Below the pieces are notes generated by a model. The model was not told where the DNA came from. It was given only the letters and a program-made list of their open reading frames with translations, and made no database searches. Positions 1 through 64,000 of a stretch of DNA of 64,000 nt are shown here, piece after piece (the first letter of the stretch is position 1; every line of letters starts with the position of its first letter). Position numbers and translations under genes: made by a program. The stretch is from Enchytraeus crypticus (taxonomy: Eukaryota > Annelida > Clitellata > Enchytraeida > Enchytraeidae). The DNA lies in assembly GCA_905160935.1 (NCBI GenBank), contig CAJHZI010000425.1:2619001-2683000 (forward strand). Reading direction: 5' to 3'.

Positions 1-983
1 ATGGTGATGACGTAAATAAAACCTTTCCACTTTATCAACTGATTGATTTATGAGATCAGGATTGAGTCACACTGTCCTTTCCAACTCATCCAGTAATCAT
101 ATTGTGATCCTATCCCTGCCTCTCTTCCCTTCTCCCCTACCCAGCATAATTTCTTTTCCGGGCTTGTACCTCTAATTATGTGACCAAAGAAAGAAAGAAA
201 GGATACAGTCAAATATGTTGTGAATTGAATGCCATGTTGAGCAGGAGTTGCTTTAGGAGAAGCTTCGTGGTAATCCATTTGACAGTGAACATGCAGTTCT
301 AGGTGTTGCATCTTAGACGACGCCTAGGATTTTATATTGACTAGATCAATGTTCAGACGAAACTATTAAAGTTTTTCAAGTCAAGGGCTTGCTGTTATGA
401 CACTCTGTAATAATAAATTGTAGCGAAAATTGCAAATATTTCTCCGAGGCAACCTTGCTACTAGCTAGTCATTTAAATATAAATGTAATTCTGACATTTG
501 CATTTAAACTCATTCATTATCTGTTGCACCATATCTCTCAATAAAGCCTCATTTAGTTATCGTCGCTCTTCAAAGATCATTTCGAAAAATGAAATTTTGA
601 TCCTCATGACCTGGATCTTGGACTTGCACTGTTTTGATCTCGCTTTCTATTGCGGTCTTTGTATACTCAGTCGTCATCGTGTGATGCTTTTGGCATCCAT
701 TTGTGTAGAGCCTGCAAGAGACATCCCTGACATTGCCTTATGACCAGGAACCGGCCGTTAAATTTCGATTGATTGGGAATAACAGAGATCCTCTTATCAT
801 CTATTCATTAATTAACTGCTACTTGGATCTAATGATACAAATATGGTCGAATTGGTTCTGCCAGCTGGCAAAACTCCGGGGCAGACATGGCTGATCCTAT
901 TCCTAATTCCGGCTGTCGCTTGATTGCCGGCGCTAAGTCGTTTAGAGGCGTCCCACGTTCCACTGTCCACTTGTCTCTTCCAG
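1..983. other. No gene recognised
   Basis: AT-rich sequence with only short open frames and no recognisable protein domain. Around 700-770 there is a degenerate match to a repeat tail (dispersed repeat F) found more clearly at 56,215 and 57,130. I see no exon with family support here. Confidence 0.5.
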
Positions 984-1115
984 GTCCAGCGTCCCGTGTC
1001 GACCAGCATCCACTTCCGGTCAGCGAGGTATTGGGGAACGATCCCTTAAAACTAAACAGCGAACAGTGCTTAAAACTGTTAGACAGAAAGCTAAAGCGCC
1101 ACCAGAGACGAGAAG
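984..1115 (+). CDS. Candidate internal exon of an unidentified gene
   Basis: A 132-nt stretch lies between a pyrimidine-rich acceptor (ttgtctcttccag, ending 983) and a GTGAGG donor at 1116. Both sides are phase 1. The open frame encodes 44 residues with a basic, helix-like segment containing LNSEQCLKLLDRKLKRHQRR. It is open, has credible splice sites and a composition unlike the surrounding repeats, but I recognise no family and see no partner exon nearby. It could belong to a gene lying to the left, or be a chance exon in a repeat. It does not belong to the NAD kinase-like gene, whose start codon at 10,191 is preceded by an in-frame stop. Confidence 0.3.
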
Positions 1116-1874
1116 GTGAGGATTACATTCTATTGCGATACAGCTTCACAACCAATACTGTTTAAATATCTAGCCAAGAATGCTTAGAATTTATAAAGTA
1201 TAAATGCTGTAAATGTGTAAATCGTCAAGAACCAGCATGAACTTCTAAATGCTGCTCTTGAGATACTGAGATCAAATCCCAGTCGAGCTGATTAAAATTC
1301 CGTACATTCAGGGGCTGGTAGAAAATCTAAGGCAAATTTTAGTTTGTCCGCAGGAATAGCATGGAGCTCAAACCCATCATCTGCCAGAACTACTGGTAAA
1401 AAATATTTTTTTTTAAAATACTAAATATTTACTTTAATACTCTTTAGGGGTCATTTTGTTTGAGGTTTGACTTATAATTTATCTGTCCATATCCTGTTCA
1501 TATTAAAACTTGAAAGACCATAAAAACTCAATTGAAACTGGATTTAAAGTATTCTCACCCCACCTGACTTTAGATGATTCTTACGTTGGCCTTTGTTGAA
1601 AGCTTCTGCTGCAGACATCAGGAGGTCAAGTCAATTAGCGGAGAGAGAGGCCTCAGAGATGATTCATGGGCCACGAGAGTAGAATATGGAGCGCATCTGT
1701 GAATAATATAAATCGATTTGTTGGCTTAACCGACGAAGAGTTTCCCCTGCCATGGACTATCAAGGGCGTCTCTGACGTAGATGGCAGATCCATGGTCGAA
1801 ATTCTTACTAAAATAATGAGCTTGTTCATTTCAAGGCATCGATCAAATCCAAAATCAGTCTCATCACAGATATA

Positions 1875-2012
1875 AAAGCTGGTAAAGCTAATGTTAACGT
1901 CAGTTTCCTCACTCGAAAGCTATGTCAGTGACGGGCGAATCCAGGATTTGAACCCCGCACACACTGATCCGCGGTCGAGTATCTTACCGACTTCACCACC
2001 GGCTCCAGCCAG
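1875..2012 (-). repeat. SINE-A copy (tRNA-derived)
   Basis: Reverse-strand copy of the short interspersed element seen at 8,011, 19,438, 21,091, 39,533, 51,073 and 60,991. It has a head like ctggagccagtggcgatgtc, a B-box-like GGTTCAAATCC (here 'ggatttgaacc' on the plus strand), and a tail ending in 'gacgttaacattagcttt'. Confidence 0.75.
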
Positions 2013-2611
2013 TATGTATGCCAACTGTCCACTAAAACTTGTCTAAAATCAGCTTTTTAATTTATTTGTCAGTTTTTGTTTTTATGGATCTCGGTTATAG
2101 TTCGCAGCAAATAGCAGTATTTAGCACTTCTAAAGGACGAACAAGTTTCTGTTAGACCCTATACAATTGTACAATTTGCTATTCAACTAATATTATTTTA
2201 TTTAAGACCAGCACATCAATGGATTTTTCTATCAGACTATTTCTAAATGCTTATCAGGTTATGACATGCAACAATGAACTTTCACACGATACTGAATTTA
2301 CTGGGATTTGGAAAATTGGTAAATGATGCGCCTTGGAATCATGAGACCTGAGTACAAGTTCAGGTAAATCGTCATGACTCAGCAATGAATAAAGTTAAAT
2401 GAATCCCGTGATGATGGAAGATTATTTTAAATCCGGGGTAAAATTGGAATCTATAGGCATTACACTATAAGCTCACTTAGCTCAGGTTTAGTGTTTAGAT
2501 TCTCCTAAGAGTGAGCCTTGATCTCCGTTCAGTTCAGCCAATAATTCCTATTTCAAGATTCGGCTCGGTTCGGGTTCGATTCTATTCCCATCTGCAGTTT
2601 TGTAAAACATT
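2013..2611. other. Non-coding, no gene seen
   Basis: AT-rich non-coding DNA. The only structure noticed is a weak tRNA-like or SINE-like patch around 2,330-2,400. No splice-supported frame is visible. Confidence 0.4.
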
Positions 2612-4595
2612 AGCACAATTGAATAGCTCCGTCAAGTTGGCTCCGTAACTTCTTCAAATAAATCTAATTAATATGGCGAAAATTGGAGTTCTACTTCAAT
2701 TAGTGCTAATTCTTCCTATGAGTCCTACAATAAGAGCTCACTCCGTTTGGTACGTATTACGTACCAAACGGAGTGAGAGTTGGCTCTGCAAAACTTTGGT
2801 ACGTAATACGTACCAAAGTTTTGCAGAGCCAACTTGACGCTGGCCCCGCAACTTTCACATTCGATTTTGAAGCCAATTAGATCACAATTAGTGCTAATGT
2901 TTGCTGTAAATACCACAATTGGAGCTCACTCCGATTGATACTTATCGGGCACCAAATTTGGAGCCAGTGTCAAGTTGGCTTCGCAACATTCTCATATAAA
3001 TTTAAGAACTTTGTATGTATAATATTAGAGCTCAGCGCTAATTTTTGCTGCAACTCTCATAATTAGATCTCGCTCCATTCGGTAATTATAGCGTACCGGA
3101 GCATTGTGGTACATTTTTGGAGCCATGGTCAAGTTGGCTCTGCAAATATCCTCGTGTAAACTTAAAAACTAAATACAAAATTAGAGCTCAATTATATCTC
3201 ATTTTTGAGGCAACTCTCATAATTAGATCTCGTTCGGTACTTCTACCGTACGGGAGCATTGTGGTACATTTTTGAAGCCATCGTCAAGTTGGCTTCTCAA
3301 AATTCTCGTATAAACTTAAAAACTATACATAAAATTAGAGATCAGTTAGTGCCATCTATCTATAAACCTATCTCTCTCTCTCTCTCCCTATGCACCTTTC
3401 TCTCTTTCAATATCTCTCTCTCTCTATGTCTCTGGTTATTGCTCAAATAGCAATCCTAAGATGCATATTTCTATCCGTGCTCTGTGCTCTTTAAGAGGCT
3501 CCGTCAGGGGCTTGCCCTCCCCCGGGGCTGCCCTTCCCCGGGGCTGCCCTCCCCCCGGGCTGTCCTCCCCCGGGCTGTCCTCCCCCGGGCTGTCCTCCGC
3601 GTCTGCCCTCCGCGGCTGAGGATATGGGGATGCCCCGGGGCTGGCTGCCCCCCCCCCCTCCGAGGAGAGGACTACAGATAGTCCCGGGGAGAGCAGCCCC
3701 GGGGAGAGCAGCCCCGGGGGAGGGCCCCGGGCAGCCCCGGGGGAGCAGCCCCCGCCCCCCCCCCCCCGACGGTGCCTCTTAAAGAGCACAGAGCACGAGT
3801 AGAAATATGTATCTTAGGATTGCTATTTGAGCAATAACCAGACATAGAGAGAGAGAGATATTGAAAGAGAGAAAGGTGCATAGGGAGAGAGAGAGAGAGA
3901 GATAGGTTTATAGATAGATGGCACTAACTGATCTCTAATTTTATGTATAGTTTTTAAGTTTATACGAGAATTTTGAGAAGCCAACTTGACGATGGCTCCA
4001 AAAATGTACCACAATGCTCCGGTACGAGGATATTTGCCTGTCCCCCCCGAGGATCCTCGTAAATATCCTCGGGGGGGACAGGTGGCAGCCTCCCCCGTTT
4101 CTTTGGGGGGCAGCCTCCCCCGGGGGGGGCATCCCACCCGGGGCTGCCCCCTCACCGGGGCTGCCCCCCCCCGGGGCTGCCCCTCCGGGGCTGCCCCCCC
4201 CCCCGGGCTGTCCCCCCCGGGGCGGGCGGCAGTCATAATAAATGATTGTTGCAGGATGTTCTTACAAATCGAATTAAATTGTCTACAAATAGTTGGAAAG
4301 TAAATTTTTATAATTCAAGACGAGCTTAATAGGCGAGCTCAAGTTGTTGGACTTACAGCAAAAATGAGCACTAATTGAGCTCTTATTGTTAACATAGACT
4401 TCAAATTCGAATGTGAAAGCTGCGGAACCAGCTTGAAGTTGTCTCCGCAGTTTTTGGTACGCAATACGTACCAAACGGAGTGAGCTCTGATTGTGGGACT
4501 CGCAGCAAAACGTTGCATTAATTAAGCTCTAGTTCTCGGCATATAAGTTAGATTTATTTTAAGAAGTTGCGGAGCCAACTTGACGGAGCTCTATT
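2612..4595. mobile_element. Large foldback (inverted-repeat) element
   Basis: The two halves are inverted copies. The outer arms match ('agctccgtcaagttggctcc' near 2,622 is complementary to 'ggagccaacttgacggagct' near 4,573). The inner arms (about 3,246-3,530 and 3,770-4,022) are near-perfect inverted repeats, including the CT/GA microsatellite. The arms are built from repeated blocks carrying a 'caagttggct' unit. Nested smaller palindromes sit inside them: around 2,740-2,773 and 2,789-2,827, both centred on tacgtAtTacgta-type cores, and around 4,022-4,082. The centre and right arm hold C-rich/G-rich tracts. No protein is encoded; open frames here are shadows of the repeats. This architecture fits Foldback-type elements or an unstable palindrome. 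I did not find a clear flanking target duplication. Confidence 0.7.
3500..3780. repeat. C-rich/G-rich island at foldback centre
   Basis: Tandem blocks of the form ggctgcc-ctcccccgggg run on one arm, and the complement (ccccggggagagcag) on the other. Runs of four or more C or G recur every 10-15 bases. The composition differs sharply from the AT-rich surroundings. A related tract lies at 4,085-4,228. G-quadruplex or i-motif formation is possible in principle. Confidence 0.7.
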
Positions 4596-5470
4596 GATTT
4601 CTTCACTTTGTATGGACTGTTTGTAATTTCATTCTCAAGATGTCACAGCTGCACGATGAGTTGATGGCGTAGGAAATTCTATGAATATACCGCGAAATCA
4701 CGAGATACATGTAGAGCCTACAATCCTTCATGCATAGTTTAGCGTTTAGATATACCATAGCACTCATTTTACCAACACAACTCCTCTCTTGTCTAGACTC
4801 CTTTTATTAATTCCCATCTCTATCACACTTAATTTTGTTCTAAATTCGCATTAGTACAGCCCCGACTCTAATGTATACATAGTCTGTATTCAGGTTTGTT
4901 ACATTTGAACTATTTGCGGTTGTCAACATGTAAGATTCTGATGAAATAAAAGAATAGATTATTACCAGTGTCTATAGGGTATGATCCTATACGTAAACCT
5001 CCTTTTCTTTAACTAGCTTTATCTTTTGGACTGATTTTCTAAATTTCGAAATATGTACCGTTTTGGGTCTTCCTTTGCTCATAGGTTTGGATTTGTCTCA
5101 ATAGTGTTCGATGCTGTCATGGGCGACAGTATCACTCTAATTTTTGTTATGTTATGTTACTACTGCCAGTCTCGAAGTTCGCAATCAGAGATGGGTCAAT
5201 AGGTTACCGGGTTCAGAATTTTCCCACTCGGCTCAAAAACCTTGAAGAGCTTTACAGCCTCATCATGACCTCATAGAGAATTAATTACGGCATTATCTGC
5301 ACTATATAGAGGTGTCTGTAACAATAGAGGTTTTTGGGAAAACAGCTAGATTGTTTTCTCAGGAACTGACGCCCCTGTCCAGTAAATGTGAGTCGAAGCT
5401 GAGGAAGAATAGGAACCCAACTCGTCATAAGCAGAATCCCCCATGAATAATTGTAAAAGAGGTACAAGTA
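4596..5470. repeat. Non-coding; dispersed repeat C at about 4,995-5,150
   Basis: No gene is seen. About 4,995-5,150 carries a dispersed repeat that recurs at about 8,400-8,560, 8,795-8,905, 35,935-36,040 and 40,865-41,060. Shared landmarks are 'ggactgattttctgg', 'tttgctca', 'ggatttgtctcaatagtg', 'cgatgttgtca' and a 3' 'gacagtagcactctaatt' followed by a (GTT)n/(ATT)n tail. The family is non-coding and probably SINE-like. Confidence 0.5.
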
Positions 5471-5749
5471 AACACGCATTATAGTTAAATGAACAACTAG
5501 GCTATATTTGTTGATATCTATCACTTTTCATACCACATGTTTAAACCATTAGGTAATTTAAACCATTTTCCTTATAACCAGTCCAGTGACTGTCCGATAT
5601 TTTACTCTCAGATCAGCGCTGCTGGGATTCGTGGGTTCGAATATGAACAAGGAAAATGGTCTAAATTGCCTAATGTTTTAAACATTTGGTGTTATAAAAA
5701 GTGATAGATATCAACATAGTTTATCATTTCACTATAATGCGCGTTTAAT
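5471..5749. repeat. Palindromic SINE-B composite
   Basis: The 3' part of SINE-B occurs twice in inverted orientation. The left arm (5,471-5,585) runs from an 'acacgcattatag' end through 'gatatctatcacttt'. The right arm (5,645-5,749) reads back through the same landmarks as 'aaagtgatagatatcaac'. Between them is the B-box-bearing SINE-B head. It may have arisen by inverted insertion or fold-back copying. Confidence 0.6.
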
Positions 5750-6097
5750 TTTACTGAGAGAAAGGTGTCTATGTTTCAGTCCTGTGATATTTAGGAGTCC
5801 ATGCCTGATTGCTAGACACACCTCTTTTAAATCACGCAGTGAAGACAAACGACCACATGAGTGATGGAAATCAAACCGGTTAAAACTGGATTATATTTCT
5901 TTCAATCAGAACCCTTAGCCAGCTCTACTGGGTCATTTATTTGAATGATACTGCATGCGCATAAGTGGAGCTTGAATTTACTTCTTGCCAACATGACCAT
6001 AACTTGAAACTTGATTTGTTTCATAAGATAGAATGGTAGGCCTATATAAACTATATAAACCTTGTTCCTATATTCTAAGATTTAGTGCAGTCATATA

Positions 6098-6611
6098 CAG
6101 TGGCGGATCCAGGGGGAGGCCCAGGTGGCCCGGGCCCCCCCTTAGGCCCGCCGATAATTTTTTAAAACTATATTTTCATTGTTTCTATGGCAATTTCCAT
6201 GTGTAAATATGTTTGTAATGGCAGTGGTTGGGGGGGGGGGGGGGGGGGGTACGAGGGGGAACTCAGTATCCATTAGCTCGATTTTTTCAAATATGGGCCC
6301 CACTAGGGGCCCACATTTTATATACTAGGAGCCCAGTAAAATGGAAGGGGGGGTCGAAAATTTGTTAGCGTTTCACTAGCTCTCAATTTTCACTTTAACC
6401 ACTGTATTAGAGGAAAAAAGGATGTAAGTAAAAAATGTGAACTCTATTCCGGAACAGTGGTGCAAACTGCCTTGGCTGGGAAGGGCCCCCCCATACAAGC
6501 ATTTTCTGGTTGCGTCACATGTCCCGAAGAAGGCTGGGCGTAAGCAAAAAATATGTACTCTCCAAAAAGAATTTCGGGCCCCCCCTCAAAAAATTCCTGG
6601 ATCCGCCCTTG
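6098..6611. mobile_element. Non-autonomous hAT-type DNA transposon
   Basis: A 514-bp element starts CAGTGGCGGATCCAGG and ends CCTGGATCCGCCCTTG, giving 16-bp imperfect terminal inverted repeats. It is flanked by an exact 8-bp direct repeat GTCATATA (6,090-6,097 and 6,612-6,619). An 8-bp target duplication with CAG-type GGCGGATCC ends is characteristic of the hAT superfamily. No transposase is encoded, so it must have been moved in trans. It contains a long G run (6,231-6,249). Confidence 0.88.
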
Positions 6612-6619
6612 GTCATATA

Positions 6620-7127
6620 CATGCAGTTATTCAGACTTTAATTGAATTAATATTTTAGAAATACACATTTTCTAAAATTTCATTCTTAAGATTTTCTTAA
6701 TTGAAGTTGAGTATTTATATCACTTCACTGATAGAGAAGAACAATTAATGCAAATTTTGTATTTTCAGAGTTGACAGCCTTTTATTTATAAACATCCGAT
6801 TAATTGTATTCATTTTGAACAGTCTAAATCTGTATAACCATGCAGTAACACTGTAACCCACAATTGCCACCAAGCTGTCAAACTGGCTATATGATATATG
6901 GCTACACGTCACGGCCTCATAACACATAAAGTTGCGGTTTATCACGAGAGGACTGATAGACCATAAAATACAATTAATTTAACATATAATATAGACAAAT
7001 CGTCGATTTAAAATAATGTCCATAGTCCATACTTATATATCTGTAGCCTATAGTTGATGCGCTTTAATAGTTACAATAATTGTGAACTTGTGTTTAATAC
7101 AAGCTCTAATGTTAGTACCTCAAACTC
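6620..7127. other. Non-coding, no gene seen
   Basis: AT-rich DNA with scattered stops and no recognised repeat or exon. Confidence 0.4.
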
Positions 7128-7335
7128 TTAATAGCTTAGTGGTTAGAGGTGTCTGAACACGAAATGAATTTTCATATGACAGATCCTGAGGTGAATTGAA
7201 CTCTCGTGGTTCGATTCTGGAGCCGCACCTATCTAAGAGAAAAATCTTTTACATTCTTAGGACTGACTAAACGGAAAACGGACTAAATGGCCTTACAGAT
7301 TAAAATGTAGTGTTAAAAGCGATGGGTAATAATTA
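7128..7335 (+). repeat. SINE-B copy (tRNA-derived)
   Basis: Begins 'taatagcttagtggttag' (tRNA A-box-like), continues through 'cctgaggtgaattgaactctc' and a B-box-like 'gtggttcgattctgg', and ends with the SINE-B 3' region ('gttaaaagcgatggg'). It is diverged from the better copy at 36,471. Confidence 0.65.
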
Positions 7336-8010
7336 ATCCCGATCACTTCAACATAATGCTTGTTCATTACTTAACATTAATTAACATGTTAATAGTTAAT
7401 AAGTAAATTATTAATATTGCTCTGAATGAGTCTGAAATTTCTAATATGAATTTATCGAAACTAAACTGGTCAAAACCTGTGAAGTGCAATCGTCTACAGC
7501 AACAGGCACATCTAAGAGCAGCACCTTTGCACGGCAAGGACTTGATCAAAACAAGACCTGATGTTATTGTATTGCATTTTAGCCACAAATAGTTGAAGCT
7601 ATTCCTCTTATTAAAAGGTTATTTGAATATAAATGTAATGCGCCAGGCAAAGATGTCTTTGTTCGCTTGTATAGGCTTATTGTAAAGCAGCCTGTCCTAA
7701 CAGTGTCGAGATCTGTGCTAGGAGTAGCTACTCTAGGCTAGTACAAGCTACCTACAGGTCGATATTTGTATATTTAGTGATTTGAGCTACTTTTGACTAT
7801 AATAACAGTTTTTATTTCTATAAATTCAAACAGTAGTAAATATTAACTTAATTACTTCTACGATCAAATGCGAAGCACTAAAATTGTTATAAAGATAATA
7901 AACGCAATTGCTAATTTGAAAGTATTAACGTTTTAATTGAAGAGCCTATATCGCTTACATAACGTTTTGTTAACAACCTAATTGACATGCAGAGGCCTAA
8001 TTAGATAGAC

Positions 8011-8150
8011 TGGCTGGAGCCAGTGGCGATGTCAGTATAAAATATTCGGCCGCGGATCAATATGTGCGGGGTTCAAATCCTGGGCTAGCCCATCACTGAC
8101 ATCGCTTTCGAGTGAGGAAGCTGACGTTAACATTAGCTTTTACCTTTTTT
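8011..8150 (+). repeat. SINE-A copy (tRNA-derived)
   Basis: Full-length short element. The head 'ctggagccagtggcgatgtc' carries an A-box-like TGGCGATGTCAG; 'ggggttcaaatcctgg' is the B box. The tail runs 'cactgacatcgctttcgagtgagg' then 'gacgttaacattagctttt' and a T-rich end. Confidence 0.8.
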
Positions 8151-8399
8151 AAAATATACAATTCTAAATTCATATCAACAACTGGATTAAGTTGTATGTC
8201 TAATTAACTTTATTAAAATGAAGCAACCGTGTATACCGCAGATCTGAAATACTCATCCATTCACTCTTTGGAGGTCCTCTTTTAAATCTCATTCGCCTTA
8301 ACTTTCCTATAATCATGAAATTTTTTCTTAGGCAGTTACCCTTTCGATGTCCCTTTTCCATCCAGCGTCCATGAGGTGCAAACAGCACTTAGGTTCTAA

Positions 8400-8905
8400 A
8401 CTTCCTCTTCTTGAATTCCCTATCCCTAGACTGATTTCTGGATTTTGTATTTTACTTCATTTTTTGGACTCTTTTGCTCATCGCCCTGGATTTGGTTCAA
8501 TAGTATTGGATGTTGTCATTTACGACAGTAGCACTATAATTGCTATTGTCGTTGTTTTTGCTGGCAATTAATAGGCCTATAGTTATGCAAACAGTCGAAT
8601 AATAATATAATTTTTAATCAAAGGTATGTTGAACGATTTAACTCTTAAGAAACACAATATCGTTTATTTTTATACTAAGCACGAAATTTTTCAAAGATTT
8701 TTATGAAGAATATACTGTAAAATGCTCGATGCTGTCATAAACTATATTATAATCATTTAAAATAAAATTTTATTTAAAATCTCTCTTCTAACTTTTTGGA
8801 TTTTGGACTTTGTTTATCGATAATTTACCGGCTTGGATTTGCCTCAATAGTGCTCGATGTTGTTACGAACGACAGTAGGACTCTAATTTTGTTGCTGTTA
8901 AAAAT
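8400..8905 (+). repeat. Two copies of dispersed repeat C
   Basis: About 8,430-8,560 and 8,795-8,905 share the landmarks of the family described at 4,995 ('tttgctca', 'ctcaatagtgctcgatgttgt', 'gacagtagcactctaatt'). They are non-coding; the small open frame at 8,347-8,571 lies within the repeat and has no family support. Confidence 0.5.
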
Positions 8906-10080
8906 CATTGTTGAAATTTGACTACAAAACCTGAGAAAGGATGTCCACCACATCAGCTGAGCGAATCAGCTGATCGTTGTTTAACAATCACAATGATTTG
9001 GGAAAACAGTTCATAATGTAGCATGTTGAGCGTATGTGTCTGTTTTACCTAACTCTACAATATGCCTAATTCTAGCGTCATATCTAATATAATGTATTTA
9101 CGTTTACATTTTGAGCGAATCTTCGTTTTAGGAATTAAATTATAGTATGCAGTATTAATTAGTTAAATTGAGTTGAATTGTTATTTGAGTTTACTATAGG
9201 TTCTGGTTTTGATTCATGCATAATTAATCTTAAATAGTATCTAGGACTTTAATGGTTTGCTATATGTTTTAATTCATATATAGTTTAATATTGCTCAGAC
9301 TTTTGTAAGATGACAGTGGCTTTAAAATGAAAAATGCAATGGCTTAGTTTATATTTGTTCAATCAATTCGTCTATCAGTTTAATCAAATTTAATGTGACT
9401 CTATAGAACGCTGCAGCCTGCAATACACAAATTGTATCTGTAGCTTTAGCTAGGCAGTGTGAGACCCGAAGGCCGTTGGACTTAGACTTCTATTTTACAT
9501 TCTGTTGGATTGTTCTAGACTTCTTTAATTTGAGCAAAGGTATCAGTAGAGAAATTTTGAAATTACAATGAAAATTGCTACTCTAAGTTATAGCTGTAGC
9601 AATTTTAGCATATCATTTCAGAAGAATAGAACATAGACTTCAGATCATTTGAAAGATTTTATCTAGATTAATCTAAAAATAACTTAGAATGTTTTAGTGT
9701 ATAAATATTTAACTAATATATGGATATAAGAGAAGTAATAAATGTTAATCAGCTAATAGAAACAATAGAATCATTAAATGTTAGTTGTAGTATATTAGTA
9801 TCGACATAGACATATCCTGTGGTTAGGCAGAGAGGTATGTTTCTGATTCTGGTTAGGGTCAGGCACAGGCGATGTTTAGGGTTAATGAAGGTTTTTGTAA
9901 ACGATAGCATTATTTTATGACTTTTGTGTTGATTTTGTCATGTAGGTTGCATTGTCTTACTATTTGTATCAGAGCACAAAGCGCAATGATTTATCGTAAT
10001 CGTTTAGTCCTTAACATTTTCTAATAAATCATCTGGAGTTATCGTTAGACATTTTTACAATAAACTGATTTTTATTTAGA
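8906..10080. other. Upstream region of the NAD kinase-like gene
   Basis: No coding signal or clear repeat. The promoter and any 5' non-coding exon of the NAD kinase-like gene could lie here. A possible acceptor (tttttatttag, ending 10,080) would make 10,081 the start of the first coding exon. No TATA-type element stands out. Confidence 0.35.
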
Positions 10081-10190
10081 TGGCAGATGAAAGGCAGTTC
10101 AAAACTGTTGATATTACTAACTCGGAATTTCTATGTTGAATTATCGGTTTTTACGTCTGCATTATCGTTGTGTATGACTGATTTTGCCTC

Positions 10191-13100
10191 ATGATGCCAA
10201 TAACCAATAGTCAATATTTCGGTAGTGCAAGTAGAAATGGTATAGCGAATCAGCAGTTTAGTGAGTTGTCTATGTGTGACTTAATTCTGAACGAATCGGA
10301 TGCAGAGATAGGCAAAAGATCCCAGCTTGAAATTGACGCTGCGTTAGGGAAGCATACTTGCAGATTTGCTAAGCTAGGGAAGAGATATTTCAGCATGGAA
10401 TCGAGATACTGCAATAGGATATCACTATGCCGGTCTGTTAGTAACCCGTCTAATAATCATGTTATTCCTCTGAACTCTCATAGAGATGAAACGTTGGATA
10501 AAATTTCTGAGAATAATGATGTAATTCCATCTCGGTCTGTTAGTAACTCGTTTAATAATCATGTTATTTCTCTCAACTCTCATGAAGATGAAAAGTTGGA
10601 TAGAGTTTCTGAGAATAATGATGTACTTCCATCTCGGGAAAACGGTGCCGGAGACGACAGGTATGTGCTAGTGTTTATCTTATGAATGTAACTAATATCT
10701 GTTATTGGTAAACTGTTGTCTCCTTAATCAAATAATCATCATTAAGTCTTATATTCTTCTTCTTTGAGGTAAATTTTCAGTAAATTTTTAAATATTAATT
10801 TATTGCTTTTATATTAAGTATGGTTGCCAAATCCGGTAACAAATCTGGAGGGATTTGGATTTGCCAGAACCGATTTGCAAAAGTGCCCATTTTCTTTCAT
10901 TATATGATTTTTTGTGGACTTCTTTAAATCCTTTCCCATTAAATAACGTAGTGGGTAGTAGTGGCACGTGCAAACTAGAATGTTTCTTAAAGTTAAACCA
11001 GTTGATAGTATCATATAAAGGCTTCAATTATTGTTTTTATTTTTATTAACAACGAAAACTTATATAGCTGACTAGCAGTGTCATGGCCGAAAAGTCGGTC
11101 TTTGAGACTACCTTACAGAAAGAGTTCAATAATAATAATCTAAACAAAATTTACATTTTAATTTAACTTTATATCTAAAAATGCCTACCCATGATTTAAA
11201 GTTCCACTTTAAATCATATCAATCATATAATCATCTAGCAATACTGATACATGATTTAAAGTTCCACTTTAAATCATATCAATCATATAATCATCTAGCA
11301 ATACTTCGTCCTGTTTTTACATACTATACTTAAAAAATAAACATACATATATGTATATTGTAATTCAATGTTTTCATACAATGCACAAGACATTACCACA
11401 CAGAGAGCGCCTGTGGTTTATATTAGTGTCATTGTTACACAGTCATTGTTAAACGGCATCTGAACGTGATCAGAAGGCTATGAATATCAGCTACTCTGAC
11501 AGCTAGTTAATCCCATAGATCTGTATTAGTCATTGGAGGTTTTGGTAGACAAAGTAAAACAGTCGAAGCTGCTGACTTTGGTTTGAGGTCTTTGTTAAAT
11601 GGTCCAGCTGTATTAGTTAGTAGGATTTGGTCAGACTTGGCATATATACTTCACTGGTCAGAGCTGGCTCCAAGCTAATCAAAACTTCAACTGCTCTGTT
11701 AGTGTTTAGTTAGGATTTTGATTTTGGGTAGCCAAAACTATTTTTTTATAAATCAGTTTCCACTTTTGTAGTCTTTAGCTTTTTTATTTATTTATGTAGA
11801 TAAAATAGCAATGATATATTAAAGTAGAATAGGATTATCACAAGGAGATTAAGCTCTGTGAGGTAATACAGTCAGTAGCAGCAGCTAAGAATAATAAATT
11901 CAATTAATACTATACTTGTGTGCATTAATACTATATACAATTAATACTATACATTGTGTGCATACATTGTTGTTTCTGGGACACTGAAAAATATACCAAC
12001 TGTTAATTGCACATGTTGTAAGAGGCGACAAAACTGAGGAAGACAACTGGAAACCATTTCATAAGTCATATTTTCCAAGATAGAGGCTACTTAAGGTATG
12101 GTCAAAGTATAAACTTTGTGATGAGAGTAACTTGTTGATCTATGGAGTGCTCTCTATGGATCGTGAAAGCAGACTCAGAGTAAGAATATGTATTTTGAAC
12201 CTGCCATTTGGCAGAACACTAGAGAGAGAGAGAGAGAGAGAGAAAGAGATAGCGAGAGAGGGCTACGGAATACTTTGAAACTTATGGTGACGTACAACTT
12301 CTGCCCATTTCAGTAAACATATATTTTTAGAATAGAAATGCTGTACTATTTCTGTAAAAGGATAATAATGCAGCGTTAAGATTATATCTCTGCACTTTAT
12401 ATTTCTCCTCTGATCTTCTAAAATCGCTTTTAACAGCAATTTCATTCCAATTGAGCCAGGGAATATTTGAAAGCACACCAAAGTGACAAGTGAGGACTCT
12501 AGTTGATGCTTGTGTGCTACAAAACTGTATTTGTTCTATATTTGTACTATATTCGTACTATATTTGTACTATATTTATATTGTACTATATTTGTTAACCT
12601 CAGCTTCAAATGCTTTATTGTTGGTTAATGACGTATAAGACGTTTTTGTTGTGATATGTTATGTGATGTGTTATGATAAGTGGTATGATATGATGTGATA
12701 TGTTGTAATGCGATGTGTTGTGATGTTATGTGTTATGATGTGATGTTATTAGGTGATGTGTTTTGGTGTGATATGATATATGTTATGTTTTGAAGTGATA
12801 CCTTGTAATGTGATATGTCGTGATGTGTTGTGATGTGAAGTTTATGATGTTATGTTATAACGTTATGTGTTATGGTGTGATGAGTTTTGATGTGTTATAT
12901 TTTATTATGATATATTATAATGTGATGTTCCATATTGAACTGTGAAATATTTGATATGCTTTTGCTTATTATGTGATGCGGTTTATTATGTGTTATGTGA
13001 AGTGTTATTATATGAAGTGTTAATATGTGAAGTGCTAATATGTGAAACGTAGAGCAGCAGCTGTCACATCGACGTGACATCATAATTCGAATTGTTGGAA

Positions 13101-16100
13101 AATGTGACTTATTTCTTGTATAAATACTTGTGCACCCTACTATGTAATTGCTTTGTAATTGTTATTTATTTAAAGCGTTTAAACTTGGCCCTTAGCTTTG
13201 TCTAGGAGTTACATGTATGTGATAGATTTCGTGTAGATAAGCAATTTGCACTTCTCAGCCTCTTTAGTTTTGTTTGATTTTAATTGTTAATTACAATAAG
13301 GTAAATGGTTTAGCTCTTGGTGAAAGTTGTCAAACAGACAACATTCACTCTTACATCCTTCTTGAAATCATTAATTACTGCAGTTTATAGTAAGAACTTT
13401 AGACTAAGTACCCATACAGTACAGATCTGCTTAGAAACTTTCAGCTATACACTAGTATTTGCATGTACATGTATGTATACATTCAAGTGGTGCCAAATGA
13501 TTGATTTTGTTGTCTGCAGCCTCTTAAAAAATCCTTCATAACTGTAAGTTCTAAGGAGTTATCTCATTGTGTGCATAATGTAGTATAGGGTGTCCAGATA
13601 GGTCGTGAACGATTTTGAATGCAAAAAATTATATGTTATGCACAATACAATGTGGAAAGTTTGATACTGGCAGATAGGCTGTTCAATTGTAAATAACAGG
13701 GAAAATACTGTAGGTTTGTAACTTACGTTTCAAAGTGTTGACGTCATTTGCCGTGACGTCATCAAAATGTGCGTAAACAGAAAACTGCCGCAACAGTGCA
13801 GTAAATAAACGGCGTATCACTGATTAGGCAATGGCAACATTAAACGAAGCGCAAATTAGAGCACAAGCTATTACACTATTGGAAGAAAAGTATAGTTATG
13901 GCGTTATAGCAAAAAAACTAGGTCGTAGTAAAGCGTGGATTAGCAAGTGGGCCAACCGCTACAAGCAGAATCCAAACGAAACGCTGCAGAGTCGTTATCA
14001 AGGCGGTCGAAAGTCTGTGCTGACTGCTGCCGCTCAAAAACTGATTAGGCAGTCTAAATATGTGCGTGGACAGAGTCTGCGAAAGTTAGCACGTCGATTG
14101 AAAGACAAACGCTTTGCTGGATGCAAAGAGACAATAAGACAGTATATGCGAACGACGCTGAAATGGAAATGCTTTAAACGACAAAAGGTCCCAAAGTTAA
14201 GTAGTGCTTATAAAGTCCGCCGAGTCAACTTTGCGAAGAAGTTTAAAGATATTGACTGGTCGCGTGTCATGTTCACTGATGAATCACCTTTCAAACTTTA
14301 CTACGTACCTAACAATAAGAACGATGTAGTATGGGGATCACAAGAAACTTCTGTTCCGTGCGCGCCACAGGTGAAGTTCAGCCCGTCAGTTCTGGTGTGG
14401 GGTGGTATTACAGCTCGCGGATTAACAAAACTTCATATCATCCCAAATAAAACTTCAGTTAATTCGACTTATTACATCAATGAGATACTGGAGAAAGAGG
14501 TCAAACCAGCATTCCAGCGAACAGTTGTATGTACGAATTTAACAGCTACAAAGCTGTTTCGTAATAACGGCGAAGGATTGTTTCAACAAGACGGTGCACG
14601 TGCACACACATCAAGAGCGTCAGTCGAGTGGTTGAACACAAACATTAATGGATATATCTCACCAGAGGACTGGCCACCTAATTCTCCGGATTTGTCACCG
14701 ATAGAAAATGTTTGGAGTATTATGGCGGCAACGGTTTATGCCGATCCTGAACCGCAGACATTGAACAGCTTGAAACGCCGGATTCGAAAGGCGTGGAAAT
14801 CGATACCTCTGAAAACTCTGACAAATCTAATTGGCTCGATGCATGATCGACTTGACGCTGTACTGAAGAATAAAGGAGACATTATTAAATACTAAATGAC
14901 AATTTTTATAAATTTGTTACTAGTGGATTAAAAATGGCAGTCATTCAAAATCGTTCACGATCTATCTGGACACCCTATATATTTTTCATAAACATTTCTA
15001 CGCAAAGCTGCATATATCTGTCAGCATACAATGGCATATTTACTGCAGGGTCTAGGGTCTGAGAGTTGTGGGAGGGTTCAAGGGGAGAGGGGTGGAGCAT
15101 ATTCTAATAGGTGAATTGGATGATAGATTTCCTTCCTCCCCCCATATACAATTCGAGTGAGGAAACAATTCGAGTTAGGAAACTAACGTTAACCTTAGCT
15201 CCTTTTTATATGAGGACATTTGCCATGTCTAATGAAGTTAAATTGTTCTTATATAATTTTTGTCAGTGGAATTTTATCAGCCAAAAGTGAAATAATATTT
15301 GAATTTACCAATAAGTAGTATTTATTACATTGAGAAGAAATAATCTGTATATGAAAAGTAAAACAAAATCAAATTTTTCTCAACTTAATCTTGAACAATT
15401 TCACGTATTTATTCGAAATAGTTCATGCATTTCTTTTGAGGTAAAAATTTGAGTTTGCTAATTTTTTCCTCCTCGAAATAGTTTTTCCTCCCCGAAATTG
15501 TTATCAAAATGTAATTTTACCGTTTAGTCTCGCTTGAGAAGTGTTTTCAATTGGCTGCCATATAAGCATCTTTAAAAGTACATGAATATGATAATAGTCG
15601 TCTTTTGCATAGGCCTTGGAACATCATACTCTATATTAATAGAAGAAACGGCGATAATAAATTTTACCGTTATTTAATTAGATTAAATAGATTATAATAT
15701 CTCCATATGTTATTATAATGTTATTTTTTGATCGTATGCCTACACACATAACAACGGATGCATGGTGTTTACAAAGCAAGTCCTGTTTATGAATATACAT
15801 GTACTTTGGACCTGCCACTTAACAGAACATTAGGAAGAGAATATTATAATAATACTATAATTTAATATATGTTTCCTCTTACTAGTACTAGGAAACGGAA
15901 ATTTTATACTATTATGAGTGTGCTTGTTAGCTCCTGTATATTTGAGTGTACTATGTGAATGCGGAACCAGGGGATTATAGTAGGTGCTTTAACAGTTTAT
16001 TCTGCGTCAAGGAAGTAAACGATGGGCTTGTGGTATTAGTAATGATATTATTTCGATCATTCTCTTTCAATGGATTGGCCTTTACTCCCACAGGCTAGGC

Positions 16101-19100
16101 GTCGTCAAATATTATAATAATATACTGTATAACTGTGTGTTTAGCAGTATATAGTGATTAATTTCCTTCTGGTAAGGATTTGATATTACCATTGTTATTA
16201 TTAGTATGTTCTCGTTTTGTATCCGGGACACTGAAGAATATACCAACCATAACCGCGCGCGTCGTACGAGGCGACTAAGCAAAATCTGTACATGACACGA
16301 CCTCAGAAGCCTTATTTTTCAATCAATAAACTATATAAGCTGATAACTACCTCTTCTGTAAGACGTAAACTGGAAGATATTTAAGGGTCTACTCTTTTTT
16401 TCTTGTCCTTATTAAGAAATTAGTATGGAGGTTTTTAATGTTACAATGAAACTCCACAACTTGGCTTGTTCTTAACAATCCGTTGGGAAAAAGAACCATA
16501 CGATGATATGGTCCTTTTTTCTCGTCAATTTTCGCGTGAGTTTGTTTAAATCTCATCTAGAACTACATCTGAATTTCTATGTTTATTTTACAAGTATACA
16601 TTTAAATTTATAATTCTATATCTATTTTATAAAGTCTATATTTAATTTTTATTTGTTTTTTTTAAATACGTACTAAGTTCAATCAATGAAAATAAATATG
16701 GCATGTTGTGTGAGCAGGTTTCTAAATGGTCTATGCAGAACAGCAACAACCTCACTGCCAGCCCCTGGTACGACAACCTGGTGCAACGCTACTTTCCCAA
16801 CCATGTAAGTTCTACTTTTTTATTTAGCGTATGCATTAATCCAGATAGTTGCTTTACTTGTAAGGCGACTTAGTTTAAACAGTCCACCCGGCAGGCAGGT
16901 TAGAGGGCACTCATCAACGATATATTTCATGTTTTGTGTTTTAAGTTCTACGAATGCTCTCATTGTTTTAACTGTCACTCAGTTCAGTGGAAGCTCTATG
17001 TTTGTAGCTGATAATTTGAAAATTAGGACTACCAAAAATTGCAGATGTTTTTGAAAGCCGACTAAAGCAGACGATGATCAACGCAATATAAGACCTTATC
17101 AGAAGCTGCATTTTTCGTATTGAAAATTTAGTTTTTGTGCATTAAAGGCGCGGTTTGTGACAATTCTGTACACAAGTAAGTGCCGCCGGAGCTCATACTA
17201 GTGTAATTATAAACTCTTCTGCTTTGTCATTTCATAGGAGAGGAAACTATCTGTCCTATCATGTACAATTATACGTAATTTACATGTGAATACCTGAACT
17301 GTCTACGCCAAGCAAATGAAAGAACTACGATGTGTCTAGTGCAGCCATTCATCAGCTTCATCAACATCACCAAAATTGCACTAATGCGAAATGAAAAGAA
17401 TTCAATTTAGAATCTATACTTATACAATATTAGCCTCTTACCGACAACAGTTTGTTATGTCCTCAAGGGTCGCACTGAGTTTTTTTACTTTTTTCTAAGA
17501 ATTTTGTTAAAAATCCTGCTGTTGCCCTACAGTCAAAGCAGCTCGTGTTACAATGCAGCCTTGTTATTTATCGTGCAAGAAATCTTGATCAGGTAATTTA
17601 ATTTAGGCATCTTACGTAGACCTGTAGGCTACCGGTACAATATATTGATTCTTTTATACGTTACTATGATCATCTAGTGCGTTAACGTCAAGGTCAGAAG
17701 TACCTCGTTTCTTTTTAATACGATTCGTTCACCTCAAACTACGGTTGACTGAAGAGGAAATTGAGGAAGGCACCGGAAAGATATCTCATTTCCTAACTTA
17801 TGTGAGGCTTCATGTTTCGTTATTGATGCGAAACTGATTAGCGTTTTAGTGTTTATTGATAATTTCAGTTCAGTTATACTCATTGCTGTGCTTGACTGTG
17901 AAATCTTTTAGCGGTATGAGAAATAGGAAATATCGAATTTATATTAGCTTGAATACATTAAAAATTTTAGTTAACAAATATAAGCCATATTTTGATTGCT
18001 AACACTTATCATCATACCACCAAGCTACTTGACCTTCACTGTCCATTCAGCTCTACTGTGGCATTTAGCATAGTGCTGCGCTTTAAATATACTTATTGTT
18101 ACTATCATGCTTGCATTGAGTGCACATTTAGCTGTGGAAATATATGTTGAATATATAAACCTATTTAAACAGCTATGCCTTGACGTGATGTCATTTATTT
18201 ACAACGTTGTTAATTGTGCAGACACATTCCAGATCCTTCCATACAACAGCTCGTGTGGAGCGAGTCGCCTCGCAATGTTCTACTGGTGGAGAGGTTAGAA
18301 GATTGCGAAGAGGTCAACAATCACGTGACCTGCAGCGACTGCTGCCGGGCTAGCAACAGCAACAACAGCAACGTTAGAACAGATATGAACCACAGGAAAT
18401 GCTCGAGTCCATTGGAACGGCTTCAGGATTTCATTGTCTGGCTAATTGAGGTATGAGCGTGGGGATTGTTCTCTTGATATTCTAGGCATTTGTGTTATTC
18501 TTTTATGAGATTACCGGTATTGTCCAAGTAATCGATATATAGTTTTTGAATGAATGATTTTTGAAACGACAATGACTACTACTATCTTTGAAGTAACAAT
18601 AGCGTACGTACTAATTTATATATCTAATTTCCTGTGTTGTGCTCGGGTGTGGTTGGACCACTGCAGAATAAGGCAACCGCAAAACAATCTGCTGCATTTA
18701 CGTAAGAGGCGACTAAGGCAGGAGCTGAGGATGGAACTTGGGGACCCGCCTCACCATGAAATATTTCCCCCTAGGATTAAATGGTAATTAATCCATCTAA
18801 ACGAGGAAGGCAACGGGAAGCCATACCTTTCCCGAGCTATGGGCTACATAAGGTATGGATAAGACATAGACTTTGTGAAGGGATTAACTTGTTGATCTAA
18901 AAAATGCTCTTATGGAGCGAGAAAGCAGACTTTGAGTATGAATATGTACTTTGAATCTGCCACTTGGCAGTGTATTGAAGAGAGAGAGAGAGATATCTAA
19001 TTATGTTTTGCTCTTTAAAGGGACTTTAATTTCATTAGTTCTCAGTGCCTGTCTATTGTTTTTACAACCTGATCGATTGGCTGACTGTCGTAGTCGGCTG

Positions 19101-22100
19101 CGTATCAGTCATTAACTGATAATCGGCTTGATTAATTTATCTGTATGAAAACCACAGAGCACGCAATACTATTGTCTCCTACTTCTATTTCTTGTTTGCA
19201 GTAGATTAAGGTTATGTATTAGGGCCTATGTTTGTAATAATTGTGCTGTTTGTTGTTGTAGCGTATTACATTCATTAAGCTGTATTATTCAGTCATCAAG
19301 TTATGACTGGTTGGTTGCTGTAGTGTAGTTTCAGTGTCATAGCTAAATGATTAGCTTTTAAGTCATGTAATAACAACCAGCATTCGCGATATTCTTATTA
19401 CTTTAGTGTGTGAGTCTTGAAAATATATACGACTTCCTGGCTGGAGCCAGTGGCGATGACGGTAAGGTATTCGAACGCGGATCAATAGGTGCGGGGTTCA
19501 AATCCTGGGCTCGCCCGTCACTGACATCGCTTTCGAGTGAGGAAACTGACGTTAACATTAGCTTTACCAGCTTTTTTTTAGCTTTTTCCTGATGTCGTGG
19601 GTTCGATTACCGATCGAACTGATCAGAGAGTAAAATGTCAGACATTCATTGTACTGGTAATATTCCTTGTATTAACATTCATTGTCCTGCTCTAGTAGCC
19701 TATAATAGCTTGTGGCAGTAGCCTATAATAGCTCGTGGTAGTAGCCTATAATAGCGTGCGGTAGTAGCCTATAATAGCCTGTGGTAGTAGCCTATGATAG
19801 CCTGCTGTAGTAGCCTATGATAGCCTGCTGTAGTAGCCTATGATAGCCTGCTGTAGTAGCCTATGTTAGCCTGCTGTAGTAGCCTATAATAGCCTGTGGT
19901 AGTAGCTTATGATAGCCTGCTGTAGTAGCCTATAATAGCCTGCTGTAGTAGCCTATGATAGCTTGCTGTAGCAGCCTATGATACCGCACGCAGTCTCCAT
20001 ATAGATGTACAGTGATAGAAGTTATTTTATATAGTAGATAATTGTAAATGAACCTTGAAATAGAAAGAAGTAAAGCCTTGGTTATATGTGACACAGCAGT
20101 GTTCAATGATGTGTTAGGTGTGATTCAGTCGTTGTTGTTTTATTAGAGTGATTGTTGTCCGCCATACTTGAAGCATGTTTTATACTGACAGTTAATTCTG
20201 CGTAAAAGACATCAAGTCACCGTTCACGTGACGACGCTACATCTGATAGTTATTGGTTTCAAAACAATGCATTGAACATAGTGATAATTGCAAGACAAAT
20301 TATAAAAATGTTCCTTAAATTGACACTTATATTTGCATTTACAAGCTGATGATTGCGTACGGCTGCAAAGCATTTGACCATTTCCTATCTTCTAATAGCA
20401 AAATAACATCTTGAAAACTATTATTTTGTGCATATAAAATCAACCTGCTAGGATTGACAATGCCAAACCACATTTGTTTATCCACAAACTGCGTCCGACC
20501 TTCACCTTCTAGTGTCTGTTTACTTACTTCATACTGTCTACATCGTTCAAACTTGACAATGAATCGTCACACTTTTACAACGAATTGTTTACTCAGACCA
20601 AACTATGTAATTTTATAAAACTGCTAATCTTGATCACTCTAATAATCTTTCCATTGTACCAATGTATGCCTAATCTGATATATCTTGTTTTAATGTTAAT
20701 GAATTTAAGAAGAGTTATGTATATTTAAATTTATTTAAATTTGGTCTTTATTAGGATACAAGGAAAGATGATGATGATGATGATGATTTAAATTTAGTCC
20801 TTAACAACATAGTTGAACAGTTTGCCATAGTGATTTTTTCGTCATTTCGCCTCTTAGGGGTTTCGAGAGTCTCCAGGACTTAGGAGACTCCTGGGGGAGT
20901 ATTTTATTTTTGGTGAGAGAGAAATTTTTTTCCTGTACAAAATTTTTATGTTGAGGTATAAAAGTGCGACAAGACTGGAGTTACATATCTTCACGACTTT
21001 CTGAACCAGTAAAATTAAGTTACGAAGAAATCAGTGCGGTCATGTTTTCTGAATCTGACATCTGATCTATGCCTGAGATATAAAATAATTGGCCGGAGCC
21101 AGTGGCGATGTCGGTAAGATACTTGATCGCGGATCAGTATGTGCGGAATTCAAATCCTGGGCTCGCCCGTCACTGACATTGCTTTCGAGAGAGGAAACTG
21201 ACGTTAACATTACCTTTTTTAAGCATTACTTCTTATTTCTTGATCGGGAAAATATTGATCGCCGAATGGTTTAGAAAGAAGATGGTATGAAAGGTTGGGA
21301 ACCACGCCACTCATGACTGGACCGTACAGTCATTATGAGATAGAAGTCTTCTAATAAGCTTAACATACATCGATCGGTTACTCTTCTTGAACTGTGATTG
21401 GTCGACTGCGTGTTTGAAAATAGGGACAATTCGATGATATAAGGCAGATCTAGTATGTTTATTGTCAAGCTCAGACGCTTAAGGCTTCTTCACGAGATCA
21501 TTCAGTCTGAGTCCAGAGTTTAATTTATTGGAAAATGCTATTTGGGTAGAAATGTACTGCTATGATTGGCTTTGTTTTAATTCTAGCTGTTTTTGTATTT
21601 TCCTTACCCATTTTCTAGTCTGTTCTATTATCCGGCTATTATTGTATCATTTCTCTTGTTAGGTCTACCGCTTTTTTTGTGTTCAATATTTTACTCTTTG
21701 GGTCAAACTTTACCTTTTTCTAATTAGGCTATAAATTATTAATTTCATTTTTATCTCTCTCTCTAGTTTCAACAGTCTAGTTCTTTACTTCTGTGTTCGA
21801 TACATCGTTTGGTGAGGATTGATTCGTCTGTCGTAACTGGTGTAATTTTTACTTAGGTTCATACACAATGTCTGTGCGTGCGGAGATGTATAGGAACTAG
21901 AGTACTAGAGTTTCATTAGAACGCATTTAGTGCAACTGATGACGTCAAACAGCTTAAAAATATATGAAAATTCTAATTTCTAAAGTCTGGATAGCATCGG
22001 TATTTCATTTTATATGCAACCGTATTATGAAGCCGAAGCCAAGTTTAACGTCAGTTTCGTGCCTGTCAATGACTGAGAGTGCACTGCATTTGAACTCTGC

Positions 22101-25100
22101 ATCTACCGATTCGAACTTGTCAACAAGCCACCGGCTCAGCCAGTTAAAATCCTGTATCAGTCTCTAGTTTTTATTGGCATTCCTCGTCTCTATTCTTACA
22201 TAGCCTTTTCTGTCATATAATTTATAAACTTTAAGTTTAAAAAAGCGAAGTTTATTAAAAAGTAGAGAAATGGCTGTTTATCTTGCGAGCATGTCATAGT
22301 TGTTTTGAAATATGTCTAAAAGAAACGTTCAATTATAATAAGTGGCTTGGTGCTTCATTATTCACTTCAAAATCTCATACAGTTTATGTTATAATTTATA
22401 TAATATGTTATACTATCATTATCAAATCTGTACGTTATAAATGTTTTCAAACTCTTTGTACTTCTCTGCAGGTCTTAAGGTTAGCATGGTTGGAACCCTA
22501 TAGATCTATTTATAGTAATTTATCTATAGTTATTTCCTAGTAGGCTTGCCGTTGTTGGAAGACATACCTGTAGTTTATGATGTATCACGAGTCAGCCTTA
22601 TAGCTTCTCTTAATAGTAATGTAGTTAGCACCTCTGTCTCTTTCTCTCTCTGTCGCTCTATATCTCTCTCCCTTCCTCTATCCCTCCTTTCTCTCCGTCT
22701 CTCTCACTCTCCTCACCTCTCTCACACACTCTCAGATATACGGTCATCCGAGGTACTTATTCTTAGTCAAAGTTGCTCCAATGCACGTTTGCAATAAAGC
22801 CATTTTTTCCCAACCAAAATATGCTTTTCCATTGCTTTTCTTAGCTCTTGCTTGGTCGCCTCTGGCAACGAAAGCAGTGTAAATTATTCTCTTTTGCTGT
22901 GGTCCTGATAAAGCGCTAACAGTGGTTTGTAAACGACAATTTTAAGTAATAATTTCTTATTCGTATCATCGCAGTTGTAAAGCATCGAGCTGGGAACTGA
23001 GTCATCGGCGTATTTTGTATTCAAGTTTTAGCGTAGATCCTGTTGTAGATTATATGCAAGTTTTATTTATTTATTATCGTACAGTTTTTATAGCCTCATT
23101 TTAATTTCCTAAGCTGTTGTTTTGCAGCTGGGCTATGTAGTAGTATAATTGTTGTTATTAATCCTCCAGCTTTTGTACCAAAACCCAGACTATATAGATT
23201 CTATATATAATTATCATAAATAACAGTTTCTATTTATTGCAAAAGTATCAATTCCTGTGGTCCTATCTTAAGCTACTTTGTTAGTCAGATATAAAGACTC
23301 GCATGAACCATTTCAACTATGTATTAAATGATATTTATTCATTTTATTTTTAGGTTAAACAGGTCACAATTTACGTGGAGAAGGAAAATCTGGAAAGGTT
23401 TAAATTATCATCGTTGCCTCAGTTCAAGAGAGTAGAATCCGATATTGTGGCCTACAACCCAGCTGGTAATAATTGAAATCTTATATTGTATAATGTAATG
23501 CTGCATTAATTTAAATCTTTAAATAATTAATATATTATTCCTAAGAGGTAGCGTTTTATGAAGGTATATTATACTTCATGAATTTTGATAATATATTTGT
23601 AATTTTTTGTTGCTTTCTTACTTGGTAGAAAAGTTTGTCATTAGTCATAATGGATCATATTTCTGAGATTAATATTTAAATAAGAAAGAGTTTAGACTAT
23701 AGTCCTCTCCTCTATTTAATATTTTATCTGTGTAGTAATTTGTAGTTCTGCAGGAGGATACTATTTTCTGATAATGGTGCGAATTCGGAGTGGTTTCTAG
23801 TACAGTAAAAGTTATCAGAAGAAGTTACACTGTGTAGGCGCACACACCTTTAGATTGATTGAACATATATTGTGTCTTTGCACTGCCAAAGGCTAAGAAT
23901 AACGTCAGTTTCCTCACTCGAAAGCGATTTCAGTGGCGGGCGAGACCAGGAATTGAACCCCACACATACTAATCCGCAATACCATATCCACATAACATAT
24001 CCTGATGTATTATACTACTTTATCTAGGTTACATCAAGCGGTTCTATTCTTTAAACTTGCAAACTAGCCACAAGGTGATTCCTGCACATAGACTGTATGA
24101 CTAAGCAGAGCTGTGTGTTTAGAATATGACGTTGGATTGATTTGTTGCTCAGATATTGATCAGGAGCAGGAGATAGATCGGATAGTTTCTGTTGATTGAT
24201 TTGTTGTTCAGATATTGGTCAGGAGCATGAGATAGATCTGATAGTTTGTGTGGGATGTGATAGTGCACTCGTCGACGTCTCCATGCTGTTTCAGGTGAGA
24301 TTCTTCGATCCAACTTTTCTATTGGAAATAAGAGATATATGGTGTATTTTCTAGCTCATTTGTTGATTTACGCACACAGCACACTGTAGTTACTAATTCA
24401 TTGCTGAGTTTTTTCCGTTAGATTTTATTTTACTCTTTTATTTTCATTTATTACCACGTACAATTGCACATAGGCACTTAATACCTACAGAAAATGAAAG
24501 AAAAATTCACAAATATGTAGTTGTAATGGCAACTACAGGCTACATACATAGCAATTACTTATTCCATTATTAGAACTATAAAATCTTTGCTTTAAAAAGT
24601 TGGAAGTTAAATTTAATAAATTAGGTAAAATAAAATATGCTATTTTAGTATAAAAACTAATATAGTGTGAGCAATATGATGTCCAAACAGTTGCTGCCAG
24701 TCTGCCAGGGAAGCAGGAGACCGTTGGTTCGATTTCAAGAAGCGCTATTTTATTTGTGACTGTGTCATTTTGATTAGAAAATTAATCTTTTGTAACCTTA
24801 CCTGGACGTAACTGCTGACGTTATTTAGATTATGTTGTAGTATAACTATGTACTTTAGATAATGCTGCAGTATAACTATATACTTTAGATTATGCCGTGT
24901 TATAATTACTTACTTTTTCTTTACATTTATTTTAAACCAAAATTTATAAATTTAATATATTTAAATATATTAGAGAAAAGCTTAAATAGCATAAGCGAAA
25001 ACAGTTTAGCGATATTTTTTGTTTACAGTTTGACTTGTAGCCTACTGTAATTTAAACTTCAGATCAGTGCTACGATTTGCTAATTCGATGATAAGCTCTG

Positions 25101-28100
25101 TCACTAGTGTGTTGCAGCAATTTTCCCCAGGTTAGGTTTGAAATTGGCTCTTGCTAACCTGTCTCAGAAACTAGATGCTGTAGGTTAGATTGTTTGCCAT
25201 ACCTACTTTAGCGAAAGTCTTGAAAATATTGAATGCAGATATCTGTGTCGTGCTATTTTTCATTGCTTCTTTTGTTTTATATTACAGAAAAGTGTTCCGC
25301 CTGTGCTGGCATTTCGTCTCGAGACCAGCGAGTACCTGGCTCCCCTAAAGTTCTCTCACTTCAAGGAGGAGTTCACTCGTGCCGTCTCTTGTAAGTGTAG
25401 TCAACTCTTTTACTCCTTAAACTAGAAAAAATCTCGTTTTAATCTAGGCTTAAGGTCATTGGATTAACTCTGATGTGAGATACTAGGTTTATCTTATATT
25501 ATTTATTCTACTTACTGTTAATTGTAAGAAGAGTACTTTTGGCGCGTGTAGATATTAGGCAGTTTACTGTTTGTACGAAGAAGAGCGGTTTCAGCAGAAT
25601 GGAGTTTTCTATAGGCAGATTGATAATGAGAAAGAGAAGGGAAAGAATCAAGATGAGTGCATAAAGGGGTATAAATTACCTTTTCAAGAAGTTTAGAGAT
25701 GAAGTTAAGATTGGAAATAGGACGGTAACTGGAAAGATCATTTTTTGGTAGAAAAGGCTTTTTTAGCAAAGGAGATACAACTGCTTGTTTGAAGGAGGTC
25801 GGGAAGATACCTTCTGAGAGTGAGAGGTTTATTAAGTAAGTAATAGGAGCAACTAAAACATCAATACAGGATTTCAGTAATCGTGTAGGAATAACATCAA
25901 GGCAGCAAGAGGAGTCGGTAGAGCGAAGAATAAAATTGCATATTTCTTCCGGTTTAGCTGGTTCAAAACTAGAAAGTAGTGGTGGTTCAGGCATATTTGC
26001 AGAAATGGAGTTGTCGGTGTTAATGGAGTTGACACCGACAACTCCATTTCTGTAATGTGTCATTCATGTCTAATGTGTCATTCATATCTAAGTGCACTGC
26101 CTACTGGCAGGTCCATGATATATAACGCCTCCACTCTTCTCTGTCTTCCGCCTTCCTCTTCATTTCCACATTTGAGTAGGTTTTTAAATCCTCTAACATA
26201 CTTAATCTCGGCCAAACATACATAATCTCGGTCATTCATGCATTGTGCTTTAAGTTTTTGTTATCCGGTTATTACTATTGGACCTAAAATTATTGATATT
26301 GTACTTGTTGCTTTTCGATATAAACGTTACAAACATTCTTTATGTTCTCGAATGGTCTACAGGTGAGAGCGTGAACGTAGCCCTGAGGACGCGTTTAGTC
26401 TGCTGCATTAAGAGAAGCTCTAGCAGTGAAGCAGACTCGTCAGCAGCTTGTGAACAACATCTGGTAAGCTGTCGTCTGTTGTCTAGTGTTCTCTTCTTTA
26501 AGTTCATGTTTCTCTTTATCTTATCTTTTGTTCGAAAGAGAAAATATAATAGAAACCCGTTCTGTTAGTGTGATCTATATTGTTCTACTTGAAGGGGCAA
26601 AATGAATTTATGATAATTGAGATGAAAGTTAATACTTTATTAATTAATTTTAATTAAACTGTTTGATTTCAGATATTAAATGAAGTTAGCATTGAAAGAG
26701 GTTCAAGGGCTCATATATGTCAGCTTGACCTACATATCGAAAACAAAATTGTGACTACTGTTCAAGCAGATGGTAAGTTTTACTAAGTTAATTAAATTTT
26801 TTGGCCTATCACTTTATCATTTGTAAAAAAATATCTTGTTCTGGGTAAAAAGTTAAATATAATATATTCGTTTATTTTCGTTCAATCTGACAACCGCAGA
26901 AAGTTACAGCACAGAAATTCCAACAGACATAGCATAACAAATTACAGATATAGCATAAACAGTTAATAGGCTAGATATAAGAGAGATAAAACTAAAAATT
27001 GTTCTCGCTAACATTTGCCACATGAATATTACAACATTACATAAATCAATGGCTTATACTATTCATAATTACCATATAGGGCGTACTGTACTAGGAGTAA
27101 AGAAGAATCTTTTAGTATTCATTAAATTAACTAGCATCATCTAGAATCATACGAGTAATGAAGTTTTTATCGCTCAGACTGCTTCGTTTTATGGGAAGGG
27201 AAAAGCATCTCTTAGCAGTATTTCTTCGGGTTGGGTAATTATGATTGTTTTGTGGAGGTAACAAATGCGCCAGTAAATGTGCAGGGTTGTTACAGATTGC
27301 CTTGAAAAGATTATTGTCAGCAGTTACATAGATCCTCAAAATTAGATTCTTTACTGTAGAATCCAGCTCTCCTTGCCTTCTTTAAAAAGGTTTCAAGACG
27401 GGTTCTCTCTTCAGCATTTGTAAAGCCCCACCAAAACTGGGAGGCATATAGAAGCTTAGAGAGTGTGGAGGCTTGAAAGACTCTCTGAAGAAGATCATTT
27501 GCCAAACCTTTACTACGTAAAGAATAGAGCGCAAAAATGTTGCTCGAATACAAACTAATGATGTTTGTGATGTGAGCAGAAAAAGAAAAGTTATCAGATA
27601 CTATGACACCTAAGCATTTGATGTTAGAAACCCGCTCAATTCCTTCAAGGTGTGGGACATCTCTTATCTGCCTTTTTTGCTTGAGTAATTGGAAGAGAAT
27701 TTCTTTTATTTTATTTCGATTTAATAGTAGATTGTTAGAGCGGGACCAGTTTTCGATATGAACTAATTCCTCTTCCGTTGAGTGAAGGTTAGAGGCAGGC
27801 ACAATCAGGTATGTGTCATCGGCATATTTGAACAAAGAGTTTGTAGGCTGTAGGGTTTTTAAGTCTGATGTAACGATGACAAATGCAGTTGGTCCAAGGG
27901 CTGATCCTTGGACTATGCTGGCATTGATTGCTGCTGATGACGATGTTTGACCATCAAAGATAGTGGTGTGTGAACGGGCCGAGAGGAAGCTGGCAATCCA
28001 CCCATTAATGTTGCTAGGCACATCTAGGGTCCACAGTTTATCAATCATTTGTGAGTGTCTGACTGTATCAAACGCCTTGCTGAAGTCTAACGCTATTACT

Positions 28101-30534
28101 CTGACGAAGGTCTCAGTTTCGAGCATAGACGAAAGTTTGTGAAAGAAGGCAATGAGAGCAGCAGTAGTGGATCCTGTAGGGCGAAATGCATACTGATTGG
28201 TGAAATCAAGGCTTGGGGGTGAAGATAATAGTGCTGAGTATATATACTGTGACGTGATAATACGTTCAGTGATGCGTGAAAGTATCGAGGTGATGGAAAT
28301 AGGGCGATAGTCAGACATGACTCTGGGGCAAGAAACCTTGGGTATCGGTTTAATTATTGAGGATTTCCACTGAATAGGTACATAGGAATTGCGGATAGAC
28401 ATATTGATTAAGTTAGCAAGAGGAGCTGCAAAGACTGGAGCAGATAGTCTCAAGAACCATGAAGGAAGGTCATCGGGACCAGTGGCTGTTGGTTTTAATT
28501 TGTCCAGAATGTGGAAAATTGTAAATTCTGAAACGGGACTATTAGGTATATTATTCACTTGGTTTATGATTGGTTCATTATACTCACTGTCGGTTGAGAC
28601 TAGTGCATAATAGCTATTAAGCGTTTCAGCATTTATGCTCGGATTGGGAGAAGATCGTTGATATAGCTTCTTACCTGTGACCTTCTTCACTGCTGCCCAT
28701 AGATCATGGGAGTTAGTGGCAGAGTTTAGATTTGTTAACTGATAGGAGTTACATTTCGTTATGAGTTTTCCTATTTTTATCGAGAGAGCATTAGCAATAT
28801 TTAACTTTCCTTTGTGCATTAAGGCATTTCTCTTTCTAAGGTGTGACTTAATTTCGGGTGTAATATAGTCTGGCTCATTGGATGTTAGTGTAACAGTTTT
28901 AGTCGGGAAAAACTATTGAGGAGAGATATTGCCTTTGAATAGAAATGATCAAATGAATTCTGCACATTGGTGATTGAAGGATTAAAGAATTCTGAGGATG
29001 GGATGGAAGAAATATGCGACAGATACTTAGCATTATTAGATGGTGTTTTATGACGAAAGGTATGTCTGCCTAGTTTTAGTAGAACAGACTTTGACATCCC
29101 CATTGTAAGCTACTATGCCAGAATGATCACTAAGCACTGTAGATTTAATTATTTTTATCTTACTATATAAGATATCGGAAACAAAAATATGATCCAGAAT
29201 ATTGTTTCTACGTGTAGGAGTTGATACGAGGTCTTGAAGACCTGTTAGCTCGGATATACTGCTGGCTTTTATGCCATTAAAATCGCCTGCTAGTTAAAAT
29301 GTCTTAGATGTTAAAATTGAGCTTCATTTTATGCTCTTTGATATGCTAAATACGCTCTCGATATTTAACGTATTCTTTTATATATTTATGCATAAGAGGC
29401 AGTAAATTAAGCCAACTTGATAAACTTTAAATTGGCTACATAATTTACATCAAACTTCATGAAGCTGTTAATGAGAAAAAGTAGGTCTTGAATTGATTTC
29501 CCATTGCCTTCCTTAGTTTCTAATTAGTGTCTTTCACAGCGAGCACTATATGGCCGGGATTGCTCTGAATAGGACAAGACTCAAGTTTAAATAATATTAA
29601 ATTATGTGCATGTTCTGTTATATTACATTGTGTACATATTAAACTATATTTAGTAAATTATGTACGCCCTTAAACAGCCTAGAGTCACAACTAAATGCCA
29701 TTTTGATTTGTCGTTTCTTTTAATTATGATAATGTCACTGAGTCAAATATGAGCGAAATATTTTCCTTTTCCTGGGAATCATTAATAGCAATCTCAAAAC
29801 AAATTCATTAGAAATTTAACTTTTCTGCATTTTGACTGCAGGGTTATTAGCCTGGGAGAATCAAAAACCCTTAAAATCGGTGGGTTTCCTTGTTCAGATG
29901 CAAAGTTTTGATTGATTGATTGTTTGACTATTTCGGTTTAATTTTATTACCTGACAATTCATCATCATCTTCCCTTTAATTCCAGTTTAACTAGGGTCGT
30001 GATACGAATAGACTGATCCATTCGTTTAAGTTTTTGTAGCAATTTCTGGAGCCTAGGCGCTCAACAACCGAATGACCTTTCTGACGGTGGCTTGGATCTA
30101 GTTTTTATTACCTGACAATTACAGATTATAAATATTAGTATTGATTGATTTGCATTGACAGGTCTGTTAATATCGACACCGACAGGAAGTACTGCATACG
30201 CTGCCGCTACAGGCTCGTCCATGATACATCCGAGCATTCCATCCATCCTAGTTACTCCAATCTGTCCTCACTCTCTCTCCTTCCGGCCCATCGTTGTTCC
30301 TGCCTCCGTAGAAATTAAGGTCAGTGCAGCTTATTAATGCTAATAGTAGTTATAATAATAGTAATAACAGTTTAACGTCCAAGAATAATGTCAGGGACCT
30401 CCCCACATCATACATCACATCCCTCAGCAAACATCACTTAATATTGTTAAGTATCATCACTTAACAATATAAAGTGATGTTAATATTGTCACTTAATATT
30501 GTTAATTCTTTCTATCTCTCTCTCTCTCTCACTC

Positions 30535-30565
<31 letters not shown>

Positions 30566-31310
30566 CAATGTACTATCTAACGGCAGGTCCTTGGCATATA
30601 ACTCTTTTTACCAATTCTATCTTCGGCTGATCTAAGTAGCGTTTGAACGTATATTTACAAATATCGTTTTTTTGTTGTATTTTATAAAGCATCTTTTTAT
30701 GCTTTTCTTGTATAGTTATATTATAAACTATCTTTTTAGAAGCTAATTTGGACGTGACATTTAATACTGCCAGGTTAATATTCCATACGGTTCTGGTCCG
30801 TCTGCACTTAGAACCGATAGCCACCGATAGCCTTCTGTCTTTTAGGCTAGCAATAAATCATATATCAGCTATCACTTATGAGTCATCGTTTATCAGCTCA
30901 ATGTAAAGTTATGTAATGATATCATAATGCTAATCATTTAGTTTTGCTAACAAGTTACTTGGCTCCTTAATTTAGATATTTCCTTGAACGCTCGTCTTGT
31001 GACTTGTGACAACTTAAAATTAAATTAAAAGTTATTTATTGTTTATAATTTAGGTAATTATTTTTATAAATTTTTTGGTTTAAAATTTTAGGTCATGCTG
31101 ACTGCAAGAACGCGCGGCAGTGTTTGGGTTTCGTTTGATGGAAGGCATAGAACAGAGCTGCGGCAAGGGGACGCCTTACTAATCAAATCTTCACGTTTTC
31201 CAGTGCCTTCAATCTGTCGAAACAACCAGATCAATGACTGGTTCGACACACTTGCCGATAGTCTACAGTGGAACGTTAGAAAAGTTCAGAAGGGTCTTCT
31301 CGACAAATAA
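10191..31310 (+). CDS. NAD kinase family protein, ten exons, non-canonical active site
   Basis: Coding exons: 10191-10660, 16718-16804, 18222-18450, 23354-23465, 24212-24294, 25288-25390, 26363-26463, 26673-26772, 30162-30319 and 31092-31310. All junctions are GT-AG and every phase matches, giving 553 residues. An in-frame TGA precedes the first ATG. From residue about 185 on, the order of blocks follows animal cytosolic NAD kinases (NADK), which phosphorylate NAD to NADP: HIPDP, a YVEK strand, VPPV.AF, NE (398-399), TPTGSTAY (434-441), [10 protein letters not shown] (466-475) and WVSFDG. The ATP-site signature GGDGT is G-C-D-S-A (314-318): the Asp is kept, but one Gly, the second Gly and the Thr are changed. 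The conserved Gly-rich loop after VPPV.AF (HLGSLGFL in NADK) reads RLETSEYL (337-344), and GDG reads ADG (427-429). The N-terminal about 157 residues are lineage-specific. It is either a divergent kinase or a catalytically impaired paralogue. Family assignment is firm; activity is an inference. Confidence 0.88.
10431..10634 (+). repeat. Tandem 34-codon repeat inside NAD kinase-like exon 1
   Basis: Two adjacent 102-bp units (10,431-10,532 and 10,533-10,634) encode residues 81-114 and 115-148. Each begins RSVSN and runs through NNHVI.LNSH to a SENNDV.PS end. The frame is kept. The copies differ at several residues, so the duplication is not brand new. The segment is polar, Ser/Asn-rich and probably disordered. 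Confidence 0.8.
11190..11305. repeat. Perfect 60-bp tandem duplication with internal palindrome
   Basis: Two copies with an exact 60-bp period. The shared block starts 'catgatttaaagttccac' and ends 'catctagcaatact'. Each unit contains a hairpin, ATGATTTAAAGT-TCC-ACTTTAAATCAT, with 12-bp arms and a 3-nt loop. The identity suggests a recent duplication. Confidence 0.85.
11985..12245. repeat. Dispersed repeat D with (GA)n end
   Basis: A copy of a family also at about 16,215-16,300 (partial), 18,640-18,990, 39,735-40,005 and 52,780-53,035. Landmarks are 'gacactgaaaaatatacc', 'taagaggcgac', 'gaaccacctcagaagcc'-like text, 'cttgttgatctatgg', and a 3' 'gaacctgccacttggcag' followed by (GA)n. It is probably the 3' part of a retroelement. 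Confidence 0.55.
12640..13045. repeat. TGATGTGTTATG minisatellite
   Basis: About 400 bp of degenerate tandem units built from 'gtgatgtgttat' and 'gatatgatgtg' variants. It is non-coding. Confidence 0.75.
13588..14975 (+). mobile_element. Complete Tc1/mariner (DD37E) transposon
   Basis: A 1,388-bp element with about 34-bp terminal inverted repeats that differ at one base. The left end is GGGTGTCCAGATAGGTCGTG; the right end inverted is the same with A for the second G of AGGTC. It is flanked by TA on both sides (13,586-13,587 and 14,976-14,977). It contains one uninterrupted transposase gene. It lies in the sense orientation in intron 1 of the NAD kinase-like gene. Near-identical ends and an unbroken frame suggest a young, possibly functional copy. 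Confidence 0.93.
13831..14895 (+). CDS. Tc1/mariner transposase, DD37E type
   Basis: Uninterrupted 354-residue protein that would catalyse cut-and-paste transposition at TA sites. Residues about 1-120 form a paired-type helix-turn-helix DNA-binding region (Pro-free first HTH with [13 protein letters not shown]). The DDE catalytic core follows: D150 (in FTDES), D254 (in [10 protein letters not shown]) and E292 (in [11 protein letters not shown]). There are 37 residues between the second Asp and the Glu, which makes it DD37E rather than the DD34E of classic Tc1. The length is usual for the family. ATG 13,831 is the first in frame after the left terminal repeat. No frameshift, stop or missing catalytic residue is seen. 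Whether the copy is active cannot be read from sequence. Confidence 0.93.
   Translation: MATLNEAQIRAQAITLLEEKYSYGVIAKKLGRSKAWISKWANRYKQNPNETLQSRYQGGRKSVLTAAAQKLIRQSKYVRGQSLRKLARRLKDKRFAGCKETIRQYMRTTLKWKCFKRQKVPKLSSAYKVRRVNFAKKFKDIDWSRVMFTDESPFKLYYVPNNKNDVVWGSQETSVPCAPQVKFSPSVLVWGGITARGLTKLHIIPNKTSVNSTYYINEILEKEVKPAFQRTVVCTNLTATKLFRNNGEGLFQQDGARAHTSRASVEWLNTNINGYISPEDWPPNSPDLSPIENVWSIMAATVYADPEPQTLNSLKRRIRKAWKSIPLKTLTNLIGSMHDRLDAVLKNKGDIIKY
14976..16717 (+). other. Intron 1 of the NAD kinase-like gene, right part
   Basis: Non-coding. A SINE-A tail fragment lies at about 15,150-15,205 and partial copies of dispersed repeat D at about 15,790-15,840 and 16,215-16,400. No further exon is needed to keep the reading frame. 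Confidence 0.5.
16718..16804 (+). CDS. NAD kinase-like gene, exon 2 (87 nt)
   Basis: Small exon bounded by gtgagcag and GTAAGT. It enters and leaves in phase 2, so including or skipping it keeps the frame. In the phase-consistent frame it ends FPT and joins HIPDP of exon 3, matching the stretch before HIQDP in animal NADKs. Another frame of the same 87 nt is also open, but its phases do not fit the flanking exons. Confidence 0.65.
16805..18221 (+). other. Intron 2 of the NAD kinase-like gene
   Basis: Non-coding AT-rich intron with no recognised repeat and no extra exon signal. Confidence 0.6.
19438..19580 (+). repeat. SINE-A copy (tRNA-derived)
   Basis: A good full-length copy: head 'ctggagccagtggcgatg', B-box 'ggggttcaaatcctgg', 'cgtcactgacatcgctttcg', then 'gacgttaacattagctttac' and a T-rich end. 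Confidence 0.8.
19693..19985. repeat. 23-bp minisatellite
   Basis: About a dozen copies of a 23-bp unit, agtagcctataatagcctg plus tggt, with point differences between copies. It is non-coding and intronic. Confidence 0.85.
21091..21220 (+). repeat. SINE-A copy (tRNA-derived)
   Basis: Head 'ggccggagccagtggcgatg', A-box-like region, B-box 'aattcaaatcctgg' (one substitution), then the shared tail 'gacgttaacattacc' and Ts. Confidence 0.78.
23888..23981 (-). repeat. SINE-A fragment
   Basis: Reverse-strand partial copy in intron 4 of the NAD kinase-like gene. It keeps the tail ('aacgtcagtttcctcactcg' on plus) and the B box ('gaattgaacccc') but lacks the head. Confidence 0.65.
24137..24254 (+). 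repeat. 59-bp tandem duplication across an NAD kinase-like exon acceptor
   Basis: A 59-bp unit (24,137-24,195 and 24,196-24,254) carries the end of intron 4 (ttgatttgttg.tcag) and the first about 40 nt of exon 5. Two acceptor sites therefore exist, ending 24,152 and 24,211. Only the downstream one gives an open frame. The upstream one reads into an in-frame TGA after about 15 codons, at the duplication junction. Confidence 0.8.
24212..24294 (+). CDS. NAD kinase-like exon 5, carrying the altered ATP-site motif
   Basis: An 83-nt exon that completes an Asp codon, runs through [15 protein letters not shown] and ends SMLFQ at a GTGAGA donor. Its alignment to IDFIICLGGDGTLL..SSLFQ of animal NADK is unambiguous on flanking residues, so the GCDSA at the GGDGT position is real in this assembly. 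Confidence 0.85.
25518..26063 (-). pseudogene. LINE reverse transcriptase fragment
   Basis: An open frame of 181 residues similar to the front part of non-LTR reverse transcriptases: a [11 protein letters not shown]-type block, then LLKKP, then [21 protein letters not shown] and YQSAY. This is the order seen in CR1/L2/Jockey-type elements. It stops before the YADD catalytic box and has no endonuclease, so it is a dead fragment. Confidence 0.8.
26000..26052. repeat. Perfect 21-bp hairpin
   Basis: Arms 26,000-26,020 and 26,032-26,052 are exact reverse complements (core 'gaaatggagttgtcggtg') with an 11-nt loop. It overlaps the 5' edge of the LINE fragment. Confidence 0.85.
26085..26200 (-). repeat. 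Dispersed repeat E fragment (LINE 3' end)
   Basis: On plus it reads 'gcactgcctactggcaggtccatg' then 'gcctccactcttctctgtct'. On the minus strand it encodes the tail seen better at 57,905 (EDR.EWRRYIPWTC), which is typical of the C-terminus of a LINE ORF. Other copies: 51,990-52,250, 57,905-58,130 and a short piece at 30,560-30,610. Confidence 0.6.
27120..29300 (-). mobile_element. 5'-truncated LINE (CR1/Jockey-like), antisense in an intron
   Basis: Minus-strand retroelement keeping the end of the apurinic endonuclease (GDFN at about 29,297, then ILDHIFVSD and a SDHSG block near 29,140), the complete reverse transcriptase (27,317-28,819) and a C-terminal region (27,127-27,339, with HNYPTRRN). 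The 5' part is missing, as is usual after incomplete target-primed reverse transcription. A few frame breaks separate the pieces, so it is inactive. Confidence 0.85.
27317..28819 (-). pseudogene. Non-LTR reverse transcriptase, long open frame
   Basis: 500 codons with the standard blocks in order: [31 protein letters not shown], the A-box Asp in [26 protein letters not shown], and the catalytic [10 protein letters not shown]. These identify a polymerase of the CR1/L2/Jockey superclade. The frame is long and open but cut off from its endonuclease and its tail by frameshifts. Confidence 0.85.
30370..31091 (+). other. Intron 9 of the NAD kinase-like gene
   Basis: Non-coding. It contains a repeat F fragment (about 30,375-30,430), a patch of 'ttaatattgt' repeats, (CT)n followed by (TCTG)n (about 30,508-30,566) and a short piece of repeat E. 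Confidence 0.5.
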
Positions 31311-34300
31311 TTTCTGTAGAAATAATTATTTATTAACAGCTTCATATGCCTGATAAATTGCTTGTAATAATAATGTGTGTGGCACTTCATCCAGTGCTGC
31401 ATGGTTTGCTGGTAGATGCGGCTTGGTCAGAATTTATTACTTACAGGTTTTACTAATCGTGTGTCTCGCTCAAAAATACTAAAAACCACAGGAATGTGTA
31501 AATATAAGTCTCAAATAATAATTCATGACACGGTCAAAACATCTTCTCGTATATTGAGAGTTAACATCACCTGTAGGCTTTGATTCTTGGCTCTTTTTCA
31601 TATTTAATCTGTAGTTAAATGCTTAACGTAAAGTTGTTCGTGTAACGCGATTGACTGACTTTTACATTCTACAATTTTGCTTAAAAATGGAACTGTTGAG
31701 TGAGGTCTTTCCGTGCCTTTTCTTAAACTGTCATACCTTTTGGCTTCAATTTTCCTATAGCTTCATTTATCAAATGTTCTTTGTTCTCATAGATATATTG
31801 TATAGTTAATTAATTTTATTTTCAATTACTATGCATGCTTTTAAACATTCTATCATTCGAAAATTAGTGTATATTTCCTAAAGTCTCTGCACTTCAATTG
31901 TGAGCAGTTAACTTTAATTCAGAAATGAAATCATAAAATTGGTTGTGAAACCATTTTAATTCGTTATTCTAATCAATGCTGTGGTTAAACTTAAACGATG
32001 AAATAAATGATGTGGTAAAAAAATTTAAACGATGAAATAAATTATGTGGTTAAGCTGGTGGTTAAACTGAGAATTAAGGAAAGATGATGATGATGATTCT
32101 AATCAATGATGTTGCATTAATGTTCAATATTTCCAACTGCATTAAAATTTCTAACAATGTTAATTCTTTATAGCTACGTGGGAGGTTGGGAGAATCTGCT
32201 ACCCTGTCTTACATGAAATGTTTTCAATTTTTACAGAAATTGGGAATGTGGGGTATGATAATAATACCCTGGTACTCTAACGCCGGATTGTTACGTGGAC
32301 CTTACATAGCGTTGTGTTGAGATGTAACGACACTGTTAGATTATTTTATTTGTATGTAACGACTGAAACATTCAATCCTTACTCTCAGGCTGTTAATTGT
32401 GTAATGTTTCTAACCATTCCAATTAACATTCAAAGCTTCATGGTAACGATTATTTTTAGTAACATAATAGATAATTAATTTTGTAATATTTCCTATTTAG
32501 TCAATTTTTGTGTTGAACTGGCTGTAAGTTGTCTAGCAGCCATTCTGTGTCAATTTCTCCCCTTAATGTTGATCATTATTTGGGCTTCTCATTTCAAATC
32601 TTGTGTCGAAGTTTTCTTGACTCTCTACTAATGCTATTTGTGTTTTCAATAGTACTGAAAGCTGAAATAGCTCGATCTTTCCGTAAACTAGTTAAAGTTT
32701 GCTACGTGTGGAATAAAATATACTGTAACTGATTTTACCCCATAGCTAGGACCAGCTCATTAGTTTTAACTTTCTTTTTTATATTAACTTGCTGTTTTAC
32801 TTTGGTTTTATGTGTGGTATTTTCATAATTCTTATGTTCATTGACTCATACTAATAAAGTCCATTTCGTGACTGAGGATGATGTCAGGGACATTCCATAA
32901 ATATTCTCAATGTGCATAAATCATGTGCGGTGTTTGATGTAAGGCTGGAATAAAAAAGTTCAAAACGAAGCTTCTGTAATATCAGATGATTGTTACAAAT
33001 CCATTTAAAGCTCCACGATTGAAGAGACTGCATTGCATACTGAGTCTGCTTTTACTCTGCTACCGGATGTAGAAAGAATTTCAGACAATTGGTACAAGAT
33101 ACGCAAAATGATTTTGTTATGTGTCTTTCGAATTTTAGGAAAAGAGGAAAGTTGATATCTTAAGAACATAACTCTTAAACAGTCAAAACTGGGTTTTGTA
33201 GTGAAATATTGTAACATCGGCCTTGCCTTTAATGTCGTTTAGTAAAATAACGATAATGTGTTTTACAGGTCTACTGTGGTGTGATTGAAGTTTAAATTTT
33301 TATGTGTGATGTAACTTCGCTCAGGATTTTATAACACGAATTCCTTTTGAGTTCAGGATCATTATATTTGTTTAGACAATCGATCAATTTTTGTCTTCAA
33401 ATTGTAATGCTAGCATAAGCTTATGTACATTTAGATAACTAGCATTACAGTGATCTACATCAATTATAATAGCATTATAGTAATATAATGCTATTATAAT
33501 GGCACTATAGTAATATAATGCAATTATAATAGCATTATTGTAATATAATGCAATTATAATAGCACTATAGTAATATAATGCAATTATAATATCATTATAG
33601 TAGTATAATGCAATTATAATAGTGATTCTATTGACTGCTCTTAATATATAAAATTCTGTCTCTTTCTTTTTGGTATTCATTTTTTCTTTAATTTTTGGTC
33701 GGTCTCGCCGATACTGTACTAGCTTATTAAATAGTCCATTTTGTTATTTTGCACCAAAGGTAAAATATGCCTTAAGGGCGGCCTAATACTAACTTATACT
33801 TAGTAGTATTAATATTTACTTTGTTTTATTTGAATCGATCAGAGTTTAAAGTTTTCCTGCCCATTGGATTCCCAATTTGCCTCAACTGATTTCTTTCTAA
33901 TAAGCAATATCCCGAGTGTTGTTCGTCAAATTGAGGTTGTTAGACCGTTTTTTTTTGGTTTGTAAGTAACGCTACTTGATTTAGACTGCTTGCTGTGACA
34001 ATCCAAAGACGATTTTACGTCAGATTTCTCATCAAAAGATGACGTCAGGGACGCCTACTATTGTCTTGCCACTGTAGTCTTGCTTAGTAGCGTAGCTGAA
34101 CGCTCCTCCACTAATCACGAAGAGAAGCGCTGACGAGATTTGAAGCCGTGCCTGTTGCTCAATCGAACCGAGTGTGATTAATCGAGTCTGGGAAGAAGGA
34201 AGTATGATTTTGACATTGAAATCTCCAACCGTGAGACCTTAGTATATAAAAGATCATGTTGTCAGGTAATTTCCATTGTGTTATTCAACATTGGCTATTC

Positions 34301-35696
34301 AACGTTGTGAAGGACTGATTAGTGTTCCCCTTGCTAACGTAATGTTTGTTTTTAAAACTTTTAAAATCCATATGAAATAATAATGTAGAGTTTCTGATAC
34401 AATTTCATGACACTGTTGTTGATTGATTAGTGCTTTATATTGTATACTTGATGGAAGGGGAAGGAGGTTGTAGCGATATTAATTCTACCTGAAATAATTC
34501 CACTAAATCAAGGATCATATTGAGTATCAACTGGTTATGTGAATGTTTGTGAATTATTCGAATATGTAGCTAATTTTTACTCGTATTAAAAAGTGGTGTG
34601 ATACTTAACAGACCTATTTATTACTAGCATATTTATAAATAATTTGCCATGAGGACTGCTAACCTGCTTTAGGTCTAAATAATAAATGATTCTGATAATT
34701 TGCAGTAATAATACATCATGTTGAAACAATTACTGACATTTTAGGGTTATACTGTAATACATCTATATGACGACTAATTATAATTTGTAGTTGCACATTT
34801 TATTTGAAAATTAATTTGTAATTGATATATTAAATTATTATCTTGCACACCATTTATTTATTTCTTATTCAATCGAAATATGTAGACTGCTGTGCTGTGT
34901 GATATATGAACAAAATAAACATACGTCTCTTATTTATTCATAAGTTTTTATATAAATTATGTAAACCAATGCATTTCCTCAAACGTAGTATTTGCATGAA
35001 CGATTAGACTCTGGTTATTATCCTCTGAGTGATAAAACTGAACTTTTAATAATAAAGTTAAATTTATGCATTTTTAACTTACCTTGCTCATTTTCTTCGC
35101 TATTGTCAGTTTCAGTAGCAATTTTAGCGTGATTTCAATCAGTAATAAAGATAATGATTCAACTACATTGGTGTTGCCCTTCGTAAATCTTTTCATGTCA
35201 GATACCTTAGGTTACCGGTAAAGTTGAGTACCTTTATCTGAAGCTTTCTATGTTATAATTAAGTGACAGCATCCAAGCGCAGGCAATCAATTCAGATTTC
35301 CATATATTAATAGAGCACTGAGTCAATTTATATGCCAAACTTCCTACAAGTTTCACATAATTCAAATTGCTTTCTAGAGGAGCATACCAATGAACTTGCT
35401 TATCAATGGTATAATTTTCACGTCCGATTACAATTGACTTACAGCCGAAAGCAAAATTCTAATTTTAGCCGAAATTAGTAGATTTTATTTAGAAATTAAT
35501 TGAAATTAGTAGAGCTAGGAGAATTAATTCTATTAGTTTAGGAAATTGTTTTAGAACTAAAATTCAGTGATTTTAACAAAGCCTAATGAGCATTTGATAT
35601 CATATCACTTAAATTAAATTTACTTCGGTATATAGGTCTACTAGTTCATGAAGTCGCGAAGACTTCAATAATAATAACAACACACATTACATGTAT
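31311..35696. other. Intergenic region, no gene seen
   Basis: It presumably includes the 3' untranslated region of the NAD kinase-like gene. Repeat F fragments occur near 32,860 and 34,020 ('gatgatgtcagggac'), and a 30-bp minisatellite at 33,450-33,620. No conserved protein or RNA gene is recognised. Confidence 0.5.
33450..33620. repeat. 30-bp AT-rich minisatellite
   Basis: Five to six units of about 30 bp, 'aatataatgcaattataat' plus 'agcattatagt'. It is translatable on the minus strand as a short repetitive peptide but has no coding support. Confidence 0.8.
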
Positions 35697-36040
35697 AGTG
35701 AATGATCAACTACGTTGATATCTATCACTTTTATTACCATACTTATACCCGCTACGCAATTCAGTCAGTTTTCCATGCAACCAGTCCAGTGAATGTTCGA
35801 AATTTTACTTTCATATCAGGACGGCCGGGTACTTTAATAACAGTCATACAACCTACTGATCAAAAACGCAGCAGCTTACGTAGCCTACGTTTTATTTTAA
35901 CTTATCTTGCGTGTAAGCATGATAGTTCTTTTGTTTTGCACGCTGGCTTGATTTTGTCTACATAGTGCTCGATGTTGTCATTGATGACAGTAGCACTCTA
36001 ATTGTTGTTGTTGTTATTATTATTATTATTATTATTCTAA
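35697..36040. repeat. SINE-B fragment followed by a dispersed repeat C copy
   Basis: About 35,697-35,826 is a minus-strand SINE-B 3' portion ('gatatctatcacttttatta', 'ccagtccagtgaatgt'). 35,935-36,040 is the repeat C tail ('acatagtgctcgatgttgtc', 'gacagtagcactctaatt') with (GTT)n(ATT)n. Confidence 0.6.
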
Positions 36041-36470
36041 AGTACCCTCTTCTGGCAATTATTTTTTATTGCCTTGCTGAAGTTAAGATTTTCTTGAAAT
36101 AAATTGAACATAGAAATAACTATATATTACAGTTAAGTATATGCACCACAGATCAAAGAGTTTCCAATAACTCATATAATATATCTATGACATAATTCAA
36201 ACTGACCGACTCTGAGGTAAAGAAACAACTCACGTTTTTCACAGGAACCAGGAGCAAGATTGTGTTTTTATTTACTTTCGGTGTCAATACAAGATCTTAG
36301 AAAAATGTGTCATAAAAATGTATCAGTTTATAATTGGTTCATATTAGTCTTGAATGTGGGCATGTAGCGTATAAGAGCTAATATTAAATCGTACGCGATT
36401 CCACGTCATTTGCATACCTTGAAAGTAGTGAGCACTACAGTTTGCAACTTGAGCCTCCTTATTCTCATTA

Positions 36471-36718
36471 GAATGTCTCAATAGCGCAATGGTTAGATTT
36501 GAAGATAACGTGATGAAGTTTTAAATGACAGACCCTGAGGTGAATTGAACCCTCGTGGGTTCGAATCCCAGCCGCGCTGATCTGAGAGTAAAATCTTGGA
36601 CATTCACTGGACTGGCTACGCGGAAAATGGACAAAATCGCCTAACGGATTTAACATGTGGTATTAAAAGTGATAGATATCAACGTAGTTGATCATTTCAC
36701 TATAATGTGTGTTATTAT
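36471..36718 (+). repeat. SINE-B, best copy (tRNA-derived)
   Basis: Head 'ctcaatagcgcaatggttag' (tRNA A box), then 'ccctgaggtgaattgaaccc', B box 'gggttcgaatccc', a 'gcgctgatctgagag' region, 'ccactggactggctac'-like middle, and the 3' 'gtgatagatatcaacgtag' through 'actataatgtgtgtt', followed by (ATT)n. Both internal pol III promoter boxes are close to consensus. Confidence 0.82.
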
Positions 36719-37357
36719 TATTATTATTATTATTATTAGCACCTCAAACGTTAGACAATGCTTTCCATTCGATTAACACATTAGATCTATATACTTGAAT
36801 CTATTTAGCTTTTCTATGTGACATTTCCAAATTACATATTCCTACTAACAGTCTGCTTTTACGATCTATAAAGAGCCACTCCATTGATTGGCAAGTTACT
36901 TCATTCACAAAAGGCTTATTCTCACTTTAATACAGCCCATAGATAGCTTGGAAAACATGACTTCTGGGGTCCTTTGTCGTTGTATGGTCACACCCTGCTT
37001 ACAACACATGCAGTTTATTGTTGGCCTATTTTTAGGGGTTTGGATACCACACAGGACAGTATATTATTAAATTTAATCAGAATATACTGTGAATAGCTAA
37101 AGGTTCTTTTTGACGGACTGCTACCGTGCGTATCAGCGGCTGCAGCGATAGAGCCCTACTCATAATAAAATGATGACACTGCTTGATTAGTCTTAAAACT
37201 TATTAGCTTATTAGTAATATAATATGATATATTTTGATTATTGTAGTAATAGATAAGAATTCGTTGTGATCTACTGAATCTCATAAGTTAAATTTCTACT
37301 TCTCAAGTTCCTAATAAAGTTTCATGTTATTTAATTTGAATTCTACCAAAGCATAGA
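36719..37357. other. Upstream region of the BCDIN3D homologue
   Basis: Starts with the (ATT)n tail of the SINE-B copy. The rest is AT-rich without a clear promoter element or gene. Confidence 0.4.
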
Positions 37358-39054
37358 ATGGAACGTGTAGGTGAACCAGGATCTGCCAAATATGGAAATT
37401 TCATTAACTACTACACATTTAATCCACCAGAAAGAAGAATTAAACTGATTCCTGCAGATTTGCTGACCAACCACTTGACAAATGTACGAGATAAACTACA
37501 ATTATTTGTTTTAGATGTTGGATGCAATACTGGAGTAAGTTTTTCTTATTCTTATGTCCATGTTTAATATCCCATGTAGCAAAATGGCTTTAGAAATTAG
37601 AATGTCGAAGCAGATGCTATCATCTTAAACATTCACTGGTTTAAATTGTTTTAAAATGTGTTTAATTGTTTTAAAAATAAAATTTGGTGGTGACTTTGTT
37701 ACTCTGCTTTAACTTGTAAATTTATTTATTTAATACGAGTACTCTTCTGGTTTAACGATTAAGTTTGTCTGATAGATAGGACTGACTCGTTTCTGGAGAG
37801 TGTTACTTGTGTGCATTTGTCATTCATTTCAAATCCTCTTATCAAACCTGCTGTATATCTAATATCCAGAGGAGTTTATCCACTCTTTATTGCAACCGTT
37901 TATACCGGCTTGTATAAAAATATTCTGAGGCAGAATTGTTGTCCAGTTATTCTTTAACTAAATATTCTCAATTACTAAAACATGGAGCTTAAGTATTTAT
38001 AATTAATTAGTAACATTACAAAACATGGGATGCAACTATATGTACATGTTATGCTGTAAATATAAACATAACATGTTTATATTTACAGCATGTTATGTTT
38101 ATACTTATAACATGTAAGTATAAACATGTTACGTTAGTTATGTTATGCTATATTAGTTGTGTAGGTAAGTTTTTTATTTTTATTTTGTTAGGGTTTTAAA
38201 CTAGAAATTGTGCTTACTGACCCAGTATTTGTTTTACTGTGTTACTTTGAGCATTAAAAGTATACCTTACGTTAATTTTTGTAAATTTATTTGAAGTGCA
38301 TGAAGTATCTAGATTGAAAACTTAGTGTCTGGTTTCTGTATGGCATTAAATCGTACAGAATTTAAGTATATAATATGTAGGTGCACTGTGCAGTGAGTTA
38401 GTAAAAGTTATTTTATTTTATTAAAAAAATTTATTTAATATATGCTTACCATTGTGTATTTCGTGGTATTTTCAGGCCTTAACGACAGCATTATACGATC
38501 ATTTGACTACTATGAACAAGGGCCCAGAAGCAGATGCTAAATTGAAAGACACGTGTTTACCTCGCTTGAAGATCCTGGGTACTGATATCGATCCACTGCT
38601 GATCACCAGAGCAACAGAATCTAACGAATCCCACAATAACATTGAATTTAAAACTGTCGATGTAATGTCTCTCGAACAAAGAGACAACATAATAGGGAAA
38701 TATTTAACTGATAATATGATAGAAAGATTCGATGTGTCACTTCTATTCTCAGTTTCAATGTGGATTCACTTAAATCATGGTGATGAAGGGCTGAAGGAGT
38801 TCCTTCGGTATATGGCATCTATATCGACGTACATAATATTTGAGCCGCAGCCCTGGAAGTGCTACACCTCTGCTGTGCGGCGTATGAAGAAACTGGTCTG
38901 TCAACCATTTCAGCATTTTGATTCACTAGTCTGGAGACAAGATGTGAACGAGAAAATCACCGAATATCTAGAAACAAGTTGTGCCATGAAATGTGTTTAT
39001 CAGTTTGGTAAGACGGAATGGATGCGTTCAATTTTACTTTTTGCTAAGGTATAG
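37358..39054 (+). CDS. BCDIN3D-type RNA 5'-monophosphate methyltransferase
   Basis: Exons 37358-37534 and 38476-39054, joined in phase 0 (GTAAGT donor, ttttcag acceptor), give 251 residues. Family blocks: FINYY.F.PPERR near the N-terminus, the SAM-binding motif DVGCNTG (53-59), an acidic strand GTDIDP (94-99), SMWIHLNHGDEG (153-164) and EPQPWKCY (182-189). The last two are hallmarks of the Bin3/MEPCE/BCDIN3D family. The N-terminal PPE.R block and small size favour BCDIN3D over MEPCE. Known members methylate the 5'-monophosphate of cytoplasmic tRNA-His and some pre-miRNAs using S-adenosylmethionine. No targeting signal is visible. It is about 40 residues shorter than human BCDIN3D, mainly at the two ends. 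No frame break. Confidence 0.93.
38053..38089. repeat. Hairpin in the BCDIN3D intron
   Basis: Arms gctgtaaatataaaca (38,053-38,068) and its exact reverse complement (38,074-38,089) with a 5-nt loop, inside a longer patch rich in 'aacatgtt'/'taaacat' repeats (about 38,040-38,150). Confidence 0.75.
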
Positions 39055-39106
39055 CTAAAAACACAATTTGATAAGAAGGCAAATGTAAAAGAGTTGATAA
39101 AAATTG

Positions 39107-39112
39107 AATAAA
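39107..39112 (+). terminator. Polyadenylation signal, BCDIN3D homologue
   Basis: AATAAA lies 53 nt after the stop codon, a reasonable position for a short 3' untranslated region. Confidence 0.55.
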
Positions 39113-39532
39113 AGACATAGTTTGATTAGAGTTTATTAAACTTAAAGTGGCTATTTAGTCAACAGCAATAAAGGTTAATTCTCTACAGAAATTGAACCTG
39201 TTGAGTTGGACTTAGTAAACTAGCACCGCACATCTGATTAGGCTTCTTAAAAACTGGATTTCAATTTTTTTTTAATCTGCACTGTTTTTAATTTAATTTA
39301 AACACTTGTTGAGGTTTAATATCTGCAGCCAAACTGGGCATCTTTGACGTATATACATCAGATTCAGCTGGTTCAGCTCTTGAATGAATCTAATGTAACA
39401 AGATCAAATAAGTCTACTGTTTCATGATTTAATAATGCTGTGCTAATTGCTAAATTAATGATTCATTGTTGATGGTCATTTCGCTGTATTGTGTAATTAA
39501 AAATTAGTTAGGTAACTTTATGTACATTATTA

Positions 39533-39675
39533 CTGGCTGGAGCCAGTGGCGATGTCGGCAAGATATTCGATCGTGGAAAAGTACGTGACGGGTTCAATTC
39601 CTGGGCTCGCCCGTCACTGACATTGCTTTCGAGTGTGGAAACTGAAGTTAACATTAGCTTTACCATTAGCTTTTT
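39533..39675 (+). repeat. SINE-A copy (tRNA-derived)
   Basis: Head 'ggctggagccagtggcgatg', B-box 'gggttcaattcctgg', shared tail 'gaagttaacattagcttt'. Confidence 0.78.
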
Positions 39676-40319
39676 CTATAATTATTACTATAATTATTAT
39701 AACCTCCCTATTCACAAATAGATATACTCAAGTTCTGGCACATTGAAAATTAGACCCATAAACTGCACTTGTCTTACGAGGCGACTCAGTAAGAACTGAG
39801 AATTAGGCAACAGGAAACCATCTCAGAAGCCATGTTGTTTTCAAACTAGAGGTTACATTAAGGTGTAGATAATGCATTGCCTTTTATGAAGGAATCGAGT
39901 CCATGATTCTATGGAGCACTCTTTGTAAAGCGTGAAAAGCAGCAGGCGAGTAGGAATGTAAACCATGGACTTGCCACTTGGCAGAACACTGTAGAGAGAG
40001 AGAGAGTAGGACCTAAGCAAATTATAGCAAATTATAATGAATAACTATCCTAGTTGATATCTATCACTTATAAAGCCACTTATTGCTTCAGTCTTTAGAC
40101 ATTTGTAATCCATTGGCCATGTACTGGTTTCTTGAATCCGAGATTTTTTTCTCCATATGTAGGCTATGCATTGTATGCTCGCCACTTACTTGAACCCCTG
40201 AGAGGCAATTAAACTCATTACAGAATTGGTAATTTATTACATTTCTTGACGTTAGGTGTAATTACTTTCCACACTGAGCCGTTGGACTTAATTGAAAAAA
40301 CTAGTAATCTTGATAACCG

Positions 40320-40410
40320 ATTTTTTTGTTAATAACCGTTGAAAACGTTAATAACGGTTAACCGTTAACGTTAACCATTAACGGATAACCATTAATAACG
40401 GTTGATAACC
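40320..40410. repeat. AACGGTTA palindromic cluster
   Basis: Repeated 'aataacggttaaccgtta' and 'ttaacggataacc' units in both orientations. They make many overlapping short palindromes. Confidence 0.7.
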
Positions 40411-41117
40411 GATAACTTATTTTTAATTTTTGAATGATGGAGTAAGCATTTTAATCTCGTATCCTTTTACTGCTTTTTTGGATATTGGATTGGCATCACT
40501 TTGGATCCCATTGTTCTAATCGGTTTCGCTTTAGTTCCATTGTGTTCTATATTGCTATTGTCATTCATTAACGACAATAAAGGTTCTACTCATGTCGTCG
40601 TTGTTGTTTATATAGTGGCAACCATTGACCTCTTCTCTTCGACCTCTATACGGTATAATAATTAGGCATCACTTTTTGGAATAGAACCATTGCCTACTAG
40701 CTCAAGGTTTATATAATGCACAGTATTAAAATATAATACACCAAATTATGTTATTATATTATAATTACACATTATTATAAAATAAAGAGTTCTATATTAA
40801 AATACATAGTGTTATATTTATATACTATATTTAGCTATATATTATAGATCATAATTATTTAGCTTTGTATTAGGACTGATTTTCTGGATTTTGGAATTTT
40901 CATGGTTTTGGACCTTCTTTTTGCTCACCGGATTGGATTCATATATTTTTGATTGGATTTGTCTCAATAGTGCACGATGGTCTTATGGACGTCAGTAGGC
41001 CGTAGTCATAGAATAAAGAATTAATTATTCTCTCCCTTTGGCCGTAGTACTCTAATTGCTCCAATTGTTTGTCAATTAAATATACAATTAAATACCAATT
41101 AAATGCCAAATACTACT

Positions 41118-41529
41118 ACTAAGACTGCGCTACGTCCTATTTAGACCCTGCAGTAGGTTTCAAGGTTAATTGACTCCACTTCGCTCTATCCTCAGCCAGA
41201 TCACAGATGCTCTCATCTAATATGTTCAAATTCTGATTTATATCTTTGAGATCTTTATTTACTAATTTGATCCATGTTTGTTTATTTTGACAACCTCTTT
41301 GTTTTGTCTGAGATCTTTTATTCTCATTTAAAGCAAGTTTTACAGGTGCATTGTTCTCTAACCTAAGTAAATGTCCTATCCACTTTAGTCTTCGTGTTTT
41401 AATTGTAAGACTCCTTTTTTCATTTGTTCTGATGTATAAGTTATCGTTGCTTATAATGTGAAGGAAATATATTTTAAGTATTTTTCTTAATAGACTTCTA
41501 CGAAATATGTCAATTTCATGTTCTTGTTT
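41118..41529 (-). pseudogene. LINE-2 3' end (minus copy, interrupted)
   Basis: Reverse complement of the last about 400 bp of the plus-strand LINE at 49,110-49,517, with scattered differences. On minus it encodes the same tail (KWIGHLLR, QNKQTWIKLVNKDLKDI, DLAEDRAKWSQLTLKP). Its upstream continuation is at 47,087-47,206; a complete LINE-1 is inserted between the parts. Confidence 0.85.
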
Positions 41530-41674
41530 ATTTATTTATTTATTTATTGTTTATTTAGAATTAGAAATCAGGCAGCAAGGCCCACACAAAGCACACAAGA
41601 CACACAACACAGCACACACATAAAATCATGTAAACACTCGTAAAATCAGATATTATAGTTCTAAAATGGAAAAA

Positions 41675-43952
41675 TCACAACCTAAAACAATTAATTAGTG
41701 CACTTTCACACTTACTAACACACTGATTATACACACATTTAGAGTTATATATAATCGTATCAAAACTAGGAATGTTACATAATTGCAACATGATGGATAA
41801 ACTATCCTGCCTCTTGAAACCAAAGAACCGTTTGGCACATCTATTGTAACATGAACGAAATTTATTTAAAGAAGACATTTTAAACTTGGACCAGAGTGCA
41901 ATATTGTAAAAACATAAACGATACGTTTTAAACAGAATAATTTTAACTGTACGGGAGCAATTAAAAAATCGTCTTAAAAGCGTGTTAGTGCGGACAAAGG
42001 TATTACTTATTTCACGATTAATGTCATTATCATCACATAAACGATTATCAATCAAATGACCTAAATATTTAAATTGAGAGACAGAATTAATGTCGGTGTT
42101 ACCTAGTTTAAAATTAGGGAAGATATAGTCTAAGGCCCATCTTCTCTCGCTAGGTTCAAAAATCATAGCAACAGTTTTAGAAATATTACAAGACATATTA
42201 ATATCCAAAGCACTAGAGCACAGAGTGTTAATTGAAAGTTGCATAGCTCTCCATGAATGTGTAATAAGGACAATATCATCGGCATATGCAAGAATATTGA
42301 TAATCTGCCTGCCAATTCTACAACCAATACCAGATTCAACAACTGAACCTAACATATCTAATGTATCTAGAAAATAAATATGGAGAGAGAACACTTCCCT
42401 GCCGTGTGCCATTACCAATACTAAAAGATGACGACATTGAATTACGCCATCTTATATGACAATTTTGATGACTATACCAATATGGCAAAATGCTAGTTAC
42501 CTTGAAGTTTACATTGTTATCCAGTAGTTTTATAAACAATTTCCAATAGTTAACACTGTCAAATGCCTTTTTAAAATCTATAAAACAAGTGAACACATGA
42601 CTACCATTATTTCTGTAATAGTCCACCGTTTGTTTCAGTACACTGGTACAAAGGCTTGTAGAAGGTCCTTGTTTAAAACCAAACTGATAATTATCATATA
42701 TTGAATTAGTATGCAAAGATTCAGCCAAAAGGGATTCATATATCTTAGAAAGCACATTAGAGATTGCAATAGCCCTATAATTATTAAGATCTGATAAGTC
42801 ACCTGACTTGTTTTTAACTAAAGGGACAATAACCGATTGCATGAAAGAAACAGGTAAATATCCAAATTTAAGAAAAAGATTAAACAATATGCTGAGGTGC
42901 ACAAATAAACTACGACACGAGTACAAAACAGCCTCACTACAGATGCCATCAGGACCAGCACTCCTATCTTTTTTCAAACCATAGCATACGTCCTGAATAC
43001 ATTGAACAGATATACTAAACTCAACAGTTTTAGCCTTAGTTATCTCAACATTATTTAAACGCTCAATAAAAGATTGCTTATCAGCACTGTAATCACAGCA
43101 ATTATATAAACCATTATAATAAATCCTCCATCGATCAAGTATTTCTTTGTCACCTATACAACCGTCAATAACATTTGCATATTTACTTGCCTTAGTATTG
43201 CTAGATTTAGATATCTCTTTCCAAAAAGTAGAATAATTATTATTTGATATAGCCCTAGCATACGCATCAGCCCTAAGAGATGATTCATGCTATTTACAAA
43301 AAAGTAATGCCATTTTAAACTGAGCTCTAACTGACTTCATTTCATAAAAAATTGGACCATGTCTACGCTTACCATGATAAAACCATTCCAGAAAGGCTTG
43401 CCTAGCTATTGAGTGTTTATCCTTCACATAATAATTCCACCCTGGAACTGAAGATCCCTTAATAGAAATAGACTTATGAGGAATACACATGTTACAATAA
43501 TTACGAATACTAGAGATTATGCTATGATAGTAATTATCAATCGCCTTCACAACATCTAGTTGATTAGTACTGTTATCATTGAAACACCATGTAGGAATGT
43601 CAATATTGTTGAGAGCACTATTTGCATATTTGTATTTAACAATATCTGAACCAGCTGCTCTAGACCAGTCAAGAGTGAACTGAGTATCTAATGGTTGTGA
43701 ATAGGTACGATCAACACTACATGACAACAGATCATTAAATTTAACAACAAGAGGTTTATGATCAGATGATATGTACTCATATAGAATGTCACAGTTAATA
43801 ATAAGGCTGTCTAAACCAGGACTACAAACAATATGATCAATCCAACCAAAACAATTATTTTCAATGTTACTAAATGTATAAACATTACTGAGTCTGTTTA
43901 TATCGGATTTAATTAAAAAGTAAAGTAAACACGCATTATAGTGAATAATCAA
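41675..43952 (-). pseudogene. LINE-1 ORF2, endonuclease end and reverse transcriptase
   Basis: Three frames continue one another. 43,290-43,952 covers the endonuclease C-terminus (WIDHIVCS, SSDHKPL) and linker; 42,336-42,977 covers RSAGPDGICSEAVL, LNNYRAIAISNVLSKIYE, the A-box CFIDFKKAFDSVN and GTRQGSVLSPYLF; 41,675-42,418 covers the catalytic LAYADDIVLI box and thumb. One stop (TAG near 43,288) and one frameshift between the last two prevent expression. The motif set is that of an apurinic-endonuclease LINE. Confidence 0.88.
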
Positions 43953-44162
43953 CTATGTTGATATCTATCACTTTTTAAAACCACATGTTTAATCCGTTAG
44001 GCAATTTAGACCATTTTCCGTATAACTAGTCCAGTGAATGTCTGAGATTTTACTCTCAGATCAGCGCGGCCGGGATTCGAACCCACTAGGGTTCAATTCA
44101 CCTCAGGCTTTGTCATTTAAAATTTCATGACGTTACCCCTACGCTATTTAGACATTCATATG
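43926..44162 (-). repeat. SINE-B inserted in LINE-1 ORF2
   Basis: Complete minus-strand SINE-B: 'acacgcattatagtg' 3' end, 'gatatctatcactttt', 'ccagtccagtgaatg', B box 'gggattcgaaccc', and head 'cgctatttagacattc'. It splits the endonuclease frame between GDFN and the SDH block. Confidence 0.8.
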
Positions 44163-44175
44163 ATAATAACATTAA

Positions 44176-44519
44176 TTAAGTTATTATCAGTACTGAATCT
44201 TTGTAAATAGTAAAAAATCTAGAACCGAATTGGCAATTGAAATCACCTGCTACTAATAGCTGAACAGCATCACTATCATTATACAATGAAGTAATCTCAG
44301 AACATAATTCAACATAATCCTCTAGGCATTCACTGGTACCATAGTCTGTTGGCATATAAACACATACAAGTAAGGTAGGACCAAGTTTAGTATCTAACCT
44401 CACAGCTGCGATTCTGGGGTTATATGTGGCAATAAACGATATATGAGAACTAAGATTTTTATTATAAAGAATGCCAGTACCCCCATACGGCCTACCAATG
44501 AGGATATTACTAGATGTAT
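44176..44519 (-). pseudogene. LINE-1 ORF2, endonuclease middle part
   Basis: Encodes SSNILIGRPYGGTGILY through VYMPTDYG to LLVAGDFNCQFGS, the GG.GI..K and GDFN blocks of an apurinic endonuclease. It is separated from the N-terminal block by the LTR-like insertion on one side and cut by SINE-B on the other. Confidence 0.85.
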
Positions 44520-45791
44520 TGTTGCGGCCGTCTCCGGCAACTGAGGCCGCCGCGTTTCGGGGCGGGGGCGTTGCCTCCCCCGGGAAAGGCGAGATCGATC
44601 GATCCGCCGGTCTAACCGCCAGATGGACTCGCGCGCCTCGATTATTACGTTTATCCCGATGGGTTCGGTCCACTCCGTAGTCGTGGCTGTCTCGGTTATC
44701 TCGGTTGTCTCGGTTATCCCGGTTATCTCGGTTATCTCGGTTAGCTCGGTTATCTCGGTTGTCTCGTCTGTCTCGGTTTCTCCCACTTGAAACGATTGTT
44801 AGTTCCTCCAATCGACTCTGACAGCTATCAAGGTTTTGGTGATTTCTGAGACCTAGGATATCTTCACCCCGTACGGCATCATAGTCGTAAAACATGATCC
44901 TATCTTGATTTGCCCGATCTAGGGTATGGCTTGTCTTAATCTGAAAGAGCCGGTCTGACTGTCGTATGAACATTATCTTGTGTATCTGTGCTTGGGGGTT
45001 TCCCTGGAGAGATGCTAGTACTTGAATCTAGGCGACTCGAATCATCTCTAGGGAGTGTCAAGGTGAACTCTGATGAGTAGATCTCATTAGCGCCTATATC
45101 CAGTTCTGCATCTAGAAGTAAACTATTCATGCTCTAGGCGGTTCTAATACTGAGTACGTAGGGTATCTGTGGAACCACTCTATATGTTATGTTTGCCAAA
45201 TTTAAGTTGACAGTCCAATCTTATCTAAAGATTAAGAGTTATACGTACTCGTCTTCACCTACCTAGTGTCTGCTGAAACGGATGGAATATCTTAGCTGGG
45301 TAATCCCTTAATTACTGTGGAACAATCTAATATTTCTATGACCATCGATTATCTCAATATAAAGATATATAGAATTTAAATATTTTTATTGTTTTACGAC
45401 AACAAAAGCAGGTATTACACTCCTTTAAACTTTTATTATACGAACTAAAATTTCGACGATCACGCGCATCGAACGTACATGTAGATTATATTGACTGAAA
45501 CAATATTTCTTACCACTAGAATTCAAGAAATTCAACGACTTCTATCGATCAGTTCTTCCGATTTCTATTACAAACACAACTTAATTTCTATAGACTTATC
45601 CAGTATCGTTACACATGTAATTAATTAATTGTCGCTTAATGTTACAATCCATTCTAGATTAGAATTGTTCTTGATCAACACGTTGTCGTTTTTACAAACA
45701 TACTCCGCCATCTTTTCTTCCTCCTCTCCCGTGCCCAATCGACTGCCACAATCTTCTTTTTCACTAAGTTATACTGGCGAAGACCGCCACA
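44520..45791. mobile_element. 1,272-bp LTR-like insertion (probable solo LTR)
   Basis: Begins TGTTGCGG and ends CCGCCACA, so the termini are TG..CA and nearly inverted (TGTTGCGG versus TGTGGCGG). It is flanked by a 4-bp duplication GTAT (44,516-44,519 and 45,792-45,795). On the minus strand the LINE-1 frame continues without a gap across the site (SAVDT joined to SSNIL) once the insert and one GTAT are disregarded, which fixes both ends. It contains a CpG-rich GC block (about 44,520-44,680), a 9-bp (ggttatctc)n array (about 44,690-44,775) and only short open frames without known motifs. TG..CA with a 4-bp duplication suggests a Ty3/gypsy- or BEL-type solo LTR. A short non-autonomous element is also possible. 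Confidence 0.8.
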
Positions 45792-46120
45792 GTATCAACA
45801 GCAGAGTGTGCAATTTAGAGAAAGTTAGGACATATGTTAGATAGGAGGTCTAATTCATCAGGCAACAGCCAATGCTCTTGTAAGAAAACAATATCACTAC
45901 TTTTGCCAATAGAAATTATTTCACTAATAGAGCTTTTAAATGCACGACAATTGAAAGTACACAAAGTGAGGTTATTTTTTGGATTTATTTCTAAGTTTGA
46001 AGTACCTCTTGACAAAAACACCCGAAGGCCAAATTTCAGCAGACAAAAAGTGGATAATAGCTCGTTTAAAATCTGTAGCATCAACTCTAACAGATATATG
46101 GTATGATGAGTAAAGGTCTT
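45792..46120 (-). pseudogene. LINE-1 ORF2, endonuclease N-terminus
   Basis: Encodes LTLCTFNCRAFKSS and IVFLQEHWLL, the N and QE blocks that open an apurinic endonuclease. It overlaps the 3' end of ORF1 in another frame and ends at the LTR-like insertion. Confidence 0.82.
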
Positions 46121-46985
46121 CAAATTTTGAAACAAGCTTATTACAAGTAACATTAAGAACCTTAATATCACCTTTCGTGTCCTCAATACATTTAGACAAA
46201 TCATCGTTCACAGTAGTAGGATCCAGCCTTGAAACAAACACCTCAACCGAACGTGATGTAGAAACTGCTTTAACACGCTGGTTGTCTACAGAAACACCAA
46301 TAACCGACTTCACTGGAATAGACTTCTTATTGCGTAGACCCGCCTCTGATAAACCTTCCTTCCTACCATATTTCCCTCCCTTCTTTCTAACCACTTCTGA
46401 GAATAATACTTCGCGAGATGGGTTAGAGACAGAATCAGGACCGTGAGTTGCTGTAGGCTGAGTTATGCAAGGATTGCTTGATGCTGAATCATCAGGACCT
46501 CGTGATGGTCCTAAAGAATCGTTCTCCACCCGCACAGGAAGATTTGATAACGGATGCAGTTCACTAAGTTGTAACTTGACTGCAGCTAATTCTGCACGAA
46601 TGTCAGTTATCTCCCTCACCTCACGACGAAGAGATTGTAGCTCTTTAAGGACAGCTACCATGTCACAGTGATTCACATCAACTGGAGGAAGTCTAGCTAA
46701 ATTCACAGCATAGAATACTGGCAAATTAGCCTCAGGAAGCAAGCGACACTTGAGAATGTCCTCCAGTGTAAGCCCGAGTCTCTCCGCGCCTTTACGCTTA
46801 AGTAAACGACGTAAATCTAAGCCATCCAATATTGTTCCGGCAGCCATGATCTCATCCTCTCGATAGAAATCGGAACATATTTTTACCAAATGATCGGCAG
46901 CCATATTGTTACATTTGTCAAGAATGAAGCATAGAAGCTCGTTCTGAACAGGCATGTTCTCATCGTTAGCTTGTCGGGAACCCAT
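45972..46985 (-). CDS. LINE-1 ORF1 protein
   Basis: Intact 337-codon frame starting MGSRQANDENMPVQ. A predicted coiled coil lies at about residues 108-145 (KELQSLRREVREITDIRAEL). A polar linker follows, and a C-terminal domain beginning VEVFVSRLDPTTVNDDL has the look of an RNA-recognition fold. ORF1 proteins of this design coat the element's RNA and form multimers. It is the only uninterrupted frame of the element. It has no host role that I can see. Confidence 0.8.
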   Translation of the reverse strand: MGSRQANDENMPVQNELLCFILDKCNNMAADHLVKICSDFYREDEIMAAGTILDGLDLRRLLKRKGAERLGLTLEDILKCRLLPEANLPVFYAVNLARLPPVDVNHCDMVAVLKELQSLRREVREITDIRAELAAVKLQLSELHPLSNLPVRVENDSLGPSRGPDDSASSNPCITQPTATHGPDSVSNPSREVLFSEVVRKKGGKYGRKEGLSEAGLRNKKSIPVKSVIGVSVDNQRVKAVSTSRSVEVFVSRLDPTTVNDDLSKCIEDTKGDIKVLNVTCNKLVSKFEDLYSSYHISVRVDATDFKRAIIHFLSAEIWPSGVFVKRYFKLRNKSKK

Positions 46986-47086
46986 TTTAAGAAATGTTCA
47001 TTTAGATAGAATAATATTTAAAGTTTATTTATTTATTTATTTATAGCGTCCATCTTGGCACAGCGTTATCATCCAAAACCCTTGTT

Positions 47087-47206
47087 TTCTTGTTTTGAAG
47101 TTAATGTCCATAGCTCACTATTATATAAGTAAACTGGCGTAATATAAGCATTGAATATATTTATTCTTGTTTTCATTGTTACTTTGCTATTTGTCTATTA
47201 AATACA
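47087..47206 (-). pseudogene. LINE-2 minus copy, upstream remnant
   Basis: Reverse complement of about 49,000-49,100 of the plus copy (TRINIF.AYITPVYLYNSELWTL). It is the other side of the target into which LINE-1 inserted, and it is truncated at about 47,206. Confidence 0.8.
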
Positions 47207-47234
47207 GGCTAAATAAAGATTAAATTAAATAAAG

Positions 47235-49517
47235 GTCTATTAAATACACAAAGAAGTTAATCGAAGAACTGGGAATAGGCTTGATATTAATCCAAGTTCT
47301 TTGCTGTAAACAAAGCTATTAGAAAAAATATAAGAAAAAATGTTTGTAAACTAAATCTAGAAAAACTAAGTGACAACGACATCAAAGAGAAATTCCAAGT
47401 TAACATACAACATGATTATGATAAACTTGTGGAAGAAAATAAAGAAATAAGCTGGAAGAATCTTTCAGAAATAATAAAAAATAGTAGTATACAATATCTC
47501 AAATCAGAGGAAAAGCATGCAGATAAAAATACATAGTAAACCCTTTAATTAGTAAACTCTCTGCAAAGCAAAAAGACATAAGAAATATAATAGAATCCAT
47601 AACAAATGAGAACTTGAAAAATAAAATGAAGAAAGAAAGAAATGCCGTAATGAAATTTCTACATAAAGAAATAAAAATTGAAAATAGTCAAAAAGAAGAA
47701 AGAGAAATAGAAGAGCTCGCAAACACAAAAAACGACTCTATTTAAATGTTCAAAGTCTTGGGAAAGATAAATAGACAAAAACCAAAAGAAAAACTATTTT
47801 TAAGAGAAAACAGTAACATAATACAAAATGAAAATGTAATAAATACAAAAATAACTGAACACTTCAAAGATATATTTTACAACCAAAATACAGAAATATT
47901 AACTGAAATTAAACCTGAAAAAATGAAGACACCTTTCTCTACAGATGAAATAAAAAATGCTGTTAGGAAATTAAAAACAAATAAAAGCCCAAGATCTGAT
48001 GAAATCGCAGCAGAAGAACTAAAAAACTGTCCTGACAAAATTTACAATGAAATTGCTAAAACATTCAATAAAATGGCTGAAACAGGAAAATATCCAGAAG
48101 AGATTAAACTAGGAATATTAATACCCTTACAAAAACCAGGAAAAGTAAGAGGCACATGCAGCAATTTAAGACCCATAATTTTATTAAATGTTATCAGAAA
48201 GATACTGTCATTTGTAACGATAGATAGAATATACAATAAAATTGACAAAATAATACCAGTTACTCAAGCAGCCTACAGACCAGGCAGAAGTACCATGGAA
48301 CACGTCCTAACATTAAAACTTCTTATCGAAAAAGCAATAACAAACAAAAACTCAAAAATAGAAATCATGCTTCTAGACATGAGTAAGGCATTTGATACTT
48401 TCAATAGAAATAAATTATTAGAGGATTTAAGTAAAATAATTGATCAGGACGAACTGCATATAATAAAACTTATCATTGATGATGTAATTTTAAGAGTTAA
48501 AATGGAGATGTAACTGGAAATGAGTTTGAAACTAATATTGGAATACCACAAGGAGATTGCTTAAGCCCGGTACTTTTCACATTTTACCTTGCAAATAGCT
48601 TAAACAAACATGAGAACCAAATTCAAATAGCAAACCAAATTGAAGAACACTCATACTCCAAAGAAAATATGAAGAATTAATTCCTAATCATATTATAGAA
48701 CCTAACTATAGCATAAAGCGAGAAATGGGTATAAATATTTATCAGCAGTTTGCAGATGATATTGCATATGTAGCACATGCAAAAATATAACAGACAAAAT
48801 TCAAAAGGAAGTCCATGAAAAACTGAATAAGAGAGATTTAAAACTAAATACAGATAAAACAGAAAAATATACCATTGGAAACAAAAATGATCAGGAATGG
48901 AAGAAATGCAAATATTTAGGTTCTTACTTGGATACTGAAAGAGGCATGATCCATAGAAAGCAATTGTGTATGGCTATTTTTAATAAATACAAGATGAAAC
49001 TAACAAATAGCAAAATAACACTGAAAACAAGAATAAATATATTCAGTGCTTATATTACGCCAGTTTACTTATATAATAGTGAGCTATGGACATTAACTTC
49101 AAAACAGGAACACGAAATTGACATATTTCATAGAAGTCTATTAAGAAAAATACTTAAAATATACTACCCTCACATTTTAAGCAACGATAACTTATACATC
49201 AGAACAAATGAAAAAAATGGAGTCTTGCGATTAAAACACGAAAACTAAAATGGATAGGTCACTTACTTAGGTTACCGAACAATGCGCCTGTAAAACTTGC
49301 TTTAAATGAGAATAAAAAATCTCAGACAAAACAAAGAGGTTGTCAAAATAAACAAACATGGATCAAATTAGTCAATAAAGATCTCAAAGATATAAATCAG
49401 AATTTGAACCTATTGGATGAGGGCATCTGTGATCTGGCTGAGGATAGAGCGAAGTGGAGTCAATTAACCTTGAAGCCTACTGCAGGGTCTAAATAGGACG
49501 TAGTGCAGTCTCAGTAG
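47235..49517 (+). mobile_element. LINE-2, 5'-truncated plus copy
   Basis: Lacks an endonuclease. Reverse transcriptase blocks are spread over several frames: NKSPRSDEIAAEELK and LRPIILLNVIRKI (47,746-48,513), LLDMSKAFDTFNR, GIPQGDCLSPVLF (about 48,540), FADDIAYVA (about 48,750), then a C-terminal part (48,928-49,248) and LAEDRAKWSQLTLKP near 49,440. It ends with a 'cagtagtag' tail. Stops and frameshifts make it dead. It is head-to-head with the minus copy at 41,118-47,206. A 14-bp repeat gtctattaaataca (47,193-47,206 and 47,235-47,248) lies at the junction. Confidence 0.85.
47746..48513 (+). pseudogene. LINE-2 reverse transcriptase fragment
   Basis: 255-codon open piece with the early reverse transcriptase blocks and the first catalytic Asp (LLDMSKAFDTF). 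The second catalytic box is in another frame downstream. It is part of the truncated LINE-2 copy. Confidence 0.8.
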
Positions 49518-49601
49518 TAGTTAAACAAAGCTATAAACATGACGGATTATTTACGCTCTTGAGCATATTTGTTTAGTTCATTAGGCTGATTTATTTAAAA
49601 A

Positions 49602-51711
49602 ATGACGAGTGCAGCTGCTTCGTCTACAACAAGCAAGAGTCTGCCAAAGGATGCATTAGTTAACGAGGCTATACTTCGTGAAATGGGAGTAACTGATTAC
49701 GAGCCCCGACTAGTACATCAAATGCTGGAATTCACATATCGTAAGTATATTAATATAATGAGATTTAATACTTGTATGTAAGAACATGTAGGTCAAAGCA
49801 TAGCAACTATAGTTTCATGTAGTTATCTACAGAAATGCATTATATTAATTGTAACGGTTTTACATTTAAGTTATTGAGAAAATTAAAATGCTATTTCAAG
49901 ATTATACTGTAGTAGTAAATTACTGAAATATTTGGTTGCTTATAGTGTATAATTGTTGCTTTTATAGGCTACGTCTCTGATATACTCGAAGACGCAAAAG
50001 CATATTCTCAGCATGCTAACAAGAAGAATATAGACATCGACGATGTCAAACTCGCTGTACAGTGTAAGCTGGATCACTCGTTCACCAATCCTCCTCCTAG
50101 AGATGTAAGTTGTTCTTCTTATAACATTATTAATTTTTTTCTTTATGTAGCTAGTATAAAAAATATACCAAAAATCTCTGAAGATATAGTGAAATTGACT
50201 ATTTTATAATGCAATATTGTGCATGTTAAAAAATGTTAAGATTCATTGGCTGTATATAAAATATTAATTAATAGCTTTTGGGTGGCTGTTTTGGTTTGTA
50301 TTGGATAAGAATATGGAAAAAATGTCATTATAATATTAATGAGGAATGATAACAATAACTGAATAAGTTTAGTATAATCCAGCTTTTTAGCTTTTTTTCT
50401 GATGCATACGTTGCTTCTACGATCTGAGAATTCAGTAATTCAGTTAGCATATGTAATGGCTAGAAAGGATCTCAATATGGATGCTTCTAACAATTACAAC
50501 TAATCTTTGATACTCCTTGTTATAAAAATTAAAGCAGAACTTTTACAATGTTTGAATGTCTGCAGCTCGATTACAATTGTTAGTTTTGTAGAAACTGTAA
50601 TTGCAATTGAACACTGCCCGGTAACAGCACTATTATACTAAATATTTTAAATATCCGTATCCTATTTTACGTAAAACAGCTACTACTGGATGTTGCTCGA
50701 TTAAAGAATTCTACCCCACTGCCGCTGATAAAACCCTACTCTGGTCCCAGACTTCCCCCGGATCGATACTGCCTTACCACACCAAACTTTCGCTTCAACC
50801 CATGCAAGAAGCCCAAGACTGGAGGAATGGGGGGAACGTCAACTCAGAAATTCTCTGTCACTCAGACGGCTGTCGGTATGTATAAATGGATAATCGAATT
50901 TAATTCTGTTCTTTTGAGTTTTGGAAAAATTGTGTAAAATTGCATTAATGGTGTGATATAAATTTTTGTAATAAATAATAAATGTTATACTTAATTCTAA
51001 CATTAATTAAAAAATTAGATTCATTAGTTCTCTGCATCAAGTTTCATCATGAAACTTTGGTTTAGAGTAACTTAAGCAAGTGGCGATAGTGGTAAGATAC
51101 TCGACCGCGGATCAGTAGATGCAGGGTTCAAATCCTGGGCTTGCTTGTCTCAGATATCGCTTTAGAGTGAAGAAACTGACTTTAACATTAGCTTTAGCTT
51201 TTTTTAACTGATGTAACTGTGTAACTCATTCTATGTGAGATTGTCTTTTCGTTACTTGTTCTTTATCATCCCAGTATTAAGTCTTATATTATTGCTCTAT
51301 TAACTATTTGAAAGATCTCGAGCCATCTATTCCTAACTCATTTGGTAAGCCGATAAAATATTTTCAGGCGGTTAGCGCAATATTGCTGCAAAGCAGGATG
51401 CAATATCATTTGTTTCATCTAAATATGATCTAACTTAATTTGAAATAATTTAGAACTTGATCAAATTATGCACAATTATTTTTCACTTGTAGGCCTCAAA
51501 ATCTATTCGATCATGAACTATGCAAAGTAGGAATGTTAAAGTTTAGCTGAAATAAATTAAATTGTGATTTTCTGTTTAAGCTATACTCCAAGGAATTAAT
51601 GGCTTTTTAAACCCTCGTGTTCTTTGCACCGGGGGTAATTTAAAAAACTATTTATAGTAATAATAATAATACTAAAACTGCAATTACAGATAGGGCAGTA
51701 ATAATAAGAAC

Positions 51712-51750
<39 letters not shown>

Positions 51751-53240
51751 TAATAATAATAAGTGTCTATTGTTGAAAATGATGTGTTGTAGCTAAGCCG
51801 GGTGCTCCTATTGGTCCCACGTTGGCCCTCGTCACAAAGTCAACTCCTGGTCCAACTTTCTCTATAAAACCAGGAGGACCCGCTACTATGAAACCATCGA
51901 TGCCAATCATCAGAGTTACTCCAGGTAACTAAATATATGTATATATTTGTTTGTGATATGATGTATTGAGAACAAGCTTTCATTCTCTCTCTCTCTCTCT
52001 CTTTAGTGCACTGCCTACTGGCAGGTCCATAGTATATAGCGCCTCCACTCTTCTCTGTCTTCCACTTTCTGCTTTCCTTTCCATTTCCACATATGAGTTA
52101 GTCTTTAAATCTTTAAATCATCTAACATACCTAATCTCGACCTGCCCCTGCCTCTTTTTCCTTCCATTCTACCTTCTATGACCTCTATTAGTGGACCTTC
52201 CCCCTTAGGATGTGTCCTATCCAACTCTTCTTCCTATTTCTTAATACATTAGGATACATTCCTTGCTTTCACTATATAATAAGAAAGATCAACGTTTATT
52301 ATGGGCATTTTCATTATTTGACTTCCACTGTTTAAACAACTGATCCAATTCGTGAGCTGTGTGTCTTATGTAGAAAGATCTCAAAACCTTTAGATGTTTT
52401 AAATATTTTAAATATAATTTTTAGTCTGTCATCTAGATTGTAATGCAGTTATTTATTGTTATATTCTAGAATCCTATGTCCTCTTGTGGTGGTCTTCTGT
52501 ATAAGCTGTCTTAAATCGCCTAATGTCTGCGAGTTTTAAAATATTCTTAATGCTAAATGAATTTTACTTCAAATTTTTTGTTCAGTTTGACATTTAATTA
52601 TTGTGATAGTTATTATCATTATTTTATTGAACTGATTTTCTCTATTCTAATTTCAATTTCAAGAATGTCGACCCTGTCAAATTATTCCAGACATAAACTG
52701 CAGCAGAAGGCCAGGTTCTATCACCAAGTTTAGCATTTTTTCATGATTGAACAAATGCTTCAATCTTTCCCTTGTTGGTCTGGGACACTGAATAAAAGAG
52801 TTAGTTGCGTGTGTTCTAGGAGATGAATAAGTAAGAACTGAGGATTGCAATGGGAACCACCTCAGAAGCCAAATGTTTCCTAAGCTATAGGTTATATCAG
52901 ACATGGATGAGGCATTAACCTTTTGTGAAGTATTAACTTGTCGATCTATGACAAGCTCTTTATGGAGCCTGGAAGCAGTCACAGTAGAAAAATGAATAGG
53001 AATATATACCTTGAACCTGCCACTTGGCAGAACTAGTGGGAGGTACTTCTATTTAATAATTGTAATGTTATGATAAAGCAATGTAGGTCAGATATATTGA
53101 TTGGCTGTTTGTATTTAGGTGTTCCAGGAGCCGCTGGATTACCGGGTGCTCAACCATTGGTTGGACTTAAGACGACCACCGCCACCGGACTGGACATGTT
53201 ATCCACTCTTAAGAGAAAGCGTGATGATGAGGATCAGTAG
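49602..53240 (+). CDS. TAF9, TFIID/SAGA histone-fold subunit
   Basis: Exons 49602-49740, 49968-50104, 50680-50875, 51793-51924 and 53119-53240; every phase fits and the total is 241 residues. Residues about 15-80 form the histone fold ([58 protein letters not shown]). The TAF9 signature follows: [32 protein letters not shown]. The tail is Pro/Gly/Thr-rich and ends in a basic-acidic [10 protein letters not shown], like vertebrate TAF9. TAF9 pairs with TAF6 through the histone fold in TFIID and in SAGA, and acts in the nucleus. It is slightly shorter than the human protein, with all core residues present. It begins about 80 bp after a LINE end. Confidence 0.96.
51073..51211 (+). repeat. SINE-A copy in TAF9 intron 3
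   Basis: 'caagtggcgatagtggtaag' head, B box 'gggttcaaatcctgg', and tail 'actttaacattagctttag'. It is diverged at the 5' end. Confidence 0.75.
51705..51762. repeat. (TAA)n microsatellite
   Basis: Runs of taa/aat repeats just upstream of TAF9 exon 4. Confidence 0.85.
51985..53040 (-). repeat. TAF9 intron 4 with repeats E and D
   Basis: 51,985-52,250 is the LINE 3'-end repeat E, in the orientation of the copy at 26,085. 52,780-53,035 is repeat D (ending 'gaacctgccacttggcag'). No coding function is seen. Confidence 0.55.
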
Positions 53241-53506
53241 AGATCTCGATGAATGTACTATTGCGTTGTAGTCCACGCTAAGATTCTATATAAGTTTAAA
53301 GATATTGCATTGCTTAGCTAGTGGCATATTTTTGAGTTCTATAAATGGGTGCTGGGAATCTTAACGCTTACTCGCCACTCAAATGGCTCTCTGGTTCCAA
53401 GCAGAACTTCAGTATTGTTTCAAGATTTTTGTAAATATTAAAATTTGTTAAATTCTATTATTGGCAATATGCCGTGAGTAAAAACTGAAATTAGCTAAGT
53501 ACAATT

Positions 53507-53512
53507 AATAAA
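53507..53512 (+). terminator. Polyadenylation signal, TAF9
   Basis: AATAAA 266 nt after the TAF9 stop codon, followed by a GT/T-rich stretch (tgttcgttttgg). Confidence 0.6.
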
Positions 53513-54960
53513 CTGTTCGTTTTGGATAATATGGTATATGTAGCCTTATTTTTGCACAAGCAGTTTAAAAGATCTTAGTTTCAGTGAGTTCACCAAAGTT
53601 GCTCTTATATATTTCTTTAATTTAGACACTTTAAAGAGCTCGACCTTCTGCGGTTACTCTTTAGTCACCTTTCAGAATATTTTGCTAGGGAGAAATGAAA
53701 CGACAGGAGGTCTATACTGGATGCCAAGTCTCCAGAACTCCTTAAAAATCCTCAAAAGACCCCTACGTGCATTCCTTAATGCACTATCATTTCCTCTAAG
53801 CAATGAAATGCTGACTTTATATGTAAGCCATTAATTGGGTTAATTGAGTAATTATTTAATATTACATGAACTGTTAACTGTGGGTGGAAAGTTCACATTA
53901 GCCTGTGGCAAGCTCTATGACTGAGAGCTTTACCTAGCCTCTAGCACTGAGAGCATTACCTAGAATCTAGGACTGAGAGCATTACCTAAGCTCTAGACTA
54001 AGAGCATTACCTAAGCTCTAGACTGAGAGCATTACCTAAACTTGGACTGGTATCATTACCAAATCTCTAGGACTTGAGAGCATTACCTAGGCTCTAAGAC
54101 TGGGAGCATTACCTACGCTTATCTTTGTAGCTTATAGCTTATAGGATTACCTTTATGTAATTCTATAGAAGTAGTTTGAACTATTGCAAGAAAAATCTTT
54201 AATTCATTTCAGTTACTGTATTTCCGTGTAATTACAATTGTAGATGTACATATTTGTGCAAGTTATGTTACAGTTTAATAGAATCCTAAAATGTTTACAT
54301 GTTCATAACAAATAGATAGTGTCGAAAAAGCAACAGTCCAATTTTTCTGTGTAACACATGTATTACAAGTGCGTGATAAATAGCGAATCAAATCTATCAT
54401 ATCAGCACTCTATCATATCACAATTGTATAAGTAAGGCACTGTACAAATTATATATACTTGAATTAAGCCATGTCCGATTAGCAGAATGAGGTAGAATTA
54501 TGAATCTGCCTCTATACTCGTCGCTCCATCTCATTGATCTACTTCTTACGTTCTCTTGTGTTTTATCTACGTTGACTAAAATATTGTTGTTGTCTCGTGC
54601 AAATAGTTGAGAGATCTTACTTAGAGATCTTATTAAATGTTGAGCCCTTGTAACCTGAACAGGTCAGTAGAATAGGATCCAAAAGTACATTTTCAACAGA
54701 GCTCTGCGATAAAATAGAATACTAGCTGCTTATGCCTTTTTATGCTCGTCATTTATGTTTCTAGTAGGCTAGTAGCAGTTGATGTCTCCTTAAGCTGGCA
54801 TCTGATGCTTCCTGAATCAGTATTGTTATGATCTATTACTTCCCCGAACCTAATCGCAGCTTTCTTGTCCGAGATTGCACGTTCCCGCATCCTAACCAAT
54901 ACTACGTTAATATTAGTAGCTACAACATTTTGCGAGTTTTGCCAACACATCTACCTACTC
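53513..54960. other. Convergent intergenic spacer
   Basis: Lies between TAF9 and the 3' end of the p140Cap/SKT-family gene. It contains a 26-bp minisatellite (53,925-54,115, unit like 'gactgagagcattacctaag'). The rest shows nothing and must include the 3' untranslated region of the minus-strand gene. Confidence 0.55.
53925..54115. repeat. 26-bp minisatellite
   Basis: Seven to eight variable units around 'gactgagagcattacctaag' plus 'ctctag'. Confidence 0.8.
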
Positions 54961-57417
54961 TTAAGATTTCCTATAACTAGACGCTGAGACAGGTTTAGGG
55001 ACTCTACTTTGAGCTTGGACGCCTCTTTGCGCAGACATCTGTGACGGAATGCTGGTTCTAGCCGACCCTGCTGAACTAGGTCTCATCTTAACGCTCGATT
55101 CCTTCATCCTTGCTCTTCCATCCATCTCTCCTATGGATTGAATCATGTAGGGTGCAGTAGTCTCAATAGATTCCTGATATTTTCTGAGTTGTAACTGATT
55201 TGGACCTGCCTTTAGCTGTCCTCTGTTGATCATTCTACTCTGATCACTTGCCTGAGCGCTCTGTGGTCGAACCAGACCCTGACTAACACCATTGCCTCTC
55301 CTGAACTCTCTATCGTCCTCAACATTATCAACTCTAATCAAATCCCCTCCCATATCACTTCTAACCCTAGCAAACCCTCCGACAACTTCGTTGTCAGCCT
55401 GAATCCCATCGAAATCTGCCTCGTTTGGACTGAAGACATCGTCGTCGCCATTCTCTTCGTCGTCCACCCCGTCTGAGAGCTGGTTGGACGATGGGGCAGT
55501 GCTGGACTTGCTTCCACTGCCCGCTCTAGTAGACGGACTGACGTTTAAATATTTACGAGTAGGTGGCGACGGGGGTAGTCTTTTAGGGGTAAAGAACGTC
55601 GATGAATTTTCGGCCGATTCATCGCCGTTATCTGACTGAAACTGCTCCGTAAAGCCTCCTGAAAGACTTTGTTGGTTAGAATCTGAACTAAAGTTGTGCT
55701 GTTTAGAAGAGTTACCGTTCTGAAAGTCTTCTTTAGTTCTCGCTGAATCACTCTGACGCTTATTGTAGAATGATTTTGTTACTCGTTTCTCGAGACTACC
55801 ATGTTTATCTCCTGAAGTGTCCGAGGAAGGAATCTGGAAAACGACATTTTGCTTTGTCTTTGTTCCGGATACTGGTGAGACAGATGGAGAAGCTGAGCGA
55901 GTAATTGGTGATGAGATGGAACGTGCGGTGGGTGCTGTGCTGGGTGAACCTGCCGTAGATTTAGAATGACTGATCGGAGAGTCGTTGACAAATATCTGAG
56001 GGCATAGTGGAACACGAGGTTTCTCATTCCAGGTTTCTCCTTCACCATCTCCCTGAGACAAATCAACGAATGAGGATTTTAATTAATTTAATTCACCAAT
56101 TCAATGGCAGACAAATATATAACTCCTGTTTCATCATCTGATGGTGACAACGTAAGAATGAAAACATGTGAGGTTAATTTGGAATAGTAGGCTTTTCCTC
56201 TCAAGTGCTGAGAAATTGGCATGTCCGGGGCTCATAGGCGTCCCTGACATCATCCTTGGATGAGGAAACGGACGTTAAATCTTTATTGTTATTATTATTA
56301 TTAATATTATATTCCTTTTTGCAGTCTTGCTCACTAATGCGCAGTTTACCGACCAGAAACTAATCTAGTCAATAAACTGCAGAAAGGCAGTGGCTGAGCC
56401 TGCGCGTATATAATTTAATGTTGCTGGTAAAATATGGCTACGATATGATTTTGTTTTCTTCAGTATCTTCGTTTGTCAGATTATTAAACGTGCAGCTGTC
56501 GATTATGCTAGTATCTATCATTTCTCGACAAGCAGGTGGTTGAATAAATAAAAATGTCTAAGTAGAAATATACAAATTTATAATCTGACTGATATGGAAT
56601 TGTTACGTTAATTATTCTTGTGGAAGAGTACTAACAACTTGTCAGCTGCTGCAAGAATCTGGTGATATCAATGGCGCGAGTACGCAAATGGTTTAAATGA
56701 TTGAATATACTTAATACGGTCATTGTTAGGAATTATTGAGTGCAGCCACATTTTACTGTTAAACGTCTGAAGTGAGTCATTAGCGGATGAAAATAAACGT
56801 AATTAAAACTTGAATAGTATGCTGAATGTTATACTTACGGGAAGGTACTGCTCTGGTTTATGTAGAACGCTGCGATGTTTCTGACCTGAGCTGACGTAAG
56901 CAGAATCTGCGGGTTTGCATTGTGACGTGTTGCGCTGAACCACGGCCAGTCTGTGTTATGAACAGTAGTATGTGCAAATTGAATTTAGTTATTATGGTAG
57001 TAAAGTATAAAGTAAAGGACACTACTGTGGTAGAAAGTATACTATTCTGATGGTAGAGTATTATATAGAATTATTATATATTTTCTCTTCAGCACTAGTT
57101 TTTTCAGATCGTTTGGGGTGCATCGATTTGTAGTGAAATGTGATGGGGGGACGTCCCTGACATCATCCTTGTATGAGGAAACGGACGTTAAACCTTTATT
57201 ATTATTACTATTATTAGAGTTATATATACAATATATAAAAATACAATACCAGAGGAACCAACTCCTGAAAATTACACATACACTGTTCTGAGATTGCTAT
57301 TAATTAGTCGTATCCAAAGACCCGTTTTAAAAATTTATCTCTACTTATATTAGACTCTTTATCTCTGTCTCTCTCTCTCTCTCTTTGCTATCTGTCTTGT
57401 CGGTCTCTCTCCCTCTT

Positions 57418-57450
<33 letters not shown>

Positions 57451-57468
57451 ATTTCTCTGTCTCTCTCT

Positions 57469-57506
<38 letters not shown>

Positions 57507-58865
57507 AGTGTTCTCTCTTGTAACTTATATGAAGTGGCAGGCCCAAGCTATATATTCCCACTCTCAGTCTGCTTTCGTACTCCATAATCTTCACTAAATA
57601 AATCTATGAAGAGCTGTAAATACTGATCTAATGTTTAAGCATTAGCAGGACATCAAGGATAACGCGATCAAAAGCTACACTGTACAAACTTCTTGAGAGT
57701 TGCCAGTGTCCCCGCCAAGTGTTTCCATCGATCCAGAAGTTTATCCATCTCACACTGCTCCTCTCTTGTCAATCTGTAGAACAATGGTCAACGCACTTAG
57801 CTGAGAAAAACTGTAATCTATTCCTGAATCATGATTTATATCAACATATTGTAATCTGTTATCTTAATACATTTATCAGCTGATTGACAGTTGATAAATG
57901 TACTAAGAAATATTAGAAGAGTTTGATAGGACACATCCTAAGGGAGGAAGGTCTATTGATAGAGGTAATAGAAAGTAGAATGGAAGGCAAAAGAGGCAGG
58001 GGCAGGCCGAGATATGTTGGATGATTTAAAGGCACACGCATATGTGGAAATGAGGAGGAAAGCGGAAGACAGAAACGAGTGGAGGCGTTATATACCATGG
58101 ACCTGCTAGTGGTAAGTGCACTAAGACAGAGAGATTGTAATCTGTATCTTGTTTAATACACGTAACATATTTTCGATGTATCGTTTTTACAAATGCAAGA
58201 GCTTATTGAGAGGAGGTCAAATGTTATCATTCCTATTTACGTCCCTGAAGAGGGCTCAATCGATCAAGAATTAATCTCTCCATAAAAAGCTTTTCTTTAT
58301 TTACACTTCAGTGAAGTCTATATTTTGGAGAAAATATATATGTTTTAGTATTTTCTATATTATATTTCGAACGAAAATTTGTTCAACATCAGCTAACAGA
58401 GTTTTAAATTCTTTATCAAAATAATTTGAAAAGTTATTCAGTGTCAACTTAGCCAAATCTGTATTTTTCTTTTTAAGATAAAATGAACGAACATGTTGCA
58501 AAATTATCATACCTGTCGAAATTATCCTTAGGTGAAACAAATGACTTCATTTTTGTTAATAAGATTTGAAGCTTATCTGAAAATACAAATTAAACTTAAT
58601 AAATCAATAGGTCTAATGGAAACTGTCCAAATATACATGTATAAATAGCATGGCTTAATTAAGCACTTCAAGATTCGTGGCTAATAGAACTCAAATATAA
58701 TTTTTAAGTCAACTGAATAGGCCCCTAACTAATTGAGTATTTGAGGCAAAATAAAAATACTAATACTAAAAATAATAGAGTTAATTAAATAATAGCGTAA
58801 TGGCAAAAATTGATACATGATTTGCTTCGGACGTATAATTGAATCAGTTACCATTTAATTGAGAG

Positions 58866-58912
<47 letters not shown>

Positions 58913-61405
58913 CTTAAATTAATATCCACGCAAAGCAAAGCAATACTGTGAAGAGTTAACGTTCTTATTAAAACTGATGTCATTTTTAATAAAAGGTTTC
59001 AGCTTCGTTAATCAGTTATAAATATCCAGCCGTTTCCTAGCGTAACTTTATTTGGCAGATTTAATTAAAATTTCCACAATAAAGTCCTTTTACGTTTACC
59101 AATGCACTCTGCGTCTGTTTCGATCAGTCACATTCTGAAGAAACTATTTGACTTCTCATTATGAGAAGTTAAGAGCTACAGGCTAAATTAAACAAGCAAT
59201 TGTGCTTTCTGATCAAGTGTTTATCATGTTATATGAAATGAAGGAAGTCGTAAAAAAGAAAACACGCATTATAGTGAAATGATCAACTATGTCGATATCT
59301 ATCATTTTTTAATACCACATGTTTAAACCGTTAGGCAATCTAGACAATTTTCCGTATAATCAGTCCGGTGAATGTCCGAGATTTTACTCTCTGATCAGCG
59401 CGGCTGGAATTCGAACCCACGAGAGTTTAACTCAACTCAGAATCTGTTACTTAGAACTTCATGACGTCACCTCTACGTCATTGAGACATTCAATACTATA
59501 ATATTAAAATAATATACATGTAATAAAATATAATATTGGTACTTTTATGATCGGCAAGAAGTCTGCCCACTTGACCCAGTACAGCGGTGGTGTTCTCCAC
59601 TTGACCTAGATCAACGTCACATCTCCTGGTCACTACGTCACTTCGTAACTCCTCCACACTGCTCTCCAGTTCTCTGGCGACAGAAGAGCAAAAGCATCTG
59701 CTAATTTACGCTTTAATGTTTGTTTAGATATATAATAGACTATAATAGACTATGGTCTATTATAGTTTATAGTAAAATATACCTTAAATTTCGAATATTC
59801 GAAGTTTACTCGCTGATAATCATGCCTTCCCGTGCATCCACTTAACACTTCATCTCGTTACCTGCCGCTTTACACACCGTGCTATTTAGATTTTCAAGGC
59901 AATGTTACGATAAAGTTTATTTTAAAGCAGATAACGATTGTAATACGCTGTATAATATTGTGATTGTATAATATTTATTGAGGTGTATACTTTGTAGAAC
60001 AATGTTTAATTTTGACGTACTAACTTTAAGGCGTTATTGATGGCGAACGCCTCTTCGATGTATCTCGTTTTCTCTGCCTCCAGAACATCCAATTGAGCCT
60101 TCTCCCCTGAAACACCGGGAAGAGCGTCCACAGCCTCCTGTGGAAAAAATCATCCGGAGGATATTTGTAGTTGTAAAATGTGAATATATTCATTTTAATT
60201 TCTAGAGCAGTAATTAGTTGAGCAATTGTTGCAGTATTATCATTGTTTTAGTTACACAAAAGATTACAATATAGGCCTAATGCAATACACGTGAATTGAA
60301 TCAAAGATATTCTGTGGATTGAACAGGTTCGAAGAGTTACATGCTATGGACCTGCCGTTAGGAATTTAAATAGAATACGCATTTGCTGCTAGCACTCAAT
60401 CATAGTATAATGAGCACAAATTTTTGTTGAAATTTGACAGAAAAAACCTTTTTGTCTGCAAACTTATCTTTACATGACTCGAAAAATATCTACAAACAAG
60501 AATTATAACGTAAAAAAGCTAACTTTGCCTAATTAGGCCTGAAAACCTTTCATAAATTTTAACATAACTTATAGCAGTCTAAAATAAAAGCTGAGAACAT
60601 AATCGGCCCGTTTTGAAGCAGCTGAGAATAGAAAGAAGAGCAGCTGTACTCTAGTTATCTCGACAGATGGCGCTGACTCTTTATCCTATCTGAACTTTAA
60701 TTGCTCCAGCTGCAGGTGCTTCCTGAAGTAAATAGGTCACTTGAAGATTACTCATTGTGGGGGATAAACACAAACACACGTGTTAACGCGTAAGAAGATG
60801 TATTCAAATATATTTACACACTGCGTACGATAAGAAACATCGATCCATGCGGATTATAACAAATTAGAGAGCACAACAGCGCAAACTAATATATGCAAAC
60901 AAATATAAAAAACTTGCATCAATAGAAGTCACGCAGTCATTTGCAAAAAGTAAGCATAACGCTTACAAAAAGACATTATATAAATACAAGCTGGAGCCAG
61001 TGGCGATGTCGGTATGATATTCGATCGCGGATCAGTATGTGCGGGGTTCAAACCTTGGACTCGCCCGTCACTGACATCGCTTTCGAGTGAGGAAACTGAC
61101 GTTAACATTAGCTTTTTAGCTTTACTTTTACATGAAACTGATATGTTAGAGAAAAGCAGGAATCAACGTACTTTTATCTTGACGAAAGTTTTGTAAATGG
61201 ACTCCTTATGCAGCACTGCCTGTACTTGATGCATCTGCCTGACCCGGGCTAGCTCGGCCTTCAGGGCCCTGACCTCTCCCAACAACCTCTGCAGAGTTGT
61301 CTGCAGCTCTGGCCGTGGGGCCGACCTTCGCTCTGAGTTTGGTGTCATCTCTACAAGTGCATAAAAGTCAAATTTATAATATTCTCTCGCTCGCGCGCAT
61401 ACTCA

Positions 61406-61447
<42 letters not shown>

Positions 61448-63112
61448 GTCTCTGTCTCTCTCTTTCTCTCTCTATCTATCTATCTAGCTATCTCGAGTGC
61501 TTCGTCACTGGCTCCAGCCACTTCGCCACTGGCTTCAGCCAGTATTGTGTTGTATTGTATTGCACTGATTTCATTTTTTATGTTGTATTGTGTTGTATTT
61601 TAGAGACTTCGCCACTGGCTCCAGCCATATCGCCACTGGCTCCAGCCAGTATTATGTTGTATTGTGTTGTATCGTGTGGTATTTTAAAGCAGTTAGATGA
61701 CATACGCCTGACCACGGTGCACTGGGAGGCGTCCGAGTTGGCGCTATAGCTGCTCAGAGCGCTTCCACGTCTTCCGCGCCCTGCTGCCAGATCTGGAGAT
61801 CTCTGAGGCTGATCCAACTGATCTGGAGGCAACGGCTGATGCCGTTGTTGTTGCTTTTGTTGCTGTTGCATGACTGTGCTCTGAACAACGGCTGCGAGAG
61901 AAGCCAATTGTGTCTCCATCTTGCACATTCTTTCACTAAAATATTTCAAAATGTGAAGATACAGTAGTACGGTGTTGCATTAATTCAATCTTTTGACAAT
62001 TTAGCTAATGATTTAGATTTTGAAATAGCAGGAATAAATATAAATATAGTGAGATATATTGATAAAAATTTATTACGATATATACATTGATCTTTATCAA
62101 ATGCTAAGGATTATTTATAAGTATTCAGTATAACATATTGATATATCTACATCATGAAGTTTAACTTTCATTAAAGATTCGTACCTGGCCTCCCTAAAGC
62201 TTTCAGCCTCTTGAGTTTTACCGAGATCGTTTGAGATTGGATCGTGGTTTGCCAATTTCGACTGAGAATAAGCGTCCTGTTGGAGATAAGAAGATTTCTG
62301 CTGTCTCTCAATGCTTGATTTACCCGTAACATCTACGCACATATGTAATATCTACAAACATATGCAAAATCTACACACACATGAATGTGTAATAGTTGCA
62401 ATGTTAATTTTAATGACTATAGAGATGTTGTTTAATGCGATCCGTTTGGAATGAAGTGCGAATTCGGTCAACAAATCTATAGACATTTACGGTTAAGATT
62501 TTGGAGATTATTTTGCAAAGATTTATGTATTTCAGATAAATAATAACTTCTGAAATTTAGTTTTCATTTCTAAGATTAGGCTACAGTGAAAATTAAAATC
62601 TTGACAAAAATTAATTTGTTTTAAAATGCTTTGAAGTGCTCAAGTAAAGGTAGAACTTAGTAAAATCTCTCGAGGTTATCAAAATAGATGAGCCATTTAA
62701 AACTGGAGTTGCATTCATCTTTCCATCTGTTCTCTCATTCTTTTGGTTGAACATTAGTTGGATATTGACTTCGATCAATTTCTTTCTATTTGGTGTTATA
62801 TTTTAACTAAATAATTATAACATTGCTTTCGTTTGAAACAGCCTTACTCTAACGCTCGAATAGGAATCAAGTTACTAATAAAAATTATTTTACAAATTAT
62901 TGAGTTATAACAAAATATAGAATCACTTACGTTCAGAGAATAAAGGAGTTGCACATCGCTGATTGTTATGAGCGATGAGATCTGTCTGATGTCTAGATGA
63001 TGATGTGGGTGGTAAATCTCTGTGCTGACTAATATTCGCCTGCATCGAGTCCATACCTGGGATGATGTCTCCCTCTTCAAAAATCTTCAATACGCTTCGA
63101 TCCTTTATACTC
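54961..63112 (-). CDS. p140Cap/SKT-family scaffold (SRCIN1/KIAA1217 homologue), C-terminal ten exons
   Basis: Minus-strand exons in coding order: 63112-62931, 62332-62185, 61935-61706, 61350-61172, 60137-60025, 59673-59543, 58576-58513, 57773-57681, 56950-56839 and 56052-54961. All junctions are GT-AG and all phases agree, giving 780 codons to the stop. Landmarks match SRCIN1/KIAA1217: DRSVLKIF (DRSLVKIY in SRCIN1), ERMCKMETQLASLAAVVQS, RALKAELARVRQMH, then the AIP3/Bud6-like coiled coil (EAEKTRYIEEA, LKELESSVEELRSDV, VENTTAVLGQVGRLL, LLDRWKHLAGTLATLKKFV). The last exon is a Ser/Pro-rich, acidic-patched disordered tail with TSIP, an S/T-x-I-P motif of the EB1-binding kind. Known relatives are cytoplasmic scaffolds that restrain Src and link actin to microtubules. 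Poly-Gln lies in the third exon. The 5' exons are beyond the window. Confidence 0.85.
56100..56838. other. Intron with repeat F
   Basis: Non-coding. A repeat F copy at 56,215-56,310 ('cgtccctgacatcatccttgg', 'gaggaaacggacgttaaat') ends in (ATT)n. A second copy is in the next intron at 57,130-57,215. Confidence 0.55.
57130..57215 (+). repeat. Dispersed repeat F with (ATT)n tail
   Basis: 'acgtccctgacatcatcctt', 'gaggaaacggacgttaaacc', then TTTATTATTATTACTATTATT. Same as 56,215-56,310. The conserved 3' end next to a simple-sequence tail is SINE-like. Confidence 0.6.
57364..57508. repeat. (CT)n microsatellite
   Basis: Long CT-rich run with TCTGTCT and TTTC interruptions. The small open frame across it is compositional. 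Confidence 0.9.
57905..58130 (+). repeat. Dispersed repeat E (LINE 3' end), best copy
   Basis: Plus strand reads as a degraded coding tail: IGHILREEGLLIEVIESRME, then KRGRGRPR and AEDRNEWRRYIPWTC with frame breaks. This RGRPR-EDR-W pattern is the usual C-terminus of LINE ORF2 proteins. It lies in an intron of the minus-strand gene. Confidence 0.65.
58513..58576 (-). CDS. 64-nt exon of the p140Cap/SKT-family gene
   Basis: Acceptor gtattttcag and donor GTATGA on the minus strand. It enters in phase 1 and leaves in phase 2, which is exactly what the neighbouring exons need. It encodes NKLQILLTKMKSFVSPKDNFD plus a split Arg. That fills the gap where SRCIN1/KIAA1217 have a FP.LQ.KM segment. Confidence 0.8.
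58869..58910. repeat. (GA)n microsatellite
   Basis: Uninterrupted GA run, intronic. Confidence 0.95.
59261..59493 (-). repeat. SINE-B copy
   Basis: Minus-strand full-length copy: 'acacgcattatagtgaaatg', 'gatatctatca', 'gtccggtgaatgtccgag', B box 'ggaattcgaaccc', head 'cgtcattgagacattc'. Intronic. Confidence 0.78.
60991..61135 (+). repeat. SINE-A copy
   Basis: 'ctggagccagtggcgatgtc' head, 'cgatcgcggatcagtatgtg', B box 'ggggttcaaaccttgg', tail 'gacgttaacattagcttttt'. It ends about 35 bp from an exon of the minus-strand gene. Confidence 0.8.
61395..61660. repeat. (CT)n tract and tandem SINE-A head pieces
   Basis: 61,395-61,490 is a CT microsatellite. 61,507-61,650 contains four or more inverted copies of the SINE-A head ('cgccactggctccagcca') spaced by 'ttgtgttgtatt' repeats. 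It looks like local tandem duplication of a SINE end. Confidence 0.65.
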
Positions 63113-64000
63113 CTGCGCGATAGAATTCAACAATTATCTTAATTAGTGCATTTACTAGAAACTTGGAAATGATTATGTATTATCTATGTTTGCAGTTGTA
63201 CAATGTCTTGAAGTCACTAGAAAGTCCTCTAATCGTTCAGTGGTTATCTAATAATATTAGTCCTGCCTGTACTATTGTTTAAATCACGTTTTAATTTTAA
63301 TGCATTTTTAGTTCTGTAAATCTTTAGTATCTGCTTTAGTTAGTCCGCAATATTTTACTCTTTACAGTTTAATGCTATTTTCATTATTTATGATTATAAT
63401 CTCCAATTTTTCTACGATCACATGTTGTTATGTTGTCATGTTTCCGTGTTTCCGGTAGTCAGCTACATAAAGCTAAATTGAGCTCTTTCTGACAGCCGTT
63501 TTATTTGTATTCTGTCTCGTTGTATGCGCTTTATGTATATTTTGATTCAGTTACAAAGAAGCGATCATAGCTCTCTCTCTTAGTGAAGCACAGTGACATT
63601 TATGATTGGTGTATGATATTCATAATCAAACTCCCGTATAATTTAAATTTAAATAGAGTTTTCAAGTATAAAGCCTTGCTTTCAAAATGAGATGGATGAG
63701 ATGGAACCCCGCTTTGAAAACCGAAATAGTATTAAGATGAAACATTCATAGTATGGAAATATAGTATGCCAAATTAGCAGAAATAACATTGTAAATATGT
63801 GGAAATTGAGGATATTTGAGCTCCAGATGATGAACTGGGGTAGTTTCTTTTGTTGCCCGTAAAGGACTTTAAAGGCTTTGTTAAGAGAGCTTTGCGAAAG
63901 AGTTTGAGATAACTTATAATGATTTCTGTATTTAGATGAATGTCAAAGGTCGCTTTTCTAAAAAACAATTACTCAACCTCTTCGATGTTTGATGTTATTG
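63113..64000. other. Intron of the p140Cap/SKT-family gene, no exon seen
   Basis: The next upstream exon must end in phase 2. I found no acceptor/donor pair with an open frame that fits, so it probably lies beyond the window. Confidence 0.45.

Follow-up and report, generated by a model that had tools for sequence, protein, structure and literature searches.

How should a NAD kinase (NADK) relative be read when its N-domain has lost glycines from two motifs and its C-domain has been kept? The question is raised by a gene in a 64-kb stretch of the Enchytraeus crypticus genome (hereafter the window; C332:2619001-2683000), for which a sequence-only reading had proposed a NADK paralogue with an eroded ATP-site motif and an intact C-terminal domain. 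We reconstructed this pseudo-NADK candidate from the sequence as nine exons between positions 10191 and 31310 on the + strand, joined in phase across eight introns that are all GT-AG and compatible in phase. The spliced frame of 1575 nt, stop codon included, encodes a two-domain, NADK1-type protein of 524 aa with zero internal stops. The ten exons and 553 codons of the sequence-only reading were not reproduced, although its first and last base and its unbroken frame agree with our model. A decaying pseudogene recognisable by a broken frame or broken splice sites was rejected, given the absence of internal stops and the eight GT-AG introns of the nine-exon model.

Exon 1 (10191-10660, +) supplies the start codon and an N-terminal region for which no relative was recognised, and the N-domain begins in exon 2 (18222-18450, +), which also carries a 33-residue insertion compared with human NADK and with the canonical NADK1 of the same genome described below. 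Exon 3 (23354-23465, +) is followed by exon 4 (24212-24294, +), in which GCDSA (24253-24267) stands where GGDGT is expected, and by exon 5 (25288-25390, +; motif positions 25294 and 25315 on the + strand), in which ETSE stands where the GSLG (GxxG) loop is expected. After exon 6 (26363-26463, +), exon 7 (26673-26772, +) keeps both the NE motif and an Asp aligned to human D314, and ends in TTVQAD(G). Exon 8 (30162-30319, +) starts with the (G) of this ADG and carries TPTGSTAY (30176) and SLSFRP (30272), while exon 9 (31092-31310, +) encodes the rest of the C-domain and the C-terminal tail up to the stop codon at 31308-31310. In the protein these landmarks fall at residues 285-289 (GCDSA), 310-313 (ETSE), 369-370 (NE), 398-400 (ADG) and 405-412 (TPTGSTAY).

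The N-terminus is the least certain portion of the gene model. Exon 1 comprises 156 codons plus two bases and ends in a phase-2 donor compatible with exon 2. It lies in a stop-free run of 167 codons (10182-10685), a length matched on the + strand by none of 400 Markov sequences modelled on the 9.2 kb around exon 1, the longest run among them being 149 codons. The exon contains a 102-bp in-frame tandem repeat (10431-10637) whose copies differ mostly by replacements (dN 0.126 vs dS 0.048, over few sites). No counterpart of exon 1 was found in C367:150001-190000, on the contig that carries the canonical NADK1.

Several other elements occur in the window. Intron 1 holds a Tc1/mariner-type element (13584-14979, +; DDE_3 and HTH_23 matches) that lies outside the coding gene and looks young, with 38-bp inverted ends that are 97% complementary and an uninterrupted transposase-like frame of 355 codons. 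Open frames matching reverse transcriptase (RVT_1) lie in an intron of the NADK-like gene (25518-26063, -; below the Pfam cut-off), in intron 7 (27317-28912, -; probably LINE-type and outside the coding gene), and at 42336-43289 (-) and 47746-48513 (+). An open frame with a Bin3 domain (38425-39054, +; PF06859, 75 bits) probably represents one exon of a gene for an RNA methyltransferase, a Ser/Pro-rich frame of 373 codons (54961-56082, -) has no Pfam match at E 0.01, and short G+C-rich tandem repeats (3436-4314) leave several frames open on both strands.

The protein belongs to the NADK family by both of its domains. Against Pfam it scored 125 bits for NAD_kinase_C (PF20143; cut-off 23.7) and 31.9 bits for the NAD_kinase N-domain (PF01513; cut-off 25.5), both above threshold, and its NCBIfam matches all fell short of their cut-offs, which were drawn up for prokaryotic families. 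In phmmer it aligned with human NADK over both domains at E 1.4e-83, so the resemblance is not due to chance. GCDSA replaces GGDGT and RLETSEYL replaces HLGSLGFL, as the sequence-only reading had said, so that GGDG has become GCDS and neither glycine of the GxxG loop of NADK1-type and bacterial enzymes is left. In human numbering the lost glycines are G183C, G185S, G207E and G210E, and they belong to two loops of the N-domain that lie at the substrate cleft. By alignment, the Asp that acts in catalysis within GGDG has been retained (D287 in the window protein, D184 in human), as have N369/E370, D399 and TPTGSTAY, which comprise the NE/D motif and region II (DG...TPTGSTAY) and include the equivalents of human N284, E285, D314 and Y327. 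The phrase 'eroded ATP-site motif' therefore holds for the glycines of GGDG and GxxG and overstates one point, because the catalytic Asp has survived. The position of human Y295, inside the well-kept C-domain, is His in the window protein and also in the yeast NADH kinase POS5. The string GGDGT is absent from all six frames of the window, and neither low-stringency tblastn with the human core nor a regular expression for GGDGT found alternative exons with GGDGT or GSLGFL inside the gene.

As a baseline we tallied 60 bacterial NADKs, namely the best 30 of 65 C-domain matches from one phylum sample of 61 genomes and the best 30 of 59 from another of 60 genomes. Within this set GGDG was present in 60/60, as it is in human NADK, the canonical E. 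crypticus NADK1 and POS5, and each GxxG glycine was likewise present in 60/60, so that all four glycines lost from the window protein are invariant among these 60 sequences. The residue before DG in region II was far more variable (A 40, G 12, C 5, S 2, T 1); at the last residue of GGDGT, 56 sequences had T and four had A (GGDGA). Other NADKs thus share the ADG of the window protein or the A that ends GCDSA. The earlier description of the altered motifs as nearly invariant fits the four glycines and not the ADG, and the change from GDG to ADG, which had been counted as a lesion, was rejected as one, since ADG is the state of POS5 and the commonest one among the 60 bacterial sequences. A separate scan of contigs gave only two bacterial NADK relatives.

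We searched the whole genome (524,188,772 bases in 802 contigs) for other NADKs. The PF20143 search matched the window gene (two matches) and contig C367, and the PF01513 search matched only contig C380. C367 carries a canonical NADK1 that keeps GGDGT, HLGSLGFL and GDG; the traced part (C367:182196-224315) comprises nine exons from the FGPK exon onward, the exons upstream being left out of the trace, and reads IDLIICLGGDGTLLYASSLFQ, SVPPVMAFHLGSLGFLSPF, LNEVVVDRG, VVQGDG and STPTGSTAY. A paralogue with intact GGDGT, as the sequence-only reading would have it, is therefore present. C380 has GGDGT, a loop reading GINTDPL without GSLG, and GTGSTSW; it looks like the NADK2 type, an assignment to that clade made by sequence and not by a tree. 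It belongs to the same family and genome as the window gene and differs from it in these three motifs. Because the canonical NADK1 and the NADK2-type gene are both present, the window copy is probably not the sole source of NADP. When the window protein was compared with its own genome, 18 matches were obtained, nine on C332, four on C367 and five others, all weak (E >= 0.8). C127, C158, C201 and C473 each have an open frame of 2203-2213 codons that matched the query weakly and at the same level (E 3.7), a large frame that is repeated in the genome. A third NADK1-type copy or haplotig was not found by this search, in which only the best candidates were scored; a diverged one could be missed because, of the eight C367 exons equivalent to window exons 2-9, only four were picked up.

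The window gene and the C367 gene share their exon order and all eight intron phases (2,0,1,0,1,0,1,0), and exons 5, 7 and 8 are identical in length (103, 100 and 158 nt). Because of this agreement in phase and length we conclude, from gene structure, that the window copy arose as a DNA-level duplicate of NADK1 and not via a processed transcript; a processed pseudogene was rejected, the eight introns having been kept with the phases seen in C367. The C-domains of the two proteins are identical at 77/123 positions. Unlike the window gene, C367 has GGDGT, HLGSLGFL, VQGDG and the FGPK exon, of which no equivalent turned up in intron 1 of the window gene. Four-taxon trees with POS5 as outgroup accepted all three topologies (AU p 0.29, 0.37 and 0.71), and the best of them placed the window copy outside C367 plus human, a placement that a long branch alone can cause.

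The same assembly includes the mitochondrial genome as contig C802 (15,205 bp), in which we recognised twelve protein genes by eye, all on one strand and open under the invertebrate code, in what we take to be the earthworm gene order. Fragments of COX1 lie on C361, C424, C796, C373 and C166; four of the five contain an in-frame TAA or TAG, and they are probably nuclear mitochondrial copies. The GC content of the window is 35.6%. For the published E. crypticus genome a size of 525.2 Mb and a GC content of 35.41% are given, and its 15,205-bp mitochondrial genome has the gene order of Lumbricus (PMC8460440).

We then asked whether the window gene has been maintained as a coding gene. Over 331 codons shared with C367, LWL85 gave dN 0.53 and dS 2.17; neither NG86 nor YN00 returned a usable dS, and dS is accordingly read as saturated. 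In neutral simulations of substitutions without indels (1000 runs per point), a 524-codon frame stayed free of stops with a probability of 0.009 once 0.1 substitutions per site had accumulated and of 0 at 0.2; for the 387-codon C367 frame the two values were 0.029 and 0.001, respectively. Differences between the two genes were highest at third codon positions in both domains (first/second/third: 0.35/0.20/0.62 in the C-domain and 0.55/0.41/0.66 in the N-domain). With a frame open at saturated dS, the simulation result and the third-position excess, it is very probable that the gene has been kept under selection as a coding gene, a judgement that rests on one deep paralogue pair. The openness of the frame at this distance also upholds the earlier view that the copy is kept under selection and not decaying. 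A decaying or unexpressed copy that is open by chance would fit a fast-evolving N-domain and introns that hold transposon insertions, but it would have to have preserved 524 open codons, nine exons and eight GT-AG introns to the point of saturated dS, along with a C-domain whose Pfam score equals that of the canonical copy, and we consider it highly improbable.

A 59-bp tandem duplication (24135-24252, +) spans the acceptor of exon 4 and ends just before the GCDSA codons. As read from the sequence, the upstream copy (24135-24193) is intronic and provides a second AG acceptor, use of which would shift the frame; the doubled acceptor could give aberrant transcripts. The coding copy keeps the L and C of IDLIVC as in C367 where the intronic copy has R and S, a difference in the direction that continued constraint on the coding copy would produce, although two sites prove nothing, and two further replacement differences between the copies could not be polarised. 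A short duplication immediately upstream of GCDSA is also what might be expected if the motif exons had been misassembled or miscalled. Yet the repeat stops short of the GCDSA codons, and the three changes in GCDSA and the four in ETSE lie in separate exons, among 20 changes in the N-domain, with no frameshift, so that an error of this kind is barely credible.

The changes in the window protein are concentrated in the N-domain. Among residues identical in C367, human NADK and POS5, 20 of 43 were altered in the N-domain of the window protein compared to 5 of 41 in its C-domain (Fisher p 0.0007). In the control comparison, C367 was altered at 3 of 26 N-domain and 1 of 37 C-domain positions of the window/human/POS5 consensus. 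Consistent with this distribution, branch lengths on a fixed topology were 1.54 for the window protein vs 0.39 for C367 in the N-domain and 0.39 vs 0.23 in the C-domain, and Pfam scores were 31.9 vs 64.4 bits and 125 vs 124.5 bits, respectively. Over 329 positions aligned between the window protein, C367 and human, 75 were changed only in the window protein and 25 only in C367. Human cytosolic NADK (PDB 3PFN, 8KGC, 9CR3, 9CR4) aligns with the window protein over both domains, with 72/125 C-domain positions identical; it differs in GCDSA, ETSE, Y295H, the 33-residue insertion and an unrelated N-terminus, and in the N-domain it is identical to the window protein at 44/137 positions vs 73/137 for C367. 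Ten residues have been named at the human NADK tetramer interface (PMC12052686), and nine of these are kept in the window protein (human R290, Y327, A329, A330, M335, C349, L353, R356 and L425), the exception being D289, which is Glu. The intact C-terminal domain of the sequence-only reading thus stands: the oligomer-forming C-domain is conserved and the change is spread over the N-domain.

These patterns bear on whether the protein can still phosphorylate NAD. In NADKs the Asp of GGDG takes the proton off the 2'-hydroxyl, and an Asp of region II (Asp-189 in the Mycobacterium tuberculosis enzyme) is supplied to the active site by the adjacent subunit, an arrangement shown in bacterial and archaeal enzymes (PMC8553519). 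Judged by how far it lies from Thr-200 and Tyr-202, Asp-189 would correspond to human D314 and D399 of the window protein. In human NADK, C349S lowers activity and R356A, Y327A and D314H abolish it, Y295 is predicted to stack on nicotinamide, and residue 184 is printed as Asn where the sequence has Asp (PMC12052686). In the window protein, the side chains of GCDSA would intrude into the tight GGDG turn, and the N-domain would thereby lose its handling of phosphate and NAD, while in ETSE two acidic side chains would take the place of the glycines of the second loop and leave no useful phosphate transfer to NAD. We therefore judge from the motifs that NAD kinase activity is likely to be lost or strongly reduced. 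Residual activity is possible because D287, NE and TPTGSTAY are all kept, which speaks against a pseudo-NADK, and an enzyme need not be inactivated by losing only its GxxG glycines, since the NADK2-type protein of the same genome also lacks GSLG.

An ordinary active NAD kinase in which the changes are tolerated would accord with the kept catalytic Asp, with the occurrence of ADG and GGDGA in other NADKs and with an NADK2 that has GINTDPL in place of GSLGFL; POS5 itself shares ADG and TPTGSTAY with the window protein. POS5 keeps GGDGT and LGTLGFL, however, and the window protein has lost two glycines within GGDG that are conserved in every bacterial sequence tallied, has an N-domain branch about fourfold that of C367 and shares its genome with a canonical NADK1, all of which make this explanation improbable. 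Slightly better placed, but still quite unlikely, is a kinase with a different phosphoryl donor or acceptor, whose two substrate loops around the kept Asp would have been reshaped by GCDSA and ETSE. Such an enzyme would need D287, N369/E370, D399 and TPTGSTAY, all of which are present, and an N-domain that is still recognisable, as its 31.9 bits indicate. Against it, GGDG is intact in all the bacterial sequences, human, C367 and POS5, and the N-domain change is broad (20/43 shared positions), which looks more like relaxation than retuning.

A pseudoenzyme has been described as a protein without conserved catalytic motifs by sequence analysis (PMC10211241), and compared with its canonical paralogue the window protein has lost such a motif, with the catalytic Asp itself kept. 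Taken as a whole, the reading that we favour is that the gene is a selected pseudo-NADK whose role is mainly that of a subunit partner of the canonical NADK1, which we regard as plausible though short of probable. Its most likely role would be to serve in mixed NADK tetramers as a subunit without catalysis of its own. The kept C-domain would let it assemble with canonical NADK1 subunits, and its D399 would complete the active site of a canonical neighbour, which it could do because NADK sites take an Asp across subunits and D399 is kept. Mixed tetramers of this kind may tune NADP supply. For a dead subunit in a mixed assembly there is a precedent in trypanosomatid deoxyhypusine synthase, an enzyme of another pathway than NADK, whose activity rises 3000-fold when the active enzyme forms a heterotetramer with a dead paralogue (PMC3663545); there the pairing of dead and active paralogues is reported, whereas for NADK it is only proposed here. 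More tentatively, an animal lineage may have built a dedicated pseudo-NADK that enters the cytosolic NADK tetramer and so controls how NADP is made; it would give its neighbour the cross-subunit Asp and an interface, with its own sites dead. The replacement of Y295 by His and the exon-1 repeat, which differs mostly by replacements, count against the subunit-partner reading.

The pseudo-NADK could instead work on its own: a homotetramer would bind NAD(H), NADP(H) or some other ligand by way of the C-domain and would signal or scaffold, leaving the canonical enzyme untouched. The kept C-domain and interface residues would serve this role as well, and the novel N-terminal region and the 33-residue insertion offer possible partner sites, but Y295H and the two Glu of the GxxG loop may weaken dinucleotide binding, and we consider it unlikely.

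A 2019 phylogeny of eukaryotic NADKs describes NAD kinase as the one enzyme by which NAD(H) is phosphorylated to NADP(H), and ties duplications in the family to compartments (PMC6675116); the sections of that paper that were available contain no mention of a non-catalytic member. In the open-licence PubMed Central literature we recognised no report of an inactive or pseudo-NADK. Pseudoenzymes are a known kind, and what would be new, within that literature, is one in the NAD kinase family. If the subunit-partner reading is true, the E. crypticus gene could be the first pseudoenzyme described in this family, NADP supply would be tunable by a dead paralogue, and the window copy and its canonical counterpart would constitute a natural experiment that sets catalysis apart from assembly as roles of the two NADK domains.
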